DNA of 64,000 nt from Pseudobythopirellula maris (GCF_007859945.1 NZ_SJPQ01000001.1:372001-436000), one strand, 5' to 3'; positions 1 to 64,000 are shown, counted from the first letter of the stretch. Made by a program: numbers and translations. The notes: generated by a model not told the origin, from the sequence alone.

Positions 1-73
1 GAGGCGCGGCCCGCTTTCTGATTCTAGTGGGCCAGCATGTTCGGCAGTAGTGGCTAGCGTCTGCTCAGCGTGC

Positions 74-1321
74 CTAGTTCTCGTCGGCGTACTCGAGTTG
101 CACCGCAACGATCTCGTCGCGACGCGAGAAGAAGGCGTCGATCACCCGCGGGTCGAAATGGGTTCCACTCTCCTCGCGGAGGATGGCGAAACACCTCTCG
201 AGCGGGAACGCCTCCTTGTAGCAGCGTCGGCTGCTCAGCGCGTCGAACACGTCGGCCACGGCGGTGATGCGGCCCTCCATCGGGATGTCTTCGCCCGCCA
301 GGCCCACCGGGTAACCGCTGCCGTCCCACCACTCGTGGTGGGTCAGCGCGATGCGGCGGGCCATGGCCAGCAACGGCGAGGTGGCGCCGCTGAGGATCTT
401 GGCGCCGATCGAAGAGTGCTCGCGCATCATGCCCTCCTCCTCGATCGTGCATTGTTGCAGAATGCGTTTTCCGAAGTTGCAGTGCTTCTTCATGAACGCG
501 AACTCTTCTTCGGTCAGCTTGCCCGGCTTGAGCAGCACGTCGTCGCCGATGCCGATCTTGCCGACATCGTGGAGCTGGGCGGCCTGCTCCAGCTGGTCGG
601 CGTCGTGCGGGTTCATGCCGAGGGCCTCGCCGATCAACCGGGCGTAGCGGCCCACGCGCAGCACGTGGAACCCGGTGTCGTTGTCGCGGTACTCGGAGGC
701 GCGGGCCAGGCAATGGGCCACCTCGCGTTGGGCGTGTTGCAGCTCGGCGGTGCGCGAAGCGACGGCCTCCTCGAGGTTGCGGCTGTAAGAGGCGAGCCGG
801 TCTTGGTAAGCCTTCGACCGCAGCACGTTCTTGATGCGCGGCGCGAGCTCGGTCGGGTCGATCGGTTTGTTGAGGAAGTCGGCCGCGCCCGCTTCGAGCG
901 CTTGCTTGCGTGTCTCTCGGTCGCTGACCGCCGTGAGGATGATCACCGGAGTCTCGCGCAGCTTGTCGGCGCGGCCGAGGCGATCGAGGATCTCCAAACC
1001 GCTCACGCCGGGCATCATCAGGTCGAGCAGCAAGAGATCGGGCTTTTCATGCTCGACCATCTTCTCCGCGTTCTCGGCCTGGTTGGTCGTGACGAAGTTG
1101 ACGTAGCCCTCCAGCTCGAGCAACCGCCGGACCACCTTCACGTTGACCGGCTCGTCGTCGACGATCATCAACCGCGATCCGAGCAGCGACTCTTCCGAGG
1201 GCTGGCATTGGGCGTCCGAGACCGGCATTCCCGGGGACGGCTCCACCGCCTCTTCGATCGTAGGCGTGGGGGGCAGCGGGACCGCGCAGGTGTCGGCGGC
1301 GGAGGGTGTCATGGTGCTCAT
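74..1321 (-). CDS. Response regulator with HD-GYP domain (RpfG-like c-di-GMP phosphodiesterase)
   Basis: The 415-residue protein has a receiver domain (about residues 50-165), a short helical linker and an HD-GYP domain (about 200-400). The receiver has the acidic pair in IVDDEP, the phospho-acceptor Asp100 in LLLLDLMMP and the lysine in NKPIDP. The HD-GYP part has the metal-binding pair His251-Asp252 in HDVGKIGIGD and a GYP motif at 336-338 in WWDGSGYP. Proteins of this family hydrolyse cyclic di-GMP when the receiver is phosphorylated. The gene lies 40 bp downstream of a hybrid histidine kinase on the same strand, so that kinase is the probable partner. The first 45 residues are proline-rich and look disordered. 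The family call is secure; activity on c-di-GMP is inferred from the motifs. Confidence 0.93.
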   Translation of the reverse strand: MSTMTPSAADTCAVPLPPTPTIEEAVEPSPGMPVSDAQCQPSEESLLGSRLMIVDDEPVNVKVVRRLLELEGYVNFVTTNQAENAEKMVEHEKPDLLLLDLMMPGVSGLEILDRLGRADKLRETPVIILTAVSDRETRKQALEAGAADFLNKPIDPTELAPRIKNVLRSKAYQDRLASYSRNLEEAVASRTAELQHAQREVAHCLARASEYRDNDTGFHVLRVGRYARLIGEALGMNPHDADQLEQAAQLHDVGKIGIGDDVLLKPGKLTEEEFAFMKKHCNFGKRILQQCTIEEEGMMREHSSIGAKILSGATSPLLAMARRIALTHHEWWDGSGYPVGLAGEDIPMEGRITAVADVFDALSSRRCYKEAFPLERCFAILREESGTHFDPRVIDAFFSRRDEIVAVQLEYADEN

Positions 1322-1361
1322 AATCAGTACTTATCTATTCGGGTGAACGCGTCACCTGAAA

Positions 1362-4304
1362 TCAAATGGAAGCGGTCACCCGTTCCGTAATCGAATTCAG
1401 CTCTGCAATCAAAGTATCGACGCCCTCGGCTTTCTTCTCGGCAGCCAGCTGCTCGAGACGCGAAGCCGTATCGGTGAACGCCTCGTAACCGGCCGTGCCG
1501 CCGGCGCCCTTGAGGGCGTGGGCCTGGTCGCGCAGCTGGTCGTACTCGCCCCCCGACGCCGCGACCTGCATCGCGCCGAGCCTCTCCGGCAACCCCTTCA
1601 CGAAATCGACAACGATCTCGCGGATCTCCGGGTCGTCGAGCGGCAGCGAGCACTCGACCTTGGTCGTGCGGGGGCGGGTCTCGGTGGCCTCGGCCGGGGC
1701 GGCCGTGTCCATGAGCGAGGAATGGATCATGCCGATCAGTTTGTCGCTGTTGACCGGCTTCGAAAGGTAGTCCGAGCAGCCGGCTTCCTGGCAGCGTTCG
1801 CGGTCGCCCTTCATCGCGTGGGCGGTCAAGGCGATGATCGGGCCCTCGAAGCCGCGTTCGCGGAGCTTGCGGCTGGCGGTGTAGCCGTCCATCACCGGCA
1901 TCTGCATGTCCATCAGCACGACGTCCGCGGGGTTCTCGTCGAAACGCCGTAGGGCGATCTCGCCGTTCTCGGCCATCACGACCTCCGCCCCGCGGCGGCG
2001 GAGCAGCAACGCGATCAGCTTGCGGTTGGTGTCGCCGTCGTCGACCAGCAACACGCGGACGTTGCCCAGATCGGCGTCGGCCCGCTCGCCAACGAGCACG
2101 TCGCCGCGCGACTGGGCCTCGGGGTTGTCGGTCATCTCGACACCGGTCAAGTCGCCGGCGTCCAAGGCGATGGTGAACTCGCTTCCCTCGCCCACTTGGC
2201 TGGCGACCGTCAGGTCGCCGCCCAGGGCGCGGGTGATGTTGCGGCTGATCGCGAGCCCCAGCCCCGTCCCGCCGAACTGGCGTGTGACGCTGCTGTCGGC
2301 CTGCACAAAGGGATCGAAGATCTGCGTGAGTTTGTCGTCCGCGATGCCGACGCCGCTGTCGAGCACCGTGATCTTGAGCACGCCGCCCTGCCCCACGTGG
2401 TGCAGCTTCGCGACGATCTTCACGCCGCCGCGGTCGGTGAACTTGATGGCGTTGCCAACCACGTTGAGCAGCAACTGCTTGAGACGGTGCGGGTCGGACT
2501 GGACGAAGTCGGGGGCCCCGCCTTCCCAGCTGTAGTCGAGGTCGATGCCTTTTTCCTGCGCCCGCACGCGGAGAGCAGAGACGACCTCGGCCACGACCTG
2601 GTGCGGCGCGAACGCCACGCGTTCGACCTGGAGTTGGCCGGCCTCGATCTTCGAGAGATCCAGCACGTCGTTGATCAGCGTGAGCAGGTGCCGGCCGCTG
2701 CTGGCGATGGTGCGCAGGTGGTCGCTGCGGTCCGCATCGCGGCCGTCGTCGTCACGCAACAAGATGTCGGTGAAGCCCAGGATCGCGTTGAGCGGCGTGC
2801 GGATCTCGTGACTCATGTTGGCGAGGAACTGGCTCTTCGTCCGGTTGGCGAGCTCCGCCTGATCCCTCGCCTTGAGGATCTCCTCTTCTTGCTGTCGGCG
2901 TTCGGTGATGTCGGACTGGGTGGCGATAAAGTGCGTCAACTCGCCGCTCTCGTCGAACACGGGGTCGATCTCGAGCGAGATCCAGTACGCCTCGCCGCTC
3001 TTGGAGTAGTTGACGATCTCTTCGCTGACGGTCTGACGCAGCTTCAGCCGCTCGGAGATCCGCTTGGCGGTGTCGGGGTCGGTGTCGGGGCCATGAAGCA
3101 ACTCGCCCGGTTTGCGGCCGACGATGTCCCTGAGGCTGTACTCGGTCATCTCGGTGAACGCGCGATTGACCCACTCGGTCTGGCCGTTGCTGTTGGCGAT
3201 GATCACCGAGTTGCGTGTTTTGTCGGCCACCAGCGAGAGCTTGCGGATCACCTCGTTCGAGGCCCGCAGACGCTCGGCCGCGAGACGCGACTGGTGGATG
3301 TCTTGGGCCACCGCGATGACGTGGTCGGGCTCGCCGTCGTCGTTCAAGCAGAGCGAGACGGTGAGCTTGACCCACACCTCTTCGCCCGTCTTGCGGAGGT
3401 AGCGTTTCTCGTACTCGGCCTTGTCGATCTTGCGCGCGAGGAGGTTGTCGATTTTGTGGAGGTTCCTGTCCAGGTCTTCGGGGTGTGTGAAGTCCTGGAA
3501 GTGCATCCCGATCGCTTCTTCGGGGTCGTAGCCGATGATCTCGCAGTAGCGGTCGTTGACCCGCAGGATGCGGCCATCGGGATCGGTGTGGCACATGCCG
3601 ACGGCGGCTTGGTCGAAACTGGCGCGGAACCGGCGCTCGCTGCGCAGCACCTCGCCGGCCGCCAGTTCGAGCTCCACGCCGTTCTCGGCCAGCTGACGCA
3701 TCTCGCGGACGCTTTGCGAGATCGTGATCCACAGCACGACCACCTCGAACAACACCCAGCCCGCGTGCTCGAGCCAGCGGTACTCGCCGGGGATCATCGT
3801 GCCGAAGATCGACTGCGGCCACAGCACGCCACGTATGTAGTGGTCGGCGGCGACAATCAAGACCGGCGGCAGCAGCACACGCCAGTCACGGTACGCCGCC
3901 AAGAAAGCCAGCGAGCCGAAGATATGGAAGTGCGCCTCGATCCGGCCCCCCAACAGATGGATCAGCAAGCTGGAGAACAGCACCTGAGCACAACCGATCA
4001 CGATGCGAGTCGACAGCCGCCCGGGGCGCCACACCGCCAGCGCCGTCGGCACACAAGCCAGCAGCCCACCGACGATCGCCGCGAACTCGACGTGCGGGTG
4101 CACGTCGCTCTTGGCGCCGATCCAGGTGTAGGGCGTGTACCAACCGGCTAGCAGCAGAGACGCGATCCACTGCAACTGCAGCAGCACCGCGAACATGCGG
4201 TCGGTGCGGGTATGGATCTCTTGCGAGTGCGTAGCAAACCGGCGCTCGACCGCTTCGCGCGCCGTGTCGTTGTGCTCGCCAGTGAGTTTGAATTCAGCGC
4301 TCAT
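1362..4304 (-). CDS. Membrane-bound hybrid histidine kinase (PAS-PAS-HisKA-HATPase-REC-HPt)
   Basis: This 980-residue protein starts with about five hydrophobic segments (residues 38-200), followed by two PAS/PAC domains (about 220-345 and 350-470), a HisKA dimerisation domain with phospho-His499 in MSHEIRTPLN, an HATPase_c domain with GTGLGLAIS (near 680), a receiver with Asp799 in VVLMDMQMP and an HPt domain with His929 in DQAHALKG. It therefore carries a full internal His-Asp-His relay able to pass phosphate to a separate regulator, and the HD-GYP protein encoded 40 bp downstream fits that role. The membrane part is histidine-bearing (HFHIFGSLAF, then ADHYIRG), which suggests a bound cofactor or metal, but the ligand is unknown. 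Its start lies 5 bp after the stop of the RedB-like gene, so the three genes are probably one transcript. Confidence 0.93.
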   Translation of the reverse strand: MSAEFKLTGEHNDTAREAVERRFATHSQEIHTRTDRMFAVLLQLQWIASLLLAGWYTPYTWIGAKSDVHPHVEFAAIVGGLLACVPTALAVWRPGRLSTRIVIGCAQVLFSSLLIHLLGGRIEAHFHIFGSLAFLAAYRDWRVLLPPVLIVAADHYIRGVLWPQSIFGTMIPGEYRWLEHAGWVLFEVVVLWITISQSVREMRQLAENGVELELAAGEVLRSERRFRASFDQAAVGMCHTDPDGRILRVNDRYCEIIGYDPEEAIGMHFQDFTHPEDLDRNLHKIDNLLARKIDKAEYEKRYLRKTGEEVWVKLTVSLCLNDDGEPDHVIAVAQDIHQSRLAAERLRASNEVIRKLSLVADKTRNSVIIANSNGQTEWVNRAFTEMTEYSLRDIVGRKPGELLHGPDTDPDTAKRISERLKLRQTVSEEIVNYSKSGEAYWISLEIDPVFDESGELTHFIATQSDITERRQQEEEILKARDQAELANRTKSQFLANMSHEIRTPLNAILGFTDILLRDDDGRDADRSDHLRTIASSGRHLLTLINDVLDLSKIEAGQLQVERVAFAPHQVVAEVVSALRVRAQEKGIDLDYSWEGGAPDFVQSDPHRLKQLLLNVVGNAIKFTDRGGVKIVAKLHHVGQGGVLKITVLDSGVGIADDKLTQIFDPFVQADSSVTRQFGGTGLGLAISRNITRALGGDLTVASQVGEGSEFTIALDAGDLTGVEMTDNPEAQSRGDVLVGERADADLGNVRVLLVDDGDTNRKLIALLLRRRGAEVVMAENGEIALRRFDENPADVVLMDMQMPVMDGYTASRKLRERGFEGPIIALTAHAMKGDRERCQEAGCSDYLSKPVNSDKLIGMIHSSLMDTAAPAEATETRPRTTKVECSLPLDDPEIREIVVDFVKGLPERLGAMQVAASGGEYDQLRDQAHALKGAGGTAGYEAFTDTASRLEQLAAEKKAEGVDTLIAELNSITERVTASI

Positions 4305-4309
4305 CGGTA

Positions 4310-4984
4310 TTACTGCCCGTTCACCTTACGCGGCGGTTGCTCGATCATTGCGGTTTGCCTGTAACCTCCCTCACGTTCTTCGGCTTCCGGAGCGAGGCAA
4401 AGGCGGCAGCCGAACACCGGCGCCGTGTGCGACACCGGATATCTTGCGTCGTGTGCGATCGCCTTGCCGAGCCATTTGGCGCCGATGTTGTCGCCTTCGT
4501 GCCCCCGGGAGAGGGTTACCCCGCCGCCGAAAAGACGCGTTCCCTCAGGCGAAAAAAGCAGCACGGCTCCGCTGGTGGAAACGCCGAAGCGGCTCGCTTC
4601 GACACCACCGACGTCTTCAAACACTTCGGCGCCAGGCAACGCGAGCAAATCGCGTCGTGTCGGCGTGTTGCGCCAAGCCTCGTCGGAGGGTGAGATCTCG
4701 CGTGGAATCGTCGCAATGACACGCACCGCCGGGGGGGAGTCGCTGCCTGCGAGCACCTTACGCAACTCAGCGACCGAGGCGCGGGTGCAGGGGCATTTGG
4801 GGTGGACGAAGAACAGCAGCGTTTGCCGGCTCGCGTCGAGGGCGATCGCGCTGTGGGGGCGCCACGCTTTCGCGTACGCGTCCGCAGCCTCTGCGGCGTA
4901 ACCGTAGGCGAGCATCACCTGGTACTGCCACCCGAGCGCGACGGCCCAGAGCGTGAGGATGGTTGGTATGAGAATAAATCGCAT
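4310..4984 (-). CDS. RedB-like thioredoxin-fold membrane protein
   Basis: This protein of about 224 residues has one N-terminal membrane segment (FILIPTILTLWAVALGW) and then a thioredoxin-like domain. The expected active-site region reads FFVHPKCPCTRAS, a CPC motif rather than CxxC, as in planctomycete proteins annotated RedB. A second cysteine pair (GCRLC) lies near the C terminus. I chose ATG 4984, directly before the hydrophobic segment, over an in-frame TTG at 5023. It would face the periplasm, anchored in the inner membrane. It is the first gene of the cassette with the hybrid kinase and the HD-GYP regulator, so a role in redox or metal sensing for that kinase is plausible but not shown. 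The RedB name is from memory of the family and is less certain than the fold. Confidence 0.7.
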   Translation of the reverse strand: MRFILIPTILTLWAVALGWQYQVMLAYGYAAEAADAYAKAWRPHSAIALDASRQTLLFFVHPKCPCTRASVAELRKVLAGSDSPPAVRVIATIPREISPSDEAWRNTPTRRDLLALPGAEVFEDVGGVEASRFGVSTSGAVLLFSPEGTRLFGGGVTLSRGHEGDNIGAKWLGKAIAHDARYPVSHTAPVFGCRLCLAPEAEEREGGYRQTAMIEQPPRKVNGQ

Positions 4985-5175
4985 CGGATCAGTGTGGCGG
5001 AACGGTAGCTTGGGCTCGCGCAACCTTAGCGCAAGACTTCCCTCTAAAATCTGGTGCGTAAATGTACGTCGCTAAAAGCGTTGAGCTGGGCAGAGAGCCC
5101 GAACTTGCTGACAACCGTCTCTCGGGCGCCGGCTGCAACGCTGAGACCGATTCTGCGGGCGCAGTGGCGAGCCTT

Positions 5176-5330
5176 AGAGCGGTTTTCGAATAGGTGTGGA
5201 CGAGCGGGGAAGCGATTGGCGGCGTGGCGAGGAAGCCGAAGCAGGCAATGCGGTGCATTGTCGATGCAGGCTGACGAAGCCATGACGCCGATCGCGAGCC
5301 GAGCGTCTACACCTATGAGCAAACCGCTCT
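5176..5330. repeat. 155-nt imperfect palindrome, MITE-like
   Basis: The 27-nt outer arms at 5176-5202 and 5304-5330 are reverse complements with four mismatches; they begin AGAGCGGTTT and end AAACCGCTCT. Pairing continues inward (GCGATTGGCG near 5212 against CGCCGATCGC near 5286) to a centre at CAATGC-ggt-GCATTG (5246-5260). The whole element is thus one long imperfect hairpin without coding capacity. It lies between the RedB-like gene and the end of the RND operon. I saw no second copy in this window. A miniature inverted-repeat element or a REP-like intergenic palindrome are the likeliest explanations. Confidence 0.7.
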
Positions 5331-5368
5331 AGAGAGCCCCATCCAAGGGAGCTGCAGGGCGCGCAGCT

Positions 5369-5398
5369 GTTGCACAAGCCTTCAATGGCTCGTGCAAC
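5369..5398 (-). terminator. Hairpin downstream of the RND pump gene
   Basis: A 12-bp stem (GTTGCACAAGCC at 5369-5380 with GGCTCGTGCAAC at 5387-5398) closes a 6-nt loop, with one position that is a G-U pair in RNA. It begins 31 nt beyond the stop codon of the efflux pump. No U-run follows, so it may be a processing or factor-dependent end. A second small hairpin (AGCTGC/GCAGCT, near 5350-5368) lies next to it. Confidence 0.45.
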
Positions 5399-5429
5399 GG
5401 TAGCCCTGAACCACAGAGAAGCGCGTTGG

Positions 5430-8400
5430 TCAGCGCAGCTGAGCGGGCAGATTCGAGGCCGAGTCGCTCTGCTCAGATACGCCGCCCTCTAGAGAACCGT
5501 GATGGCCATCGAGATCGCGGGGCGTGTGCCCGAGCGAGGCCGTCTCGGGGCGTCGCCAGATGGCCAAAGCCAAGCTGAAGAGCGTCGGCACCAGCACCAG
5601 CGTGAAGACCGTCGAGAGCAGCAGCCCGCCGAGCACCACGCTGCCAAGGCCGCGGTAGAGCTCGCTGCCGGCGCCAGGGAACAGCACCAGCGGGGCGAGC
5701 CCCAGCACCGTGGTGGTGGTCGTCATGAAGATCGGCCGGATGCGGGTGCGAACGCTCTCGAGAATCGCCTCACGCGGGGCCATCGCTTCTTCGTCCATGT
5801 GGATCAGCGATTGGTGGACGATCAGGATCGGGTTGTTCACCACCGTGCCAATCAGCACCACGAACCCGAGCATCGTCAGCACGTCGAGCGGCTGGAGCAC
5901 GAACTGGTTGAGCGCGGCCAGGCCGAGCACACCGCCCGCGGCGCCGAGCGGCACCGTGAGGATGATCACCAGCGGGTAGACCCACGACTCGAACAAGGCG
6001 GCCATCAGCAGGTAAGTGATCAGCACCGCCAGCATGACATTGAAACGCAACGCCTTCCACGTCTCAGAGAGCTTGTCGGCCGTTCCCGCCAGGGCGATGC
6101 GGTAGCCGCCATTGAGGTCGCCGCCTTCGCGCATCGGCATGACGATCTCGTCATTGATGCGACGCATCGCCTCTTCGAGCGGCGCCTCGGGCGGGGGCGA
6201 CACCTGGACCGTGATCGCTCGGACCCGCTCGCGGTGGTTGATCTGTTCCGGACCGCTGGAGAGCGTGACATCGGCGAGCGTGTCGAGCGGCACGAGCTGC
6301 CCCCGGGCCGTCGCCACCGGCACGGCGGCGACGCGGTGGGTCTCGTCCGCAAACTTGGCCTCGCCGATGACGCGCAGATCAATCTTCTTTCCTTCGTGGA
6401 AGTAGTCCCCCACAAAGGCGCCGTCGACCAGCGCGTCGACCGTGAAGCCGAGTTCGGCGGAACTCATCTCCAACTCGGCCGAGGTCAACAGCTTGGGGGT
6501 GATGTGCAGCTCGGGGCTCGACAGGTCGGTGCTCGGCACGGGACGGGCCTGCGTGCCCGGGTACAGACCGCTGACCCCCATGCCGCCCGCCTCTTTGGGC
6601 GTGAGAATCTTGTTGCCCAACTCGGCGAGGCGCTCGATCTCGGGCCCCGTGATCTCGATGTCGATCGTCCGCCCCCCCTGCAAGCCTTGCTCGAACAAGC
6701 TTTTCTGGAAAGCGACCAAGAAGGTGCCGGGCAACCGGGCCCCGAGCCCTTGCAGCACGGGGATGAGTTCGCTGGCGCGGAGCGGGTCGGCCGCACGCAC
6801 GCCTAAGAAAACCGAGCCGCCGTCGCGGACGACGAAGAAGAAGTCGTAAATCGCCGGGCCGTCGAGCTCCTCCATGTCGGTGTCGGGGTAGACGTCCCAG
6901 TAAGGCTGGAGCATCCCCTCGACCTGCTCGCCCATCGAGAGAAGCTGGTCGACGTTGTACCCGGGCGGCGGCAGGATGAGGGCCAGGATCAGGTTGCGGT
7001 TGCCTGTCGGCAAGTACTCGACCTGCGGCCAGAACGCCAGGGTGACACCCACCGCCAAGCCGACCAGGATGACCACGGTGGCGAGCTGCCGGAAGACGCC
7101 GCGGAGGATCCAGCCGTTGAGGCCCACGATCGCGCCGGCGTAGCGGCCGCCGAAGGCCTCGGCGGCGCGGTCGGCGGCGTCGCCCTGGGGCAGCGGCTCG
7201 TCCTCGTGCCCCGGCTTGCGGCGGAACAGCCGCGCCGAGGCGGTGGGGATCATCGTGATGGACACGATGAGCGAGAGCCCGACCGCGGCGCTAATCGCCA
7301 GGGCGATGTCGCGGAACAGCTGGCCCGCCTCTTCCTCAATGAACACCACGGGCAGGAACACGGCGATCGTGGTCAGGGTCGACGAAACGACCGCCCCCCA
7401 CACCTCGCCCGCGCCGCGCACGGCGGCGATCCAGGCCGGCTCGCCGAGCGTGTCGTGACGCCGATAGATGTTCTCCAGCACCACCACGGCGTTGTCGACC
7501 AGCATGCCGACGGCGAACGCCAAGCCGGCCAGGCTGATCACGTTGAGCGAGCGGCCCAGCAAACCGAGCACCAAGAACGTGCCGATGATGCTCACCGGGA
7601 TGGCGAGCCCAACCACCAGCGCACCGCGGGCGAACCAGAAGCCGGCAAACAGCACCAGCGCGAGCGTCACCGCGAACCACCAAGGTGACAAGGTGGTCGC
7701 GGCGATCGCGGTGGCCACGATCAGCGGCGCGAACAGCAGCGTCCGCACGCCGAAGTGCAGGAACGACATCAGCACGACCATCGTCAGGGCGCCGCCGATG
7801 AAGATGTTCTGCTGAACGAGGTTCACCGACGAATCGATGTACTCCGTCTCGTCGTAGACCTGCATCAGCTCGAGCCCCATCGGCCCGAGGATGTCTTGGT
7901 TGAGATCGTGGTTGACTTGCCGCAGCTCGGCCATCACGTCGAGCACGTTCGCGCCGGTGTCGCGGATGCAGTTCACGGCGATGTTTGACTCGCCGAACCG
8001 CTGCACCAAGCCGGTCGGTTTCTTGTAGCCCAGGGTCACTTCGGCGACGTCGCGAACGTAGACCGGCGCCCCGTCTCGGACGGCGAGCAGTTGGTCGCCC
8101 ACCTGCTCGGGTGAACGGAATTCGCCGAGCGAACGGACGACCCAACGACGCTTGCCCTCCCAAAAGTCGCCCGCCGAGGTGTCGCGGTTTTGCCCCTGCA
8201 GCACGTCGCGCACGCGGCCGAGCGTGAGCTGCCGGGCCGCCAGTTCTTCGGGGTCGACGACGACCTGCAGCTCCTCCTCGAGCCCGCCGATGACGTTGGC
8301 CTGCGAGACGCCGCTCACCCGCTCGAAACGGGCCTCGATCTCGTCCTCGGCGAACCGTCGCAGCTTCTGCACCTCGAGGTCGGCGGGCGGCAGCAGTTCG

Positions 8401-8978
8401 GCGACGGCCGGCTCCTCTTCGGCCAACTTGCGCAACCGCAGCATGCTGAGCCCCACGTTCCGCGAAGAGGTCGCCCGGCGGACGCGGTCGGCGAGTTCGG
8501 GGTGTTTGGCGGCGAACGCGTCGATCTCTGCGTCGGAGGCGGGCGTGGCGCTGAGGATGAACCAAGCGATCGGCTGGTTCGAGCTGTTGGCCGTGGTGAT
8601 GACCGGCTGGTTGGCCTCGACCGGGTACTCGCGGACCTGCTGCAAGCGGCTGTTCACCTTCAGCAGCGCTTGGTCCATGTCGGTGCCGACGTTGAACTCG
8701 ATCGTGATCACGCCGCGCGAGTCGTTGCACTCGGCCGAGAGCTTGCGGGCCCCCTCGACGCCCTTGAGCTGTTCCTCCTGCTCGACGACGATCTCGCGCT
8801 CGACCTCCTGCGGGCTGGCGCCGGGCCAGTCGGTGGTGATCGTGATCGTGGGGGTCTCGACCTCGGGCGTGAGCTGCATCGGCATGCGCAGCAGCGACAC
8901 GCAGCCGAACAGCGCCAGCAGCAACACGCCGACCGACACCTTCACCGGATTCTTGACGAAGCCTTCCAGCAGATTCAT
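5430..8978 (-). CDS. RND efflux pump permease (HAE1/AcrB-like) with two insertions
   Basis: This inner-membrane proton-driven efflux pump has about 1182 residues from ATG 8978, the start directly before MNLLEGFVKNPVKVSV, the usual first RND helix. A longer frame reaches 9044 but adds a non-conserved leader and would overlap the adaptor gene. Family marks include the tandem periplasmic porter domains and the VGMLVDNAVVVLENI motif of helix 4 with its conserved Asp. Compared with the second, conventional pump in this window (1044 residues), it has about 65 extra residues in the first porter domain (about 142-207) and about 43 extra hydrophobic residues (about 410-452) before AIPVSIIGTF, probably an added helical hairpin. 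It is the last gene of the marR-adaptor-pump operon. The substrate is unknown. Confidence 0.94.
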   Translation of the reverse strand: MNLLEGFVKNPVKVSVGVLLLALFGCVSLLRMPMQLTPEVETPTITITTDWPGASPQEVEREIVVEQEEQLKGVEGARKLSAECNDSRGVITIEFNVGTDMDQALLKVNSRLQQVREYPVEANQPVITTANSSNQPIAWFILSATPASDAEIDAFAAKHPELADRVRRATSSRNVGLSMLRLRKLAEEEPAVAELLPPADLEVQKLRRFAEDEIEARFERVSGVSQANVIGGLEEELQVVVDPEELAARQLTLGRVRDVLQGQNRDTSAGDFWEGKRRWVVRSLGEFRSPEQVGDQLLAVRDGAPVYVRDVAEVTLGYKKPTGLVQRFGESNIAVNCIRDTGANVLDVMAELRQVNHDLNQDILGPMGLELMQVYDETEYIDSSVNLVQQNIFIGGALTMVVLMSFLHFGVRTLLFAPLIVATAIAATTLSPWWFAVTLALVLFAGFWFARGALVVGLAIPVSIIGTFLVLGLLGRSLNVISLAGLAFAVGMLVDNAVVVLENIYRRHDTLGEPAWIAAVRGAGEVWGAVVSSTLTTIAVFLPVVFIEEEAGQLFRDIALAISAAVGLSLIVSITMIPTASARLFRRKPGHEDEPLPQGDAADRAAEAFGGRYAGAIVGLNGWILRGVFRQLATVVILVGLAVGVTLAFWPQVEYLPTGNRNLILALILPPPGYNVDQLLSMGEQVEGMLQPYWDVYPDTDMEELDGPAIYDFFFVVRDGGSVFLGVRAADPLRASELIPVLQGLGARLPGTFLVAFQKSLFEQGLQGGRTIDIEITGPEIERLAELGNKILTPKEAGGMGVSGLYPGTQARPVPSTDLSSPELHITPKLLTSAELEMSSAELGFTVDALVDGAFVGDYFHEGKKIDLRVIGEAKFADETHRVAAVPVATARGQLVPLDTLADVTLSSGPEQINHRERVRAITVQVSPPPEAPLEEAMRRINDEIVMPMREGGDLNGGYRIALAGTADKLSETWKALRFNVMLAVLITYLLMAALFESWVYPLVIILTVPLGAAGGVLGLAALNQFVLQPLDVLTMLGFVVLIGTVVNNPILIVHQSLIHMDEEAMAPREAILESVRTRIRPIFMTTTTTVLGLAPLVLFPGAGSELYRGLGSVVLGGLLLSTVFTLVLVPTLFSLALAIWRRPETASLGHTPRDLDGHHGSLEGGVSEQSDSASNLPAQLR

Positions 8979-8988
8979 CGTGCGAAAC

Positions 8989-10341
8989 CTATCGGCTCGA
9001 GACGGGAGAAACGGATGGCTTAGCGGCGGCGGCGAGCGGGTCATCGACCACGCGGCTGACCTTCACCTCCTGGCCAGGACGCAGCCGCTCGTTGCCCTGC
9101 ACCACGACGAGCTGGCCGGCCGAAACGCCGCCGAGCACCTCGATCCAAGGGCCGCTGGCGACGCCGAGCGTTACCGGCACGAGCGACACGGCGCCCGTTT
9201 GGCCCTCGCCGGACGCCTTGTCGACGACGAACATCGAACGCCGCGATTGGTCGAGGACCACCGCGTCCTTGGGCGCCAACAGCACGGTCCGCGGCGCGCC
9301 GGTGGGCAGCACCGCGTGGGCAATCATGCCCGGCTTGAGCAGCGGGCCGGCGTCGTTGATCTCGTTCTCGAGCAGCACCTTCACAGGGAAAGTGCGTGAC
9401 CGCAGGTCGCCCTGCGGAACGGTGGTGACCACCACGCCCTCGAAGCTGCGTCCCTCGAGGGCTGGGATGTTGATCTCCACCCGCTCGCCCGGCCGCAGGT
9501 AGTTGACGCTCTGCATCGAGACCTGGGCGACCGCCTCGACGCGGTCGACGGCCACGACCTCGGCCACCGGATCGCCGCTGCTGACCCACGCGCCGATCTC
9601 GGTGTGCTCCGTGACCACGTAGCCGGCGAACCGGGTGATGATGGTGTACTTGGCGAGTTGGTCGCGGAGGCGTTCGACGACCGCCTCTTGGATTTTGACT
9701 TGGGCCCGCGATTGGGCGATCACCTCCTCGCGTGGGCCGGCTACGAGCAAGCTGTGGGCCGCTTTTGCCTCGGCGTACGCCTCCTCGGCCTCGGCCGCGA
9801 GCGACACAGCCTCGCCAACCTCGTCGTCGGTCACAGCACGATTCTCGAGAAACACACGCTGCACCCGGTCGCGGCGCGCGGTGGCGAACTCGAAGCGTGA
9901 ATTCGCCGCCGCCATGCGAGCGCGGGCCTGCTCGACCTCTTCGGGGCGCGAGCCGTTCTCGAGCTCGGCGAGCATCTGGCGCCGGTACTCGAGCTCCGCC
10001 TCGGCGGCGGCCAGTTCGAGCGAGATGGTGGCCGTGAGCAGCTGCGCGAGCTTCTCGCCTTTCTCTACGCGGTCGCCCGCCTCGACGGGGAACTCGGTCA
10101 CGCGCCCTGAGACCGCGCTGCCGATCGTGGCGCGCTTGGTCGGTTCGATGCTGCCGACAAACGATTGTTTGGCGGCCACGGTCCGTTCGACCAGTCGGGC
10201 GGCGATCACCACCGCCGGTCCGCCGGGCTGGGCGAGCGCGCCGCACGTGCTGAGCACGCACGCCGCAAATACCCCAACCACAAACCCGCTCGAACCCGCA
10301 GTCCGCCGCTTAAGGATTCGCCGCTTCACAAGCCGTGACAT
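8989..10341 (-). CDS. RND efflux periplasmic adaptor (HlyD/AcrA-like)
   Basis: A protein of 450 residues with an N-terminal signal or anchor (SGFVVGVFAACVLSTCGAL), a split lipoyl/barrel-sandwich domain (SGRVTEFPVEAGDRVEKG at about 80, and TIITRFAGYVV at about 235), a long coiled-coil hairpin rich in Glu, Ala and Arg (about 105-230), and a beta-barrel part (PGERVEINIPA). This is the membrane-fusion subunit that links the pump to an outer-membrane channel. Its start overlaps the end of the marR-like gene by 32 bp and its stop lies 10 bp before the pump start, so the three genes are transcribed together. No outer-membrane TolC-like gene is present nearby. Confidence 0.92.
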   Translation of the reverse strand: MSRLVKRRILKRRTAGSSGFVVGVFAACVLSTCGALAQPGGPAVVIAARLVERTVAAKQSFVGSIEPTKRATIGSAVSGRVTEFPVEAGDRVEKGEKLAQLLTATISLELAAAEAELEYRRQMLAELENGSRPEEVEQARARMAAANSRFEFATARRDRVQRVFLENRAVTDDEVGEAVSLAAEAEEAYAEAKAAHSLLVAGPREEVIAQSRAQVKIQEAVVERLRDQLAKYTIITRFAGYVVTEHTEIGAWVSSGDPVAEVVAVDRVEAVAQVSMQSVNYLRPGERVEINIPALEGRSFEGVVVTTVPQGDLRSRTFPVKVLLENEINDAGPLLKPGMIAHAVLPTGAPRTVLLAPKDAVVLDQSRRSMFVVDKASGEGQTGAVSLVPVTLGVASGPWIEVLGGVSAGQLVVVQGNERLRPGQEVKVSRVVDDPLAAAAKPSVSPVSSR

Positions 10342-10759
10342 TCTCTCTTACCTTCAACAGCACCCGATGGAGGGTGGCCAATTCTTCTTCTGAAAGCCCC
10401 GCTGACGCCCGCGAAAGCATCACCTGGCCGCACTCGGCGACCAGTTCCCACACCCGCGTTGCCTCGGGCAAGGGATGAATGAGCTTCACCCGCCCGTCCT
10501 CCGGGTCGGGCCGCCGCTCGACCAACCCAGCCGCCTCGCTGCGATTAAGGATGCCCACGAGGCTCGGAGGTTCGATCATCAACCGATTCGCCATCTCCGA
10601 CTGCGACATCGGTCCCTCGGCGGCCAACCACCCAAGCACCTGGGCTTGGCGGAAGGTGATGCCGTGCGGAGCCAGCATCTCGTTGAAGGCCCGCATGTAC
10701 TCCTGGTGCGCGCGGGCGATCCAGTAGCCGATGCTGGACTCGAAATCGTGGGTGAGCAT
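10310..10759 (-). CDS. MarR-family transcriptional regulator
   Basis: A 149-residue protein with the MarR winged-helix layout: an N-terminal dimerisation helix (SIGYWIARAHQEYMRAFNEM), the recognition region MSQSEMANRLMIEPPSLVGI, the wing with the family motif ERRPDPEDGRVKLI, and a C-terminal dimerisation helix. MarR proteins usually repress a neighbouring operon until they bind a small aromatic or toxic ligand. Being first in the efflux operon and overlapping the adaptor gene by 32 bp, it very probably autoregulates and controls the pump. The 234 bp upstream (10760-10993) should hold its promoter and operator; I could not identify a clear operator palindrome there. Confidence 0.93.
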   Translation of the reverse strand: MLTHDFESSIGYWIARAHQEYMRAFNEMLAPHGITFRQAQVLGWLAAEGPMSQSEMANRLMIEPPSLVGILNRSEAAGLVERRPDPEDGRVKLIHPLPEATRVWELVAECGQVMLSRASAGLSEEELATLHRVLLKVRENVTACEAANP

Positions 10760-10993
10760 AGAAACGCCGTTGTCGCGGTGCAGCCAAAAACGGATAGCGC
10801 ACTAACGAGTATGATGTGACTGCCGTTTCAACGCCAGTGCGATTCCGCCATCCAGCGGGCAAACGGCGTCACCCGAGCTTCGAACCGTAAGGGCTATTCG
10901 GCGATCGCTGCGGGCCAAGCGGCGGCTAGAGACCTGTGGTGGAGCCGCGGTTGCGGTCAACCGAGCGACGGCCAGCCAGGCGACAGGGGCCGC

Positions 10994-12082
10994 TTAATAG
11001 AGCGACGCCGAGGAGCCATCCGACCGGTGGGCCAGTCGGTTGAACCGCTCAGGATCGACCTGGTAGTCGACCATCCCGACGGCGCCGTCGGCCATCACCA
11101 CGTGCATGCCGGCGGTGTGAGCCGACCCCGCGGTGGCGAATTCCGCAAGCCCATTGAGGGTGCTCGGGCTGTCGGGCTGTGGCGGACAGAATGCGCTGCG
11201 GACCGTGTCGTAGTCCCAGCCGTCGGACCAGCCGTGGTCGTCGCCCGTGAGACCGCCGCCGTATGCTGCAAGGTTGATCCGCTTCTCGCCGATCACTGCG
11301 GTCTTGCTCGCGCCGTCGGTGATGCGTGCGAACTTGGTAAGCCTGTCGTAGTTGAGAAGCCGAGTGACGGCGCCGCGCGTCCCCTTCTCCACCAGGTAGC
11401 TGCCGCGCACGATCACGCCGCGGAAGCCGGTGTAAGCGCCGCCGAGCGTCTCGGCGTCGGCAGGCTCGAACGAGTTGGAATCGTTCCACACGCCCCAGAA
11501 CGCGTATCCCTGCGAGCAGCCTAACGAGTCTTTCAGAAAAGCATCGAAGTACAACTCGCCCACTTCTTCGCGACTGGGCGCCGGCGTGAGGGCGGCGTAG
11601 TCAATCAGCCACCCAAACGATTGGCCCCGAGACTCATAAGCGGTGGGTGGGCGCCGCGATGGGCAGAAGTAGAGCTCGATCGGCGTGCCGCTGATCGCTT
11701 CGGTGGTGTCGAGTTGGTGCGCCTGCCGCAGCTCGAGAAACGGGAGCAACTGGTAAGCCCAGCCGAGCCCTTGGCGTTGCGGGCCGAAGGGCTTGCCGTT
11801 CGAAGAGTAGTCCTCCACCTCGGGCCACGGCTCCACGCCGCCGCTGGGGAACACGCCGTAGGTTCCCACGTGGTGCTGCAACGCCAGCCCGATCTGGCGG
11901 AGCTGATTCTTGCACTGGGCGCGCCTACCCGCCTCACGCGCGCCCTGCACGGCGGGCAGCAGCAGGGCGACGAGCAGGCCGATGATCGCGATCACGACCA
12001 GCAGTTCGACGATCGTAAACGCTCTCGCGGCGAACGAGCCGGAGCGGCGGACTTTGGGCTCGAGAAGCCTCGGGCGTTTCAT
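10994..12082 (-). CDS. DUF1559 protein with type IV pilin-like N terminus
   Basis: About 362 residues. The N terminus carries a class III (pilin-type) signal, [20 protein letters not shown], with the conserved Glu at +5 and alanine rather than glycine at -1. It is followed by the DUF1559 globular domain ([20 protein letters not shown]) and ends with the [10 protein letters not shown] signature of the family. I chose ATG 12082 (MKRPRLLEP) because it lies just before the pilin signal; the frame stays open to 12133 but would then overlap the upstream gene. DUF1559 proteins are massively expanded in Planctomycetes; their role is unresolved and may be a pseudopilin-like surface protein. It follows a LamG/PEP-CTERM gene by 23 bp. 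Confidence 0.9.
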
Positions 12083-12105
12083 GCGATCCGTATTCGCGAC
12101 TTTAG

Positions 12106-13395
12106 TTAGCGTTTTATGCAACGCGCGGAGCATACGCCAAGGAGCCCCGCCAGAACAAGAGAAATCGACGCCGCGTGGGGCTCGGGGACCGCGACGAAAA
12201 GGCCGGCCGCCGGCTCGAAGTGGTCACGCCACACGGTGAAATCGGCGGCGTCGACTCGGCCGTCGAAATTGCCGTCGGCTGCTAGCTCGAGCGTCGATCC
12301 GAAAGTGGCGCGCCACACGTCGAAATCGCTTTCGTCCACCATGCCGTTGCGGTCGTAGTCGCCGGGAGTGAATTCGACCCCCAAAGCGGCGTAATAGAGT
12401 GACACCGCCTCGGCGACCGACAGCTGCTTGCCGAGCCAGACCGAGACCTCATCGAGCCAACCGTTGAAAACCTGGCGCGACGCAGGATCGGGCGCCGTGG
12501 TGCGGGTGCCGATCCGGGCGTCGTACGGCTCGGTCACGCCCCAGCTATCAGTGCTGTCGGCCCAGCGGTCTTGTATGACGCGTTGGCCGTCGACGACAAG
12601 CAAAACGTCATCCAGACTGTCGCCGTTGCGCGAGACCACGAGGTGATGCCACTGGTTGTCTTTGACCGCCAAGCCGGAGCCCGGCCCCGCTGCGCCGTAG
12701 GGGCCCTCGCCATGGACCAACGGGTCGGCGTGGGGGACCTGAAAGCTCGATTTCAACGGATCACTGAATCGGTTGTCGATGCTGATCACGAGATTGGCGC
12801 CCGATCCGAAATTGATCTGCAAGTGCCCCAGGTCGTCGACCTCAGACGCGTCGAGCTCCGAGTCGCCAGGCAGATCGGCGCCGTTGAAGTTGTTGCTGAA
12901 GAGCCTTTCGCCCCCTTCGCTGACCGGGGTGTAGCTGCATTCGTCGCCGGGGCCTTTCCCCGGCCCGCAGGAGGGGGTTTTGAACCACAGCGACACGGTC
13001 ATCGTCGTGTGCGCGAACTGGAGCCCGTCGCCGAGGTTGGCGGCAAGACTGTTGTTGCAGAAGAGCGAGCGATTGTCGGTTTCAAACCCGGCAAACGATT
13101 CTCCGTCAACCGACAGATCGGGCCCCGCAGATCCGGCGTAGCCGAATGGAGCGCCAACCGGCGGCTCGGGCATGGGCGAAGCCATTCCGTTGCCCTCGTG
13201 CACGCCGTGCTGAGGCGAGCCGCCCGCATCCCACACCGAGCCGACCGACGTCTCGTCGAGCCGGTAATAGTGGTCGGGAGACAACGAGCCGACGACATCG
13301 GCGTATTTGACCGAGCCGCTACCCCAAGATGGGCTTAAGGCCGAGGCCGCCAGGGCGAATGCTAAGAACGGGAGAGTTGAGATACGCACGAGCAT
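12106..13395 (-). CDS. Secreted LamG-domain protein with dockerin-like repeats and PEP-CTERM tail
   Basis: About 429 residues from ATG 13395, which gives a clean Sec signal ([19 protein letters not shown]). A LamG/concanavalin-like domain spans about residues 95-330 ([45 protein letters not shown]). Two calcium-binding dockerin-like repeats follow ([16 protein letters not shown] and [16 protein letters not shown]). The C terminus has the sorting tail: VPEP, a hydrophobic helix, then an Arg/Lys-rich end. PEP-CTERM proteins are exported and processed by exosortase. The combination is typical of planctomycete surface or matrix proteins. Ligand unknown. Confidence 0.88.
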
Positions 13396-13739
13396 CCATC
13401 CCTGGGTGTGCAATCGATAGCGTGTTCGAGAGCCGGCGACGCGGCAGACGGCGGCTCTACGTAAGCCCCTTGTCGCTCCGGAGACGCGATCGAATCGAGC
13501 CAAACTTTAGGGGGCACGAATTTATAACATCGAAGGATGCGAAATAACCTCGGGTTTCCGTATACCCTGCGAAGTTTCTGCGGCTCAATGCCCGATCTAA
13601 GAGATGAAGAGGATACGGCGTGACCGCACTAAAATCGTGCCGGCATTGCCACCCCGCATCTAGCCAATGACTCGCAGCCAGCCCCCATGCCACCGCTAGG
13701 CGATTGATCCACCCGTCTGAGTGAACGTTTGAGGCTCGA
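13396..13739. other. Divergent intergenic region, no gene seen
   Basis: These 344 bp separate two genes that point away from each other, the LamG/PEP-CTERM gene (minus) and the propeller-kinase gene (plus), so promoters for both should lie here. There is an AT-richer stretch around 13510-13560. I found no convincing -35/-10 pair, repeat, RNA gene or small ORF. Confidence 0.4.
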
Positions 13740-16700
13740 GTGACCCGGCGACACCGCCCCACCAACGACGCCCACAACGGACTCGCAACTCGCTACGGGT
13801 TGCGTTTTATCCGGTCTCTCTTGGCGATCGCTTTCGTTTTTGCTCCTCGGGCTGCAACCGCCGAGGGGCAGAACCCTCTCTCGCTGCATGGAGTTTCGGC
13901 CCAACGCGTCGCTCGCAGTTGGACCTCAGCCGATGGCCTGCCACAGGCCACTGTCACTTCACTCCTTCAAGCCAGCGACGGTTACCTCTGGATCGGCACC
14001 TTCGGAGGGCTGGTTCGTTTTGATGGTCTGCGGATGCAGGTCTACTCCATCGAGAACACGCCCGAACTCGTATCGAACCGCATCTTGTCGCTCTTCGAAG
14101 GGCGAGACGGTGCCTTGTGGATCGGCACCGAAGACGCCGGACTCTGCCAGATGCGCGGCGGCGAGTTCCATCACGTGGCCGAGAGCGAGCACCTCGGGCA
14201 GATCAACGGGATCGCCGAGTCCAGCGACGGGGCCATCTGGACCGCCGGCGACGATTTCATCCGCTACTTCCACGGCAAGCCCAGCCGAGTCACGCCGTTC
14301 CCCGCCGCGCCTGATACGGCTGTTTACTGTGTGCATGTCGATACGACGGGGCAATTGTGGGCGGGGACCGATCGTGGGCTTGTCGCGAAGCGGGGAGATC
14401 GATTCGAACTCGTTAAGACAGCCGTCTTGCCCAACGGCGACGACGCGGCGGCCTACGGGATCGTCTCGGACAGCGAAGCGGGGATATGGGTCGTCAGTGA
14501 GTTGTTCGTCGGTCGTCTGCAAGGTTCTCAATACCAGGTGATGCTGAACGAAGACATCGGCGCCCCTTGCGTAGCGCTGATCAACCACGACGGCGACTTC
14601 GTCTTTTACGACAGGAAGCACGGACGAGTCGACACGCTAACGAGGGCCTCAAACTGGCGGCGGACTAAAGACCGATTGTCTTCCAGTCGGCCGTCGAATG
14701 GGGCGGTCGTGGGCTGCCGCGACTTGGTGCAAGACAACGAGGGCAACTACTGGCTTGGCAGCAACGGGACAGGCCTGATCCGCATCACAGAAGAGCCATT
14801 CGTGCGTGTCGCCAGGCAGGCGGGAATCGAAAGCGGGGTCAACAAGGTCATAACGGACGGAGCCGATGGAGTCTGGCTCGACGCGTTCGAGTCACGCCGG
14901 GATGTTGTCCACTGGGATGGCGAACACTTCGAGGCGGTCGCACCCGACCTGCTCGGCGATCTCAAGTTTCTAGCAGGAGGCAACCGGACCACGGCTTGGT
15001 TTGCCTCGCCCGACTACCAAGAGCTGATCGAACTCGATTTGCTCTCGCAACATATCAGCAAGGCGGCGCCCATCGCCCCTCTGCCCTTCGGCCCGGTGGT
15101 CTTCGACCACCACGGCGCGGCCTGGACCGTGCTCGGTGGCGCCTTGTGTCGGCGCGATCCGGAACTGGGGTTCACGACGATCGCCACACCGCCCCCAGAC
15201 CTGAGCAACAACCGCCGCAGGCTGCTCGGTTTCACACCCGACCGCTCGTTGTGGTTCGTCGAAGAAGGTCGACTGGGACGTTGGACCCCCGCGAACGAAG
15301 CAGAGGCTTTTAAATTCTTTGACCTGCCGCCCCAAGTGCGAGCCGGGTCGGTCAGGTCACTCTACGGCGCCGAGAACGGCGACATCTGGCTCTCGACCTA
15401 CGGAGATGGCCTGCTGCGATTGCGCAACGGCCGTTTCCATGAGATAGGCGCAAAACAGGGACTGCTCGACCTGAACCTGGGCGGTTTACTCGCCGACGAC
15501 ACCGGCAGGCTGTGGATCAATAGCAATCGCGGCGTGTTAGTCGTTGCGATCGAGGACCTCAACAAGACGCTCGCCGGCAAGCAGGCCCAAATACGCTGCC
15601 GGGTGATCTCCACAGGCGAGGGCAACGGGCCGACCGCGGCGCGGACGCCGGACGGCCGGATGTGGTTTCCTACGATCAATGATTTGATCGTCGTCGATCC
15701 CAAGGCGTACACGAAGGATGACGCCCCCCCTACGGTGCGCATCGAGTCGGTGGTGGCCAACAACGCGCCGGCCGACCTGACGAACGACGTGGTCTCGCTC
15801 GGCCCCGGCGGGAACAATCTCGAGATCCAGTACACCGCCTTCGCCTACGCGAGCCCCGAGCAAATCTGTTTCCGTTACCGCCTCGAAGGCTACGAGAACT
15901 CTTGGGTTGAGGCTGGCGCGCGTCGCACGGCGTACTACACGCGTGTGCCGCCGGGCGACTACCACTTCACCGCCCAGGCGATGAACCCCGATGGCGATTG
16001 GAGCGAATCGGGCGACACGCTCAGCCTTCACATCGAACCGCACTACTACCAGCAGTCTTGGTTCCATGCCGTCTTGGGTGCGGGGATCTTGGGATTGGTG
16101 GTCGGCGCCCACCGCCTGCGGGTCCATTGGCTCACGCTGCACGCCTCCGAACTCCAAGCCGAGATCCACGAGCGCGAACGCGCCGAGAGCGAACGGCGGC
16201 GGCTCGAAACGGCGCTCGCCGAGGCGACTAAGTTCGAGGCGATCGGCCGGCTGGCGGGCGGGGTCGCCCACGACTTCAACAACGTGCTGACCGCGGTGAT
16301 CGGCCGCGCCGAACTGTTGCGCATCAGCCTGCTGCAATCGGCCGACAACCGCAGCGAACACCGGCTGAACCACGCCAACGAGATCATCCGCTGCGGCAAG
16401 CGCGCCGCGCGGATGACCGCCCAGCTGCTCGCCTACAGCCGCCAGCAGGTGCTCAGGCCAACCGTGGTCGACGCCAACGACGCGATCGCGAAGCTCGAGC
16501 CGATGCTCCGCAGCCTGATTCCCGAGTCGATCGAGTTGCGGGTCAACCTGCGGGCCGAGAGTGGCTGGGTGCTAATCGACCCGAGCCAGTTGGAGCAGGT
16601 GGTGATGAACCTCGTGCTCAACGCGCGCGACGCCAGCGAAGAACATGGAGACGCGATCGAACTGGTCACTTCGCTATCCCAGCCCGCCGCCGCGTTACCT

Positions 16701-17423
16701 CACGGCGCCGACAAGCCGCGAGCCGATGGCGAGTTCGTTATCAAGGTGAGCGACAAAGGCGTAGGCATCCGCGACCAAGACTTGCCCCACATCTTCGATC
16801 CGTTTTTCACCACCAAATCGGAGGGCAAGGGCACCGGGCTCGGGTTGGCCTCGGTCCACGGCATCGTGACCCAATCGGGCGGCGAGGTGCGAGTCGCGAG
16901 CCGTGGCCCCCAACAAGGAGCAACCTTCACGGTGAGGCTGCCCGCCTGCGCTGCGCCGGCGCCAGGGGAAGTGGGCGAGGACGACTCCTCCGAAATGCGT
17001 GCGGTCATCGTGAAGCCGGTCTTCAACGCGACCGAAGTCTCTCTACCAACCGTGTTGTTTTGCGACGACAACGAGGCCATCCGGCGTGTGGCCAAAGGAT
17101 CGCTTACCTCCAAAGGCTACACCACCCACGTGGCTTCGACGCCGGCCGAGGCCCGCAGGATTGCTGAGACAATCGACGCGATCGATCTATTGATCACCGA
17201 CGTTTTGATGCCGGACGAAAACGGGCCGGAACTGGCCGAGGCGATCCTCAAACGCCACCCCGGTTGCAACACGCTTTTCATCTCGGGGTACACGGGCCAC
17301 CAAGGCAATCGTCAGCAGGTGACCGACGGCGGCGCGCACTTCTTGCAGAAGCCCTTCTCTCCCGAAGAGCTCGTGGTAGCCGCAAGTGAGATCTTGACCG
17401 ACAAATCGTCGTCTCCCCGGTAA
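13740..17423 (+). CDS. Hybrid two-component sensor with periplasmic beta-propeller (Reg_prop/Y_Y_Y)
   Basis: A protein of 1227 residues starting at GTG 13740. After a signal or anchor segment (SLLAIAFVFAPRAATAEG), repeated LWIGT-like blades (for example YLWIGTFGGLVRFDG, ALWIGTEDAGL, YWLGSNGTGLIRI, IWLSTYGDGLLRL) form two seven-bladed sensor propellers (about 50-650). A Y_Y_Y domain (about 690-770), a transmembrane helix (WFHAVLGAGILGLVVGAHRL), a HisKA domain with His844 in GGVAHDFNNVL, an HATPase domain (GKGTGLGLASVHG) and a C-terminal receiver with Asp1154 in LLITDVLMP follow. This is the layout of the hybrid systems best known from Bacteroidetes, which sense glycan breakdown products. The FixJ-like regulator encoded 248 bp downstream is a likely partner. 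Glycan sensing is an inference, helped by nearby esterase and glycosidase genes. Confidence 0.93.
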   Translation: MTRRHRPTNDAHNGLATRYGLRFIRSLLAIAFVFAPRAATAEGQNPLSLHGVSAQRVARSWTSADGLPQATVTSLLQASDGYLWIGTFGGLVRFDGLRMQVYSIENTPELVSNRILSLFEGRDGALWIGTEDAGLCQMRGGEFHHVAESEHLGQINGIAESSDGAIWTAGDDFIRYFHGKPSRVTPFPAAPDTAVYCVHVDTTGQLWAGTDRGLVAKRGDRFELVKTAVLPNGDDAAAYGIVSDSEAGIWVVSELFVGRLQGSQYQVMLNEDIGAPCVALINHDGDFVFYDRKHGRVDTLTRASNWRRTKDRLSSSRPSNGAVVGCRDLVQDNEGNYWLGSNGTGLIRITEEPFVRVARQAGIESGVNKVITDGADGVWLDAFESRRDVVHWDGEHFEAVAPDLLGDLKFLAGGNRTTAWFASPDYQELIELDLLSQHISKAAPIAPLPFGPVVFDHHGAAWTVLGGALCRRDPELGFTTIATPPPDLSNNRRRLLGFTPDRSLWFVEEGRLGRWTPANEAEAFKFFDLPPQVRAGSVRSLYGAENGDIWLSTYGDGLLRLRNGRFHEIGAKQGLLDLNLGGLLADDTGRLWINSNRGVLVVAIEDLNKTLAGKQAQIRCRVISTGEGNGPTAARTPDGRMWFPTINDLIVVDPKAYTKDDAPPTVRIESVVANNAPADLTNDVVSLGPGGNNLEIQYTAFAYASPEQICFRYRLEGYENSWVEAGARRTAYYTRVPPGDYHFTAQAMNPDGDWSESGDTLSLHIEPHYYQQSWFHAVLGAGILGLVVGAHRLRVHWLTLHASELQAEIHERERAESERRRLETALAEATKFEAIGRLAGGVAHDFNNVLTAVIGRAELLRISLLQSADNRSEHRLNHANEIIRCGKRAARMTAQLLAYSRQQVLRPTVVDANDAIAKLEPMLRSLIPESIELRVNLRAESGWVLIDPSQLEQVVMNLVLNARDASEEHGDAIELVTSLSQPAAALPHGADKPRADGEFVIKVSDKGVGIRDQDLPHIFDPFFTTKSEGKGTGLGLASVHGIVTQSGGEVRVASRGPQQGATFTVRLPACAAPAPGEVGEDDSSEMRAVIVKPVFNATEVSLPTVLFCDDNEAIRRVAKGSLTSKGYTTHVASTPAEARRIAETIDAIDLLITDVLMPDENGPELAEAILKRHPGCNTLFISGYTGHQGNRQQVTDGGAHFLQKPFSPEELVVAASEILTDKSSSPR

Positions 17424-17671
17424 AGGCGAACCACTGCGGCTCCGCGCACCCCCATGCCATTGCATCCGCTATAGGGCTCTCCACTGCACCTGTGCAGGGC
17501 TTCGGTTAGCGCTATCGCGCAACTGCTCCTAGAGGAGTGCCTCAGCGGGTTTCGATAAAAAGTTGAAGGCATGCGGAATCGCGATATTGGATTTGCAAGC
17601 TATATATCTCCAATGACCACGGCAACACAATCGGCGCGGTAGCGAACGCCGGCAGCGAGGGGAGCAGATTG

Positions 17672-18376
17672 ATGACTCCAACGGTCTATGTGATCGACGA
17701 CGACGATTTTGTCCGTAGCTGGGCGATCGAGGTGGCCGGCGCCCTTGGCTACCGCGCCCTGGGCTACGCCAGCGCCGAGGCGTTTCTTGACTCCCCTCGC
17801 CAAGACCGACCCGCCTGCATGGTGCTCGACCTGAAACTGGGCGGCATGAGCGGCATCGATTTGCTGCACCAACTCGTCTCTCTAGGGCGATCCATCCCGG
17901 CGGTCGCTTACAGCGGCAAGGCGGATGTCACCTCGGCCGTGAGCCTGATGGAGTCGGGCGCCATGACCTTGATCGAGAAGCCGTGCTCCGTTGAAACATT
18001 GGCGGCGGCGATCAACAGCGCGTTAGAACAAGACCAACGGCGTCTCGCGGTCGAGTCGACGCTGGCGACTCTGCACGACTCCAACGAGTCGCTGTCCGAG
18101 CGCGAACGGGTGGTGCTCGAGCGTCTTCTCGCGGGCAAGCTCAACAAGGCGATCGCCCGTGAGCTCGACGTGTCGGAACGCACCATCGAGGGCGACCGAG
18201 CGCGGCTGTACAAGAAGTTCGAGGTCAATTCGGTCGCCGAATTGGCGGTCAAAAGCACGCAACTGCAGCTGCTGATCGAGCAGCAACAGTCCCCCGCCTC
18301 GCCGACACTCACCTCGTTGCCGCAGCCCAATCTTGGGACCAACGGCGTGGGCCAGCAAGACGGCCTGATCGGCTAG
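17672..18376 (+). CDS. FixJ/NarL-type response regulator (receiver plus LuxR HTH)
   Basis: About 234 residues. The receiver (1-120) has the acidic triad in VIDDDDF, the phospho-acceptor Asp in MVLDLKLGGMSG, and the conserved lysine in LIEKPCS. A LuxR-type helix-turn-helix (about 140-205) reads LSERERVVLERLLAGKLNKA and LDVSERTIEGDRARL. A Q/S/P-rich tail of about 30 residues follows. ATG 17672 has a purine-rich GAGGGGAG at a workable distance; a TTG one codon upstream is the alternative. All phosphorylation residues are present, so it should be a normal DNA-binding output regulator, most likely for the hybrid kinase upstream. Confidence 0.93.
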   Translation: MTPTVYVIDDDDFVRSWAIEVAGALGYRALGYASAEAFLDSPRQDRPACMVLDLKLGGMSGIDLLHQLVSLGRSIPAVAYSGKADVTSAVSLMESGAMTLIEKPCSVETLAAAINSALEQDQRRLAVESTLATLHDSNESLSERERVVLERLLAGKLNKAIARELDVSERTIEGDRARLYKKFEVNSVAELAVKSTQLQLLIEQQQSPASPTLTSLPQPNLGTNGVGQQDGLIG

Positions 18377-18723
18377 CGCGAACCACTCGGTTGGTCCTCG
18401 CTGGCGCCGAGCTTAAATCGGGCGTGTCGCCAGTTTCGTCGCCCCGTTCGCCCCCACGCTCCTCAGCAACGCGATCGAGCGGCCTCTCTCGGCCGGCGAC
18501 CAGCAGGCGACCGATGGAAGCCGAGTAAGTGTGCTTTCTCACCGAAGCGGCGTCGTCGATGGTCCGCGTTTTGACACGCGGGTCGATCGCTCTTAGCTTG
18601 AGGCCGCTGCGGAACAACCGCACTCCGCGGCCGAGCGACATCGGCAGTGCAAGCGGTCCAGCTCAGTGCTGCGTTATCCTCTTATCTGCTTTTCAACTCT
18701 GCTTCTCAATCACCGAGGCGCCC
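18377..18723. other. Intergenic region, no gene seen
   Basis: These 347 bp lie between the response regulator and the DUF1080 gene. The reading frame of the DUF1080 gene stays open back to 18529, but that extension lacks a signal sequence and reads as non-conserved sequence, so I treat it as untranslated. An AT-rich patch (CTCTTATCTGCTTTTCAACT near 18677) may belong to the DUF1080 promoter or leader. Confidence 0.4.
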
Positions 18724-19434
18724 ATGCCTTTCTCGATGACTTTTTGGCGTTGCTTCCTGGCTTCCGCGGCGATCGCGTCCGTTGGGTCGGTCCCTATCTC
18801 GCAAGCCTCGGAGCCGGAAGCGATCTTTAGCGGACAAGACCTCTCTGGGTGGGTTGAGTATTACGACGGTGAAGAAGCGGCGCGGGGCAAAGCGTGGGAG
18901 GTGAGCGACGGCGTGCTCCGCTGCACCGGCCAAGGCCGCGGCTACGTGCGCACCAACCTGGCTTACGCCGACTACGTTCTGCGGCTCGAGTGGCGTTGGC
19001 CCGAGGGCGACGGCGGCGGCCGGGCCAACAGCGGCGTGCTGCTGCACGTCGTGGGGCCCGACCAGATATGGCCGAAGTCGATCGAGGCACAACTCAAGAC
19101 CGGCCGGGCGGGCGACTTCGCCTCGTTTGAAGACGCTCGGAGTCGCGAAGAAACTGTCCGTCGCAATCCCAACGGCGTAAGCACCGGACGTTTGCCGCGC
19201 CCGGGCGCCTCGACCGAGAACCCGGTCGGCGAGTGGAACAGCTACGAGATCACCGCCCGTGGCGACGGGCTCGTGCTGCGGGTCAACGGCGCCGAAGTTA
19301 ATCGAATGTCCGGCGTCGTGCCCTCGGGCGGGCAGATCGCTTTGCAGTCCGAAGGGCACGCGATCGAGTTCCGCAACGTGACCATCGAGTCCTTGCCACC
19401 GGCGAAGAACCTCCGCGCATCAGCGCCACAGTGA
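18724..19434 (+). CDS. Secreted DUF1080 (3-keto-disaccharide hydrolase-like) protein
   Basis: About 236 residues. From ATG 18724 it has a Sec signal (MTFWRCFLASAAIASVGSVP) and one DUF1080 jelly-roll domain: IFSGQDLSGWVEYYDGEEA, EVSDGVLRCTGQGRGYVRT, ANSGVLLHV, EWNSYEITARGDGLVLRVNG and IALQSEGHAIEFRNV are the recognisable strands. The domain is related to concanavalin-like glucanases; some members hydrolyse 3-keto-glycosides. The family is very abundant in Planctomycetes. It acts in the periplasm or outside the cell. It is followed 168 bp later by a PQQ-propeller gene on the same strand, so co-expression is possible but not certain. Substrate unknown. Confidence 0.88.
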   Translation: MPFSMTFWRCFLASAAIASVGSVPISQASEPEAIFSGQDLSGWVEYYDGEEAARGKAWEVSDGVLRCTGQGRGYVRTNLAYADYVLRLEWRWPEGDGGGRANSGVLLHVVGPDQIWPKSIEAQLKTGRAGDFASFEDARSREETVRRNPNGVSTGRLPRPGASTENPVGEWNSYEITARGDGLVLRVNGAEVNRMSGVVPSGGQIALQSEGHAIEFRNVTIESLPPAKNLRASAPQ

Positions 19435-19602
19435 GGCCCCTCACGCAACCACGCCGCGTGTTTCATCGGTTGTAGTTTTTCGCTCCCCAGGCGCCTTCTT
19501 ACGCTTGCCTTGATGAGGGGAGACTGTGGTAGGCTGCCCTCTCCCATCGCGGCTCTTCCCTGAGCAAGCCTTCGCGAACTAAGCACGCAGGAGATACTCA
19601 TC

Positions 19603-20958
19603 GTGAACCGTCTAGCATTCGTTCCCGCGGCAATGGCCGTCCTGAGTCTTTCCTTGCTCTCGGCATCCGCGAAGGCCATTGACTACCCGCATTGGCGAGG
19701 CCCCAACGCGACCGGCCTCGCCGACGGCGCCCCGCCGCTTCGCTGGGACTCGGAGACCAACATCCGTTGGAAGACCGAGTTGCCCGGCCACAGCAACGGC
19801 TCACCGTGTGTGCTTGGCGACCAGGTGTTCGTCGTTTCGGCCGTCGAAACCGCGCGCCGCGATGAAACCGCCGCCGAACCGGAGGATGCGCCCGAGCCGG
19901 CGCCAGAAACCGAGGGGCGTCGCCGCCGTGGCCGCGGCCGCGCTTCGAAGCCCAAGAACTACTACGAGTTCTGGGTCTACTGCCTCGACCGCAAATCGGG
20001 CGACGTCGTCTGGGAGCAACTCGCCACGGAGCAGGTTCCGCAAGAGAGCAAGCACCAGACCAACACCTACGCGTCGGCCACACCGATCACCGATGGTGAG
20101 CGGCTCTACGTTTCGTTTGGCTCGTTCGGGATCTATTGCTACAGCCTCAAGGGCGAGCCGCTGTGGGACCTCGACCTCGGCGACATGACGACCCGCAACT
20201 CGTTCGGCGAGGGCGCTTCGCCGTCGGTCGCCCGGGGCCGCCTGCTCGTCCCGTGGGACCACGAGGGGCAGTCGTTCCTCGTCTCACTCGACGCGGCGAC
20301 CGGCAAAGAGCAGTGGCGCACCGACCGCGACGAGGGGACCACCTGGACCACGCCTCTCGTGACCGAGGCCTTTGGCAAGACCCAGGTCGTCATGAACGGC
20401 ACGAACCGCGTGCGGAGCTACGACTTCGATTCGGGCGAGTTGATCTGGGAGTGCGGCGGCCAGGTGCAATGCCCGGTGCCCTGCGTCCTGCGCTACGGCG
20501 ACTGCGTGATCGCGATGAGCGGCCACCGCGGCACGGCGTCGCGGATGATCCGGCTCGACTCGCTGGGCGACGTGACCGACGACGACACACAAGTCGTTTG
20601 GCGCCACGACAAGGGAACGCCCTACGTCCCGTCGCCGTTGCTCTACGACGACCGGGTCTACTTCTACAAGAGCAACCGCGGCATCCTCTCGGTGCTCAAC
20701 GCCGACACCGGCGAGCCGGTGATCGACCAGAAACGCCTTCCCAAGATCGAGAACGTGTACGCTTCGCCGGTGGGCGCCGCCGGGCGGGTCTACCTCACCG
20801 AACGCAACGGCACGACGCTGGTGATCGAGCACGGCTCCGACGAGTTCAAAGTGCTCGCCACCAACGAGCTGGGCGAACCGGTCGACGCCACGCCGCAGAT
20901 CGTCGGCGACGAGATCTTCATCCGCGCCGAAGGGCACGTGTACTGCATCGCGGAGTAA
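19603..20958 (+). CDS. Secreted PQQ-like beta-propeller protein
   Basis: A protein of 451 residues starting at GTG 19603, nine bases after an AGGAG ribosome site. It has a signal peptide (MAVLSLSLLSASAKA) and an eight-bladed PQQ/BamB-like propeller, seen in the repeated pattern DYPHWRGPNATG, NIRWKTELPG, GDQVFVVSA, LYVSFGSFGIYCYSLKG, LVSLDAATGKEQWRTD and RVYFYKSNRGILSVLNADTG. A charged insert of about 45 residues (E/P-rich, then RRRRGRGRAS) interrupts the first blades (about 85-130). Such planctomycete propellers generally lack the catalytic groups of true quinoprotein dehydrogenases, so a binding or scaffolding role is likely. No enzyme activity can be assigned. Confidence 0.88.
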   Translation: MNRLAFVPAAMAVLSLSLLSASAKAIDYPHWRGPNATGLADGAPPLRWDSETNIRWKTELPGHSNGSPCVLGDQVFVVSAVETARRDETAAEPEDAPEPAPETEGRRRRGRGRASKPKNYYEFWVYCLDRKSGDVVWEQLATEQVPQESKHQTNTYASATPITDGERLYVSFGSFGIYCYSLKGEPLWDLDLGDMTTRNSFGEGASPSVARGRLLVPWDHEGQSFLVSLDAATGKEQWRTDRDEGTTWTTPLVTEAFGKTQVVMNGTNRVRSYDFDSGELIWECGGQVQCPVPCVLRYGDCVIAMSGHRGTASRMIRLDSLGDVTDDDTQVVWRHDKGTPYVPSPLLYDDRVYFYKSNRGILSVLNADTGEPVIDQKRLPKIENVYASPVGAAGRVYLTERNGTTLVIEHGSDEFKVLATNELGEPVDATPQIVGDEIFIRAEGHVYCIAE

Positions 20959-21022
20959 CACCCTACACGGGGAGGACTTTAAGATTCACTGCGGTCCTTT
21001 AAACCGCTGCTATTACACTTAG

Positions 21023-21097
21023 CTATCGATTAGTTTGAGCACGGTGCGGCTTCGTGTACAATCGCCGCGTCGGGGTAAGCTTTTCACTAATCGATAG
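21023..21097 (+). promoter_or_regulatory. Sigma70-like promoter framed by a perfect 12-bp inverted repeat
   Basis: TTGAGC (21035-21040) and TACAAT (21057-21062) are spaced by 16 bp, giving a start of transcription near 21069 and a short leader before ATG 21108. The promoter is framed by CTATCGATTAGT (21023-21034), abutting the -35 box, and its exact reverse complement ACTAATCGATAG (21086-21097), abutting the AGGA ribosome site. Because the left arm is upstream of the transcript, the pair looks like two operator half-sites rather than an RNA hairpin. Each arm contains the palindrome ATCGAT. Confidence 0.55.
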
Positions 21098-21107
21098 GAA
21101 CAGGCCG

Positions 21108-24005
21108 ATGGTGGCTTCGTGCGCAGCGCCCGGATGGGCGTCTCTTTTCTTGCTGCACCTAACGTTAGTAGGCGCCGTGTCGGCCGCCGTGCCGGGACCG
21201 CCTCCGTGGCTGCGCGGATCGGGCGACGACCTCGAGATCCGCCTCCACGGCGAGGTGCTCACGAGCGACGGCGCGTCAGCCGAACGGGTCGAGATGACCG
21301 GCGGTATGAACCATCGGGGCGCGACCGAGCCGATCGAGTTCGCCGTCGAGGGCGGCCGGTTCGAAGCGTGGCTGCCGGTCAACAAGAGCAGACCCTACTC
21401 GCTGTGGCTGATGGCCGAGTCCCCCTCGGGGGCGCTCGCCACGCAAAGAATTAACGGCTATCAACTCCGCCAAGACGCGATCGACGGCCTGCGACTCACG
21501 CTCGCCGAGCCCACACGCGAAGTCGCGGTGCGTGTTATTCACGACGACGCGCCGGTTGCGGGCGCCACGGTCCGTGTTGACCTCGGCTACAACATCACGA
21601 AGACCGCCGAATCGGATGCCGAGGGCGTCGCCCGCTTCCCTCTGCTGCGAGAGCACGAGATCCGCGCCTTCACGGCTTGGACCGAGAACCACCTGCTGGG
21701 CGGCTACCAATTCGGCCGCAAGCCACCGCGCAACCCCGAGGCCGACGAGCACGAGGTCGAGCTGTTCGCCTGCCGTGACCTGACGCTCCGCTTCGTCGAC
21801 GCCGAGGGGGCGCCCGCCGAGGGGGTCGAGTTCGAGTTCCAGGTGGCGACGCCGCCCCCCAACTACAACTACCTGGGCCTCGTCGAGCCGTCGCGGATGA
21901 CCACCGACGCCGCGGGCGAAGCGATCTTCCGCTGGCTGCCCGATTGGGAGTCGCATCATTACTACCCCGATGTGGCGTTGGCCAGCGGCTGGGTGCTCGA
22001 TGGCGACGCCTCCGACGCGGTCCAGGTCGCCGGCGCCGTCGTCTACCGTGTGAAACGCGCCGCCGAGCGCAAGCGTGTGACGGGGCGGGTAACGACGCCC
22101 GAGGGCGTGGCGCCGGGCGGCTTCCGCGCGTGTCTCAAGTCGTTCCAAGGCGAACAAGAGAACCGCTCGGACCACCTCTATACCTACACCGACGCCCAGG
22201 GCGTCTTCTCGGTCGACGTGCTCCCCGGCGCCACGTACTGCGCGGTTGTGGACGACGAACGCTGGGTCGGTGAGTTCGGCGTCTCGGTCCCCTACGAGCC
22301 GGCGACCGGACTGACGACCGAGCCGGTGCTGTCGGTCGTCGCGGGAGAAGAGGTCGAGATCGTCGCCACGCGTGGCCCCCAGCGGGCGCCCTACGCCAAC
22401 CTCGGTTTGATCCTCCGCCAAAGCCACTCCTACACGAGATGGGAGAACGGCGAGAAACGTCACGGCTCCGGCAGCCGCGACTGGTGGCTGACGACCGACG
22501 CCTCGGGCAAGGCCGTCACCCACGCCCTGCCGGGCGAGCTGTCGGTGAAGGTCTACCAGCCGCTGTGGCGCGTCGATGAGGACCTGCGTGTCCGCAAGGG
22601 CGAGACCGCCCGCCTGGAGCTGCACCGCGAACGGGACGAGATGCGCGGCGTCACCGGCGCTCTGGCCTTGGCCGAGGGCGTCGAGGCCGACCTGGCCGGC
22701 GCCAAGGTCAGCTTTGGCTCTCTCGACGGCGTGTACGACTACGCCTCGACCACCACGGCCGACGCCGACGGCGTGTTCACGTTCGAGACCCTGGGCGACG
22801 CGATCGGCGTGTTCGCACGCACCAAAGACGGCCGCGCGGCGGGGTCGGCCGTGACCGACGACCCGGGGGCGCCGCTGAGCGTGACGCTCCAGCCGACAGC
22901 GCCGCTGCAAGGCCGCCTGCTCGGCAAGAGCGACGAGCCGATGGCCGGCCACGAGGTGCGCGCCGTGGTTCGCGTGGAGGGGGACGAGGATTACGACGGC
23001 TGGTTCGTCAAAAGCTTCGAGGGCGCCCGATACGAGACGATCACCGACGACCGCGGCGGCTTTCTGTTCGAGCGTTTGCCGACCGGCGTCGAGGTCAGCC
23101 TTAGTTGCGACCACCTGCCGGGCGCCGAGGAGCGGACCGCTTACCTCGGCAAGGCCCTGCTGAGCGCCGGCGAGGAGCGCCCGCCGGCGACCTTTCGGCT
23201 GGAGCGGCGCCCTGAGGCGGCTCCCCCGGCGCCGCTCGCCGTGCGGTTCGCCCAGCGGCAGCGCGACGCCCGGCTCTCGGGCTACGGCATGATGGTCGTC
23301 GCCTGCGCCCAGCAGGACCACCTGGCCAACTTCGTGCGGCATAACTTCGTCAGCTCCGACAAGAACGAGAACGCGGCCCGATACATGCAGCAGCTCGTCT
23401 ATCTCGACCCTGCGGGCGAGGGCGCCGAGCTGCTGGCCGAGCGCGGGTGGCAAGCGCCCGAGGGCAATTCGGTCCACGCCTGGGCGCTCGACGAAGGGGG
23501 CGCCGTGCTCGGTTCAATCACGATCGACGCCGACGACGAGAACGCGCGAGCGGCGACCGCCGCCTTTGTCGACGCCCACGCCCCGCCGCCCGCCGACGCC
23601 GAGGAGAAGTGGCGCCACGCCTTCGACGAGGCCGAGGCCACCGGCCGCCGGGTGTGGGCCCGCGTGAGCGGCCGCTACTGCGGCCCCTGCTTCACGATGA
23701 CCCGCTGGCTCGACGACCACCGCGCGGTGCTCGAGAAGGACTACGTGCTGCTCAAGATCGATCGCGGGCTCGACACGAACGGCGGCGAGGCCGCCGGCCG
23801 GGTGACCCGCGGCGGCCAACACGGCATCCCGTTCCACGCGATCTTCGGCGCCGGCGGCGAACTGCTCGTCGACAGCGAGGGCCCGCTGGGCAACATCGGC
23901 TCCCCCGACGGCTTCGAGGGCAAGAACCACCTGCGCGAGATGCTGCTCGCCACGCGGGTGCGGATCACGGACGAGGAGATCGACCGGCTGATCGACAGTC
24001 TTTAA
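21108..24005 (+). CDS. Large secreted multi-repeat protein with C-terminal thioredoxin-like domain
   Basis: About 965 residues. I chose ATG 21108 (MVASCAAPGW) over a GTG at 21054, because a good promoter (-10 at 21057-21062) overlaps the GTG and AGGA lies 8 bp before the ATG. A signal sequence (WASLFLLHLTLVGAVSAAV) leads into several carboxypeptidase-regulatory/Ig-like repeats, recognisable as VTGRVTTPEGVAPGGFRACL, YTDAQGVFSVDVLPGATY, DADGVFTFETL and LLGKSDEPMAGHEVRAVVRV (about 30-720). The last 120 residues are a thioredoxin-like fold with Cys858 and Cys861 in RYCGPCFTMTRW and the cis-Pro region HGIPFHAIFGAGGELL. The role is unknown; a disulfide reductase or carrier on an extracellular stalk is a reasonable guess. 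Its stop overlaps the convergent esterase gene by 4 bp. Confidence 0.82.
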   Translation: MVASCAAPGWASLFLLHLTLVGAVSAAVPGPPPWLRGSGDDLEIRLHGEVLTSDGASAERVEMTGGMNHRGATEPIEFAVEGGRFEAWLPVNKSRPYSLWLMAESPSGALATQRINGYQLRQDAIDGLRLTLAEPTREVAVRVIHDDAPVAGATVRVDLGYNITKTAESDAEGVARFPLLREHEIRAFTAWTENHLLGGYQFGRKPPRNPEADEHEVELFACRDLTLRFVDAEGAPAEGVEFEFQVATPPPNYNYLGLVEPSRMTTDAAGEAIFRWLPDWESHHYYPDVALASGWVLDGDASDAVQVAGAVVYRVKRAAERKRVTGRVTTPEGVAPGGFRACLKSFQGEQENRSDHLYTYTDAQGVFSVDVLPGATYCAVVDDERWVGEFGVSVPYEPATGLTTEPVLSVVAGEEVEIVATRGPQRAPYANLGLILRQSHSYTRWENGEKRHGSGSRDWWLTTDASGKAVTHALPGELSVKVYQPLWRVDEDLRVRKGETARLELHRERDEMRGVTGALALAEGVEADLAGAKVSFGSLDGVYDYASTTTADADGVFTFETLGDAIGVFARTKDGRAAGSAVTDDPGAPLSVTLQPTAPLQGRLLGKSDEPMAGHEVRAVVRVEGDEDYDGWFVKSFEGARYETITDDRGGFLFERLPTGVEVSLSCDHLPGAEERTAYLGKALLSAGEERPPATFRLERRPEAAPPAPLAVRFAQRQRDARLSGYGMMVVACAQQDHLANFVRHNFVSSDKNENAARYMQQLVYLDPAGEGAELLAERGWQAPEGNSVHAWALDEGGAVLGSITIDADDENARAATAAFVDAHAPPPADAEEKWRHAFDEAEATGRRVWARVSGRYCGPCFTMTRWLDDHRAVLEKDYVLLKIDRGLDTNGGEAAGRVTRGGQHGIPFHAIFGAGGELLVDSEGPLGNIGSPDGFEGKNHLREMLLATRVRITDEEIDRLIDSL

Positions 24006-25912
24006 GGGCGGCGCAGCGCCGCTTGATCGACGAACCGCCGCAGCTCGGGCAACTGCTCCTGTAGCTCGCCGAGCAGCAGCGCCGCTACACGCCTTGCGCC
24101 GGCGGGGGTGAAGTGCGTGCGGTCGCCTTCGGGCTGGTAGCGATCACTCGGCCCCTCGCCGAGCCGCTCGAACAGCTCGCCCGTCAGGCGGTTCAGGTCG
24201 ACGACCGGGCAATCGAGCTCCTCGGCCACGGCCAGCACCGCCGCGGCGTACGGCAGGTTGCCCCCCTGTGGGTCGACCTGACCTTCAGCCGTGAAATGAC
24301 GACGTGCGGTGGGGCTCACGAGCACCGCAACGGCTCCCGCCTCGCGGGCCTCCTCAACGTAGCGAGTGAGGTTCGCTCGGTACGAGCCGCCCGGCGCCGG
24401 GTCGGTTTCGCGATCCGGCCCCTTGCCGGGGTTGTCGTTGTGGCCGAATTGGATCAGCACAAAGTCGGCCGCTTCGAGATCCGCCTGTTTCCAGCGGCCT
24501 TCGCTGCGGAAGCTCTCAGAGCTGCGGCCGTTGCGGGCGGCGTTGTGGACCGTCACACGTTCGTCGACCATGCCGCGCAGCGCCTGGCCCCAGCCGCGCA
24601 TCGGGCTCTCGAGCGGGTAGTCGGCCACGGTCGAGTCGCCCACGAGCAAGATCGACGCCCGGTGAACCGGCGTCGCGGCGGGGAGCGATTGGCTCGCGAC
24701 CGGCCGCGGAGCGAGCGTCGCCACCGCGCCGATCAGGCTCTCACCTTCGACTTCGAGCGATGCGGGCAGCGAGTCGGCCGAGCCGCCTTCGAATCGCACG
24801 CGCCGATCGCCGTCGCCGGCGGTGAATTCCGCGGCGGAGCCGTCGGCCCGCAAAACCCTTGCCTCCGCGGCGCCGCAAACCGGCTCGCTCAGAGTGACGA
24901 ACACGCTGGCGCCGTCGGTCTCGACCTCGACGACCGTGGGGGCGTCAGTCGATTCGGGGTCCCACGTGCCGCCAAAGGTCCAGGCGGGCGTGATCTCGTC
25001 GGCCGCCGGCGAGCTCGGCGCTTCGCTCAGGTTGTCGGCGTGCCAGGCGTAGTCACCCCCCGTGCGGTGGCAATCGAAAAAGTACTTCTGTTCCCACAGC
25101 GAGGCGTTTTGCCACGGCTTCGGCCGGCCGACCACACCGATCGGCTTGTCCGCCATCCGCTCCGTGAACCGACAGCCCACGAGGTAGAACTGGCTCGGGT
25201 AATGGTTGCGCCCCAGCCAAAACCCCTCTGGGCCGTCGAACTCGCAACCAACGAGCGCGAACTTCATGCCGGGGTCCATGTGCCCGTCTTGCCAGATCAT
25301 CGCGCTGCCATCGACCGCCTCGAACCGTGAGTCGCGCACGAAGCACCAGCCACGCGGGCAAACGAAATCGACCCCGCCGGTGAACCGGCAGCCGCGGTGG
25401 TAGTAGCACCCGAAAGAGGTGTTCCACAGCGACACCGTGTCGCCCCCCACGCCGAGCACCTCGCAGCCGTCGAGGATCAGCCGGTCGGGCTGGCCGTAAA
25501 GAGCAAAGGCGTGGGTCGAGTCGGGCTGGGTGTTCTCGATCGTGAGTCCCTCGACCACCACGTCGTCGCCGAACACGTTCAGCACGCCCGGGCCGAAGCG
25601 GTCGTAGCGGCGGTGGTAGGCCTCGCGCGGCCAGCGATACCACAACCGGGTCTCCTCGGCTCCGGCGCCACGCAACGTCACGCGGTCGTGGTCCAGGCGA
25701 ACCCGCTCGTTGTAAGCGCCCGGGCCGATCTCGACGACAACACGCTGCCGGTTGCCGACCGGGATCGAGTCGAGGGCCGCCTGGATCGTCGTGAAGTCGC
25801 CGCCGCCGGCGGGGTCGACCGTAAGCGTCGTGCCGGCAGAGAGCGGGGCAGCGAGCAGCAGAAGAAGGGCCGTTTTAAGAATCCGTGTGATCGCGACGTG
25901 GTAGTGAATCAT
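24002..25912 (-). CDS. Secreted pectinesterase (CE8) fused to a CE12-like SGNH acetylesterase
   Basis: A 636-residue protein with signal LKTALLLLLAAPLSAG. Residues about 28-290 form a right-handed beta-helix pectin methylesterase: TTIQAALDSIP, candidate catalytic Asp158 (GVGGDTV) and Asp182 (GGVDFVCP) and Arg235 (WLGRNHYP). A linker of Ig-like character (about 305-400) leads to an SGNH hydrolase like rhamnogalacturonan acetylesterase: Ser427 in LLVGDSTVADYP, Asn492 in FGHNDNPGKG, and Asp597/His600 in GDRTHFTPAG. The enzyme would remove methyl and acetyl esters from pectin-type or algal uronic polysaccharides outside the cytoplasm. The two catalytic domains in one chain suggest coordinated de-esterification. 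Confidence 0.9.
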   Translation of the reverse strand: MIHYHVAITRILKTALLLLLAAPLSAGTTLTVDPAGGGDFTTIQAALDSIPVGNRQRVVVEIGPGAYNERVRLDHDRVTLRGAGAEETRLWYRWPREAYHRRYDRFGPGVLNVFGDDVVVEGLTIENTQPDSTHAFALYGQPDRLILDGCEVLGVGGDTVSLWNTSFGCYYHRGCRFTGGVDFVCPRGWCFVRDSRFEAVDGSAMIWQDGHMDPGMKFALVGCEFDGPEGFWLGRNHYPSQFYLVGCRFTERMADKPIGVVGRPKPWQNASLWEQKYFFDCHRTGGDYAWHADNLSEAPSSPAADEITPAWTFGGTWDPESTDAPTVVEVETDGASVFVTLSEPVCGAAEARVLRADGSAAEFTAGDGDRRVRFEGGSADSLPASLEVEGESLIGAVATLAPRPVASQSLPAATPVHRASILLVGDSTVADYPLESPMRGWGQALRGMVDERVTVHNAARNGRSSESFRSEGRWKQADLEAADFVLIQFGHNDNPGKGPDRETDPAPGGSYRANLTRYVEEAREAGAVAVLVSPTARRHFTAEGQVDPQGGNLPYAAAVLAVAEELDCPVVDLNRLTGELFERLGEGPSDRYQPEGDRTHFTPAGARRVAALLLGELQEQLPELRRFVDQAALRRP

Positions 25913-25965
25913 GGCGCCCGAGTGGCTGTGGTGGCGAGTCAGAGAAGACCCTCATCATAGCCCAA

Positions 25966-25997
25966 CATGCCGCCGCGACGAGCGTCGCGGCGGCATG
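25966..25997 (-). terminator. Perfect 14-bp hairpin downstream of the two-repeat secreted protein
   Basis: CATGCCGCCGCGAC (25966-25979) pairs exactly with GTCGCGGCGGCATG (25984-25997) around a GAGC tetraloop. It lies 70 nt past the stop of the minus-strand gene at 26067-26960 and 54 nt upstream of the esterase start, so it probably ends transcription from the former. No U-run follows the stem. Confidence 0.55.
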
Positions 25998-26066
25998 ACG
26001 ATAGAAACCGCATGGGGCGGAGTGACCGATGACCAACCGGGCTGTTGGCGTCGGGGCGATCCCGAA

Positions 26067-26960
26067 TCACTCGTCGCCGAGCGTGTTCTCGGGGTCTTCG
26101 ACGACGGCGGGTTCATCGTCATTTTTGCGACGCTCCGCGGTGAACTGGCGTGTCCCCTTACGGTCGCCGAACTCGAAGGCGTTGGCGCCCTTCATCTTGT
26201 CGCCCGCCACCAGCGCGGTGTAGACGCTCTTGAACGAGCCGCGGCGTCCCTCGCCGGAGAGCTCGACGACGAGCTTGCCGCCATCGATCGACACGCGCTG
26301 CGCCTCGCGCTCGCCGAATCGGCCCGACTGAACCGCGGCCAGCTCGCCGTCATGCTCGGTGACGGTGAGCGTTCGCTCGCCGCGGCCGCGGCGTTGCCGG
26401 TCGCCACCGGCTCCGCCGGCGCGTTGTCGATTGCCGCGCTGCTCACTGACCGTCCAAACACCGACCACGTCGCCCGCTTCGAGCCGCCGCTCGGCGAGCC
26501 AATCGACCGATTGGTTCCCTTGACCGAAGTCGATTTCGACCGTGCCGCTCAGCTCGGCGCCGGCCGGCTCGCCGCGAAAGTCGACCACCATCGTGTTGCC
26601 GCCGAACTCGCGCTCAACCGTGAACGCCACCTCGCCGCCCTCATAAGTCGCCTCTTCGATCTCCGTGGTCTGATCGAACGAGGTATAGTCGCCCGTGAGC
26701 TGCTCGCCGTCCCAATGGAGACAAAGCTTGAAGTCGACGTCCTCGTTGCCAAAGCTGCGCGTCCAGCGCCAGGTGCCGGTAGGGTCGGGAGTCGCGGGCG
26801 ACTCGGAAGACGCCGTGGGGCTCGCCTCAGCCGCGACCGGAGCAACGGGTGCTTCACCTAGCGTGTCTTCACGCAGAGTGTCTTGGGCGCGGACCGTTGA
26901 TAACGATGCGCATAGGGTCAAGACCGCCGCAGCGGTCAACAGCGGGAGCAAGCGTGGCAT
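26067..26960 (-). CDS. Secreted hypothetical protein with two related beta-rich repeats
   Basis: A protein of 297 residues with a Sec signal (LLPLLTAAAVLTLCASLST). Two similar halves follow: about 60-165 (GTWRWTRSFG, LTGDYTSF, IEEATYEGGEVAFTVE, LSGTVEIDFG) and about 170-285 (VVGVWTVSE, LTVTEHDGELAAVQ, VSIDGGKLVVEL). The pattern resembles a family of small planctomycete beta-barrel-like proteins of unknown function. The halves are joined by an Arg/Gly/Gln-rich stretch (NRQRAGGAGGDRQRRGRGER, near 187). It stands alone between two hairpins. I cannot assign a function. Confidence 0.75.
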   Translation of the reverse strand: MPRLLPLLTAAAVLTLCASLSTVRAQDTLREDTLGEAPVAPVAAEASPTASSESPATPDPTGTWRWTRSFGNEDVDFKLCLHWDGEQLTGDYTSFDQTTEIEEATYEGGEVAFTVEREFGGNTMVVDFRGEPAGAELSGTVEIDFGQGNQSVDWLAERRLEAGDVVGVWTVSEQRGNRQRAGGAGGDRQRRGRGERTLTVTEHDGELAAVQSGRFGEREAQRVSIDGGKLVVELSGEGRRGSFKSVYTALVAGDKMKGANAFEFGDRKGTRQFTAERRKNDDEPAVVEDPENTLGDE

Positions 26961-27090
26961 GATAGGCCTCCGGCGAGAAAAGCGCGGGCCGAGCGGCCCG
27001 CTGAGACGGTCGTGATCCTAGCACCCCGCCGACGGAGAAGCACGCGAAAACCGCAGGCGGCTTCAGCACGTGGGTGAGACAACTCCCCTT

Positions 27091-27134
27091 ACTTCGTGCG
27101 GGGCTCCGGACCGTCTGGAGCCCCCGCACGAAGT
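27091..27134 (-). terminator. Strong hairpin after the preA-like gene
   Basis: ACTTCGTGCGGGGCTCC (27091-27107) pairs with GGAGCCCCCGCACGAAGT (27117-27134), a 17-bp stem with a one-base bulge and a 9-nt loop. It starts 45 nt past the stop of the minus-strand dihydropyrimidine dehydrogenase gene and ends the pyrimidine-degradation cluster on that side. A U-run is not evident. Confidence 0.6.
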
Positions 27135-27178
27135 AGAGGAAGTACTCTGCTCGATTAACCAACGCCCCCGGTGGTAAA

Positions 27179-28327
27179 TCAGCCCCGCGCTAAGGCGTCC
27201 GACTGCTCGACGAAGTCGTCGCCGTCCCACTCGGCGTCGCCGCGGACCATCTTCTTCTTGTCGGCGGCGGCCTTCTTGGCGGCGCGGGCGTCGGCCTGCT
27301 TTTTGACTAGGTCGCTGTGCGACGTGAAGTACGGCAGGCTCTTGCCGCGGAAGTCGTCGATCGTCTCGAAGCCGTGCTTTTCCATGAAGGCGAGGAGCTC
27401 GTCGCACATCTGCTGCACGCAGCCGTAGCCCATCTTCATCACGCCGGTGCAGACCTGCACGGTGGAGGAGCCCATCAGGATGAACTCGGCGGCGTCGTGG
27501 CTGGTCTCCACGCCGCCCAAGCCGCTGAGCGAGCGGCCGGGGAACTCGCTCTCGATCAGCTTGCTGATCTCCATGCACATCCTGAGCGCGATCGGCTTGA
27601 CGGCCGGGCCGCTGTAGCCGCCCGGCGTGGTGTAGCCCTCCACGGCGGGCTCGGGCCTGAGCGTGTCGAGATCAACCCCCACGCAGCTGCGGATCGTGTT
27701 GATCGCCGAGACGCCCTGGCAGCCGGCCCGCAGGCTCGCCCGCGCGGGGTCCTCGATGTGCGTGACGTTGGGCGTCATCTTGGCCCAGACCGGCACCTTG
27801 GCGACTTCCATCACCCAGCCGCAGATCTCTTCCAAGAGGTCGGGGTTCTCGCCCACCGCGGCGCCCATCCGCCGCTCGGGCATGCCGTGCGGGCAGCTCA
27901 TGTTGAGCTCGAACGAGTCGACGCCGGCGTCCTGGCAGCGGCCGATCATGTCCTGCCACGCCGTTTTGTCGTACTCCTCCATCGCCGAGCAGATGAGCAC
28001 CCCCTCCGGGTGCGAGTCTTTGAGGGCCTTGAACTCGTCGAGCCAGGTGTCGAACGAGCGGTCGCTGATCAGCTCGATGTTCTCCCAGCCGTAGATCTCG
28101 CCCTGCCCCTTCTCGTCCATGGTGTGCCGGCTGCGCAGGCGGGCGTAGCGCGGCTGCACGTTCACGACTTTCGACGCGTCGAGCGACACGGTCTTGCAGA
28201 TCACCGCCCCCCAGCCATCGTCAAACGCCCGGCCGATGACCTTGCCGTTGGTGCCGGGCGGACCCGAGCCGATCACAAACGGGTTGGGAAGCTTGAGGCC
28301 GTCGACCGTGGTTTCGAGCGTGGGCAT
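27179..28327 (-). CDS. preA: Dihydropyrimidine dehydrogenase, PreA-type subunit, without ferredoxin domain
   Basis: About 382 residues from ATG 28327 (MPTLETTVDGL). It is an FMN-binding TIM barrel of the dihydroorotate/dihydropyrimidine dehydrogenase family: NPFVIGSGPPGTN, FELNMSCPHGMPERRMG, VPVWAKMTPNV, VSAINTIRSCVGVDLDT, GYSGPAVKPIALRM and SGLGGVETSHDAAEFILMGS are family signatures. It should reduce uracil or thymine to the 5,6-dihydro form, the first step of reductive pyrimidine degradation; the neighbouring genes agree. E. coli PreA has C-terminal [4Fe-4S] motifs and works with PreT. Here the C terminus is a Lys/Ala-rich tail (KKQADARAAKKAAADKKK) with no cysteine cluster, and no preT lies nearby, so the electron route is unclear. 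Confidence 0.85.
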   Translation of the reverse strand: MPTLETTVDGLKLPNPFVIGSGPPGTNGKVIGRAFDDGWGAVICKTVSLDASKVVNVQPRYARLRSRHTMDEKGQGEIYGWENIELISDRSFDTWLDEFKALKDSHPEGVLICSAMEEYDKTAWQDMIGRCQDAGVDSFELNMSCPHGMPERRMGAAVGENPDLLEEICGWVMEVAKVPVWAKMTPNVTHIEDPARASLRAGCQGVSAINTIRSCVGVDLDTLRPEPAVEGYTTPGGYSGPAVKPIALRMCMEISKLIESEFPGRSLSGLGGVETSHDAAEFILMGSSTVQVCTGVMKMGYGCVQQMCDELLAFMEKHGFETIDDFRGKSLPYFTSHSDLVKKQADARAAKKAAADKKKMVRGDAEWDGDDFVEQSDALARG

Positions 28328-28368
28328 GGGGCACTCCGCAGTGCGAGTGGATTGTGTCTTGGTGGGAG

Positions 28369-28447
28369 AATGACCAATGACCAAATCCCAATGACCAATA
28401 CGGTTTGCTAACTAGCATTGGTCATTGGGGCTTGGTCATTGGTCATT
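28369..28447. repeat. Palindromic 'GGTCATT' intergenic repeat
   Basis: Two 31-nt arms (28369-28399 and 28417-28447) are reverse complements at 29 positions; both differences still pair as G-U in RNA. They are built from the short words AATGACCA and TTGGTCATT around a 17-nt loop. The element starts 7 nt after the aminotransferase stop and ends about 40 nt before the preA start, so it could act as an attenuator or mRNA-stabilising hairpin between the two genes. Confidence 0.85.
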
Positions 28448-28453
28448 CAGCAC

Positions 28454-29815
28454 CTAAGTGTTGTTTGACAATTCGTTAAGCGTTTCGTCCAGGGACATCA
28501 CGAGGTAGTCGGCGTCGTCCGCGGTGAGGCACATCGGCGGCTTGATGCGCAGCGTGTTGCCGTACAGGCCCCCTTTGCCGATGATCACGCCGCGTTCCTT
28601 CATCCGCTCCATCACGTCGGCCGCCTCGGTATTGGCGGGTTCCTTGCTCTTGCGGTCACGCACGAGCTCGACGCCGAGCATCAGGCCCAGGCCGCGGACG
28701 TCGCCGATGAGCGGGTGCTTCTCCTGCAGCTCCAAGAGGCCCTCTTTCAGCCGGCCCCCTACCACGCGGGCGTTTTCTTGGATGCCCTCTTCTTCGATCA
28801 CTTCGAGCGTCGCAAGCCCCTGGGTCATGCTCACCGGGTTACCGCCGAAAGTGTTGAAGTGGATCCGCTTGGCCATCGCCTCGCTGATCTGCGGCGTGGT
28901 CGTAAAACCGCCGAGCGGGACGCCATTGCCCATGCCCTTGGCCATCGTGATCCCGTCAGGCACCACGCCGTAGTTCTGGTGCGACCAGTAATGCTCGCCG
29001 GTGCGGCCGAAGCCCCCCTGCACCTCGTCGGCGATGCAAATGCCGCCATGCTTGCGGACGATGTCGTACACGACCTGGAAGTACTCCTTGGGCGGGGTGA
29101 CCGTGCCGCCCACGCCCTGGATTGGCTCGCCGATGAAGCACGCTATCTGGCCGGGCGTTTGGTAGCGGATGACGTTCTCCACGTCGTACGCGCACTTCAG
29201 CCCGCAGCTCGGATACTCCAGGTCGAACGGGCAGCGGTAGCAGTAGCCCGGCAGCGCGTGGTGGACGCCGACCGACGGGTTGCTGGGGAACTTCCACGTG
29301 CCGTGGGCCGTGAGCGACATCGGCACGGAGGTGCCGCCGTGGTAGCCGTTCCTCAGCGCAATGACATCCGTGTTGCCGGTGTGCTCGCGGGCCGACAGGA
29401 TGGCGACCTCGTTCGCCTCGCTCCCCGAGTTGGTGAAGTAGCTGCGGCTGAGCCCCTCGGGCATCTCGCCCGCGAGCTTCTCAGCGAACTGGCCGATGGT
29501 CGGGTGCAAATAGATCGTGGTGGTGTGCTGCAGCTTGCCGGTCTGGGCGTTGACCTTTTCCAAGACCTTGGGGTGGCAGTGGCCAACGCTCACCGTGACG
29601 ATCCCGGCAAAGGCGTCCAAGTAGCGCCGGCCGGTCTCGTCCCACAAGTACTGCATCTTCCCCTCGACGATCATCAGGGGGTCTTTGTAGTAAGTGATCA
29701 CGCCCGGCGAAACGTACTGCTTGCGCAGCGCGATCACCTCGTCGCGCGACGGGCCGTCGTACGCGGCGGGCTTGTGGTCGCAGATCGGCAGTTGGAGGTT
29801 CGGGTCGATCGCCAT
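28454..29815 (-). CDS. Class III aminotransferase, AGXT2-like (beta-alanine:pyruvate type)
   Basis: A 453-residue PLP enzyme of the omega-aminotransferase family. The marks are FTNSGSEANEVA (phosphate site), Asp263 in CIADEVQGGFGRTG (binds the pyridine nitrogen), and the Schiff-base Lys293 in GITMAKGMGNGVPLGGF. A four-cysteine group (CYRC then CGLKC, 192-208) is typical of the AGXT2-like branch. Between a dihydropyrimidine dehydrogenase and a uracil permease, the likely reaction is beta-alanine plus pyruvate or glyoxylate giving malonate semialdehyde plus alanine or glycine. Substrate choice within class III enzymes cannot be fixed from sequence alone; alanine-glyoxylate transamination is the alternative. 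Confidence 0.88.
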   Translation of the reverse strand: MAIDPNLQLPICDHKPAAYDGPSRDEVIALRKQYVSPGVITYYKDPLMIVEGKMQYLWDETGRRYLDAFAGIVTVSVGHCHPKVLEKVNAQTGKLQHTTTIYLHPTIGQFAEKLAGEMPEGLSRSYFTNSGSEANEVAILSAREHTGNTDVIALRNGYHGGTSVPMSLTAHGTWKFPSNPSVGVHHALPGYCYRCPFDLEYPSCGLKCAYDVENVIRYQTPGQIACFIGEPIQGVGGTVTPPKEYFQVVYDIVRKHGGICIADEVQGGFGRTGEHYWSHQNYGVVPDGITMAKGMGNGVPLGGFTTTPQISEAMAKRIHFNTFGGNPVSMTQGLATLEVIEEEGIQENARVVGGRLKEGLLELQEKHPLIGDVRGLGLMLGVELVRDRKSKEPANTEAADVMERMKERGVIIGKGGLYGNTLRIKPPMCLTADDADYLVMSLDETLNELSNNT

Positions 29816-29828
29816 GCTTTTCCTATCG

Positions 29829-29924
29829 AATGGACAGGATCACAGGATGAAATAGGGATCGACAGGATAACTGTCTATCTTCTTCATCCTGTCGATCTCG
29901 TCCGATCCTGTCATCCTGTCAATT
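29829..29924. repeat. Palindromic 'ACAGGAT' intergenic repeat
   Basis: Arms of about 40 nt built from the word ACAGGAT or its complement ATCCTGT (GGACAGGATCACAGGATGAA near 29832; GATCCTGTCATCCTGTCAAT near 29904) face each other across the gap between the permease stop and the aminotransferase start. Pairing is imperfect, with several mismatches. The word composition is unlike the repeats in the neighbouring gaps. Confidence 0.75.
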
Positions 29925-29929
29925 GTTTA

Positions 29930-31390
29930 CTAAACCGCGTCAACATCCCCCGCTTCGCTAACGAGCGTGCCGGGGCCGCGCTGTTCGGCATCGACCAAGC
30001 CGCGTTCCGCGTCGTCGCCGTGGATCCAGTTGTCTAGCACGATGCCCAAGATGGCCGCCACGGCCATGCCGGTCTTGCCGACGGCGCCGAGCACGTCGCC
30101 CATGCCCCACGGCACGCTCGCAAGCAGTGCGGCGCCCGCCTCGCTGTTGAAGTAGGCCGGCACGCTGAGCCCCATAAAGAGGGCGAAGCCGCCGATCAGC
30201 AGGTTGCGGTCGCTGTCGAGGTCGGCCTTGGCGAACTGCCGCACGCCGACCGCGCTGATGAGACCGAACATCACGCAGTAGAGCCCGCCTACGACCGGCT
30301 GCGGGATCGCCGCCGCCACCGCGCCGAACTTGCCGAACATGCCAAGCAGAATGAGAATCACCGCCGCGATCTGCACGACATACCGGCTGCCGACCTTGGT
30401 GAGGCCCACGAGGCCGACGTTCTCCGAGTAGCTGGTCGAGCTGAAGCCCCCGAGTAAACCCGTGAGCGCACAGCCGACGCCTTCAAACCCGATGCCGCGC
30501 GAGATCTGCTCGGGCGTCGGATCGCCGCCGCCCGCCATGTGGCTGCAGGCGTGGTAGTCGCCGAACGACTCGATCATCGAGGCCAGATAGCCGGCCAGCA
30601 CCGCGACGATGAACGCCGAGGAGAACAGCGGCCAGCCCCACGGGAAGAAAACTGTCGTGGTGCGCAGCATCTCGGCATTCTCAACCGCCTCGAAGCTCAC
30701 CCGCGCCGGGTGATCAGCACCGTAGTTGCCGGTCGCCGTGAGCACGCCGCAAACACCGACCGCCAGCAGGATAGCGATCAAGAGCGGGAACAGCTGGAAC
30801 ACACGGTAAGCCCGCGACCAGACCAGCGAGAACAAGATGATCAGCGTCATCGTGAGGATGCTCGTCGGCCAGTGGCTCGCCGCCACGGGGGCCCCCGCCT
30901 GATAGAGCGCCAGCCCAATCAGCATGATCACCGGGCCGACGGTCACCGGCGAGAGGTACTTTCTCATCGCGCCCATCAGCCCCGAGAAGCCGATCGCCAT
31001 CTCGCAAATGGCTCCAACGATCACGGCGCCGGCGATGTACTGCATGCACATGGCGCCGTCGCCCCCCAGGCCCCCCTCGTCCACGGGCCGCAGCACGGTG
31101 GGGATGATCACCCCACTGAAAGCCGCCAGGAACGAAAAACTGACGCCCTGGATGATCGGCAGCCGCGAGCCGAGGGTCGACTGCAACAGCGTCGCCACGC
31201 CGCTGCAGAGCATCACGCTCGAAATCAGTAGCGCCGTCTCGTGCGGCCCCATCCCCATCGCCGGCGCGAGCAGCAACGGCACGGCGACGGTCGAGCCAAA
31301 CATCGTCAGCACGTGCTGCAAGCCAAGCACCACCGCGCGGCCCAAGGGCGGCTTGTCGTCGAGGCCGTAGATAACGGTCGCTTTGCTCAT
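29930..31390 (-). CDS. NCS2-family uracil/xanthine permease
   Basis: A 486-residue polytopic inner-membrane protein with 12-14 hydrophobic segments. Family signatures are LGLQHVLTMFGSTVAVPLLL at the N terminus, IIQGVSFSFLAAF, the substrate-site region YLASMIESFGDYHACSHMAG with its conserved Glu (helix 8), and STSYSENVGLVGLTKVGSR (helix 10). NCS2 carriers import uracil, xanthine or related bases with protons. Embedded in a pyrimidine-breakdown cluster, uracil or thymine is the likely cargo, although the helix 10 region is also compatible with purines. The protein is full length. Confidence 0.92.
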   Translation of the reverse strand: MSKATVIYGLDDKPPLGRAVVLGLQHVLTMFGSTVAVPLLLAPAMGMGPHETALLISSVMLCSGVATLLQSTLGSRLPIIQGVSFSFLAAFSGVIIPTVLRPVDEGGLGGDGAMCMQYIAGAVIVGAICEMAIGFSGLMGAMRKYLSPVTVGPVIMLIGLALYQAGAPVAASHWPTSILTMTLIILFSLVWSRAYRVFQLFPLLIAILLAVGVCGVLTATGNYGADHPARVSFEAVENAEMLRTTTVFFPWGWPLFSSAFIVAVLAGYLASMIESFGDYHACSHMAGGGDPTPEQISRGIGFEGVGCALTGLLGGFSSTSYSENVGLVGLTKVGSRYVVQIAAVILILLGMFGKFGAVAAAIPQPVVGGLYCVMFGLISAVGVRQFAKADLDSDRNLLIGGFALFMGLSVPAYFNSEAGAALLASVPWGMGDVLGAVGKTGMAVAAILGIVLDNWIHGDDAERGLVDAEQRGPGTLVSEAGDVDAV

Positions 31391-31399
31391 AAACTATTC

Positions 31400-31576
31400 A
31401 CCACAGAGAGCACAGAGAACACGGAGAAGCCTACGAATGGGACGCGGATGAACGCTGATTGAGCGGATTGACGCGGATGCAGTTCGCTTCGATCTGCGAC
31501 GATCCGCTTCATCCGCGTTCTTCCGCGGCTAATTCTTCTCTCTAATTTTCTCTGTGCCCTCTGTGCTCTCTGTGGT
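31400..31576. repeat. Nested palindromic repeats ('CACAGAG' outside, 'GCGGAT' inside)
   Basis: Outer arms of 29 nt at 31400-31428 (ACCACAGAGAGCACAGAG...) and 31548-31576 (...CTCTGTGCTCTCTGTGGT) are reverse complements with three mismatches. Inside, a second family of words (GCGGATGAACGC near 31444, ATCCGCTTCATCCGCG near 31502) is again arranged head to head. The whole block fills the gap between the beta-ureidopropionase stop and the permease start and looks like one repeat inserted in another. Confidence 0.8.
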
Positions 31577-31582
31577 TAATCC

Positions 31583-32455
31583 TTACAACTCAGTGATCGC
31601 GCCGTACGTCTCCGGCCGGCGGTCGCGGAAGAACTGCCAGGTATTGCGCACCTCGCGTATGAGGTCCAAGTCCATGTCGACCACGACGATGTCGTCCTCG
31701 TCTCGCTTGTCGCTCTGGGCGATGAACTGGCCGCGGGGGTCGACGAAGTAGCTCTGCCCGTAGAACTCGCCGATCCGCCACGGCTCTTCCCAACCGGGCC
31801 GGTTGATCGCGCCGACAAAGTACTGGTTCGCCACCGCGTGGGCCGGCTGCTCGAGCTTCCAGAGGTACTCGCTGAGGCCCGCCACGGTGGCCGACGGGTT
31901 GAACACGATCTCGGCGCCACCCAGCCCCAAGCAGCGCGCGCCGTCGGGGAAGTGGCGGTCGTAGCAGATGTAAACGCCGACCTTGCCCACCGCGGTGTCG
32001 AACACCGGGTAACCCAGGTTGCCGGGACGGAAGTAAAACTTCTCCCAGAAGCCGGGGTTGCAGTGCGGGATGTGGATCTTGCGGAACTTGCCGAGGTACT
32101 CGCCGGTGGCGTCGATCACCGCGGCGGTGTTGTAGTACACGCCCGGCAGGTCCTCTTCGTACATCGGCACGACCAAGACCATGCTGTGCTTCTTGGCCAG
32201 TTCGCACATCAGCTTGACGGTCGGCCCGTCGGGCACGGGCTCGGTGAGCTCGTACCACTTGATGTCTTGTTCGGCGCAGAAGTAGGGGCCGTAGAACAGC
32301 TCCTGCAGGCAGCAGACTTGGGCGCCCTTCTCCGCGGCCTGGGCGATCAGGTCGACATGCTTGTCGATCATCGCCTGCTTGACCTTGGCCACCCCCGAGG
32401 TGACCGGCTCGCAGGTGGTGGCTTGGATCAGAGCGCCGCGGACGAGCCGTGCCAT
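31583..32455 (-). CDS. Beta-ureidopropionase / N-carbamoyl-amino-acid amidohydrolase (nitrilase family)
   Basis: About 290 residues from ATG 32455 (MARLVRGALIQ). The carbon-nitrogen hydrolase triad is visible: Glu52 in CCLQELFYGPYF, Lys126 in GKFRKIHIPH and Cys164 in VYICYDRHFPDGAR. It should hydrolyse N-carbamoyl-beta-alanine to beta-alanine, CO2 and ammonia, the third step of reductive uracil degradation. N-carbamoylputrescine amidase is the close alternative in this family, but the neighbours favour the pyrimidine route. The frame is open to 32593, but that extension is made by reading through a palindromic repeat and is not part of the gene. Confidence 0.88.
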   Translation of the reverse strand: MARLVRGALIQATTCEPVTSGVAKVKQAMIDKHVDLIAQAAEKGAQVCCLQELFYGPYFCAEQDIKWYELTEPVPDGPTVKLMCELAKKHSMVLVVPMYEEDLPGVYYNTAAVIDATGEYLGKFRKIHIPHCNPGFWEKFYFRPGNLGYPVFDTAVGKVGVYICYDRHFPDGARCLGLGGAEIVFNPSATVAGLSEYLWKLEQPAHAVANQYFVGAINRPGWEEPWRIGEFYGQSYFVDPRGQFIAQSDKRDEDDIVVVDMDLDLIREVRNTWQFFRDRRPETYGAITEL

Positions 32456-32522
32456 GCGTGTCTCGCTGAGTTCAGGTGGGGAACCGCTTGCGGCGCCAAG
32501 ATCGCTAGGGAAGGAAGCTTGC

Positions 32523-32611
32523 CTGCAGGGAACGCCCTCTGTGGCGTTCCAGGCGCCGGGTACACGCTCACCCGCCGGGGCTCGGAACGCCACGGAGGGC
32601 GTTCCCTACAG
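32523..32611. repeat. Palindromic 'GGGAACGCC' repeat, copy 1
   Basis: Two 28-nt arms (32523-32550 and 32584-32611; core GGGAACGCCCTCTGTGGCGT) form a near-perfect stem around a 33-nt loop. This copy lies in the divergent gap between beta-ureidopropionase and the semialdehyde dehydrogenase. The reverse complement of the entire element, loop included, recurs at 34311-34398. A further short repeat-like run (TTGGCGTTCTTGGCGTCTTG) follows at about 32621-32640. Confidence 0.88.
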
Positions 32612-32768
32612 TTGGTTTCCTTGGCGTTCTTGGCGTCTTGGCGGTTCTATTACTTGGGAAGCCTGGGCGGGGCCGCCGGCCATGCTTGGTCGGGGCTGTC
32701 GGAGCGATTATCTTAACGCAATCGTAACGAGAAGCCAGCTTTCTTTGTCCCCGCCGAGAACGTCCGCC

Positions 32769-34298
32769 ATGCCCGCCCAGGCCCCCACGCTCACGACCGT
32801 CCCCGTTCTTTCCGGTGGCAAATGGTCGACCCCCGCGGCCGACCGCTACGAGGAGGTTTACAACCCCTCCACGGGCCAGGTGATCGCCCGCACCCCGCTG
32901 CTCGGCGCGTCGGAGACCGCTGAAATCATCGAAGCGGCGGCGGCCGCTCTCCCAGCTTGGGCGGCCACGCCCGTGGTCGAGCGCGCCAGGGTGATGTTCC
33001 GCTACCGGCAATTGATGGAGGAGCACTTCGAGGAGCTCTCGGTGCTCGTCACACGGGAGCATGGCAAGACACTCGCCGAGGCGCGGGCCGAGGTGCAGCG
33101 CGGTCTCGAAATGGTTGAGTTCGCCGCCGGCATCCCCGCGATGCTGATGGGTGACTCACTGCCCGACATCGCCCGCGGCGTCGACGCCGAGTGCGTGCGG
33201 CATCCCGTGGGAGTTTGCGCGGGGATCACGCCTTACAACTTCCCCAACATGGTGCCGCTGTGGATGTTCCCGGTGGCGATCACCTGCGGCAACACATTCG
33301 TGCTGAAGCCCTCGGAGAAGGTGCCGCTCTCGGCCGTGCGTTTGGGCGAGCTGCTTATCGAAGCAGGCCTGCCCGACGGCGTGCTGAGCATCGCCCACGG
33401 CGCCAAGGAGTGCGTCGAGACGCTGCTCACACACCCGAAGGTCGCGGCGATCTCGTTCGTCGGCTCCACGCCGGTCGCGAAGATCGTCTACGAGACCGGC
33501 ACGCGTCACGGCAAGCGGGTGCAGTCGGCCGGCGGGGCGAAGAACCACCTGGTGATCATGCCCGACGCCGACATGGACCAAACGGTCAAGCAGCTCGCCG
33601 CGAGCGCGTACGGCTGCGCCGGGCAGCGCTGCATGGCGGGCAGCCTAGCGGTGGCGGTTGGCGCCGCGGGCGACCCGCTTGTCGAAGGCCTCGTCACCCA
33701 CGGCGCCGCGATGACCGTCGGGGCGAGCGACCCCGGGGTGAACGCCGCCGCCGAGTCGCTCGGCATGGGCCCCGTGATCCGCAAAGAGCACCGCGACCGG
33801 GTCGCCTCGTACCTCGACATCGCCGCCGAAGATGGAGCCACCGTGGCGCTCGACGGCCGCAAGGCGGACGGAGCTTCGAATGGCTTTGTCATCGGCCCGA
33901 GCGTGGTCGACCGCGTGGCGCCCGCGATGCGGGTGGCGAAGGAAGAAATCTTCGGCCCGGTGCTGAGCGTGTCACGAGTCGACTCGCTCGACGAGGCGTT
34001 GGCCCTAGGCGACGGCTGCGAGTACGGCAACGGCGCCGTGATCTTCACCCAGAGCGGCTACGCCGCCCGCGAGTTCAAGCAGCGTTTCAACGCCGGCATG
34101 ATCGGCGTGAACGTCGGCGTGCCGGCGCCGATGGCGTGGTTTCCGTTCACCGGTTGGAACCAATCGTTCTTCGGCGACCTGCACGTGCAGGGCAAAGAGG
34201 GCATCCAGTTCTATACCCGCCAGAAAGTGACGCTCACCCGCTGGCCGCGGCAGGAGGACTCGCACCTCGACCCGGTCTGGGCGGAAAAGCGGAAGTAA
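32769..34298 (+). CDS. mmsA: Methylmalonate/malonate-semialdehyde dehydrogenase (CoA-acylating)
   Basis: About 509 residues from ATG 32769 (MPAQAPTLTTVPVL). It is an aldehyde dehydrogenase of the MmsA branch, with GVCAGITPYNFPNMVPLWMF at the NAD site, ISFVGSTPVAK, and the catalytic Cys288 in CAGQRCMAGS. The family oxidises malonate semialdehyde to acetyl-CoA, or methylmalonate semialdehyde to propionyl-CoA, using NAD and CoA. It would finish uracil or thymine degradation after the aminotransferase; valine or inositol breakdown are other uses. It is transcribed away from the rest of the cluster and sits between two inverted copies of one palindromic repeat. An in-frame extension to 32361 overlaps the neighbouring gene and is rejected. 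Confidence 0.92.
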   Translation: MPAQAPTLTTVPVLSGGKWSTPAADRYEEVYNPSTGQVIARTPLLGASETAEIIEAAAAALPAWAATPVVERARVMFRYRQLMEEHFEELSVLVTREHGKTLAEARAEVQRGLEMVEFAAGIPAMLMGDSLPDIARGVDAECVRHPVGVCAGITPYNFPNMVPLWMFPVAITCGNTFVLKPSEKVPLSAVRLGELLIEAGLPDGVLSIAHGAKECVETLLTHPKVAAISFVGSTPVAKIVYETGTRHGKRVQSAGGAKNHLVIMPDADMDQTVKQLAASAYGCAGQRCMAGSLAVAVGAAGDPLVEGLVTHGAAMTVGASDPGVNAAAESLGMGPVIRKEHRDRVASYLDIAAEDGATVALDGRKADGASNGFVIGPSVVDRVAPAMRVAKEEIFGPVLSVSRVDSLDEALALGDGCEYGNGAVIFTQSGYAAREFKQRFNAGMIGVNVGVPAPMAWFPFTGWNQSFFGDLHVQGKEGIQFYTRQKVTLTRWPRQEDSHLDPVWAEKRK

Positions 34299-34310
34299 AG
34301 AAATAGCTGG

Positions 34311-34398
34311 CTGTAGGGAACGCCCTCTGTGGCGTTCCGAACCCTGGCGGATGAGCGTGTACCCGGCGCCGGAACGCCACAGAGGGCGTTCCCTACAG
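34311..34398. repeat. Palindromic 'GGGAACGCC' repeat, copy 2 (inverted)
   Basis: The 28-nt arms at 34311-34338 and 34371-34398 form an almost perfect stem. The 88-nt element is the reverse complement of the 32523-32611 copy, including a shared loop word (GAGCGTGTACCCGGCGCC), with few differences. It begins 13 nt after the mmsA stop and could serve as its transcription end. Confidence 0.88.
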
Positions 34399-34493
34399 GG
34401 CATTAGATCGCACTACTGGTAGCCGTAGCGTTGTTTTCGCCATATCGACGTCGAATCACACCGCCCACACCCTACGCATCCGTGCGATTCGCA

Positions 34494-35915
34494 TTAGAAG
34501 AGCCCGCTGGCTTTGTGCCACGTCTCTTCGTATTCGGCCTGCGGGTCGGAGTCGGCTACCACGCCGCCCCCCACGGGCGCTTGCAGCCAGCCCTTCGTTC
34601 GGGTGACGGTGCGTATGAGGATGCTCGAGTCCATCGCGCCGTCGAAGCCGTGGTAAAAAAGCGAGCCGCAGTAGGCGCCGCGGGCGGTCGGCTCGAGTTC
34701 GGCGATCAGCTCGCAAGAGCGGATCTTCGGCGCCCCGGTCACCGAGCCGCCGGGGAAGGCCGCGCGGACGAGATCCAAGGCCCCCTGCCCCGCTCGCAGC
34801 TCGCCGGTGACCACCGACACCAGGTGCTGCACGTGGGCGAAACGCTCGACGCCCCACAGCACCGGGACCTCGACCGATTCGTCCGTGCAAACGCGCGACA
34901 GGTCGTTGCGCATCAGGTCGACGATCATCACGTTCTCGGCGCGGTCCTTCTCGGACGAGCGCAGCTCGTTGGCTAAACGTTCATCGGCCGCGTCGTTACT
35001 GCCGCGGGGACGGGTCCCCTTGATAGGGCGAGCCTCGACCTGCCGCTCCCCGACACGAACGAACCGCTCGGGCGAGGCGCTCATCAGTTGCCAATCGCCG
35101 CCGTCGAGGTAGCCGGCCATCGGCGCCGGGTTGCGCTCGCGGAGGCTCAGGTACACGTCGACGGGCGACTCACTGGGCGCCCGTTTAAGGAGCCGCTGCG
35201 AGAGGTTCACCTGGAACACGTCGCCCGCGTGGATGTGGTCGACGGCGCGACGCACCGCGGCGAGGTAACCATCGCGTGAGAAGTTACTCAGCACACCGTC
35301 GGCGGGCGTCTCGTAGCATGGAGCGAGTTGCTCGACATGCAACTCGCGCGGCGCGGCGTGTGCGGCTGTCGCTTGAGGGCCTCGCTTCAGCAGACCGAGA
35401 AACTGCTCCAACCGCCGGCGAGCGCGACGGCGGCGAGCGCCGGGTGTCTTCTCGGGCGCCCCTTGCGAAATGATCCAAGCGCGCTGCCGTTGGTGATCAA
35501 AGGCCAACACGACATCGTACTGGCCAACCGCCGCAGCAGGGGTTTGGAACTCGTTCCAGCGCGCCTTGGGGATGCGTTCAAAAGCGCGCCCCAGATCGTA
35601 CCCCAGCAGCCCCGCGGCGCCCCCCTGCCACGGCGGCAGGCCGGCGATCGTTTCGCAGCGTTGCTCGGCGAGACGCCGCTCGAGGGCGGCCAGCCAGCGG
35701 GCGCCGTGGCGATCGGCGTCGGCAGCGCCCAGCGTGCTCCACTCGTACGGGTCGGCGGCGACGAACGAATAGCGGGCCGTCTCGCCTTGCGCGGCGCTGT
35801 CGAAGAAAACGAGCCCCGGCAGGCTGCCGAACGCGCGCAGCACGTCGCAAGGTTGCAATGCAGAATCGAGCTCTTGGGCGACGGCGTGGCTCATAGCCCA
35901 GCTATCGTAGCGCAT
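34494..35915 (-). CDS. pabB: Aminodeoxychorismate synthase component I
   Basis: A protein of 473 residues in the chorismate-binding family. The PabB-type motif PIKGTRPRG, with the lysine that distinguishes it from the alanine of anthranilate synthase (PIAGTR), is present. Other family signatures are HAGDVFQVNLSQRL, LMSASPERFV, NVMIVDLMRNDLSRV, FPGGSVTGAPKIR, YCGSLFYHG and the C-terminal VGGGVVADSDPQAEYEETWH. It aminates chorismate to 4-amino-4-deoxychorismate for folate synthesis, working with a glutaminase (PabA/TrpG) and the lyase PabC, neither of which is in the window. ATG 35894 (MSHAVAQEL) is an alternative start; neither has a clear ribosome site. Confidence 0.92.
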   Translation of the reverse strand: MRYDSWAMSHAVAQELDSALQPCDVLRAFGSLPGLVFFDSAAQGETARYSFVAADPYEWSTLGAADADRHGARWLAALERRLAEQRCETIAGLPPWQGGAAGLLGYDLGRAFERIPKARWNEFQTPAAAVGQYDVVLAFDHQRQRAWIISQGAPEKTPGARRRRARRRLEQFLGLLKRGPQATAAHAAPRELHVEQLAPCYETPADGVLSNFSRDGYLAAVRRAVDHIHAGDVFQVNLSQRLLKRAPSESPVDVYLSLRERNPAPMAGYLDGGDWQLMSASPERFVRVGERQVEARPIKGTRPRGSNDAADERLANELRSSEKDRAENVMIVDLMRNDLSRVCTDESVEVPVLWGVERFAHVQHLVSVVTGELRAGQGALDLVRAAFPGGSVTGAPKIRSCELIAELEPTARGAYCGSLFYHGFDGAMDSSILIRTVTRTKGWLQAPVGGGVVADSDPQAEYEETWHKASGLF

Positions 35916-36042
35916 TAGGGCCTAGCCGACGAGCTATCCGCCGTAGCCGGATCAGACAAACCCCGCCGTGGGGCTCTCTAGCGATCATGGCTCGACGAAT
36001 AACAGCCCCCCGCTCATGCGAGACTGCGGCAATGCGTACCTC

Positions 36043-37191
36043 CTAGCCCGGCGCGTGCTCCAGCAGCCAATCTTCGAGGACCACGTGCTTGAGGTTGGGA
36101 GCCCGCAGCAGGCTCGTGGAGACCGGCAACATGGCGCCCAACCAGGGGCGGCGGGTCGCCCGTTCGATCGCCCGCATGCCCATGCCGCTCAGCGACCAGG
36201 CGCTCGTCTGTTGCCGCACGTTCTCGGCCAAACGCCGGAACGTCGCCGGGATCAGGTTCGGCTCGGGACCGACGTGCACAAGCACCCCGGCCCCGCTGCT
36301 AAGCACGCAACGCACGCCGTCCCACAGCCGCTGCGGGTGGTCGACCCAGTCACGCAGCAGCTGGCGGGTCCGCCCGTCGTGGTAGGCCGTTTGGCCCGTC
36401 ACCAGCGAGACGATGCGCGGCCGCAGTTGCGTGTCGCAAAGCTTCAGCCGCTCGATCATCAGCGATGCGCGATCGGGCACGTGCTTCTGGCGGACGATAG
36501 GCGTGTGCAGAGGCGGCCAGCTCGAGTCGTTCAGCCGCAGGTTCACGCGTCGCGCGAAGCGATCCCGCAGCCGGCCCTTTAAAGCGGCAATCGTCTGGCC
36601 TTGGCCGATCACCAGCAGCGTATTGGGCGAGAGCACCGCCGAGATGGCGACCGTCCCCGCGCCGTCGGCGGTCACCTCTTCGCATAGCAGGCCGACGGCG
36701 TTCTCGTCGAGCGCTTCGCCTCGTGAGAAAACGACTCCCATCTCGGAACCGCCGGCGAGCGAAGCGCAGTCGGCGGCCATCGCTAGCGGGATGCTGAGCA
36801 CCGTCTCGGGCGACGCCGCGCCCGCACAGGCCAGCGCCGCCAGTTCGCCCAGGCTGTAGCCGAGCGCGAGCTTGCCGTCGCGAAAGTCGACGCCGTGCGC
36901 TTCGCGCAGCAGTTCGATCTGCGCCAGCTCGGCGGCGAACACGATCGCCACCGCCTCGGCGTAGTGCGGCAGGTCGGCCTCCTCACGCCGCACGACACGA
37001 TTAACGAGGTCAACGCGCTGGCCGGTCGCCTCGGAACACGCTTCGCCCGCTTGCCGCAGGCAACGCTCGACGATCGCCCGGTACGGCGGGCAGGCCAGCA
37101 GCTCGGGGGTGCGGCCGAGGTTCGTCACGTTGTAGCCACGGAACGCGTAGGCGGCCGAGCCGGCGTGAGCGTTGAGCAGGCCGTCGTGCAT
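36043..37191 (-). CDS. FabD-like acyltransferase-domain protein
   Basis: A protein of 382 residues with the fold of malonyl-CoA:ACP transacylases. The nucleophile elbow reads GYSLGELAAL (candidate catalytic Ser in GYSLG, where FabD usually has GHSLG), and AVAIVFAAELAQIELL resembles the helix before it. A PLHTPIVRQKHV segment corresponds to the region of the catalytic histidine. The opening AYAFRGYNVTNLGRTPELL matches the acyltransferase start. It is longer than FabD (about 310) and stands apart from fatty-acid genes, between pabB and a CBS-domain gene. A role in loading an acyl carrier protein, for polyketide-like or lipid synthesis, is possible; the substrate is unknown. Confidence 0.7.
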   Translation of the reverse strand: MHDGLLNAHAGSAAYAFRGYNVTNLGRTPELLACPPYRAIVERCLRQAGEACSEATGQRVDLVNRVVRREEADLPHYAEAVAIVFAAELAQIELLREAHGVDFRDGKLALGYSLGELAALACAGAASPETVLSIPLAMAADCASLAGGSEMGVVFSRGEALDENAVGLLCEEVTADGAGTVAISAVLSPNTLLVIGQGQTIAALKGRLRDRFARRVNLRLNDSSWPPLHTPIVRQKHVPDRASLMIERLKLCDTQLRPRIVSLVTGQTAYHDGRTRQLLRDWVDHPQRLWDGVRCVLSSGAGVLVHVGPEPNLIPATFRRLAENVRQQTSAWSLSGMGMRAIERATRRPWLGAMLPVSTSLLRAPNLKHVVLEDWLLEHAPG

Positions 37192-37562
37192 CGGGCTGTC
37201 TCGCCGTGGGTGGGATCGTTCGATGAGCCTCGGGGCGGCCGCAACGCGTCGGCGCGCTGCAATCTCTCTACGATCTCTACGTCACTGGCGAGACCTTTGC
37301 TCTATTCCCGTTGGGGCGATTCGCTCAGGAGCATTCTAACGATCGTGCGGCGTGACACGAACCGGCGTTCTAGAGCCCCTTGGGACGATGCTGAGCTTGT
37401 GGTCGCGCTGCGGCCTCAGCGCTAACCCGTGAGCTAATCTTATGCTGTTGGCTCCGCTCGCCAACGCCGCGCAGATGAGCCAGCGCACCAAGGGCAGACC
37501 TTCGGCTGGCATCGCTTGAGCATTCAGTACCCCAAGTAAACGCCGCACGCCGAGGCTCTACC
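37192..37562. other. Divergent intergenic region, no gene seen
   Basis: These 371 bp separate the FabD-like gene (minus) from the CBS-pair gene (plus) and should hold promoters for both. A weak hairpin (GCTGAG near 37390 with CTCAGC near 37415) and several small open frames are present. None of the frames looks like a protein family I recognise, and no RNA gene is visible. Confidence 0.35.
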
Positions 37563-37958
37563 ATGCTGACAGCCAAAGACATCATGACCCCGTCGCTGAC
37601 CACGATCGGGCCGCAAAACACGATCCACGACGCGATCGAGAAGCTGGTCGAGCACGGCTACAGTGGCCTGCCCGTGACGGACGACCAGGGCCAGCTGGTG
37701 GGGATTGTGACGGAATTCGCCATGCTGGCGTTGGCTTACGACCAAAGCATCACGCGCCAGACCGTTGCGCAGCACATGACTTGCGAGGTCATCACGGTCG
37801 ACTACGACACGCCGGTCAACCGCATCGCCGACCTCTGCATCGTCAACCGCGTGCGTCGATTGCCGGTTCTCAAAGACGGCAAGCTCGTTGGCTTGGTCGC
37901 GCGACGCGACGTTCTCAAGGCGCTCCACGAGGCCGAGGCGCCGGCCGGCGCCTGCTGA
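37563..37958 (+). CDS. Tandem CBS-domain protein
   Basis: A protein of 131 residues made of two CBS motifs and little else: MTPSLTTIGPQNTIHDAIEK with GYSGLPVTDDQGQLVGIVTE, then MTCEVITVDYDTPVNRIADL with RVRRLPVLKDGKLVGLVARR. Such Bateman modules bind adenosine nucleotides and usually regulate a partner protein. It lies 169 bp upstream of the secretion/pilus operon on the same strand. A promoter-like sequence between them suggests separate transcription, so any functional link is unproven. Confidence 0.9.
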   Translation: MLTAKDIMTPSLTTIGPQNTIHDAIEKLVEHGYSGLPVTDDQGQLVGIVTEFAMLALAYDQSITRQTVAQHMTCEVITVDYDTPVNRIADLCIVNRVRRLPVLKDGKLVGLVARRDVLKALHEAEAPAGAC

Positions 37959-38024
37959 GACGCCTGGACGCTTTCTCTCGGGTGCGCCGGTTCTGACGGT
38001 TGTCGGGCTGGAGGGGCGGACGAG

Positions 38025-38054
38025 TTGACTGTCGGCCCACGCGAGCTAGGTATA
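38025..38054 (+). promoter_or_regulatory. Candidate sigma70 promoter for the secretion/pilus operon
   Basis: TTGACT (38025-38030) is followed after 16 bp by TAGGTA (38047-38052), or after 18 bp by GGTATA (38049-38054). The -35 is a good match and the -10 is weak. It lies about 75 bp before the ATG of the receiver protein that opens the operon. Confidence 0.35.
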
Positions 38055-38127
38055 GCAGGCGTTCAACGCGCCGCCGCCACTCACGACTCCACCCCCGATA
38101 CCGGGCCCCGGCCCGCCCCCCTGCCCC

Positions 38128-38508
38128 ATGGGCGAAGCGAAGCAAATCCTGCTGGTCGAAGAAGACCCGACGCTGCGCGAAATCACCGCGTTCCGCCTCG
38201 AGCTGCTCGGCTACGTGGTCGAGAGCCGCGGCAGCGCCGAAGAGGCGTTGCTGGCGATCCAAGAGGGCCTGCCCGACGCGGTCGTCGTCGGCCACTACCT
38301 GCCAGACATCGACGGCATGGAGTTGATCGACCGGCTGAGCAATGACCTGCGAACCGGCGACGTGCCGGTGATGATGCTCTCGCCCAACGCCGAGTTGGAC
38401 GACGTGCAGCGCGCCTTCAACGCCGGGGCCGACGACTACCTGGTGGTGCCTTTCGACCCGATCGTTCTTGAACAGAAGCTGCTGCGACTCACGTCGACTA
38501 CCGCCTAA
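38128..38508 (+). CDS. Degenerate receiver-domain protein (pseudo-receiver)
   Basis: A 126-residue single-domain protein with the response-regulator fold but without the phosphorylation chemistry. The strand that normally ends in the phospho-acceptor Asp reads AVVVGHYLPDIDG, so the position holds Gly55. The conserved lysine before PF is Val107 (DDYLVVPFDP). The acidic patch (VEEDP) and the Ser/Thr switch position (VMMLSPN) remain. It therefore cannot be phosphorylated in the usual way and probably acts as a protein-binding module. It is the first gene of the secretion/pilus operon, 88 bp before the GspE/PilB ATPase, where it may regulate assembly. Confidence 0.88.
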   Translation: MGEAKQILLVEEDPTLREITAFRLELLGYVVESRGSAEEALLAIQEGLPDAVVVGHYLPDIDGMELIDRLSNDLRTGDVPVMMLSPNAELDDVQRAFNAGADDYLVVPFDPIVLEQKLLRLTSTTA

Positions 38509-38596
38509 GCAAGACCGCACAACGCCGCGGCAAGCCACAGCCACAGCCGCATCCCACCTCAACGCCCTCACCCCAACGCCCCTCCCTAAGCGACGC

Positions 38597-40285
38597 ATGG
38601 CCCGGCTCGGCGACATCCTGGTGCGAAAAGGCCTGGTCACTCAGGCCCAACTCGAAGCGGCGCTCGCCTCGCAAGGCTCGGAGCGCGGCATGCTCGGCCA
38701 GATCTTGCTGCGCCGCAGCCTGATCTCACTCGACCAACTCGGCGACGCGCTGGCCGAGCAGTACGGCGTTCCCTACCTCGACCTCGTGCCGCAGGCCGTC
38801 AACCCGCAGGTCGCCCGGTTGCTCCCCGAAGACCTGGCCCGCACACGTTGCTGCGTGCCGGTCGGTGTGAGCGGCGGCGAGCTGCGGCTCGCCATGGTCA
38901 TGCCGGACGACATCGACACGATCTGCGAGACCGAGCTGATCACCGGCTACCAAGTGCGGCCGATGGTCGCGTTGGAGACAGCCGTCAACGCGGCGCTCGA
39001 CCGCGGTTTTGACGACCGGCTGGTGGCCCGGCAGACGATCGTCGACATGAAGATGGCCGACCTCGAATCGGCCGAGCACCTCACCGACGTCGACACCGCC
39101 GCCCCGGTGGTCGCCGAAGAAGAACAGGCGCCGGTGGTGCGGCTCGTGCGATCGATCTTGATGGGCGCCATCAACGCCAACTGCAGCGACATCCACCTCG
39201 AACCGCACACGCCCGAGATGCGGGTCCGCTATCGTGTTGACGGCGAGTTGCAAGCGGTCATGACGATCCCGAACCACACCGAAGAGGCGGTCGTCGCGCG
39301 CATCAAGGTGATGGCCGACATGGACACGACCGAGAACCGCCGCCCGCAAGACGGCCGGCTGACAATCACCGAGGCGGGCTCGAACGTCAACTTCCGGGTG
39401 AGCACCATCCCCACGGTGGGCGGCGAGAAGGTCGTCATGCGACTGCTCGACGAGGGGGGACGCAGCTTCGATCTCGAATCGTTGGGCCTTGGCGCCCGCG
39501 ATCTCAAGGCGGTCAACCGCCTGATCGCCAAGCCGCACGGCATGATCGTGGTGACCGGTCCCACGGGCTCGGGCAAGTCAACGACCATGTACGCCGTGCT
39601 CTCGAAGCTCAACGCCGTGAGCCGCAACATCGTCACGGTGGAGGACCCGGTCGAGTACCGGCTGAGCGGCGTCAATCAGGTCGCGTCGGACAACGACCAC
39701 GGTCTCGGGTTCGCCAACGCGCTGAAGTACATCATGCGTCAGGACCCCGACGTGGTGATGGTCGGCGAGATCCGTGACCACGAGACCGCCACGACCGCCG
39801 TGCAGGCGTCGCTCACCGGCCACCTGCTCATCAGCACGCTGCACACGAACGACGCCATCGGCGCCGTCGCCCGGTTGGGCGACCTGGGGATCGACAACTT
39901 CAAGATCGGCGGCGCCTTGCTGGGCTCGGTCGCCCAACGGCTGCTGCGATCGATTTGCCCGGCGTGCAAAGAGCCGGTCGAGCCTAACGAGTCGCTGCTC
40001 AAATCGCTCTCGCACAACACCAAAGTGCCCGCGGACGCCGTCTTCTTCCGCGGCCGCGGCTGCAAGAAGTGCTTGGGCACGGGCTACATGGGGCGGATCC
40101 CGATCTACGAGATCATGGAAATGAGCCCGGCTCTGGCCGAGGCGGTCGAGAAGGGTATGCCGGCGACGCAACTCCGCCAGATCGCCCGCGGCGAGGGCAT
40201 GGTCGAGTTGGCCCAGGCCGGCATGGAGCAGGTGCTCGCCGGCAAGACCACCCTCGAAGAAGTCTTCTACAAGATCAGCAGCTAA
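38597..40285 (+). CDS. gspE: GspE/PilB-type secretion ATPase
   Basis: About 562 residues from ATG 38597 (MARLGDILVRKGLVTQAQLE), where the MshE-type N-terminal domain begins; the frame is open upstream into the receiver gene, which I reject. An N2 domain leads to the ATPase core with RYRVDGEL, Walker A GPTGSGKST (Lys327), the Asp box VEDPVEYRLSG, Walker B region DPDVVMVGEIRD and the His box GHLLISTLHTND. A four-cysteine zinc site (CPACKEP and CKKCLGTGYMGR) is intact. It is a hexameric cytoplasmic motor that powers pseudopilus or pilus assembly. It is followed by the platform gene after 28 bp. All ATPase motifs are present, so it should be active. Confidence 0.94.
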   Translation: MARLGDILVRKGLVTQAQLEAALASQGSERGMLGQILLRRSLISLDQLGDALAEQYGVPYLDLVPQAVNPQVARLLPEDLARTRCCVPVGVSGGELRLAMVMPDDIDTICETELITGYQVRPMVALETAVNAALDRGFDDRLVARQTIVDMKMADLESAEHLTDVDTAAPVVAEEEQAPVVRLVRSILMGAINANCSDIHLEPHTPEMRVRYRVDGELQAVMTIPNHTEEAVVARIKVMADMDTTENRRPQDGRLTITEAGSNVNFRVSTIPTVGGEKVVMRLLDEGGRSFDLESLGLGARDLKAVNRLIAKPHGMIVVTGPTGSGKSTTMYAVLSKLNAVSRNIVTVEDPVEYRLSGVNQVASDNDHGLGFANALKYIMRQDPDVVMVGEIRDHETATTAVQASLTGHLLISTLHTNDAIGAVARLGDLGIDNFKIGGALLGSVAQRLLRSICPACKEPVEPNESLLKSLSHNTKVPADAVFFRGRGCKKCLGTGYMGRIPIYEIMEMSPALAEAVEKGMPATQLRQIARGEGMVELAQAGMEQVLAGKTTLEEVFYKISS

Positions 40286-40313
40286 AGCCCCCGCAGCGTA
40301 GGACCCGAGAAGC

Positions 40314-41465
40314 GTGCGATCGATCGCCACTAAAAAACGACTCAACACCCTCGGCGCCGGCCCCGCCGGACGCGAGGCGGCGGACTTGTTCGCTCGCCTG
40401 AAGGGTCTCTCGTTGCGCCGCTCGGAGAAGCTCTCACGCGACGAGGTGACGTACTTTTTCAGCAGCCTCGCGACTCTGATCGGCAACGGTGTGCCGCTCG
40501 CCAAGGCGCTCACCGCCATAGAGCAGGAGAAGAGTCTCGAGCGACGCAAGGCGATCTTTGCGAAGATCCGCCGGCAGATCGAGGCGGGCGGGTCGTTCAG
40601 CCAAGCCTTGCAAACGGCCGACGAGTCGTTCGATTCGATCGTGCTCAGCCAGGTCCGTGTGGGCGAGCGCGCCGGCGCCCTGGCCGAGTGCCTCGCCAAC
40701 ATCGCCGAACAACGCAAGCAAGCGGGCCGCCTACGCGAAGAAGTGCTCAAGAAGCTCGCCTACCCGGTCACCCTGGCGGTGATCGGCTCGGGCGTGGTGG
40801 CGTTCTTGCTGGCGTACGTGGTGCCGGTCTTCGAAGAGACTTACCGCAAGTCGCAAGTCCCGTTGCCGTGGATCACGCGGTTTTTGATCCAGATCGGCTC
40901 GGTGGTCCAGACTTACTGGTGGGCCGTGCTGCTCGCTGTCGCCACGAGCTTCCTCGTATTCGGGGCGCTCCGACGCAGGGAGGCGCTCGCCCGCGCCATG
41001 GACGACCGCATCTTGCGTCTGCCGCTCCTCGGGCCGTGGATCCGCGACGCCGCGTTGCTGCAGCTGATGGACGTGCTCGGCAACCTGATGGGCGCCGGCT
41101 TCACGCTGGCCGAGGCCTTGCGCGAGGCGAGCGACTCGGTCAGCAACCGAGCGATGAAGGCGGGCGCCGTCGACCTGCAACGCGCCGTGCAACGCGGCGA
41201 GCGGTTCAGTCGGCAGGTCGAGACCCACGCCGCGCTCTTCCCGCCGATGGTCAGCCAGCTGATCATCGTCGGCGAGCAGACCGGCAACCTGGTGCGTGCG
41301 ACCTCGCACGTGCGTGAACACCTGCGGCACGAGATCGAGCGCAAGAGCACGATCGCGGTCGGCGTGATCGAGCCGGTCTTGACGATCGGCCTGGCGTCGG
41401 CCGTCGCGGCGATCCTGCTGGCGATCTACTTGCCCATGTTCGACATGATCAACACGGTTGGATAA
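40314..41465 (+). CDS. gspF: GspF/PilC-type inner-membrane platform protein
   Basis: A protein of 383 residues starting at GTG 40314. It shows two T2SSF domains, each followed by membrane helices: TYFFSSLATLIGNGVPLAKA, GGSFSQALQTADESFDSIVL, VRVGERAGALAECLANIAEQ, LPLLGPWIRDAALLQLMDVL and MVSQLIIVGEQTGNLVRA, with the last helix near PVLTIGLASAVAAILLAIYL. It is the inner-membrane platform on which the GspE motor acts to extrude or retract pilin subunits. The gene lies between the ATPase and the first pseudopilin with gaps of 28 and 5 bp. Confidence 0.93.
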   Translation: MRSIATKKRLNTLGAGPAGREAADLFARLKGLSLRRSEKLSRDEVTYFFSSLATLIGNGVPLAKALTAIEQEKSLERRKAIFAKIRRQIEAGGSFSQALQTADESFDSIVLSQVRVGERAGALAECLANIAEQRKQAGRLREEVLKKLAYPVTLAVIGSGVVAFLLAYVVPVFEETYRKSQVPLPWITRFLIQIGSVVQTYWWAVLLAVATSFLVFGALRRREALARAMDDRILRLPLLGPWIRDAALLQLMDVLGNLMGAGFTLAEALREASDSVSNRAMKAGAVDLQRAVQRGERFSRQVETHAALFPPMVSQLIIVGEQTGNLVRATSHVREHLRHEIERKSTIAVGVIEPVLTIGLASAVAAILLAIYLPMFDMINTVG

Positions 41466-41470
41466 CGCCC

Positions 41471-41803
41471 ATGAGCCCTTCCCATACTAGCCGCGGCGCC
41501 TTCTCGCTGCTCGAGCTGATGGCGGTGGTCGTCGTGCTGGGCGTGCTCGCCGCGATCATCGTGCCGCGTGTCTCGATCCACGTCGACAATTCCCAGGCCA
41601 CCGTCTGCCACGTGAACAAGCGCCTCGTCGAGTCGCAGGCTCATTTGTGGTGGTTCCACAACGATGAGTTCCCGCTCAGCGATTTGTCAGACATCGAAGT
41701 CGATCCCGATTATTTCCCCGAGGGGATCCCCACATGCCCGATAGACGGCACAAGCTACACAATCGACACCAATACGGGCCTCGTGAACGGGCACAATCAC
41801 TAA
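41471..41803 (+). CDS. Pseudopilin, GspG-like, with Ala at -1
   Basis: A 110-residue type IV pilin-like protein. The signal reads SRGAFSLLELMAVVVVLGVL, with Glu at +5 and a long hydrophobic helix; the residue before the cleavage site is alanine where glycine is usual. The globular part keeps the short GspG-like layout (VNKRLVESQAHLWWFHNDEF, then DPDYFPEGIPTCPIDGTSY). It starts 5 bp after gspF. It would be a major or minor subunit of the pseudopilus, inserted in the inner membrane. The -1 alanine might slow processing by the prepilin peptidase, which is encoded elsewhere. Confidence 0.85.
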   Translation: MSPSHTSRGAFSLLELMAVVVVLGVLAAIIVPRVSIHVDNSQATVCHVNKRLVESQAHLWWFHNDEFPLSDLSDIEVDPDYFPEGIPTCPIDGTSYTIDTNTGLVNGHNH

Positions 41804-41920
41804 TTTTTTCTGTTTCACTTTGCAGCGTCTGCTAGCGACCTATCTTCCAGTATCAGCAACTTGACTATCGGCACACTATCCTACTGAGTTACACGACTAC
41901 AGCATCTGCAGGTAACTGTT

Positions 41921-42247
41921 ATGGCTACACGTAAGAATAAAGGACGCGGCGGCTTCTCGCTCATGGAACTGTTGGCCGTGGTCACGATCCTGGGCGTCAT
42001 CGCCGCGATCGTCGTGCCCCGCGTCACGGTCTCCACGACGACGGCCAAAGAGAAGGTCGACGCCCACAACCGGGCGACCCTGAACTCGGCGATCGAGCGT
42101 TACTACATCGCCACCAACGACTGGCCCTCGGCAAACTTGACCGAGCTGAACACGACGGACTACTTCCCCGACGGCCTGCCGGAGAACCCGCTGAACGCCA
42201 GCGCCCCGTACGCGATGGACGCCACCTCGAAGCGCATCGCTCCGTGA
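41921..42247 (+). CDS. Pseudopilin, GspG-like, probable major subunit
   Basis: A 108-residue protein with a canonical class III signal, RGGFSLMELLAVVTILGVIA, with Gly at -1 and Glu at +5. Its globular part (NSAIERYYIATNDWP, DYFPDGLPENPLN) is homologous to that of the preceding pseudopilin, so the pair probably arose by duplication. A 117-bp gap separates them, unusually long for this operon, and contains TTGACT at 41861 with a weak -10 (TACTGA, 41882, 15-bp spacing). A dedicated promoter would fit a highly expressed major pilin. This is inference from spacing and motif quality. Confidence 0.87.
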   Translation: MATRKNKGRGGFSLMELLAVVTILGVIAAIVVPRVTVSTTTAKEKVDAHNRATLNSAIERYYIATNDWPSANLTELNTTDYFPDGLPENPLNASAPYAMDATSKRIAP

Positions 42248-42268
42248 GCCCAGGCGGACCAACCGCTC

Positions 42269-42766
42269 ATGATTCAATCGATACCCACAGCACGCCACCG
42301 CCAGCGGTGGCGTGCTTTTTCGTTGCTGGAGCTCACCGCCACGGTCGCGGTCATCGGCCTGGTCGCCACGATGGCGCTGCAGCGATACGGCAGCACGACC
42401 CTCGGCACGACCCGAGCCGAGGGCTACACCCGGCGGCTGGTGCTCGACCTGCGCCAGGCTCAGCGGCGGGCGATCGCCACCGGCGATGACCACTACGTGG
42501 CTTTCGCCAGCGACAGCGGCGAGATCGTCTCGCACACGCTGATGCGCGACCTGCCCGGCGGCGACGCCGCGGCCGACGAAACGGTCGCCGTCCCCCAGGG
42601 GGTGACCGTCACCTCGGCCGACACGGCCTGGACCTACGACTTCGAGGGGGCCGTGAGCGGGTCTTCCGGCGGTTCGACGGTGCGCGTCGACAGCTCCACC
42701 GCCTACTGGGTGATCACCCTGTACCAGGCGACCGGCGCCCTCCGGTCGCAACGGTTTGCGCCGTGA
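42269..42766 (+). CDS. Minor pseudopilin, GspH-like
   Basis: A protein of 165 residues with the pilin signal RAFSLLELTATVAVIGLVAT (Ala at -1, Glu at +5) and the GspH-type pattern RAEGYTRRLVLDLRQAQRRA followed by a beta-rich domain (DDHYVAFASDSGEIV, TVRVDSSTAYWVI). GspH proteins are minor subunits near the tip or body of the pseudopilus. It begins 21 bp after the preceding pilin gene. Confidence 0.8.
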   Translation: MIQSIPTARHRQRWRAFSLLELTATVAVIGLVATMALQRYGSTTLGTTRAEGYTRRLVLDLRQAQRRAIATGDDHYVAFASDSGEIVSHTLMRDLPGGDAAADETVAVPQGVTVTSADTAWTYDFEGAVSGSSGGSTVRVDSSTAYWVITLYQATGALRSQRFAP

Positions 42767-42904
42767 TGCGGGCCGCCAGATGCGGTCGCCGTTTTTGACC
42801 GCCCGAGGGGGCGAGCTATGTTTCTGCAGCGCGCCCCGCTGCGCGCACAGGGTGTTTCCTGTCCGCAGCGGCGGCCCATCCCCCGCACGCCCCTTTCCGT
42901 TTCC

Positions 42905-43348
42905 ATGCATCGCCGCCCCCCAAATAGAACGGGCTTCTCGCTCATCGAGGTCGTGGCCGCCACGGCGCTCGTGGGGGGCACGCTTGTCGCCACACTCGAG
43001 CTGCTCCAGAGTGGGATGCTGCTCAGCAAGGAACTCGATCGGCAACGGGCGATGGTCACCCTGGCGGTGAGCACAATGGAGGCCCAGATGGTCGAGGCCG
43101 CGAGCGATTGGACCGAAGGAACCTTCACCGGCGACTACGCGACCGAGGGCTACCCCGAGGTCCGATACACGGCGATCCGCAGCGACAGCGCCGGCTACCA
43201 CGGGATCCCCGACCGCTTGATGGTGCTGGCCGTCTATGTCTACCACGACGAGAACGGCAACAACTCGATGGACTCGAACGAACGCCAGCTGATGCTCGCC
43301 ACGCAGGTCGCCAAACTGTTCACCTACGAGAACGCCGTTCATGGCTAA
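42905..43348 (+). CDS. Minor pseudopilin, GspI/PilV-like
   Basis: About 147 residues from ATG 42905 (MHRRPPNRTG); the frame opens at 42818 but the extension is not pilin-like. The signal is RTGFSLIEVVAATALVGGTL, followed by the GspI-like stretch RQRAMVTLAVSTMEAQMVEA and a beta-rich part. It overlaps the next gene by 8 bp. GspI homologues nucleate the pseudopilus tip with GspJ and GspK. Confidence 0.78.
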   Translation: MHRRPPNRTGFSLIEVVAATALVGGTLVATLELLQSGMLLSKELDRQRAMVTLAVSTMEAQMVEAASDWTEGTFTGDYATEGYPEVRYTAIRSDSAGYHGIPDRLMVLAVYVYHDENGNNSMDSNERQLMLATQVAKLFTYENAVHG

Positions 43349-43862
43349 GCCCAAGTCGCAACAGTCGCGGCGGGGTTTCTCGCTGCTCGAGATGATGCTC
43401 GCCACCACGTTGAGCGCCGCGCTCGTCACGTCGACGGTCGTGGTGCTGCGTTCGTCCTACGCGGTTTGGACCCTGCACCAGGGCGACGCCGAGCAGGCCG
43501 AACAAGCCAGCGCCGTGCTGCGTCACCTGACACGCGCCTGCCGACAGGCGGACATGGTGGTGTCGATCAGCGCGAGCGGCGACCCGGCCGGGTCGCTCGA
43601 GGTGCTCACCAAGAGCGGCGACACTATCGGCTGGGAGCTCGACAGCGACACGGTGAACTACTCGTCGCAAGCGGCCGGCACGACGTCGCCGCTCGCTTTC
43701 GGCATCGACACACTCACGTTCGAAGGGTTGCTGGCCGACGGGTCGACCACGGCCGACGACCCCTCGGAAGTGCAAGCGATACGCTGCAGCGTGGGAACCA
43801 CGATCCCGTCGTCGGGCGCCACGCGCACGATCGGCTCGACCCTCTGGATGCGATCATGGTGA
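43341..43862 (+). CDS. Minor pseudopilin, GspJ/PilW-like
   Basis: A protein of 173 residues with the pilin signal RRGFSLLEMMLATTLSAALV, then EQAEQASAVLRHLTRACRQA (the GspJ/PilW-like helix) and a beta-rich globular region (DMVVSISASGDPAGSLEVL, VQAIRCSVGTTIP). It overlaps the preceding minor pilin by 8 bp and the next gene by 7 bp, which indicates translational coupling. Confidence 0.78.
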   Translation: MAKPKSQQSRRGFSLLEMMLATTLSAALVTSTVVVLRSSYAVWTLHQGDAEQAEQASAVLRHLTRACRQADMVVSISASGDPAGSLEVLTKSGDTIGWELDSDTVNYSSQAAGTTSPLAFGIDTLTFEGLLADGSTTADDPSEVQAIRCSVGTTIPSSGATRTIGSTLWMRSW

Positions 43863-44227
43863 ACCGCACTCGTAAAAACCGAAGCACGCCCGAGCGTCGT
43901 GGCGCCACGCTGCTGATCGCGCTGTTTGTGTTGGCGACGGTCAGCTCGCTGGTCGTCAACATCCTCAGCACGCAAACGATCGAGTGGTCGGCCGTGCGCA
44001 ACACGCTGGCCCACGAGCAAGCGCTCTACATGGCCAGCGCCGGCGTCCACCGAGCCGCGGCCGAGCTGGAGGCCAACTCCGCCTGGGTGGGGACCGTCGA
44101 CGTGTCGGCCTTCGGGTTCAGCTACAGCGTCACGGCGGTGGACAACGGCCTGGGAGGGGTTTCGGTCACCTCGACGGGAACGGTCTCCGCCACGTCCCGG
44201 GCCCTGGAAGCCACCATCGAACTCTAA
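43856..44227 (+). CDS. Short GspK/PilX-like minor pilin
   Basis: A protein of 123 residues starting at ATG 43856, inside the end of the previous gene. The signal GATLLIALFVLATVSSLVVN lacks the Glu at +5, as is usual in GspK, and is followed by the GspK/PilX-like helix NTLAHEQALYMASAGVHRAA and a small beta domain. GspK proteins have about 300 residues, so this one lacks the large helical insertion and is nearer to PilX. It may cap the pseudopilus tip. The frame is open further upstream in the preceding gene; only the part from 43856 fits a pilin. Confidence 0.75.
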   Translation: MVNRTRKNRSTPERRGATLLIALFVLATVSSLVVNILSTQTIEWSAVRNTLAHEQALYMASAGVHRAAAELEANSAWVGTVDVSAFGFSYSVTAVDNGLGGVSVTSTGTVSATSRALEATIEL

Positions 44228-44253
44228 CAACGCGTTAACCGAGACACCAACCG

Positions 44254-45825
44254 ATGCCCAACACACCCCCCAAAGATCGGCGGCAGAGCCCCGACCGGCG
44301 CGACGATCGCGCCCGGCGCAAGCACAGCGAGTCGCGCGTGCTCTGCATCGAGGTCTGCCGGTCGACGCTCAAGGCCGTGATCGTCACGCGGCAGGAGAAA
44401 AGCGGCGCCTTCCACGTCGAGACCAGCACCAAGGTCTGGCGCCACGAGGCGACGCGACTAGGCACCGAGCTCGGCTCGCGCGAGCTGACCGTGGCGCTCA
44501 AGGAGTTCGTCGCCGAGGGCCGGCTGGCGGGCTGCCGGGCGGCGTTCACTCTCAACTGCGACGCCTGTGTCACGCGCTCGACTTCCGGCGCCAAGCAGGT
44601 GGTCGAGCAGGAGCTCACCTCGCTCGGCGAGCGGAGCCAGCTTTACTTGTCGCTCGGCCCGGGTCCCAAGGCGTTGTCGGTCCACCGCACGCCGATCGAC
44701 GCCCGCCACGAGCACGGCCTGGTCACGGTGGCCAACGAGCAAACGGTCTCGTCGTTGGCCACAGCCGCCGAGGCGGCGGGCTTGCGTTTGGAGGTGGTCG
44801 AGTCGTCGATCGTGTCGGTCGCCCGCTTGCTCGACCGGATGGGGGTCGCGACCGACGCCCCCACCGCCATGGTGATCCTCGACGAGGACCGCTTCGACCT
44901 GGGCGTCTGCTACCAGGGCATCCCGTTGCTCGAGGTCCGGCCCACCGCCGCCGCCACGGCCGAAGAGTTCGGCCCCGTCGTGTCGGACTATCACAAGCGG
45001 TTGCTGCGGTACTGCAACCGCCTGCACGGTTTGGGATCGGCCAAGCTCGACAAGCTCTTGCTCATCGGCCAGCGGGACGAAGTCGAGTCGGCCACGCGGA
45101 GCCTCGACGACCAATCCGCCAAGTTCGAAACCGAGGGTTTCGAGATCGGCGATCTCGGCCCCGACTGGCAAGTCGATCCCGAGTCGCTCGACTCGGAGAT
45201 GACCGGCGCTCTGGGGCTCGCGTTGCGTTGCAGCGAGCCCTCCGCCCAGCGGAACGGCCCGAACCTGATGGAAGACTACCTGGCGCGGGTGAAAACGCCG
45301 CTCATGCCCATCGTGCTGCGTGCGCTCTCCCCCGTGGGGGCGGTGCTGGCGGCTTCGTTGGCTTTGGCGTTGTGGAATGCGGGCCTCCGCACGGAGGTCG
45401 ATCAACTCGACAGCGAGTACCTACGCCTCAGGCCGGTGCAGCTCGAGAGCATGGCCCTCGGCAAGTCCCTGCGGTCAACCGAATCGATGCAGGAAAACCT
45501 AGCCCAACTGGGCGACGCGCTGCCCCGGCCGTCGCTCTTCACGGTCATGACACGCGTACGGCAATGCCTGCCGAGCGATGTTTGGATCAACCACTTCGCT
45601 CTGAGCGACTACGAGCGGGTCGATTTGCGTGGCGACAGCTACACCGAGGGCGGTGTGTACGACTTCGTTTCCTACCTTGGCAAAGCGCCGGGGGTGTCGG
45701 AGACGGCCCTCAAAGCGACCGGAGCGGGTCAATCGCCCCAAGGGCCAACAACCAGCTTCGACGTGCAGTTTGATCTGACAACGACCAAAGCCTTCGCATC
45801 CCCACCGGAGAAGAGCCGTGGATGA
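44254..45825 (+). CDS. PilM-PilN fusion (GspL-like) assembly protein
   Basis: A 523-residue protein. Residues about 28-330 resemble the actin-like ATPase PilM or the cytoplasmic part of GspL (VLCIEVCRSTLKAVIV, RLEVVESSIVSVARLL, TAMVILDEDRFDLGVCYQG, LLLIGQRDEVE). A transmembrane segment follows (LSPVGAVLAASLALALWNAG, near 365), then a PilN-like periplasmic domain (QCLPSDVWINHFALSDYERV). It starts with a very basic, probably disordered tail (PPKDRRQSPDRRDDRARR). The role is to couple the cytoplasmic ATPase to the periplasmic alignment complex. It overlaps the PilO-like gene by 8 bp. Confidence 0.82.
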   Translation: MPNTPPKDRRQSPDRRDDRARRKHSESRVLCIEVCRSTLKAVIVTRQEKSGAFHVETSTKVWRHEATRLGTELGSRELTVALKEFVAEGRLAGCRAAFTLNCDACVTRSTSGAKQVVEQELTSLGERSQLYLSLGPGPKALSVHRTPIDARHEHGLVTVANEQTVSSLATAAEAAGLRLEVVESSIVSVARLLDRMGVATDAPTAMVILDEDRFDLGVCYQGIPLLEVRPTAAATAEEFGPVVSDYHKRLLRYCNRLHGLGSAKLDKLLLIGQRDEVESATRSLDDQSAKFETEGFEIGDLGPDWQVDPESLDSEMTGALGLALRCSEPSAQRNGPNLMEDYLARVKTPLMPIVLRALSPVGAVLAASLALALWNAGLRTEVDQLDSEYLRLRPVQLESMALGKSLRSTESMQENLAQLGDALPRPSLFTVMTRVRQCLPSDVWINHFALSDYERVDLRGDSYTEGGVYDFVSYLGKAPGVSETALKATGAGQSPQGPTTSFDVQFDLTTTKAFASPPEKSRG

Positions 45826-46441
45826 CGCCCCAATCGCCAAAGTCCTCCTGTCCCGAAAGCGCTGGATCATCGTCGCAGCCGCTTCATTGCTGACAGGACT
45901 CTTCACTATCCTGCCTCAAGTCGATGAGAGGATTAGCCTCTACGACGAGAGGTCGGAACTGCGTCACGAGCTCGCGCTGGCCAGCGAGGCCGCCGAGGGG
46001 CTCGACAAGCTCCGGGTGCTCGTTGCAGCCAAGCAGGCCGAGTTGGCTCTGCTCGAGGCGAACACCGTCGACGAGACCAACGCCCCGCAGGTGCGGAACT
46101 GGTTCGTCGAAACGGCGCGGTCGGCGGGTTGCCGTTTGCGCCGGCTCGACCTGGGCGAGCCGAGCCGCCACGCCTGGCGACCGGGCGACAACCCGCTCGA
46201 ACCGACCACCACCAAAGGAACCGGCAAGCAGCCTTACAACCTGGAGACCCGAGCGATCACGCTCTCGGCCACCGGCGCCGCGGACGAGATCGACCGACTG
46301 GTCCGCTCGCTTGATGACGACGGGCGGTGGAAGCACATCAAGTCGTTCGAGCTGCGGCCCACCAGCCGCCTGGGCGAAGAGGTGCAACTCGAGGTCGTGC
46401 TGCTGTACTTCGCGTTGACGGAGAATGACAAAGTCGCTTGA
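45818..46441 (+). CDS. PilO/GspM-like alignment protein
   Basis: A protein of 207 residues with one membrane helix (RWIIVAAASLLTGLFTILP), a coiled-coil (about 35-95, rich in Leu, Ala and Glu) and a ferredoxin-like periplasmic domain (ETRAITLSATGAADEIDRLV, FELRPTSRLGEEVQLEVVLL). This is the layout of PilO and GspM, which pair with PilN/GspL to align the inner- and outer-membrane parts of the machine. The assignment rests mainly on topology and position. Confidence 0.75.
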   Translation: MDDAPIAKVLLSRKRWIIVAAASLLTGLFTILPQVDERISLYDERSELRHELALASEAAEGLDKLRVLVAAKQAELALLEANTVDETNAPQVRNWFVETARSAGCRLRRLDLGEPSRHAWRPGDNPLEPTTTKGTGKQPYNLETRAITLSATGAADEIDRLVRSLDDDGRWKHIKSFELRPTSRLGEEVQLEVVLLYFALTENDKVA

Positions 46442-46451
46442 GCGGTTGGCG

Positions 46452-46512
46452 TGTCTCGGTTGAGGCGTCGGGCGTTTTCCACAAGGAGACCGGCGCCAGA
46501 ACAACCGAGACA
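46452..46512 (+). repeat. Inverted repeat in the leader of the secretin gene
   Basis: TGTCTCGGTTG (46452-46462) and its exact reverse complement CAACCGAGACA (46502-46512) enclose 39 nt. They lie in the only sizeable gap (165 bp) between the alignment genes and the secretin. A second small hairpin (CCCGCC/GGCGGG, near 46564-46580) is closer to the start codon. These could tune secretin expression within the operon. Confidence 0.45.
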
Positions 46513-46606
46513 GAGAATCGACTGATTGACAAAGTGGGGAAGGACCCCCAGCGAGCGAGCAGACCCGCCCCCTCGGCGGGCCGACACTAAGCAGGGAAGC
46601 TAACGC

Positions 46607-48802
46607 ATGGCACGAGGCCGCTGGCATCACGGCGCCGACCGGGTCGAAGACCCGCGCGGCTCGCTGCGCACACGCAGTGTGCGTGGGCTGGCGATGTTGC
46701 TGGCTGCCTTGCTGATCTGCCCGCCGCTCGCCGCTCAGGCGCAGGAGGCGGCCGCCCCCAAAGCGGGGCCCGCCCAATCGACGCTCGCCGATGCCCTCGA
46801 ACGCCGCGGCGACCTGACGCTCCGCGACTCGACGCTCGAGGGGGCGCTGTTCACCATCAGCGAGCTGTGGGGCATCAACATCGTCTCGGCCGGCGCCAAC
46901 GGCACGGTCAACGGCGTGTTCAAGGACGCCCCGCTGCGGGAGATCCTCGACTCGATCTTGCTGAGCAACGGCTTCGGCTACCGACCGGTGGGCGCCAGCC
47001 TCGTAGTGAGCCCGCTCGAGCAACTCGGCAAGGTGAACCCGTACTTCGTGTCGGCCACCATCCCGGTCACCCGGGCCGACGTGGCCGAGGTGGTCGCGGG
47101 CGCCCAACTGCTCACCACGCCGCAGGGCCAGATCCGCGCGATCCCCTCGGCGCGGAGCATCTTCGTTTTGGACTTTGCCGACCGCGTCGAGAAAATCCGC
47201 GAGTTCGTGGAAACGATCGACGGCCGTCGGGCGCCCGGCGAAGCTTCGCAAATCGGCGGCGGCAACGCGTCCGCCCGCGGGTCGCAGCTCGAGGTGGCCT
47301 ACTTCCGCGTCCACTACATCACCGCCGTCCAGGCCGAGAGCCTTGTGACGCCGCTCCTGAGCTCGGTCGGCAAATCGGCGATCTTGCAGGGCGAAGATCG
47401 GATGCTCGTGATCGACTACGGCCGCAACGTGCAGGCGATCAGCGCAGTGCTCGACCGCTTCGACCGCCCGCGGCCGCAGGTCACCATCAAGGCGCTCATC
47501 TACGACATCAGTCTGTCGGACCTCGAGGAGATCGGGCTCAACTGGAGCAGCCAGAACGGCGGCTCGGTGAGCGCCGCGGGGGTTCCGCAGTCGGGCAACG
47601 GCCTGATGGTCGACTCGGCGCTCAAGGCGCCGTTTGACGCCTCCGGCAACGGCGGCACGTTCACGTTCTTCAGCCTCAGCAACAGCTTCAACCTGCAGGC
47701 GGTGGCGCTCGCGCTGCAATCGGCGGGCGACTCGCGGCTTTTGGCCGACCCCAACGTGACGGTCGTCGACAACGAAGAGGCCAACATCGAGAGCGTCTCA
47801 GAGATCCCCTACCAACAGCTCACCCAAACGGCGGCCGGGGGGCAGATCGGCACCACCTCGTTCAAGGAGGCGGGCATCAAGCTGCGTGTCACGCCCAAGA
47901 TCGCCCGCGACGGCACGATCGACCTCGTCGTCGAGCCCGAGTTCAGCCGCCTGGCGGGGTACACCGAGGGCGACTCCCAGCCGATCATCGACACCCGTCG
48001 CGCCAGCACACGGGTGCGGATCGCCAACCGCCAAACGCTGATGATCGGCGGCCTGCGGCAGCGGGCCGACGTGGGCGACTTCCGCGGCATCCCCGGCCTC
48101 AAAGACATGCGGGTGCTCGGCCACCTGTTCCGCGCCCGCGAGACGGAGATCCGCGAGAGTGAGCTAGTGGTGTTCCTCACCCCCGAGATCGTCGGCTACT
48201 CCGACCCGCTGAACCGCCGCGATCAGCTCTCGGCCGACACCGTGCGCTGCCGGCTGGCGCGGATCCCCTTCGCCGAAGGCTGCCCCCCAGGCGAGTGCTA
48301 CAACGGCGACCCGTGCGGCGACGACATCGAGACCGGCTCGTGTTCGACATGCGAAACCGTGCCGGTGATCGTTCCCCCCACGATGGACTCCCAAGGGGCG
48401 CCGGTGCTCGAGCCGAGCAGTGAGCACGGCCCCTACCCCGCCAGCGAAACGCAAGAGATCTTGCCGATCCCCTCCGAGCCCGGCCCGGGAGGCGATGACT
48501 TCGGCGTCACGACGCCGCGCGGTCGCGCCGTGACCCCCACGCCGTACCGTCTGCCCACGGTGGACGGCGCAAGCGATACGCACGCGGTCGCCACGAGGCC
48601 CGCCGACCCCGAGGCTTCGGACGAGGCGGCTGAAGAACAGAAGGCGAGTCGCATGCGTCCCGACTTCGAATCGCGGTTCCGGTCGACCGGCGGCGTGTAC
48701 GCCAACCAGCAGCGCAAGGCGCCCGCCGAGCAAGACACGCAGGCCGAGACCGCCGAAGGCCAGCCCAAGAAGTCCGCCTGGCGTCGGCTGATGTGGTGGT
48801 GA
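46607..48802 (+). CDS. Outer-membrane secretin (GspD/PilQ-like) with Cys-rich extension
   Basis: A 731-residue protein with a long N terminus before a hydrophobic signal segment (RGLAMLLAALLICPPLAAQA). N-domains follow (TLRDSTLEGALFTISELWGI, APLREILDSILLSNGFGYRP, AIPSARSIFVLDFADRVEKI). The secretin domain (about 290-535) has VTIKALIYDISLSDLEEIGL, FKEAGIKLRVTPKIARDGTI, NRQTLMIGGLRQ and ESELVVFLTPEIV. It forms the gated outer-membrane channel. The C-terminal 190 residues are unusual: six cysteines in about 40 residues (RCRLARIPFAEGC, GECYNGDPC, GSCSTC, about 547-585), then a low-complexity Pro/Glu/Arg-rich tail. Confidence 0.92.
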   Translation: MARGRWHHGADRVEDPRGSLRTRSVRGLAMLLAALLICPPLAAQAQEAAAPKAGPAQSTLADALERRGDLTLRDSTLEGALFTISELWGINIVSAGANGTVNGVFKDAPLREILDSILLSNGFGYRPVGASLVVSPLEQLGKVNPYFVSATIPVTRADVAEVVAGAQLLTTPQGQIRAIPSARSIFVLDFADRVEKIREFVETIDGRRAPGEASQIGGGNASARGSQLEVAYFRVHYITAVQAESLVTPLLSSVGKSAILQGEDRMLVIDYGRNVQAISAVLDRFDRPRPQVTIKALIYDISLSDLEEIGLNWSSQNGGSVSAAGVPQSGNGLMVDSALKAPFDASGNGGTFTFFSLSNSFNLQAVALALQSAGDSRLLADPNVTVVDNEEANIESVSEIPYQQLTQTAAGGQIGTTSFKEAGIKLRVTPKIARDGTIDLVVEPEFSRLAGYTEGDSQPIIDTRRASTRVRIANRQTLMIGGLRQRADVGDFRGIPGLKDMRVLGHLFRARETEIRESELVVFLTPEIVGYSDPLNRRDQLSADTVRCRLARIPFAEGCPPGECYNGDPCGDDIETGSCSTCETVPVIVPPTMDSQGAPVLEPSSEHGPYPASETQEILPIPSEPGPGGDDFGVTTPRGRAVTPTPYRLPTVDGASDTHAVATRPADPEASDEAAEEQKASRMRPDFESRFRSTGGVYANQQRKAPAEQDTQAETAEGQPKKSAWRRLMWW

Positions 48803-48924
48803 CGGCTGTGCGGCCGGCGCCGGTCGTAGCGGCCGCAATCTGAGCGAGCTGCGAGCCGCCCGGTGCGTGTGGGGGAGCTATCTTTTTAGCATCCTCCCAA
48901 GGCCCCTCGCCCTGCGCCAAGCTC

Positions 48925-49416
48925 ATGATCTCTCGACGCTCAATCCTGTCGCTCCTGTTGCTGTCCAGCCTTCTGGGGGCGCCCGGCTGTGGAGAGAGTA
49001 CGGTCGAGAACGCGACGCTAAAAGTCGCCGAGACGATCGCCCCCGAAACGCTGCTCGACGCGATCGCGGCCGAGGAGCAACAAGCCGAGAAAGCCGCTGC
49101 CGAGGCGCCGGTCGAGACAACGATCGAGCAGCAGTTGGCCGCTTACGAGCCGCCGTTCCCGGAGCGGGTGAGTCTATTTACTCCCCCCATGGGCGCCGCC
49201 CGCAACGCCCGCCGCGCCGGGAGCGACCGCGCCGAGAGCGTTGAGCTCTTGGGCTTTGCTTCGGTCGACGGGCCGGTCGTGGTGCTGCAGATCGACGGCG
49301 TCGTCATGCCACTGGCGATCGGCGACGAGCACGACGGCGTGCAGGTGCTGTCGGCCGCGCCGCCGCGTGCGGTGCTGCAACGCGGCCGCAACCGCTGGAC
49401 CGCGTCGATCCAGTGA
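48925..49416 (+). CDS. PilP/GspC-like protein of the secretion/pilus operon
   Basis: A protein of 163 residues with an N-terminal export signal (SILSLLLLSSLLGAPGC) that may be a lipoprotein signal, though the lipobox is weak. A Glu/Ala-rich linker (about 30-75) and a small beta domain (VELLGFASVDGPVVVLQIDG, PLAIGDEHDGVQVLSAAPPR, AVLQRGRNRW) follow. That domain resembles the HR domain of PilP/GspC, which contacts the secretin N0 domain. As last gene of the operon, just after the secretin, this role is likely, but sequence similarity is modest. Confidence 0.65.
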   Translation: MISRRSILSLLLLSSLLGAPGCGESTVENATLKVAETIAPETLLDAIAAEEQQAEKAAAEAPVETTIEQQLAAYEPPFPERVSLFTPPMGAARNARRAGSDRAESVELLGFASVDGPVVVLQIDGVVMPLAIGDEHDGVQVLSAAPPRAVLQRGRNRWTASIQ

Positions 49417-49437
49417 GCCGTCCGGCGTCACGGCGTG

Positions 49438-51105
49438 CTAGCTCGCTCCGCCGCTAGGTTCGGCCGCCGCCTCGCCGCCGAGTTGCGTGTCGCCCCACGG
49501 GTTCGTGGGCCTTGTGAGCGCCTCATGCTGCTGCTGGGCGAGATCGTCTTCGACCACCCGCTGCGGCCGCGCGACACGGAGCTGGAGCGTCTCGCGGGCG
49601 GCCCGCTGAAGATTCACCAGCAACACGCACCCCGCCGCCGAACACGTGGCGAGCAACACGTTCTGCTCCTGATCGGGGGAGAGCGCCCCTTCGCCGAACT
49701 TGAAGAAGGTCCACACCGGGTTGGTGAGCTGCCAGTAGGTGTATTCCAGTCCACGGATGCGGTCGCTCATCGACTGGATGACGTAGGGAATGCCCGATCC
49801 GCCGAGCACCGTGAGGAACGTCACGAGCGAGCACCCCAACAGTGACAAAGGCGCCAGGCGCCTGAGCGCGGCGATCGCCAAACGGCTCGCCCCGAGATAG
49901 AAAACGAGGTAGGCCCAGCAAATCAGCAGCAGCTGAGCGACCCGCACGTTCGAGAAACTGCCGGCGGTCGAGAAAATCCCGCCCGCCAGATGAAGCACGA
50001 GCAGGCCCAACAGCATCAGGAGCGTGGCGTTGGAGACTGCGAACATGTAGCCCGAAGCGGGCCCCGGGTTGAGCCAAGTGAACACCAATCGTCCGGCAAA
50101 CGATTGCGGCAGCGTGCGTCGCACGCGGTGCGAGAGAACCGGCATCTCGCCGATCAGCACCGATCCGGCCAAGCCCCAAAAGACGTAACCAACCACCGTT
50201 GTCATCATAAGAAACCCTTGGTCGCTAAAGCCAATGCGACTGAGGGTGTCGACGAACCAACCAATAAGCACCGCCTGCAAAGCCACCAGCGCCAGCCGGA
50301 TGGGCGTCGACCGATTTGCGCTGCTGAAAGTGGTGAGGCCCGCGGCGCCGAGATAAACGATGGCTAGCACGCCGGCGTAGACCCCCAGCAACCAGCCGTT
50401 GAAATTCCAGAAAAAGTTTTCTTGCAAAAGGTCTGCCGAATTGAACAGCAGCCACCAGGAAAGGTAGAGCTGCAAGTAGAGCATCAAAAAAAGTAAGCCA
50501 ACAAAGCCGACCGAGAGCACCACTTGGCTGTATTTCCGCGAGGTGGTGGCCGCCAGCAGCAATCCCGCCGCCGACAGGCCCACGGAGATCAACACGCTGT
50601 AGACCAGCAGCAACGCGACAATCGTCAAGTCCACACCGCGCAGCAAGTAGGTGAACGCGATGCAAGGCGCCAACGCCGACAGATAGATCACGGCCTGCAG
50701 CGCCGCGCTGCCGAGTTTGCCGTTGATGATCTGCCGGGGCGACAGCGTCGATACCTCGAGCAGGTCGCGGGTGTTCTCCTCCTGCTCGGCGAAGAGCGAT
50801 CGGTAGGCGGAGAACGGCACCACCACGGTGAGCGGCAGCGCGAGCACGCAATAATAGGCGTACAGCATCAAGTCGCCGGCGTGGACGTAATAAACGCTCG
50901 GCCCGATCGTCGCCACGCCGCCGATCGTCACGATCCAACTGGCCAGCAGCAGCAAGCCAAACCAAGCGGTGAACTGCTTGCTCTTGAGCGCCTGGCGGGT
51001 CTCTTTCACCAGGATGGGGTTGAGCCCCTCGCTGAGCGATTCGACCCACCGGTCGATCGTTGTCGCCCCGTCGCGGGGCGGTGTTTCCGTCATCGGATCG
51101 CTCAT
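49438..51105 (-). CDS. ABC-2 type transporter permease
   Basis: About 555 residues from ATG 51105 (MSDPMTETPP), which overlaps the stop of the ATPase gene in an ATGA arrangement; a longer frame to 51450 lies within the ATPase gene and is rejected. It begins with the cytoplasmic motif LNPILVKETRQALKSKQFTA, typical of planctomycete ABC-2 permeases, and has about 12 hydrophobic segments. The EENTRDLLEVSTLSPRQIIN stretch is a conserved cytoplasmic loop. The tail of about 70 residues is hydrophilic and Gln-rich. It forms the membrane channel for the ATPase encoded just upstream. Substrate unknown. It converges with the secretion operon, with only 21 bp between the stops. Confidence 0.88.
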   Translation of the reverse strand: MSDPMTETPPRDGATTIDRWVESLSEGLNPILVKETRQALKSKQFTAWFGLLLLASWIVTIGGVATIGPSVYYVHAGDLMLYAYYCVLALPLTVVVPFSAYRSLFAEQEENTRDLLEVSTLSPRQIINGKLGSAALQAVIYLSALAPCIAFTYLLRGVDLTIVALLLVYSVLISVGLSAAGLLLAATTSRKYSQVVLSVGFVGLLFLMLYLQLYLSWWLLFNSADLLQENFFWNFNGWLLGVYAGVLAIVYLGAAGLTTFSSANRSTPIRLALVALQAVLIGWFVDTLSRIGFSDQGFLMMTTVVGYVFWGLAGSVLIGEMPVLSHRVRRTLPQSFAGRLVFTWLNPGPASGYMFAVSNATLLMLLGLLVLHLAGGIFSTAGSFSNVRVAQLLLICWAYLVFYLGASRLAIAALRRLAPLSLLGCSLVTFLTVLGGSGIPYVIQSMSDRIRGLEYTYWQLTNPVWTFFKFGEGALSPDQEQNVLLATCSAAGCVLLVNLQRAARETLQLRVARPQRVVEDDLAQQQHEALTRPTNPWGDTQLGGEAAAEPSGGAS

Positions 51106-52079
51106 TGCACGCGCCCCCGTGTCACTTCGAGGAACACGTCTTCCAGGCTGCGGGTCCGGCAGCTGAAGTCGCTGACTTCCATGCCCGCCTCGATCATCGC
51201 ACGCAGCAGCCGGGCGCGGTCGGTGTCGTCTCCCACGAGGTCGAACTCCACCGCCTTCTGCGGCAGCGACGCCGGCCGTTGGTCGGGCACCGTCACCCCC
51301 TGCTGCTCGGCGAGCCAAGCCGCCGCCCGGCCGGGGTCGCCCACGAGCGTGGCCCGCACGGTCTGATGCTCCGCGACGCGCTCGCTGATCTCCTCGACCG
51401 AGCCGACGGCCAGCAACTGGCCCTGCTCGATGATGCCGACCCGGTCGCACACCTCGGCCAGCTCGGTGAGGATGTGCGAGCTGATCAGCACCGCCTTGCC
51501 CAGGTCGGCGAGCCGCGAGATCATCTCACGCAGCTCGATCCGCGCCCGCGGGTCGAGCCCGGCGGCCGGCTCGTCGAGCACCATGACCGAGGGGTCGTGG
51601 ATCATCGTCCGACCCAGGCAGAGCCGCTGCTTCATGCCCTTAGACAAACCGTCGATCGGCTTGAGCCGCAGCGGCTCCAAGCCGGTGAAGTCCATCGCGA
51701 ACGAGATCGCGTGCCGACGCTCCGAGCCCCGCAGACCGTAGGCGCGGGCGAAGAAGTCGAGGTACTCGCCAACATTCACGTTCTGATACGCGCCGTAGTA
51801 GTCCGGCATGAAGCCCAAACGCGACCGCACACGGTCGGGGTCTTCGACCACCGAGAAGCCGTCGACCCAGGCGTCGCCGCTGGTCGGCTCGTCGAGCGTG
51901 GCCAAGATCCGCATGCTGGTTGTCTTGCCGGCGCCGTTCGGGCCGATGTAGCCGAACACCTCGCCCGCCATCACCCGGAACGACACGTCGGCCACGGCGT
52001 GGGTGGGGCCGAACCAGCGGTTCACCCGGCTCAGCTCGATCTGGGGGTCGCCCTTCAGGCGAGTCGCGGCGTCGACCAT
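51102..52079 (-). CDS. ABC transporter ATP-binding protein
   Basis: About 325 residues. I prefer ATG 52079, which has GGAGGT ten bases upstream, over a GTG at 52091 that lies too close to it. Walker A is GPNGAGKTT, the signature is LSKGMKQRL, and Walker B is VMVLDEPAAGLDP, followed by the switch His in VLISSH. The C-terminal 90 residues are the accessory domain common to ABC-2 exporters (DFSCRTRSLEDVFLEVTRG). With the permease it forms an export or membrane-maintenance transporter. Confidence 0.92.
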   Translation of the reverse strand: MVDAATRLKGDPQIELSRVNRWFGPTHAVADVSFRVMAGEVFGYIGPNGAGKTTSMRILATLDEPTSGDAWVDGFSVVEDPDRVRSRLGFMPDYYGAYQNVNVGEYLDFFARAYGLRGSERRHAISFAMDFTGLEPLRLKPIDGLSKGMKQRLCLGRTMIHDPSVMVLDEPAAGLDPRARIELREMISRLADLGKAVLISSHILTELAEVCDRVGIIEQGQLLAVGSVEEISERVAEHQTVRATLVGDPGRAAAWLAEQQGVTVPDQRPASLPQKAVEFDLVGDDTDRARLLRAMIEAGMEVSDFSCRTRSLEDVFLEVTRGRVQ

Positions 52080-52084
52080 CGTGC

Positions 52085-54424
52085 TCACCACCTCCCCACG
52101 ACTAAATGGAAGCTGCCGATCTCTTCGACGTCTTCCAGACCAAAGCGGCTCTCGACCGCTTGGTTCGTCACGGCCACGTAGCTCCGCGGCGGCAGGTCCA
52201 ACGCCCCGCCGCCCGTGCGGCCGGAGACCACCGCGATCAACTGATTGTAAGCCGAGTTCACGAGCAGCACTTCGGCAGCCGAGAGCCGTTTGCGATTAGA
52301 AAACACAGTCCCCCCTTGGCCATCGAGCCCCGGCGGGTAGAGCGGGTCGTTCGCGATCACCAAGTCACGGAACTCGCTGCTGTCATTGATCAAGTCGGCC
52401 GGCTCGAGACGAGCGACGCCATCGGCGGCGACCCCCGACGTGCGATGCCATTGCCCCGCCTCGTCGCGGGCGTAAAGCAACGTGAGCGGCGCCCCCAATC
52501 CATTGCGGACCGACATACCGCTCTCTTCCTCCGCAAAACGTAGTCGCTTGTCGGTCTGTCGAGCGGCGATCGTGAGATACTGCACCGGCGAGCGTCCGGA
52601 GATCCAGCCCTGGGAGAGGTGCTGGCTTCCGTCAATCTCTTGGCTTTCGCTCGCCCCCTCCTCCACGTCAGCCCATCGCATCACGCGGGTCTGTTCGGCG
52701 ACGCCTTCCTGCAGCCAGTCGCTTGAGATCGGCGAGATCGGGTACACGACCGTGTCGCTAGGCATACGCAGACCGCCTTGGGGCGTCAGGCCGCAGTACA
52801 TCGACAGCCGACTCCAGCAGACCGCCTCGCCCGCACGGGGACCCGTTTGGTCGATGAGCGTGACGCTCCGCACGCGGGCGCGATTGCCAAAACCGTCGCC
52901 GAGCATCGCGTAGGCAAAAAACCCCAGCGTCACCAGCAGTGCGCAAGCCGGCACCGTCAGCACGAGCAGCGAGAGCCGGTGGCGACGCATCAGCAGCCAG
53001 TAGTTCAGCGGACCGATCACGAGCACGAATAACGTGATCAGCCCTTGGAACTCCATGACCGGCGCCAACCCCACGCCCGGGATCAGCAGGTTCGAGAATT
53101 CGCGGCTCGGCCTCGGTGGGGTCAACCCATGACGTTTACTCCAAGCGCCCTCAAAGAAGAACTCTCTCGGCATGCTATTCTGGTCGCGTCTGCGGTCGGC
53201 CTGCCGCAGGCTGTAAGCGTCCTGAAAAGCAAGCACACGGCCAAGACCGTAGCTCCGCGCGACGAACCAACCACGAGTTGTTTCCTTGCGGTCGAGGTCA
53301 CGATCATCCCGGTCGCTGCGCAGCGAGTCGTCCGAGTCGCCGAGGCCCTCATCCGATTCTCGCAAGGGTTCACTCGCATCCGGATCTGGCTTGTCCGCGG
53401 ACGAGTCCGAGTCGCCATCGTCCGGGTCGTCGTCCGATTGAGCATTGGTAAGCCACGCCCAACCGGGCGACTCGGGATCGACCTCTTCGGTCGAACGCAA
53501 CGCACGCTGGCGCCAGTCGTCGGCGTCGATCAGCACGGCGATCTCTTCCAACGTTTCTAGCTTGCCGCCCACGCGCTCAATCCACAGGTCGCCCCCCGCG
53601 GCGGTCCAACGCAGCAGCGCCTTTAGCGCGGCGCTGTCCGCATCCGGCAAGCGACGCAACTCGTCGAGGCTTACGACCACCGCATCGGCTGAGCTGTACT
53701 GCTTCCAGTCGTCGCTCCATGAACAAAGCACTAGTTCGTGCGACACCATCCGCCGCCGGGCCCTGACGACTTTCTCGACTTCCGCTTGGCTGAGCGTTTC
53801 TCCGCCTCGGAACGACGGCCTCAGCAACCGCAGCGGCGAAGCCGTCTGTGAGCCCAGTTGCGGCAGCGACGCGAAGCCTTCAATCCGTCGCGCCGTGTCC
53901 CCCTCGCCGAGGCGGGCCGAGCACCTCAGCACGTTCCAATCGTCGATCTGCGGCGCCAGCAGTTGGCCGCTCAGCTCGCTCTCGCCCGCAGGCAAGGTGA
54001 AGCGGCGTTCGACGACGAGCGTAGGACGCTCTAAGTTGCGCACCCTCGACGAGTAAACGTCGGCCCGCACTAGAAGCGGCTGGTCCTTGGCGGCGGGTGT
54101 GGCGACCTCGAACCGGAAAGAAATCGGGCGGTACCCATGCTCGGCGTACCACGTGGGGTCGATCTCCAAGGCGATCGCGCGGGGATTGCTGCTGGAGGTA
54201 ATCGGCTCGGGAAAGCAAAGCTCTTGCCCCGTCACTTCGCCCCAAGCCGTGGACGGCGCCAGCGTGTGCGGGGCCAACAATTGGATCAGCAGCCAACACG
54301 CGATCGCGACAAACGCCCGCAAGCGAACGCCGACTGCTCCGCACACCGCTGCCGCCACTGGCGTGGCGGCCTTCGGACGACCCGCCTTGGGCGGGGCCGA
54401 TTCGAGGCTCAGGGGTTCACCCAC
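52085..54424 (-). CDS. Large membrane protein of the ABC-2 operon, periplasmic domain with Asp-rich loop
   Basis: A 779-residue protein with one N-terminal helix (FVAIACWLLIQLLA), a long extracytoplasmic region (about 60-450) and a helical pair near 465-520 (GLITLFVLVIGPLNYWLLMR and LSLLVLTVPACALLVTLGFF), then a second soluble part. Within the first region is an acidic stretch of about 55 residues (DDDPDDGDSDSSADKPDPDA and following, near 340). The general plan resembles the GldG-like partners of ABC exporters in gliding-type clusters, but motif evidence is weak. Its stop lies 5 bp before the ATPase start, so it surely belongs to the transporter operon. Function unknown. Confidence 0.75.
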   Translation of the reverse strand: MGEPLSLESAPPKAGRPKAATPVAAAVCGAVGVRLRAFVAIACWLLIQLLAPHTLAPSTAWGEVTGQELCFPEPITSSSNPRAIALEIDPTWYAEHGYRPISFRFEVATPAAKDQPLLVRADVYSSRVRNLERPTLVVERRFTLPAGESELSGQLLAPQIDDWNVLRCSARLGEGDTARRIEGFASLPQLGSQTASPLRLLRPSFRGGETLSQAEVEKVVRARRRMVSHELVLCSWSDDWKQYSSADAVVVSLDELRRLPDADSAALKALLRWTAAGGDLWIERVGGKLETLEEIAVLIDADDWRQRALRSTEEVDPESPGWAWLTNAQSDDDPDDGDSDSSADKPDPDASEPLRESDEGLGDSDDSLRSDRDDRDLDRKETTRGWFVARSYGLGRVLAFQDAYSLRQADRRRDQNSMPREFFFEGAWSKRHGLTPPRPSREFSNLLIPGVGLAPVMEFQGLITLFVLVIGPLNYWLLMRRHRLSLLVLTVPACALLVTLGFFAYAMLGDGFGNRARVRSVTLIDQTGPRAGEAVCWSRLSMYCGLTPQGGLRMPSDTVVYPISPISSDWLQEGVAEQTRVMRWADVEEGASESQEIDGSQHLSQGWISGRSPVQYLTIAARQTDKRLRFAEEESGMSVRNGLGAPLTLLYARDEAGQWHRTSGVAADGVARLEPADLINDSSEFRDLVIANDPLYPPGLDGQGGTVFSNRKRLSAAEVLLVNSAYNQLIAVVSGRTGGGALDLPPRSYVAVTNQAVESRFGLEDVEEIGSFHLVVGRW

Positions 54425-54656
54425 GGTTCACCTCCGGCGCCGCCTCGCCATGCCTGTTTCCTAAACCGCCGACCAACCGCATCAGCAAGTAAAACAGAGC
54501 CTGCACCAGGAACGACAACAACACCGAAACGAGGCCCACCGTCACCCCCCACGCCCACACATGACCACTCACCGCCTGACCCACGACGACAAAGAACGCC
54601 GCGCAGCAGGTCACGATGAGGATGAACGTTCGCAGCGAGAAGCGTGGGAAAAGCAT
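54417..54656 (-). CDS. Small two-helix membrane protein (FSLRTF-type)
   Basis: About 79 residues from ATG 54656 (MLFPRFSLRTFILIVTCC). Two hydrophobic helices (FILIVTCCAAFFVVVGQAV and WGVTVGLVSVLLSFLVQALF) and a short charged tail. The RFSLRTLLL-like opening is a recurrent planctomycete membrane-protein start. It overlaps the large ABC-operon protein by 8 bp and is first in that operon. Function unknown. Confidence 0.72.
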   Translation of the reverse strand: MLFPRFSLRTFILIVTCCAAFFVVVGQAVSGHVWAWGVTVGLVSVLLSFLVQALFYLLMRLVGGLGNRHGEAAPEVNRG

Positions 54657-54887
54657 GTCGGAATTGTCTCTGTCCGGATCGATTCGGCAACCTCTGCCGG
54701 GCAAGACCGTGCGTAGCACGCGCTGGCGACTTTGCCCCTAGCCTCACGAGCCTTTATCATAGCGGCTTCTAATCGCAAGAGTCTGGCCCCGGTTGGGGTT
54801 TCGCTTTCTTTTCGACTTTATTGTCTCATCGGCGAGACTCGTTTTTCGCCGACTGGGCCCCTTCGCATTGTTGCTCGGAACCTCGGA

Positions 54888-56081
54888 ATGAATTCCCGTT
54901 TTTTAGCGTTGCCTTGGCTTGCAGTGAGTCTCTGCCTGCTGTCCGCGTCTGCTTTGTGCGAGACTCAGCCCTCCCACTCCTCGGCAGGGCTCCCGCCGCG
55001 ACTAAAGGTAGAGGGCAACCAGATCGTCACCGCAACCGGCGAGCCGCTGCGGCTGCGCGGCGTGAACATCGCCGGGTTCGAGTGGTCGAGCGACGGCGAT
55101 CGGGGCCGCATCCCCGAGTCGGTACGCGTGGCGATTGAAGAATGGCGTGTGAACCACATCCGCCTGCCCCTCTGCCAAGACCGCTGGTTCGGGCAGGCGC
55201 CCGAGCAATCCGATGGCGGCCAGGGCTACCGCGAGCAAATCGGCCGGGTGGTCCAGCAGTGCGCGCGACGCGGCGTGTACCTCATCGCCGACCTGCACTG
55301 GTCCAACGCCGGCCAACCCGGCAAGCGGATCGGCCAACACACGATGCCGGACGAGGGGAGTCTGCGATTCTGGCGCGAGTTCGCTACGGAATACGCGAAC
55401 CACCCCGCCGTGCTCTTCGACCTCTACAACGAGCCGCACGACGTGTCGTGGGATGTCTGGCGCCACGGCGGCGAAGTGACCGAATCGCTCGAGCGTTTCG
55501 GGTCGGATAAGACCCAAACCTTCCAGGCGGTCGGAATGCAAATACTGATCGACGCGGTCCGTCACACCGGCGCCAAGAACATCTGTGTCATCGGCGGACT
55601 CGATTGGAGCTACGACCTGACGGGGGTGATCGACGGAGACCCGCTCGATGACCCCACCGGCGACGGCGTCGTTTACGCCTGCCACGCCTACCCGTTCAAG
55701 GGCGACACGGTCGACGAATGGGCCGCCAAGATTTCCGCCGCCGCACGGGAGTTGCCAGTGATTGTCAGCGAGTTCGGCTCCGATTCGAAGAGGCGGGGCC
55801 GCTGGCGCGACGGGCCGCCCGAGGCGCCAACCGAGGTCCCACAGAACGACACGGGCATGACCGACTACGAGTGGAACGCCGCCATGCTACGCACGCTCGA
55901 CGAGCTCGACCTTCCCTGGACCGCCTGGGTGCTGCACCCGAACGCCCACCCGCAGATGCTCTCCGGCTGGGACTACGCCCCTACGCCGTGGTTCGGCGCC
56001 GTTGTGAAGGCAAGCCTACGTGGCGAGCCAGCGCCACCGGCGCCGGGACCCGAGGCCTTTGCGCCGAGCCCAAGTCGCTGA
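54888..56081 (+). CDS. Secreted GH5-family glycoside hydrolase (endoglucanase-like)
   Basis: About 397 residues from ATG 54888 (MNSRFLALPWLAVSLCLLSA), a clear signal peptide; the frame is open to 54732 but without a signal. The TIM-barrel GH5 motifs are present: GEPLRLRGVNIAGFEW, WRVNHIRLPLCQDRWF, GVYLIADLHWSN, the acid/base Glu182 in LYNEPHDVSW, YACHAYPFKG and the nucleophile Glu295 in VIVSEFGSDS. It should hydrolyse a beta-linked glucan or mannan outside the cytoplasm. No carbohydrate-binding module is attached; the C terminus is a short Pro/Ala-rich tail. Specificity cannot be read from the sequence. Confidence 0.92.
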   Translation: MNSRFLALPWLAVSLCLLSASALCETQPSHSSAGLPPRLKVEGNQIVTATGEPLRLRGVNIAGFEWSSDGDRGRIPESVRVAIEEWRVNHIRLPLCQDRWFGQAPEQSDGGQGYREQIGRVVQQCARRGVYLIADLHWSNAGQPGKRIGQHTMPDEGSLRFWREFATEYANHPAVLFDLYNEPHDVSWDVWRHGGEVTESLERFGSDKTQTFQAVGMQILIDAVRHTGAKNICVIGGLDWSYDLTGVIDGDPLDDPTGDGVVYACHAYPFKGDTVDEWAAKISAAARELPVIVSEFGSDSKRRGRWRDGPPEAPTEVPQNDTGMTDYEWNAAMLRTLDELDLPWTAWVLHPNAHPQMLSGWDYAPTPWFGAVVKASLRGEPAPPAPGPEAFAPSPSR

Positions 56082-56160
56082 AGGTCGTCTGAGCTAAGAC
56101 CGGAGGCGGGAACGGTTCTTGAAACGGTCGGTCCCACTGGACACCGCCTCTGCGCGCCGC

Positions 56161-56208
56161 TCTCTACGCGCCTCTCTACGCGCCTCTCTACGTGCTTCTC
56201 TACGTGCT
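56161..56208. repeat. 12-bp tandem repeat, four units
   Basis: Four consecutive 12-nt units, TCTCTACGCGCC twice then TCTCTACGTGCT twice, with a decayed fifth unit (TCTCCACG). They lie in the 564-bp gene-free region between the GH5 gene and the end of the RND operon. Spacers are absent, so this is not a CRISPR array. Confidence 0.85.
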
Positions 56209-56237
56209 TCTCCACGGTAAGAATCTACGGATCAGCT

Positions 56238-56304
56238 CTCGCCAAGACGCGAAGAGGCCAAGCAAGCTTTGGTCGCTGCTTTGCGACTTCGTGTCTTTGC
56301 GTGA
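56238..56304. repeat. Imperfect palindromic repeat ('CCAAGACGCGAAG')
   Basis: CTCGCCAAGACGCGAAGAGG (from 56238) faces GACTTCGTGTCTTTGCGTGA (ending 56304) as reverse complements with several mismatches around AAGCTT. Beyond it, 56305-56645 holds no gene I can support. The short run GTGGCCAAGAAT occurs twice (near 56320 and 56414) in that stretch, another sign of repeat debris. Confidence 0.6.
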
Positions 56305-56645
56305 ACCCTTCCGTTTCAGTGGCCAAGAATATTATTGCGCGACTTACGTCGTTTTGTGGCCGCCGATTTCGCGACGCAAACCGTGATCGCACATTGCGTT
56401 AGAACAAAATAGCCGGTGGCCAAGAATCGCTGCTGCGCGCGCGGTCCAAAAGCGATTGTCGAAATTAGGTGAAACACCCGCTACAAAGATAATTGGGCGC
56501 CGCAGGGGTGCATCCGATGATCCGGGCCTGCGTTCTGGCGGATGTTCTCTCCCGCATAGCCGCCATTCGTGCGTTTTCTCGACGCGTTCCCAGGCATGGC
56601 TGGCGAGCAAAAAGCTGAGCGTAGCGATCGGCGGCGGCGCAGAAT

Positions 56646-59600
56646 TTATTCCTGGCCATTAGGGAGCGTCTCGCCGAGTTGCTTGGAGCGGATCTCGGCG
56701 ATGCTGCGCATCACGACGAAGAACGTCGGCACGAAGAGCACCGAGAAGGCGGTCGCGGCGATCATGCCGCCGAACACCGCCGTCCCCACAGCCTGTCGGC
56801 TGGCCGCGCCGGCGCCGGCGGCGATCAGCAGCGGCACGACTCCCAAGATGAACGAGAAGGAGGTCATCAAGATCGCCCGGAAGCGGAGCCGGGCCGCCTC
56901 GCGGGCCGACTCGACGATCGTGTTGCCCTCCTCACGCAGCTGGCTGGCGAACTCCACGATGAGGATCGCGTTCTTGCTGGCGAGCGCCACGAGCAGCACC
57001 AGGCCGATCTGCGTGTAGACGTTCACGTCCATGCCCCGCACCGCAATCGCGGCGGCTGCCCCCAGCACCGCGAGCGGCGCCACGGCCACCACGGCGAGCG
57101 GGCTGGTCCAGCTCTCGTACTGGGCCGCCAGCACGAGGAACACAAAGACGATGGCGAGCACGAAGATGACGATCCGCTCCGAGCCGACCTGCTTCTCCTG
57201 GTACGAGATGCCGGTCCACTCGTAAGAGGCGCCGGCCGGGGCCTTGGACTCGACGAGCTGCTCCATCAGCTCCAGCGCCTGGCCCGAGCTGTAGCCCGGC
57301 GCCGGCTCGCCGGTGATCGGGGCCGACGGGTAGAGGTTGTAACGCTGGATGAGCTGCGGGCCGACCGTCTCTTCGACATCGACAAAGGCGCCCACGGGCG
57401 CCATCTGGCCCTGGGCGTTGCGCACGTCGAGCTGCTTGATGTCGTCCGACTCGACCCGGAACTGGTGGTCGGCCTGCACGCGCACCTGATAGGTGCGACC
57501 GAACTTGTTGAAGTCGTTCACGTAAGACGAGCCGAGGTAGGTCTGCAGCGTGTCGAACACCTGCGACAGGGGCACGTCGAGCCTCTTCACTTTGTCGCGG
57601 TCGACGTCGACAAAGAGCTGCGGCACACTCGCCCGGAAGGTCGAGTTCACCCGTCCCAGTCCCGACTGGGCGTTGGCGTCGGAGACCACCTCATTGGTCA
57701 GCGCGCTGAGGGTCGGCAAGCCGAGGCCGCCGCGGTCTTGCAACCGCATCTCGAAGCCGGTGCCCGAGCCGAGGCCGTCGATCGAGGGCCGCGGGAAGGC
57801 CAGGATCTGGGCTTCTTGGATCGCCGCGAAGCGTTGGTAAAGCCCGCCGAGGATCGCCCCCTGCTGCAGCTGCGGCGAGGTGCGGTCATCCCACGGTTCT
57901 AAGCGGACGAACACGGCGGCCGAGTTGGAGCCGATGGCGCTGTCGAGCAGCGAAAAGCCGTTGATGGTGACCCAGCTGCGCACGCCGGGCGTCTCTTCGA
58001 GCATCTTGTCGATCTTGCGCGTCACTTCCTCGGTCCGCTCGAGCGACGCCGCGTCGGGCAGCTGGATGTTGCAGAACAGATAGCCCTGATCCTCCACGGG
58101 CAAGAACCCGGTCGGCAGCTGCAAGAAGCTCCAGCCGGTGAGCACGCCAAGGGCGGCGAACAGCAGAAGCCCGATCGAGACCCGCCGGACCAGCACGCCA
58201 ACCACGCCGGCGTAAACCCACTCGGTCCCGCCGTACACGCGGTTGAAGCCGCGGAAGAACAGGTTCGGCCGGCCCTTGCTCGGCCGCAGCAGCAAGGCGC
58301 ACATCGCGGGGCTGAGCGTCAACGCGTTGATGGAGCTGAGGACCGTGGCGGCCGATATCGTGAGCGAGAATTGCCGGTAGAGCTCGCCGGTGATGCCGCC
58401 GAGCATCGCCGTGGGGACGAACACCGCCAGCAGCACGAGCGTGGTGGCGATGACCGGGCCGGTGACCTCCTCCATCGCCTTGACGGCCGCGTCACGCGGC
58501 GAGAGGCCCTTCTCGATCAGCCGGGCGGTGTTCTCGACCACCACGATGGCGTCGTCCACAACGATGCCGATGGCCAGCACCAGGCCGAACAGCGTGATCA
58601 TGTTGATCGACGATCCGAAAAGCGCCATCACGGCGAACGTGCCGATGAGCGACACGGGGATCGTGATCACAGGGATCAGCGTCGAACGCCAGTCTTGCAG
58701 GAAGACGAAGATCGTCACGACGACCAGGGCGATCGCCTGCAGCAGCGTGAGGTAGACCTCCTTGATCGACGCGTTGACGAACTCGGTCGAGTCGACCATG
58801 TAGCGGTGCTCCATCCCTTGCGGGAAGTCCTCGCTGAGGCCGTCCATCGCCTTGCGGACGTTGGCCACGACGTCCAACGCGTTGGCGTCGGGCAACTGGT
58901 AGATCAAGATCGCCGTGGCGGTGCGGCCGGTCTCGAACGTGGCGACGTTGTAGTCCTTGGCGCCGAGCTCCACACGGGCGACGTCTTTGACGCGGGTGAA
59001 GCGGCCGTCACCCTCGCTCTTGATAATAAGGTTCTCGAACTGGCTCTCGTCGCTGAGCCGACCGAGCGTGTTGATCGTCAACTGGAAGTTCTGCCCGGCG
59101 GGCGCCGGCGGCTGGCCGATCTGGCCCGCGGCGACCTGCACGTTCTGCTCGCGGATGGCGGCCACGACATCTTGGGTCGTGAGGCTGCGGGCCTTGAGCT
59201 TGTTGGGGTCGAGCCAGACCCGCATGCTGTAATCGGCCCCGCCGAAGACCCTCACCTCGCCCACCCCGTCGACGCGCGACAGCTCGTCACGAAGGTGGAT
59301 CGTGGCGTAGTTTCCCAGAAAAACCGAGTCGTACTGGTCGTCGGGCGAGGTGAGCGAGATCACCATCGTGATGCTGGTCGACTTCTTCTTGGTCGTCACG
59401 CCCTGCTGGGTGACCTCCTGCGGCAACCGCGGCGTGGCCACCGCCACGCGGTTCTGCACAAGCACCGAGGCGATGTCGAGGTCGACGCCCTGCTCGAACG
59501 TGACCGTCAAGTTGTACGAGCCGTCGCTGGCGCTGGTCGACTGCATGTAGATCATGCCCTCGACGCCGTTGACCTCCTGCTCGATCGGCGTGGCGACGGT

Positions 59601-59780
59601 GTTCGAAACCACGGTGGCGTTGGCGCCGGGGTAGATGGCCGAGACCTGCACCGTGGGGGGCACGACTTCGGGGTACTGCGCGACGGGCAGCACCCACACC
59701 AGCGCGCCGCCGGCGATGACCGTCACCAGGGCGATGACGGTCGCGAAGATCGGCCGGTCGATAAAGAAGCGGGAGAGCAT
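56646..59780 (-). CDS. RND efflux pump permease (AcrB-like)
   Basis: A 1044-residue multidrug pump of standard length for the HAE1 family. It opens with MLSRFFIDRPIFATVIALVT and has the porter-domain pattern QNRVAVATPRLPQEVTQQGV, the helix 4 motif LAIGIVVDDAIVVVEN with the paired Asp residues of the proton relay, and KNAILIVEFA in helix 10. It pumps hydrophobic or amphipathic compounds from the inner membrane and periplasm to an outer-membrane channel. It follows the adaptor gene by 38 bp. No TolC homologue is adjacent, so the channel must be shared. Confidence 0.95.
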   Translation of the reverse strand: MLSRFFIDRPIFATVIALVTVIAGGALVWVLPVAQYPEVVPPTVQVSAIYPGANATVVSNTVATPIEQEVNGVEGMIYMQSTSASDGSYNLTVTFEQGVDLDIASVLVQNRVAVATPRLPQEVTQQGVTTKKKSTSITMVISLTSPDDQYDSVFLGNYATIHLRDELSRVDGVGEVRVFGGADYSMRVWLDPNKLKARSLTTQDVVAAIREQNVQVAAGQIGQPPAPAGQNFQLTINTLGRLSDESQFENLIIKSEGDGRFTRVKDVARVELGAKDYNVATFETGRTATAILIYQLPDANALDVVANVRKAMDGLSEDFPQGMEHRYMVDSTEFVNASIKEVYLTLLQAIALVVVTIFVFLQDWRSTLIPVITIPVSLIGTFAVMALFGSSINMITLFGLVLAIGIVVDDAIVVVENTARLIEKGLSPRDAAVKAMEEVTGPVIATTLVLLAVFVPTAMLGGITGELYRQFSLTISAATVLSSINALTLSPAMCALLLRPSKGRPNLFFRGFNRVYGGTEWVYAGVVGVLVRRVSIGLLLFAALGVLTGWSFLQLPTGFLPVEDQGYLFCNIQLPDAASLERTEEVTRKIDKMLEETPGVRSWVTINGFSLLDSAIGSNSAAVFVRLEPWDDRTSPQLQQGAILGGLYQRFAAIQEAQILAFPRPSIDGLGSGTGFEMRLQDRGGLGLPTLSALTNEVVSDANAQSGLGRVNSTFRASVPQLFVDVDRDKVKRLDVPLSQVFDTLQTYLGSSYVNDFNKFGRTYQVRVQADHQFRVESDDIKQLDVRNAQGQMAPVGAFVDVEETVGPQLIQRYNLYPSAPITGEPAPGYSSGQALELMEQLVESKAPAGASYEWTGISYQEKQVGSERIVIFVLAIVFVFLVLAAQYESWTSPLAVVAVAPLAVLGAAAAIAVRGMDVNVYTQIGLVLLVALASKNAILIVEFASQLREEGNTIVESAREAARLRFRAILMTSFSFILGVVPLLIAAGAGAASRQAVGTAVFGGMIAATAFSVLFVPTFFVVMRSIAEIRSKQLGETLPNGQE

Positions 59781-59818
59781 TCGGCCGGGGCCTGCAGCGA
59801 GAGGGAGGGATTGAGCGT

Positions 59819-61204
59819 TTACTGCGCGGCGGGCTGCGGGGCCGATTCACCGGCGTCTTGTTCACCGGCTTCGTGTTCCCCAGCAGCAGGGTCACCAGGC
59901 ATCGGGTCGCCAGGAGTCTGGTCGCCAGGGGCGCCGGCAGCCGTTTGCGCGGCGGCCACGCGAGGCCGGACCACCGCTCCGGGGCGTGCCCGCTGCAGGC
60001 CGTTCACCACCACCCGCTCGGACGGCTGCAGCCCCGTCTCGATGACCTGCATGCCCTCGTGCGACTCACCCAAGGTGACGTTGCGTCGGTCGACGACCTG
60101 CTTGCCGTCTTGCTCGACGACCACAAGGACGTAAGCGCCCCCCTGGTCGCGTCCCACCGCGCGCTCGTCAACGAGCATGGCGGGCTTCTCTTCGAGCTCG
60201 GCCCGGATCCGCACGAACGCTCCCGGCGGGATCGTTCTTTCGGGGTTTTCGAACCGACCACGCACCAGGAAGGTGCCGCTCGACTGATCGACCGACAGGT
60301 CGGCGTAGTCGAGCACTCCGTCGTGCGGATAGCCCTCTTCGTTGCCCAGGCTCAGCTGCAGGGGAAAGTTGCCCGTGGCTTGACGCGCCGGGTTGTCGAC
60401 CGCGTCGCCCGCCTGCTTGTCGCCGATCCACTTGAGCAGCTGCGCCTCGCTGATCGTGAAGTAGGCGTAGATCGGGTCGTAGCGGACCACCGTGGTCAGG
60501 TGCGTTGGCTCCGACGTGCCGACCAGGTTGCCGACGTCAACCAGCGATTCGCCCACCCGGCCGTCGATCGGGGTAACGACCTGTGTGTATCCCAAATCTA
60601 GGCGAGTTTGCTCGACCTGCGCCTTGGCCGCGGCGATCTCGGCTTCGGCCGAGGCGACCATCGCTTGCGCCGCGTGGCCCGCGGCGAAAGCAGCGTCGCG
60701 GGCGGTGCGCAGGTCGTCGAGTTCGCCTTCGGTGACGGCGCCCCCTTGGGCGGCGCGTTCGCCGCGGGCGAGTTGTGCCTCGGCGTTGTTCGCCTCGGAG
60801 CGGGCCCGCACCACCTCGGCGTTGGCGCTCTCGAGGCGGGCCTCGGCCAACTGCTGCGACGCCTCGGCCTGACGCACCTTTGCCTCGAAGGGGCGCGGGT
60901 CGATCACGTAAAGCAAGTCGCCCGCCTTGACGTCGGAACCGTCGACGAAGTCGGCGCGATCGACGAAGCCGCTCACCCGTGCGCGGATCTCAACACGCTC
61001 GATCGGCGATGTCGTGCCGGTAAAACTGAGCGTCCGTCGCAGTGTCTTTTCGACCGGTGTTGCGACGGTCACCTCGGGAGGGGGCGGCGGGGCGTACTCG
61101 TTCTTCGCGCAGCCCGAGCCAGCGGCTAAGAAGGTCACGACCCACAATAAAGCGGGTCTCGAGGTGGGCCAGACGGCAGGGCGGGGTCGCTGGTCGATCG
61201 GCAT
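59819..61204 (-). CDS. RND efflux periplasmic adaptor lipoprotein (AcrA-like)
   Basis: About 461 residues from ATG 61204 (MPIDQRPRP). A lipoprotein-type signal ends in FLAAGSGCAK. Lipoyl halves (RARVSGFVDRADFVDGSDVK and LGYTQVVTPIDGRVGESL) bracket a coiled-coil hairpin, followed by the beta-barrel and membrane-proximal domains (NVTLGESHEGMQVIETGLQP). The extreme C terminus is a low-complexity tail of PGDQTP-, PGDPMP- and AGEHE-type short repeats. The frame is open to 61432, but that would run into the pyrF gene. It forms the tripartite pump with the permease downstream. Confidence 0.92.
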   Translation of the reverse strand: MPIDQRPRPAVWPTSRPALLWVVTFLAAGSGCAKNEYAPPPPPEVTVATPVEKTLRRTLSFTGTTSPIERVEIRARVSGFVDRADFVDGSDVKAGDLLYVIDPRPFEAKVRQAEASQQLAEARLESANAEVVRARSEANNAEAQLARGERAAQGGAVTEGELDDLRTARDAAFAAGHAAQAMVASAEAEIAAAKAQVEQTRLDLGYTQVVTPIDGRVGESLVDVGNLVGTSEPTHLTTVVRYDPIYAYFTISEAQLLKWIGDKQAGDAVDNPARQATGNFPLQLSLGNEEGYPHDGVLDYADLSVDQSSGTFLVRGRFENPERTIPPGAFVRIRAELEEKPAMLVDERAVGRDQGGAYVLVVVEQDGKQVVDRRNVTLGESHEGMQVIETGLQPSERVVVNGLQRARPGAVVRPRVAAAQTAAGAPGDQTPGDPMPGDPAAGEHEAGEQDAGESAPQPAAQ

Positions 61205-61325
61205 CTTGGCGTCTCGGGTGGGCAGAGATAGCGGCAGTATAGCGAGCTGGTCGCCCGGCCACCACACGACGCGACGCGACGCCCAAGACGCTACGGGTGC
61301 ACGAATCATGTCGTGTGAGACTCGA

Positions 61326-62228
61326 TTACAACCCGCCCGTGGGCGTTTCAGCGCGGAACTGCTCAACCGCTTCGGCGGCCGCCGCACGGACGGCGTCTTG
61401 CCAATCGCGGCCGGCGTGCTCGGGCTTGGCATGGGCGAAGATCACGCCGCGCGAGCTGTTCACCACGGCGCCGAGGCCGTTGGCGTCAAAACCGCCTGCC
61501 GTGTCGGCCGCGCTGCCCCCCTGGGCGCCGAAGCCGGGGATCAAGAACCACGTGTGCGGCATCGCCGCACGCAGCTCGGCGAGTTGCTCCGGGTAGGTCG
61601 CCCCGACCACGGCGCCGGCGACGCCGTAGCCGCAGTCGGCCGCAGCAGCGGCGGCGAGCGACTCGACGTGCTCGCCGACGTGGCGGTAGAGAGGCCGGCC
61701 GTCGATCTGGCGGTCTTGCCAGAGCTTGCCGCCGGGGTTCGAGGTCTTCACCAGCACAAACACGCCGGCGTCGCGCTCGGCGGCCAGCTTGGTGAACGGC
61801 TCGAGGCTGTCGTCGCCGAGGTAAGGGCTGACCGTGAGGGCGTCGCCGCCCCAGGCGGACGAACGTCCCAACCAGCCATCGGCGTACGCCTCGGCCGTGG
61901 AGCCGATGTCGTTCCGTTTGCCGTCGACGCAGACCAACAGGCCGGCCGCGCGGGCGTGCTCGATCACGGCGCCGAGCGCCCCCATCCCCGCCGGCCCAAG
62001 CTGCTCAAAGAACGCCGCTTGCGGCTTAACGATCGGCGTGAGGTCGGCCACCGCATCAACCACGCCGCAGCAGAAGACGCGGAACGACTCGGCCACCACG
62101 GCAGGAGGCGCCTCGGCCTCGGGGCGAATCGCGTCCGGCAGCGAAGCGAGCCGCGGGTCGAGACCGACCATCAGCGGGCTACGCTTGGCGCGGACCGCGG
62201 CGGCGAGGGCGTCCATGAAGTGGGGCAT
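61326..62228 (-). CDS. pyrF: Orotidine 5'-phosphate decarboxylase, type 2
   Basis: About 300 residues from ATG 62228 (MPHFMDALAAAV). The catalytic DxKxxD array is present as VDGKRNDIGSTAEAY (Lys104, Asp107), with LMVGLDPRLASLP, PIVKPQAAFFEQLG and the phosphate-binding region FLIPGFGAQGG. It catalyses the last step of UMP synthesis, OMP to UMP. Its length and insert pattern match the longer type 2 branch. It lies between atpC and the RND adaptor. The neighbourhood gives no functional clue. Confidence 0.93.
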   Translation of the reverse strand: MPHFMDALAAAVRAKRSPLMVGLDPRLASLPDAIRPEAEAPPAVVAESFRVFCCGVVDAVADLTPIVKPQAAFFEQLGPAGMGALGAVIEHARAAGLLVCVDGKRNDIGSTAEAYADGWLGRSSAWGGDALTVSPYLGDDSLEPFTKLAAERDAGVFVLVKTSNPGGKLWQDRQIDGRPLYRHVGEHVESLAAAAAADCGYGVAGAVVGATYPEQLAELRAAMPHTWFLIPGFGAQGGSAADTAGGFDANGLGAVVNSSRGVIFAHAKPEHAGRDWQDAVRAAAAEAVEQFRAETPTGGL

Positions 62229-62329
62229 CGCTTCCAACCTCGGGAGCCTAGTGTTTGATCGCATGGGTCGGCGGCGCTAGCCAGCACAACCACGGCGGAA
62301 CGCACGCTGCGATCGCACGCAGAAAGAGT

Positions 62330-62758
62330 TCAGCTCTTCGCCGCCACGCGGATCTGGCCGCGGGCCCGCATCACCGCTTTGTCGCGGAGCTCGATCTCGT
62401 CGGAGCCCGACGCCTTGCGAGAGAGCGCCTCGTCCAGCTTTGCTTGGGCGGCGGCGGCGTCGACCTGGTCGACCGGCAACGCCCGGTCGGTCATGACCGA
62501 CACGAGGTTGTCGGCCACTTGGACAAACCCGCCGTCGACGTAGAGGCGAGTGAGATCGGAGCCCCACTTCAGGCGGAGCTCGCCGTAGCCCAGGCGCCCG
62601 ATCATCGGGGCGTGGTTGGCCAGCACGCCGATCTCGCCGTCGAACAGAGGCAGCACGAGCGAATCGCCGTCGGCCTCGAGCACGGTCGCCTCGGGCGTGA
62701 CCACGGTCACGCGTATCAGGCCGGGGGCGGGGCTGGAGCTGAGGTCTTGTTCTGACAT
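62330..62758 (-). CDS. atpC: ATP synthase epsilon subunit
   Basis: A protein of 142 residues with the N-terminal beta-sandwich (IRVTVVTPEATVLEADGDSL, FDGEIGVLANHAPMIGRLGY, YVDGGFVQVADNLVSVMTDR) and the C-terminal helical hairpin (about 95-135). It is the central-stalk subunit of F1 and an inhibitor of ATP hydrolysis. It follows atpD as in the usual atp operon order, but the gap is 84 bp and is filled by a repeat. Confidence 0.94.
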   Translation of the reverse strand: MSEQDLSSSPAPGLIRVTVVTPEATVLEADGDSLVLPLFDGEIGVLANHAPMIGRLGYGELRLKWGSDLTRLYVDGGFVQVADNLVSVMTDRALPVDQVDAAAAQAKLDEALSRKASGSDEIELRDKAVMRARGQIRVAAKS

Positions 62759-62772
62759 GGCGATTGGCTTTA

Positions 62773-62838
62773 AGCGGTTAGCAGTTAGCGAGCGGTTGGC
62801 CAGCCGTGAGCTAACAGCTAACGGCCAATAGCTAACAG
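62773..62838. repeat. 'GTTAGC' repeat between atpD and atpC
   Basis: The words GCGGTTAGCAGTTAGCG (from 62773) and GAGCTAACAGCTAACGG, AATAGCTAACAG (to 62838) are arranged in opposite orientation and fill nearly the whole atpD-atpC gap. They could fold into an imperfect hairpin in the operon mRNA. Confidence 0.6.
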
Positions 62839-62842
62839 CCGA

Positions 62843-64000
<1,158 letters not shown>

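Follow-up and report, generated by a model that had tools for sequence, protein, structure and literature searches.

What does a run of 13 plus-strand genes in Pseudobythopirellula maris build, when its products resemble parts of both type II secretion systems (T2SSs) and type IV pili (T4P)? The genes occupy positions 38128-49416 of the window, the whole 64,000-nucleotide stretch of DNA analyzed here (G000:C1:372001-436000 of a 5.07-Mb genome). The original prediction described a compact hybrid of the two systems, possibly planctomycete specific, with a non-phosphorylatable receiver. We regard the operon, with reasonable though far from complete confidence, as encoding a single, complete type IV filament machine that spans the envelope, operates in the manner of a T2SS, and represents a lineage of its own. 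Secretion rather than pilus display is the function we infer.

Gene content, order, and distribution

All predicted open reading frames and their types were recovered, although the protein at the M position lacks a family match. Pfam and NCBIfam assign the products to a receiver, T2SSE with MshEN, T2SSF, GspG-type pilins, GspH, GspJ, the GspK N-terminus, PilN, and a secretin, which places GspE, GspF, GspD, and a GspG-type core within one locus. Improved start calls put E at ATG 38597, I at ATG 42905, and K at ATG 43856. None of E, F, G1, G2, H, K, and D reaches the curated NCBIfam T2SS equivalog cut-offs, and no operon protein satisfies a curated T2SS, T4aP, or Tad equivalog model in that collection. 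As predicted, neither a prepilin peptidase nor PilT is encoded inside the operon; A24 peptidase domains and a PilT-like ATPase occur elsewhere in the genome.

All 18 family genomes compared share the order receiver-E-F-G1-G2-H-I-J-K-L-M-D-C without change (the contig of one, L040, stops inside D), an agreement far beyond chance. Two of these genomes carry an additional G2-like gene. The family appears to be Lacipirellulaceae, judging by the closest named relatives: Botrimarina hoheduenensis Pla111, B. colliarenosi Pla108, Adhaeretor mobilis HG15A2, and a Bythopirellula MAG. A single-protein search found L in 28 of 43 family genomes. In eight L-negative family genomes, each at least 90% complete, the window-type ATPase is missing too; their best ATPase scores ~484 bits, like T4P-type paralogues, compared with 860-910 bits where the operon is present. 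Within the family, then, the operon is accessory and is present either whole or not at all.

Beyond the family, synteny is largely retained in other Pirellulales (receiver-E-F-G-H-I-J-K-L-M-D, with C moved or inverted), and a few species split the operon. Some genomes of one Pirellulales group (f15) encode L-M-D, with or without C, at one place and a window-type ATPase at another; L-M-D lies apart from E-F and the pilins in L104, L113, L117, and L118, with C included in L113 and L117. In another order of the same class (L105 and L106), the gene order is again largely kept, with C and D in different positions; D lies inverted upstream in L105, and the stretch of L106 examined does not include D. 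Rubripirellula/Rhodopirellula-type loci consist of receiver-E-F-G1, the rest being absent. Of the genomes sampled, the L profile matched at least 77 of 297 in the order and at least 26 of 393 in the phylum, both lower bounds given that only a few top candidates per genome were scored; matches outside the class Planctomycetia were weak. A single-protein search of the contig collection with L gave no match, and one with E did give matches. Among the genomes sampled, the full operon occurs only in Planctomycetia. Specificity to planctomycetes is nevertheless slightly too strong a description, as partial runs exist in a Poribacteria MAG (receiver-G-E-F-H-I in a single run) and a Phycisphaerales MAG (receiver-E).

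The usual flanks in the family are acyltransferase-like and CBS genes upstream and an ABC permease and ATPase downstream on the opposite strand. At 49438-52091 on the minus strand, the window encodes a 558-aa membrane protein without a Pfam match and an ABC ATPase, genes that adjoin the operon in most of the Lacipirellulaceae examined. Just upstream of the receiver gene, L042, L045, L046, L048, L049, L052, and L053 have one more G1/G2-like pilin gene, on the opposite strand and pointing away; none was seen in the window.

Affiliation of the ATPase, platform, secretin, and envelope proteins

The assembly ATPase E (38597-40285, 562 aa; T2SSE 412 bits, MshEN 59 bits) is of GspE/PilB type. It scores higher against the PilB model (556 bits) than the GspE model (523), both below cut-off and with models of different length, and only 42 bits against the TadA-family model. 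Its c-di-GMP motif scores 54.7, above the NCBIfam cut-off of 38, and a CxxC...CxxC arrangement lies close to the C-terminus. The inner-membrane platform F (40314-41465, 383 aa, GTG start; T2SSF 163 bits) is a single-piece GspF/PilC-type protein whose best NCBIfam model is GspF (264 bits versus a cut-off of 424). The secretin D (46607-48802, 731 aa; Secretin 147 bits, two Secretin_N stretches, weak STN) scores 206 bits with GspD and 183 with PilQ, both below cut-off.

In a tree excluding the long branches PilT, HofB, and Eleftheria, window-type E and the Phycisphaerales ATPase form a clade (100/98) separate from that of proteobacterial-type GspE (92/94). The approximately unbiased (AU) test did not strongly reject a joint clade of E and GspE (p-AU 0.10) and gave 0.42 for E with the Poribacteria ATPase. 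In the best ATPase tree, E joins the MSHA-like ATPase of the same genome (L056) with weak support (75/74). Window-type D forms a 99/99 clade outside the 98/98 GspD clade, and by pairwise scores the MSHA-like secretin is the nearest to D among the genome's own. Both trees are small and do not settle origin.

The genome contains twelve T2SSE and eight secretin matches. One further locus (L057/L120) has recognizable T2SS E, F, G, H, J, K, L, M, and D genes. Unlike the window operon, it encodes a GspG above cut-off (100 versus 88.85 bits), a full-size 552-aa GspK with a T2SSK domain, and a 1206-aa secretin; its ATPase scores 610 bits with GspE and 569 with PilB, its secretin scores 326 with GspD, and no receiver gene was seen there. 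Its ATPase core is only 45% identical to that of E. Recent duplication of this T2SS was rejected as a source of the operon on that identity, the separation in the trees, and a p-AU of 0.08 for grouping. A T4P-type PilB/PilT/PilC cluster, including the PilT-like ATPase, is found at L055 and a PilM/PilQ-type locus at L121; given the latter, sharing of L-M-D-C with the genome's T4P was set aside. The MSHA-like locus (L056, G000:C2:1027000-1046000) encodes E, F, PilO, a secretin, a PAS histidine kinase, an HD-domain protein, and a receiver that keeps its Asp. A Tad-type locus lies at L060, and at L059:9929-14660 another T2SSE-type ATPase precedes two short F-like proteins, and no secretin was seen in that stretch. 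Catalytic A24 peptidase domains were located at C1:1407421, in the Tad-type locus, and at C4:452926. The sole A24_N domain found in the genome lies in a 133-aa A24_N-only open reading frame at G000:C2:1163368 (L122:6228-6629), with no catalytic A24 domain downstream in any frame; a split or rearrangement may have affected the general prepilin peptidase.

L (44254-45825, 523 aa), with a PilN Pfam match, is a GspL-type fusion of PilM and PilN. Its profile matches PilN of the T4aP machine (3jc8; E 7e-6), and its AlphaFold model (pLDDT 84) comprises an actin-like domain, a long helix that includes a membrane span, and a ferredoxin-like domain. PilM gave the best fold match (Z 22.5 over 295 residues), followed by FtsA; cytoplasmic EpsL reached Z 15.8 over 234 residues. 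By this model, the cytoplasmic part is predicted to be a full PilM-sized actin-like domain. PulL/GspL itself corresponds to a PilM-PilN fusion, and PilO and PilP have T2SS counterparts (PMC10191384, PMC4471445). The fusion in L is therefore a T2SS trait and provides no ground for calling the operon a hybrid, a description that is partly an effect of naming. What survives of it are real departures from the T2SS: a lipoprotein C, a K without the alpha-domain, the PilM-sized domain of L, and sub-cut-off E, F, G, H, K, and D. M (45818-46441, 207 aa) has no Pfam family match and is assigned to the PilO/GspM place by position; it is conserved in relatives. C (48925-49416, 163 aa) has a lipobox whose Cys22 is invariant in 26 sequences, a predicted lipid anchor that is PilP-like. 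Its modeled C-terminal six strands (pLDDT ~96) match GspC (3oss, Z 8.6) and PilP (Z 7.8).

Pilins, the gspH hairpin, and the pseudo-receiver

Both GspG-like prepilins are small. G1 (41471-41803, 110 aa) and G2 (41921-42247, 108 aa; N_methyl 26 bits) score 35 and 41 bits with NCBIfam GspG, against a cut-off of 88.85, and both give ComGC-like scores. G1 ends in GHxH in 19 of 19 family members (41780-41803 in the window), and a Poribacteria pilin ends in HNHE; the motif is a possible metal site. By alignment, G2 is the most conserved pilin, making it a candidate major pseudopilin. The 117-nt gap between G1 and G2 (41804-41920; median of ~140 nt in relatives) is by median the longest in the operon, and G2 may have its own promoter or leader. 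The minor prepilins are H (42269-42766, 165 aa; GspH 29 bits, XpsH 21 bits), I (42905-43348, 147 aa), J (43341-43862, 173 aa; N_methyl, GspJ 21 bits), and a short GspK-like K (43856-44227, 123 aa), which matches NCBIfam GspK (29 bits) over residues 15-73 only and lacks the alpha-domain. I and J were assigned by prepilin motif, weak scores, and conserved position. Glu5 is present in G1, G2, H, I, and J and absent from K, as in GspK.

The least expected part of the operon is a conserved RNA hairpin at 42287-42318 on the plus strand. It has up to 14 bp and lies ~40-60 nt past the G2 stop (40 nt in the window), within the leader codons of gspH. Across 21 aligned sequences, 91.5% of cells were paired, and both sides changed in 10 of 14 pairs. 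The covariation score was 0.546; shuffles gave 0.170 and slid partners no more than 0.127, and none of 500 shuffles scored as high. The right arm codes for the RRA residues that immediately precede the mature end of H and is therefore constrained by the protein; changes in the left arm match the right arm, which points to selection on structure. The T-run that follows is uneven, so the hairpin need not be a terminator. It is probably a stoichiometry device favoring G1 and G2.

A covariance model recovered the same site in five operons outside the training set (L042, L052, L116, L140, and L143; E 2e-9 to 2e-6). Against the P. maris genome, it gave a single strong match (48.8 bits; next 29.2), and it found no convincing match in distant Pirellulales operons. 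An Rfam search of the region returned no match. A literature search found no description of a gspG-gspH hairpin, weak evidence of absence given that mostly non-subscription papers were covered. The hairpin's range comprises Lacipirellulaceae and one close family (L116), at gspH starts such as those of L045, L047, L048, L052, and L166. A peptide signature, ARRxxxxRRA, precedes the mature end of H.

The receiver (38128-38508, 126 aa; Pfam Response_reg 72 bits) is a stand-alone pseudo-receiver, in which alignment places Gly55 at the phospho-Asp and Val107 at the conserved Lys. That it is non-phosphorylatable thus holds for the window and most of the family, but not across the wider set: of 59 distinct receivers adjoining window-type ATPases, 30 have D at the Asp site, 23 have G, 3 have S, 2 have N, and 1 has E. 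Lys is retained only in the Phycisphaerales and Poribacteria MAG receivers among the 59, and canonical receivers adjoin related ATPases in those MAGs. Helix 1, ITAFRLELLG (core FRLELLG), is near-invariant in relatives, which suggests a protein-binding surface. We infer that a phosphorylatable receiver was turned into a fixed partner that binds the ATPase or the platform. Known pseudo-receivers share the receiver fold without the key phosphotransfer residues (PMC12632262); that of the window differs in being stand-alone and fixed beside an assembly ATPase, and the text of that review does not contain the word "secretion."

Proposed mechanism and alternative explanations

In the proposed mechanism, a hexamer of E on platform F would draw processed G2/G1 pseudopilins out of the inner membrane to build a short filament with H-I-J-K at its tip. 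L, M, and the lipoprotein C would align the platform in the inner membrane with secretin D, and the filament would push cargo through this secretin. An A24 peptidase with its gene outside the operon would mature the prepilins in trans. Gating of the ATPase is probably exerted by c-di-GMP, predicted to bind at the MshEN domain, and probably also by the pseudo-receiver, through a putative protein contact rather than phosphorylation. In Lacipirellulaceae, the hairpin after both GspG genes would probably keep G1 and G2 in excess of the minor pilins and envelope parts.

A secretion machine is favored by the conserved gene order, the all-or-none loss, the PilM and PilN folds in L, and the PilP/GspC fold in C. 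H, I, J, and a K without Glu5 constitute the tip set of T2SS and T4aP; the operon has no retraction ATPase, and the T4P-type cluster and PilM/PilQ locus are separate. The above-cut-off c-di-GMP motif and the hairpin covariation point the same way. Against a T2SS-like reading stand the T4aP-like lipoprotein C, the PilM-sized domain of L, the higher PilB score of E, and the placement of E and D outside the GspE and GspD clades in small trees, although the AU test did not strongly reject a joint GspE clade (p-AU 0.10).

The main rival, which we consider unlikely, is a surface-displayed, non-retracting type IV pilus acting as an adhesin or substrate-binding fibre. The operon shares with T4aP the PilM-size actin-like domain, a PilP-type lipoprotein with the PilP fold, and an MshEN-bearing ATPase, and its short K lacks the GspK alpha-domain. 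Planctomycete pits, moreover, carry pili-like fibres that bind dextran (PMC5394234); that the operon makes such crateriform-pit fibres is conjecture. The major pilin candidates, however, are just 108-110 aa, and the separate T4aP, MSHA-like, and Tad loci could make surface fibres. The operon also differs from the T4aP machinery in its fused PilM and PilN, in the lack of a 140-160-aa major pilin, and in having no PilT of its own, the PilT-like ATPase being encoded at L055. A Tad/T4cP assignment conflicts with the lack of a TadA/CpaF-type ATPase and with a platform that is not split into TadB and TadC.

It is rather improbable that the operon is an ordinary T2SS, diverged in planctomycetes, orthologous to the proteobacterial system, and mechanistically in no way distinct. 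GspE, F, G, H, I, J, K, L, M, and D in one operon, the GspC homology-region fold of C, the best matches of F and D to GspF and GspD, the GspL-type fusion, and the p value of the GspE clade agree with it. Yet L057/L120 fits T2SS models better, and window-type E and D occupy clades of their own. The two GspG-like pilins are short, a pseudo-receiver is added, and C is a lipoprotein, whereas GspC is a bitopic inner-membrane protein. Gene order also differs, running E to K, L, M, D, C rather than C, D, E to M as in K-12. A DNA-uptake machine, suggested by small pilins with ComGC-like scores, is highly improbable, with no ComEA/ComEC-type gene among the operon proteins and four flanking genes scanned, and with GspL/M/C-type proteins and a secretin dedicated to the locus.

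A bolder reading, less likely than not, is a separate Planctomycetia branch of secretin-bearing type IV filament machines. Such a branch would have T4aP-type ancestry independent of the proteobacterial T2SS, having kept PilM- and PilP-type parts, with a pseudo-receiver at the ATPase and the gspH hairpin setting pseudopilin stoichiometry. The operon may help to show whether type IV filaments that secrete proteins have had more than one origin. Compact and all-or-none, it occurs in cultured species (Botrimarina, Adhaeretor), and its hairpin offers a testable mechanism for pseudopilin stoichiometry. A literature search, covering mostly non-subscription papers and thus weak evidence of absence, found no planctomycete operon of such make-up.

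Planctomycetes are major polysaccharide degraders. The operon flanks hold no hint of cargo. DUF1559 proteins, put forward as candidate partners by the original prediction, are abundant in 43 of 43 family genomes irrespective of the operon, with scoring limited to about 45 proteins per genome; they are therefore not specific partners and were dropped as dedicated ones. As discussed in Denise et al. 2019 (PMC6668835), the T2SS clade either has the T2SSs of Bacteroidetes (Cytophaga type) and Chlamydiae at its edge or does not include them, and these secretion-type loci of other phyla, likened here by description rather than by sequence, are placed similarly to the window operon.
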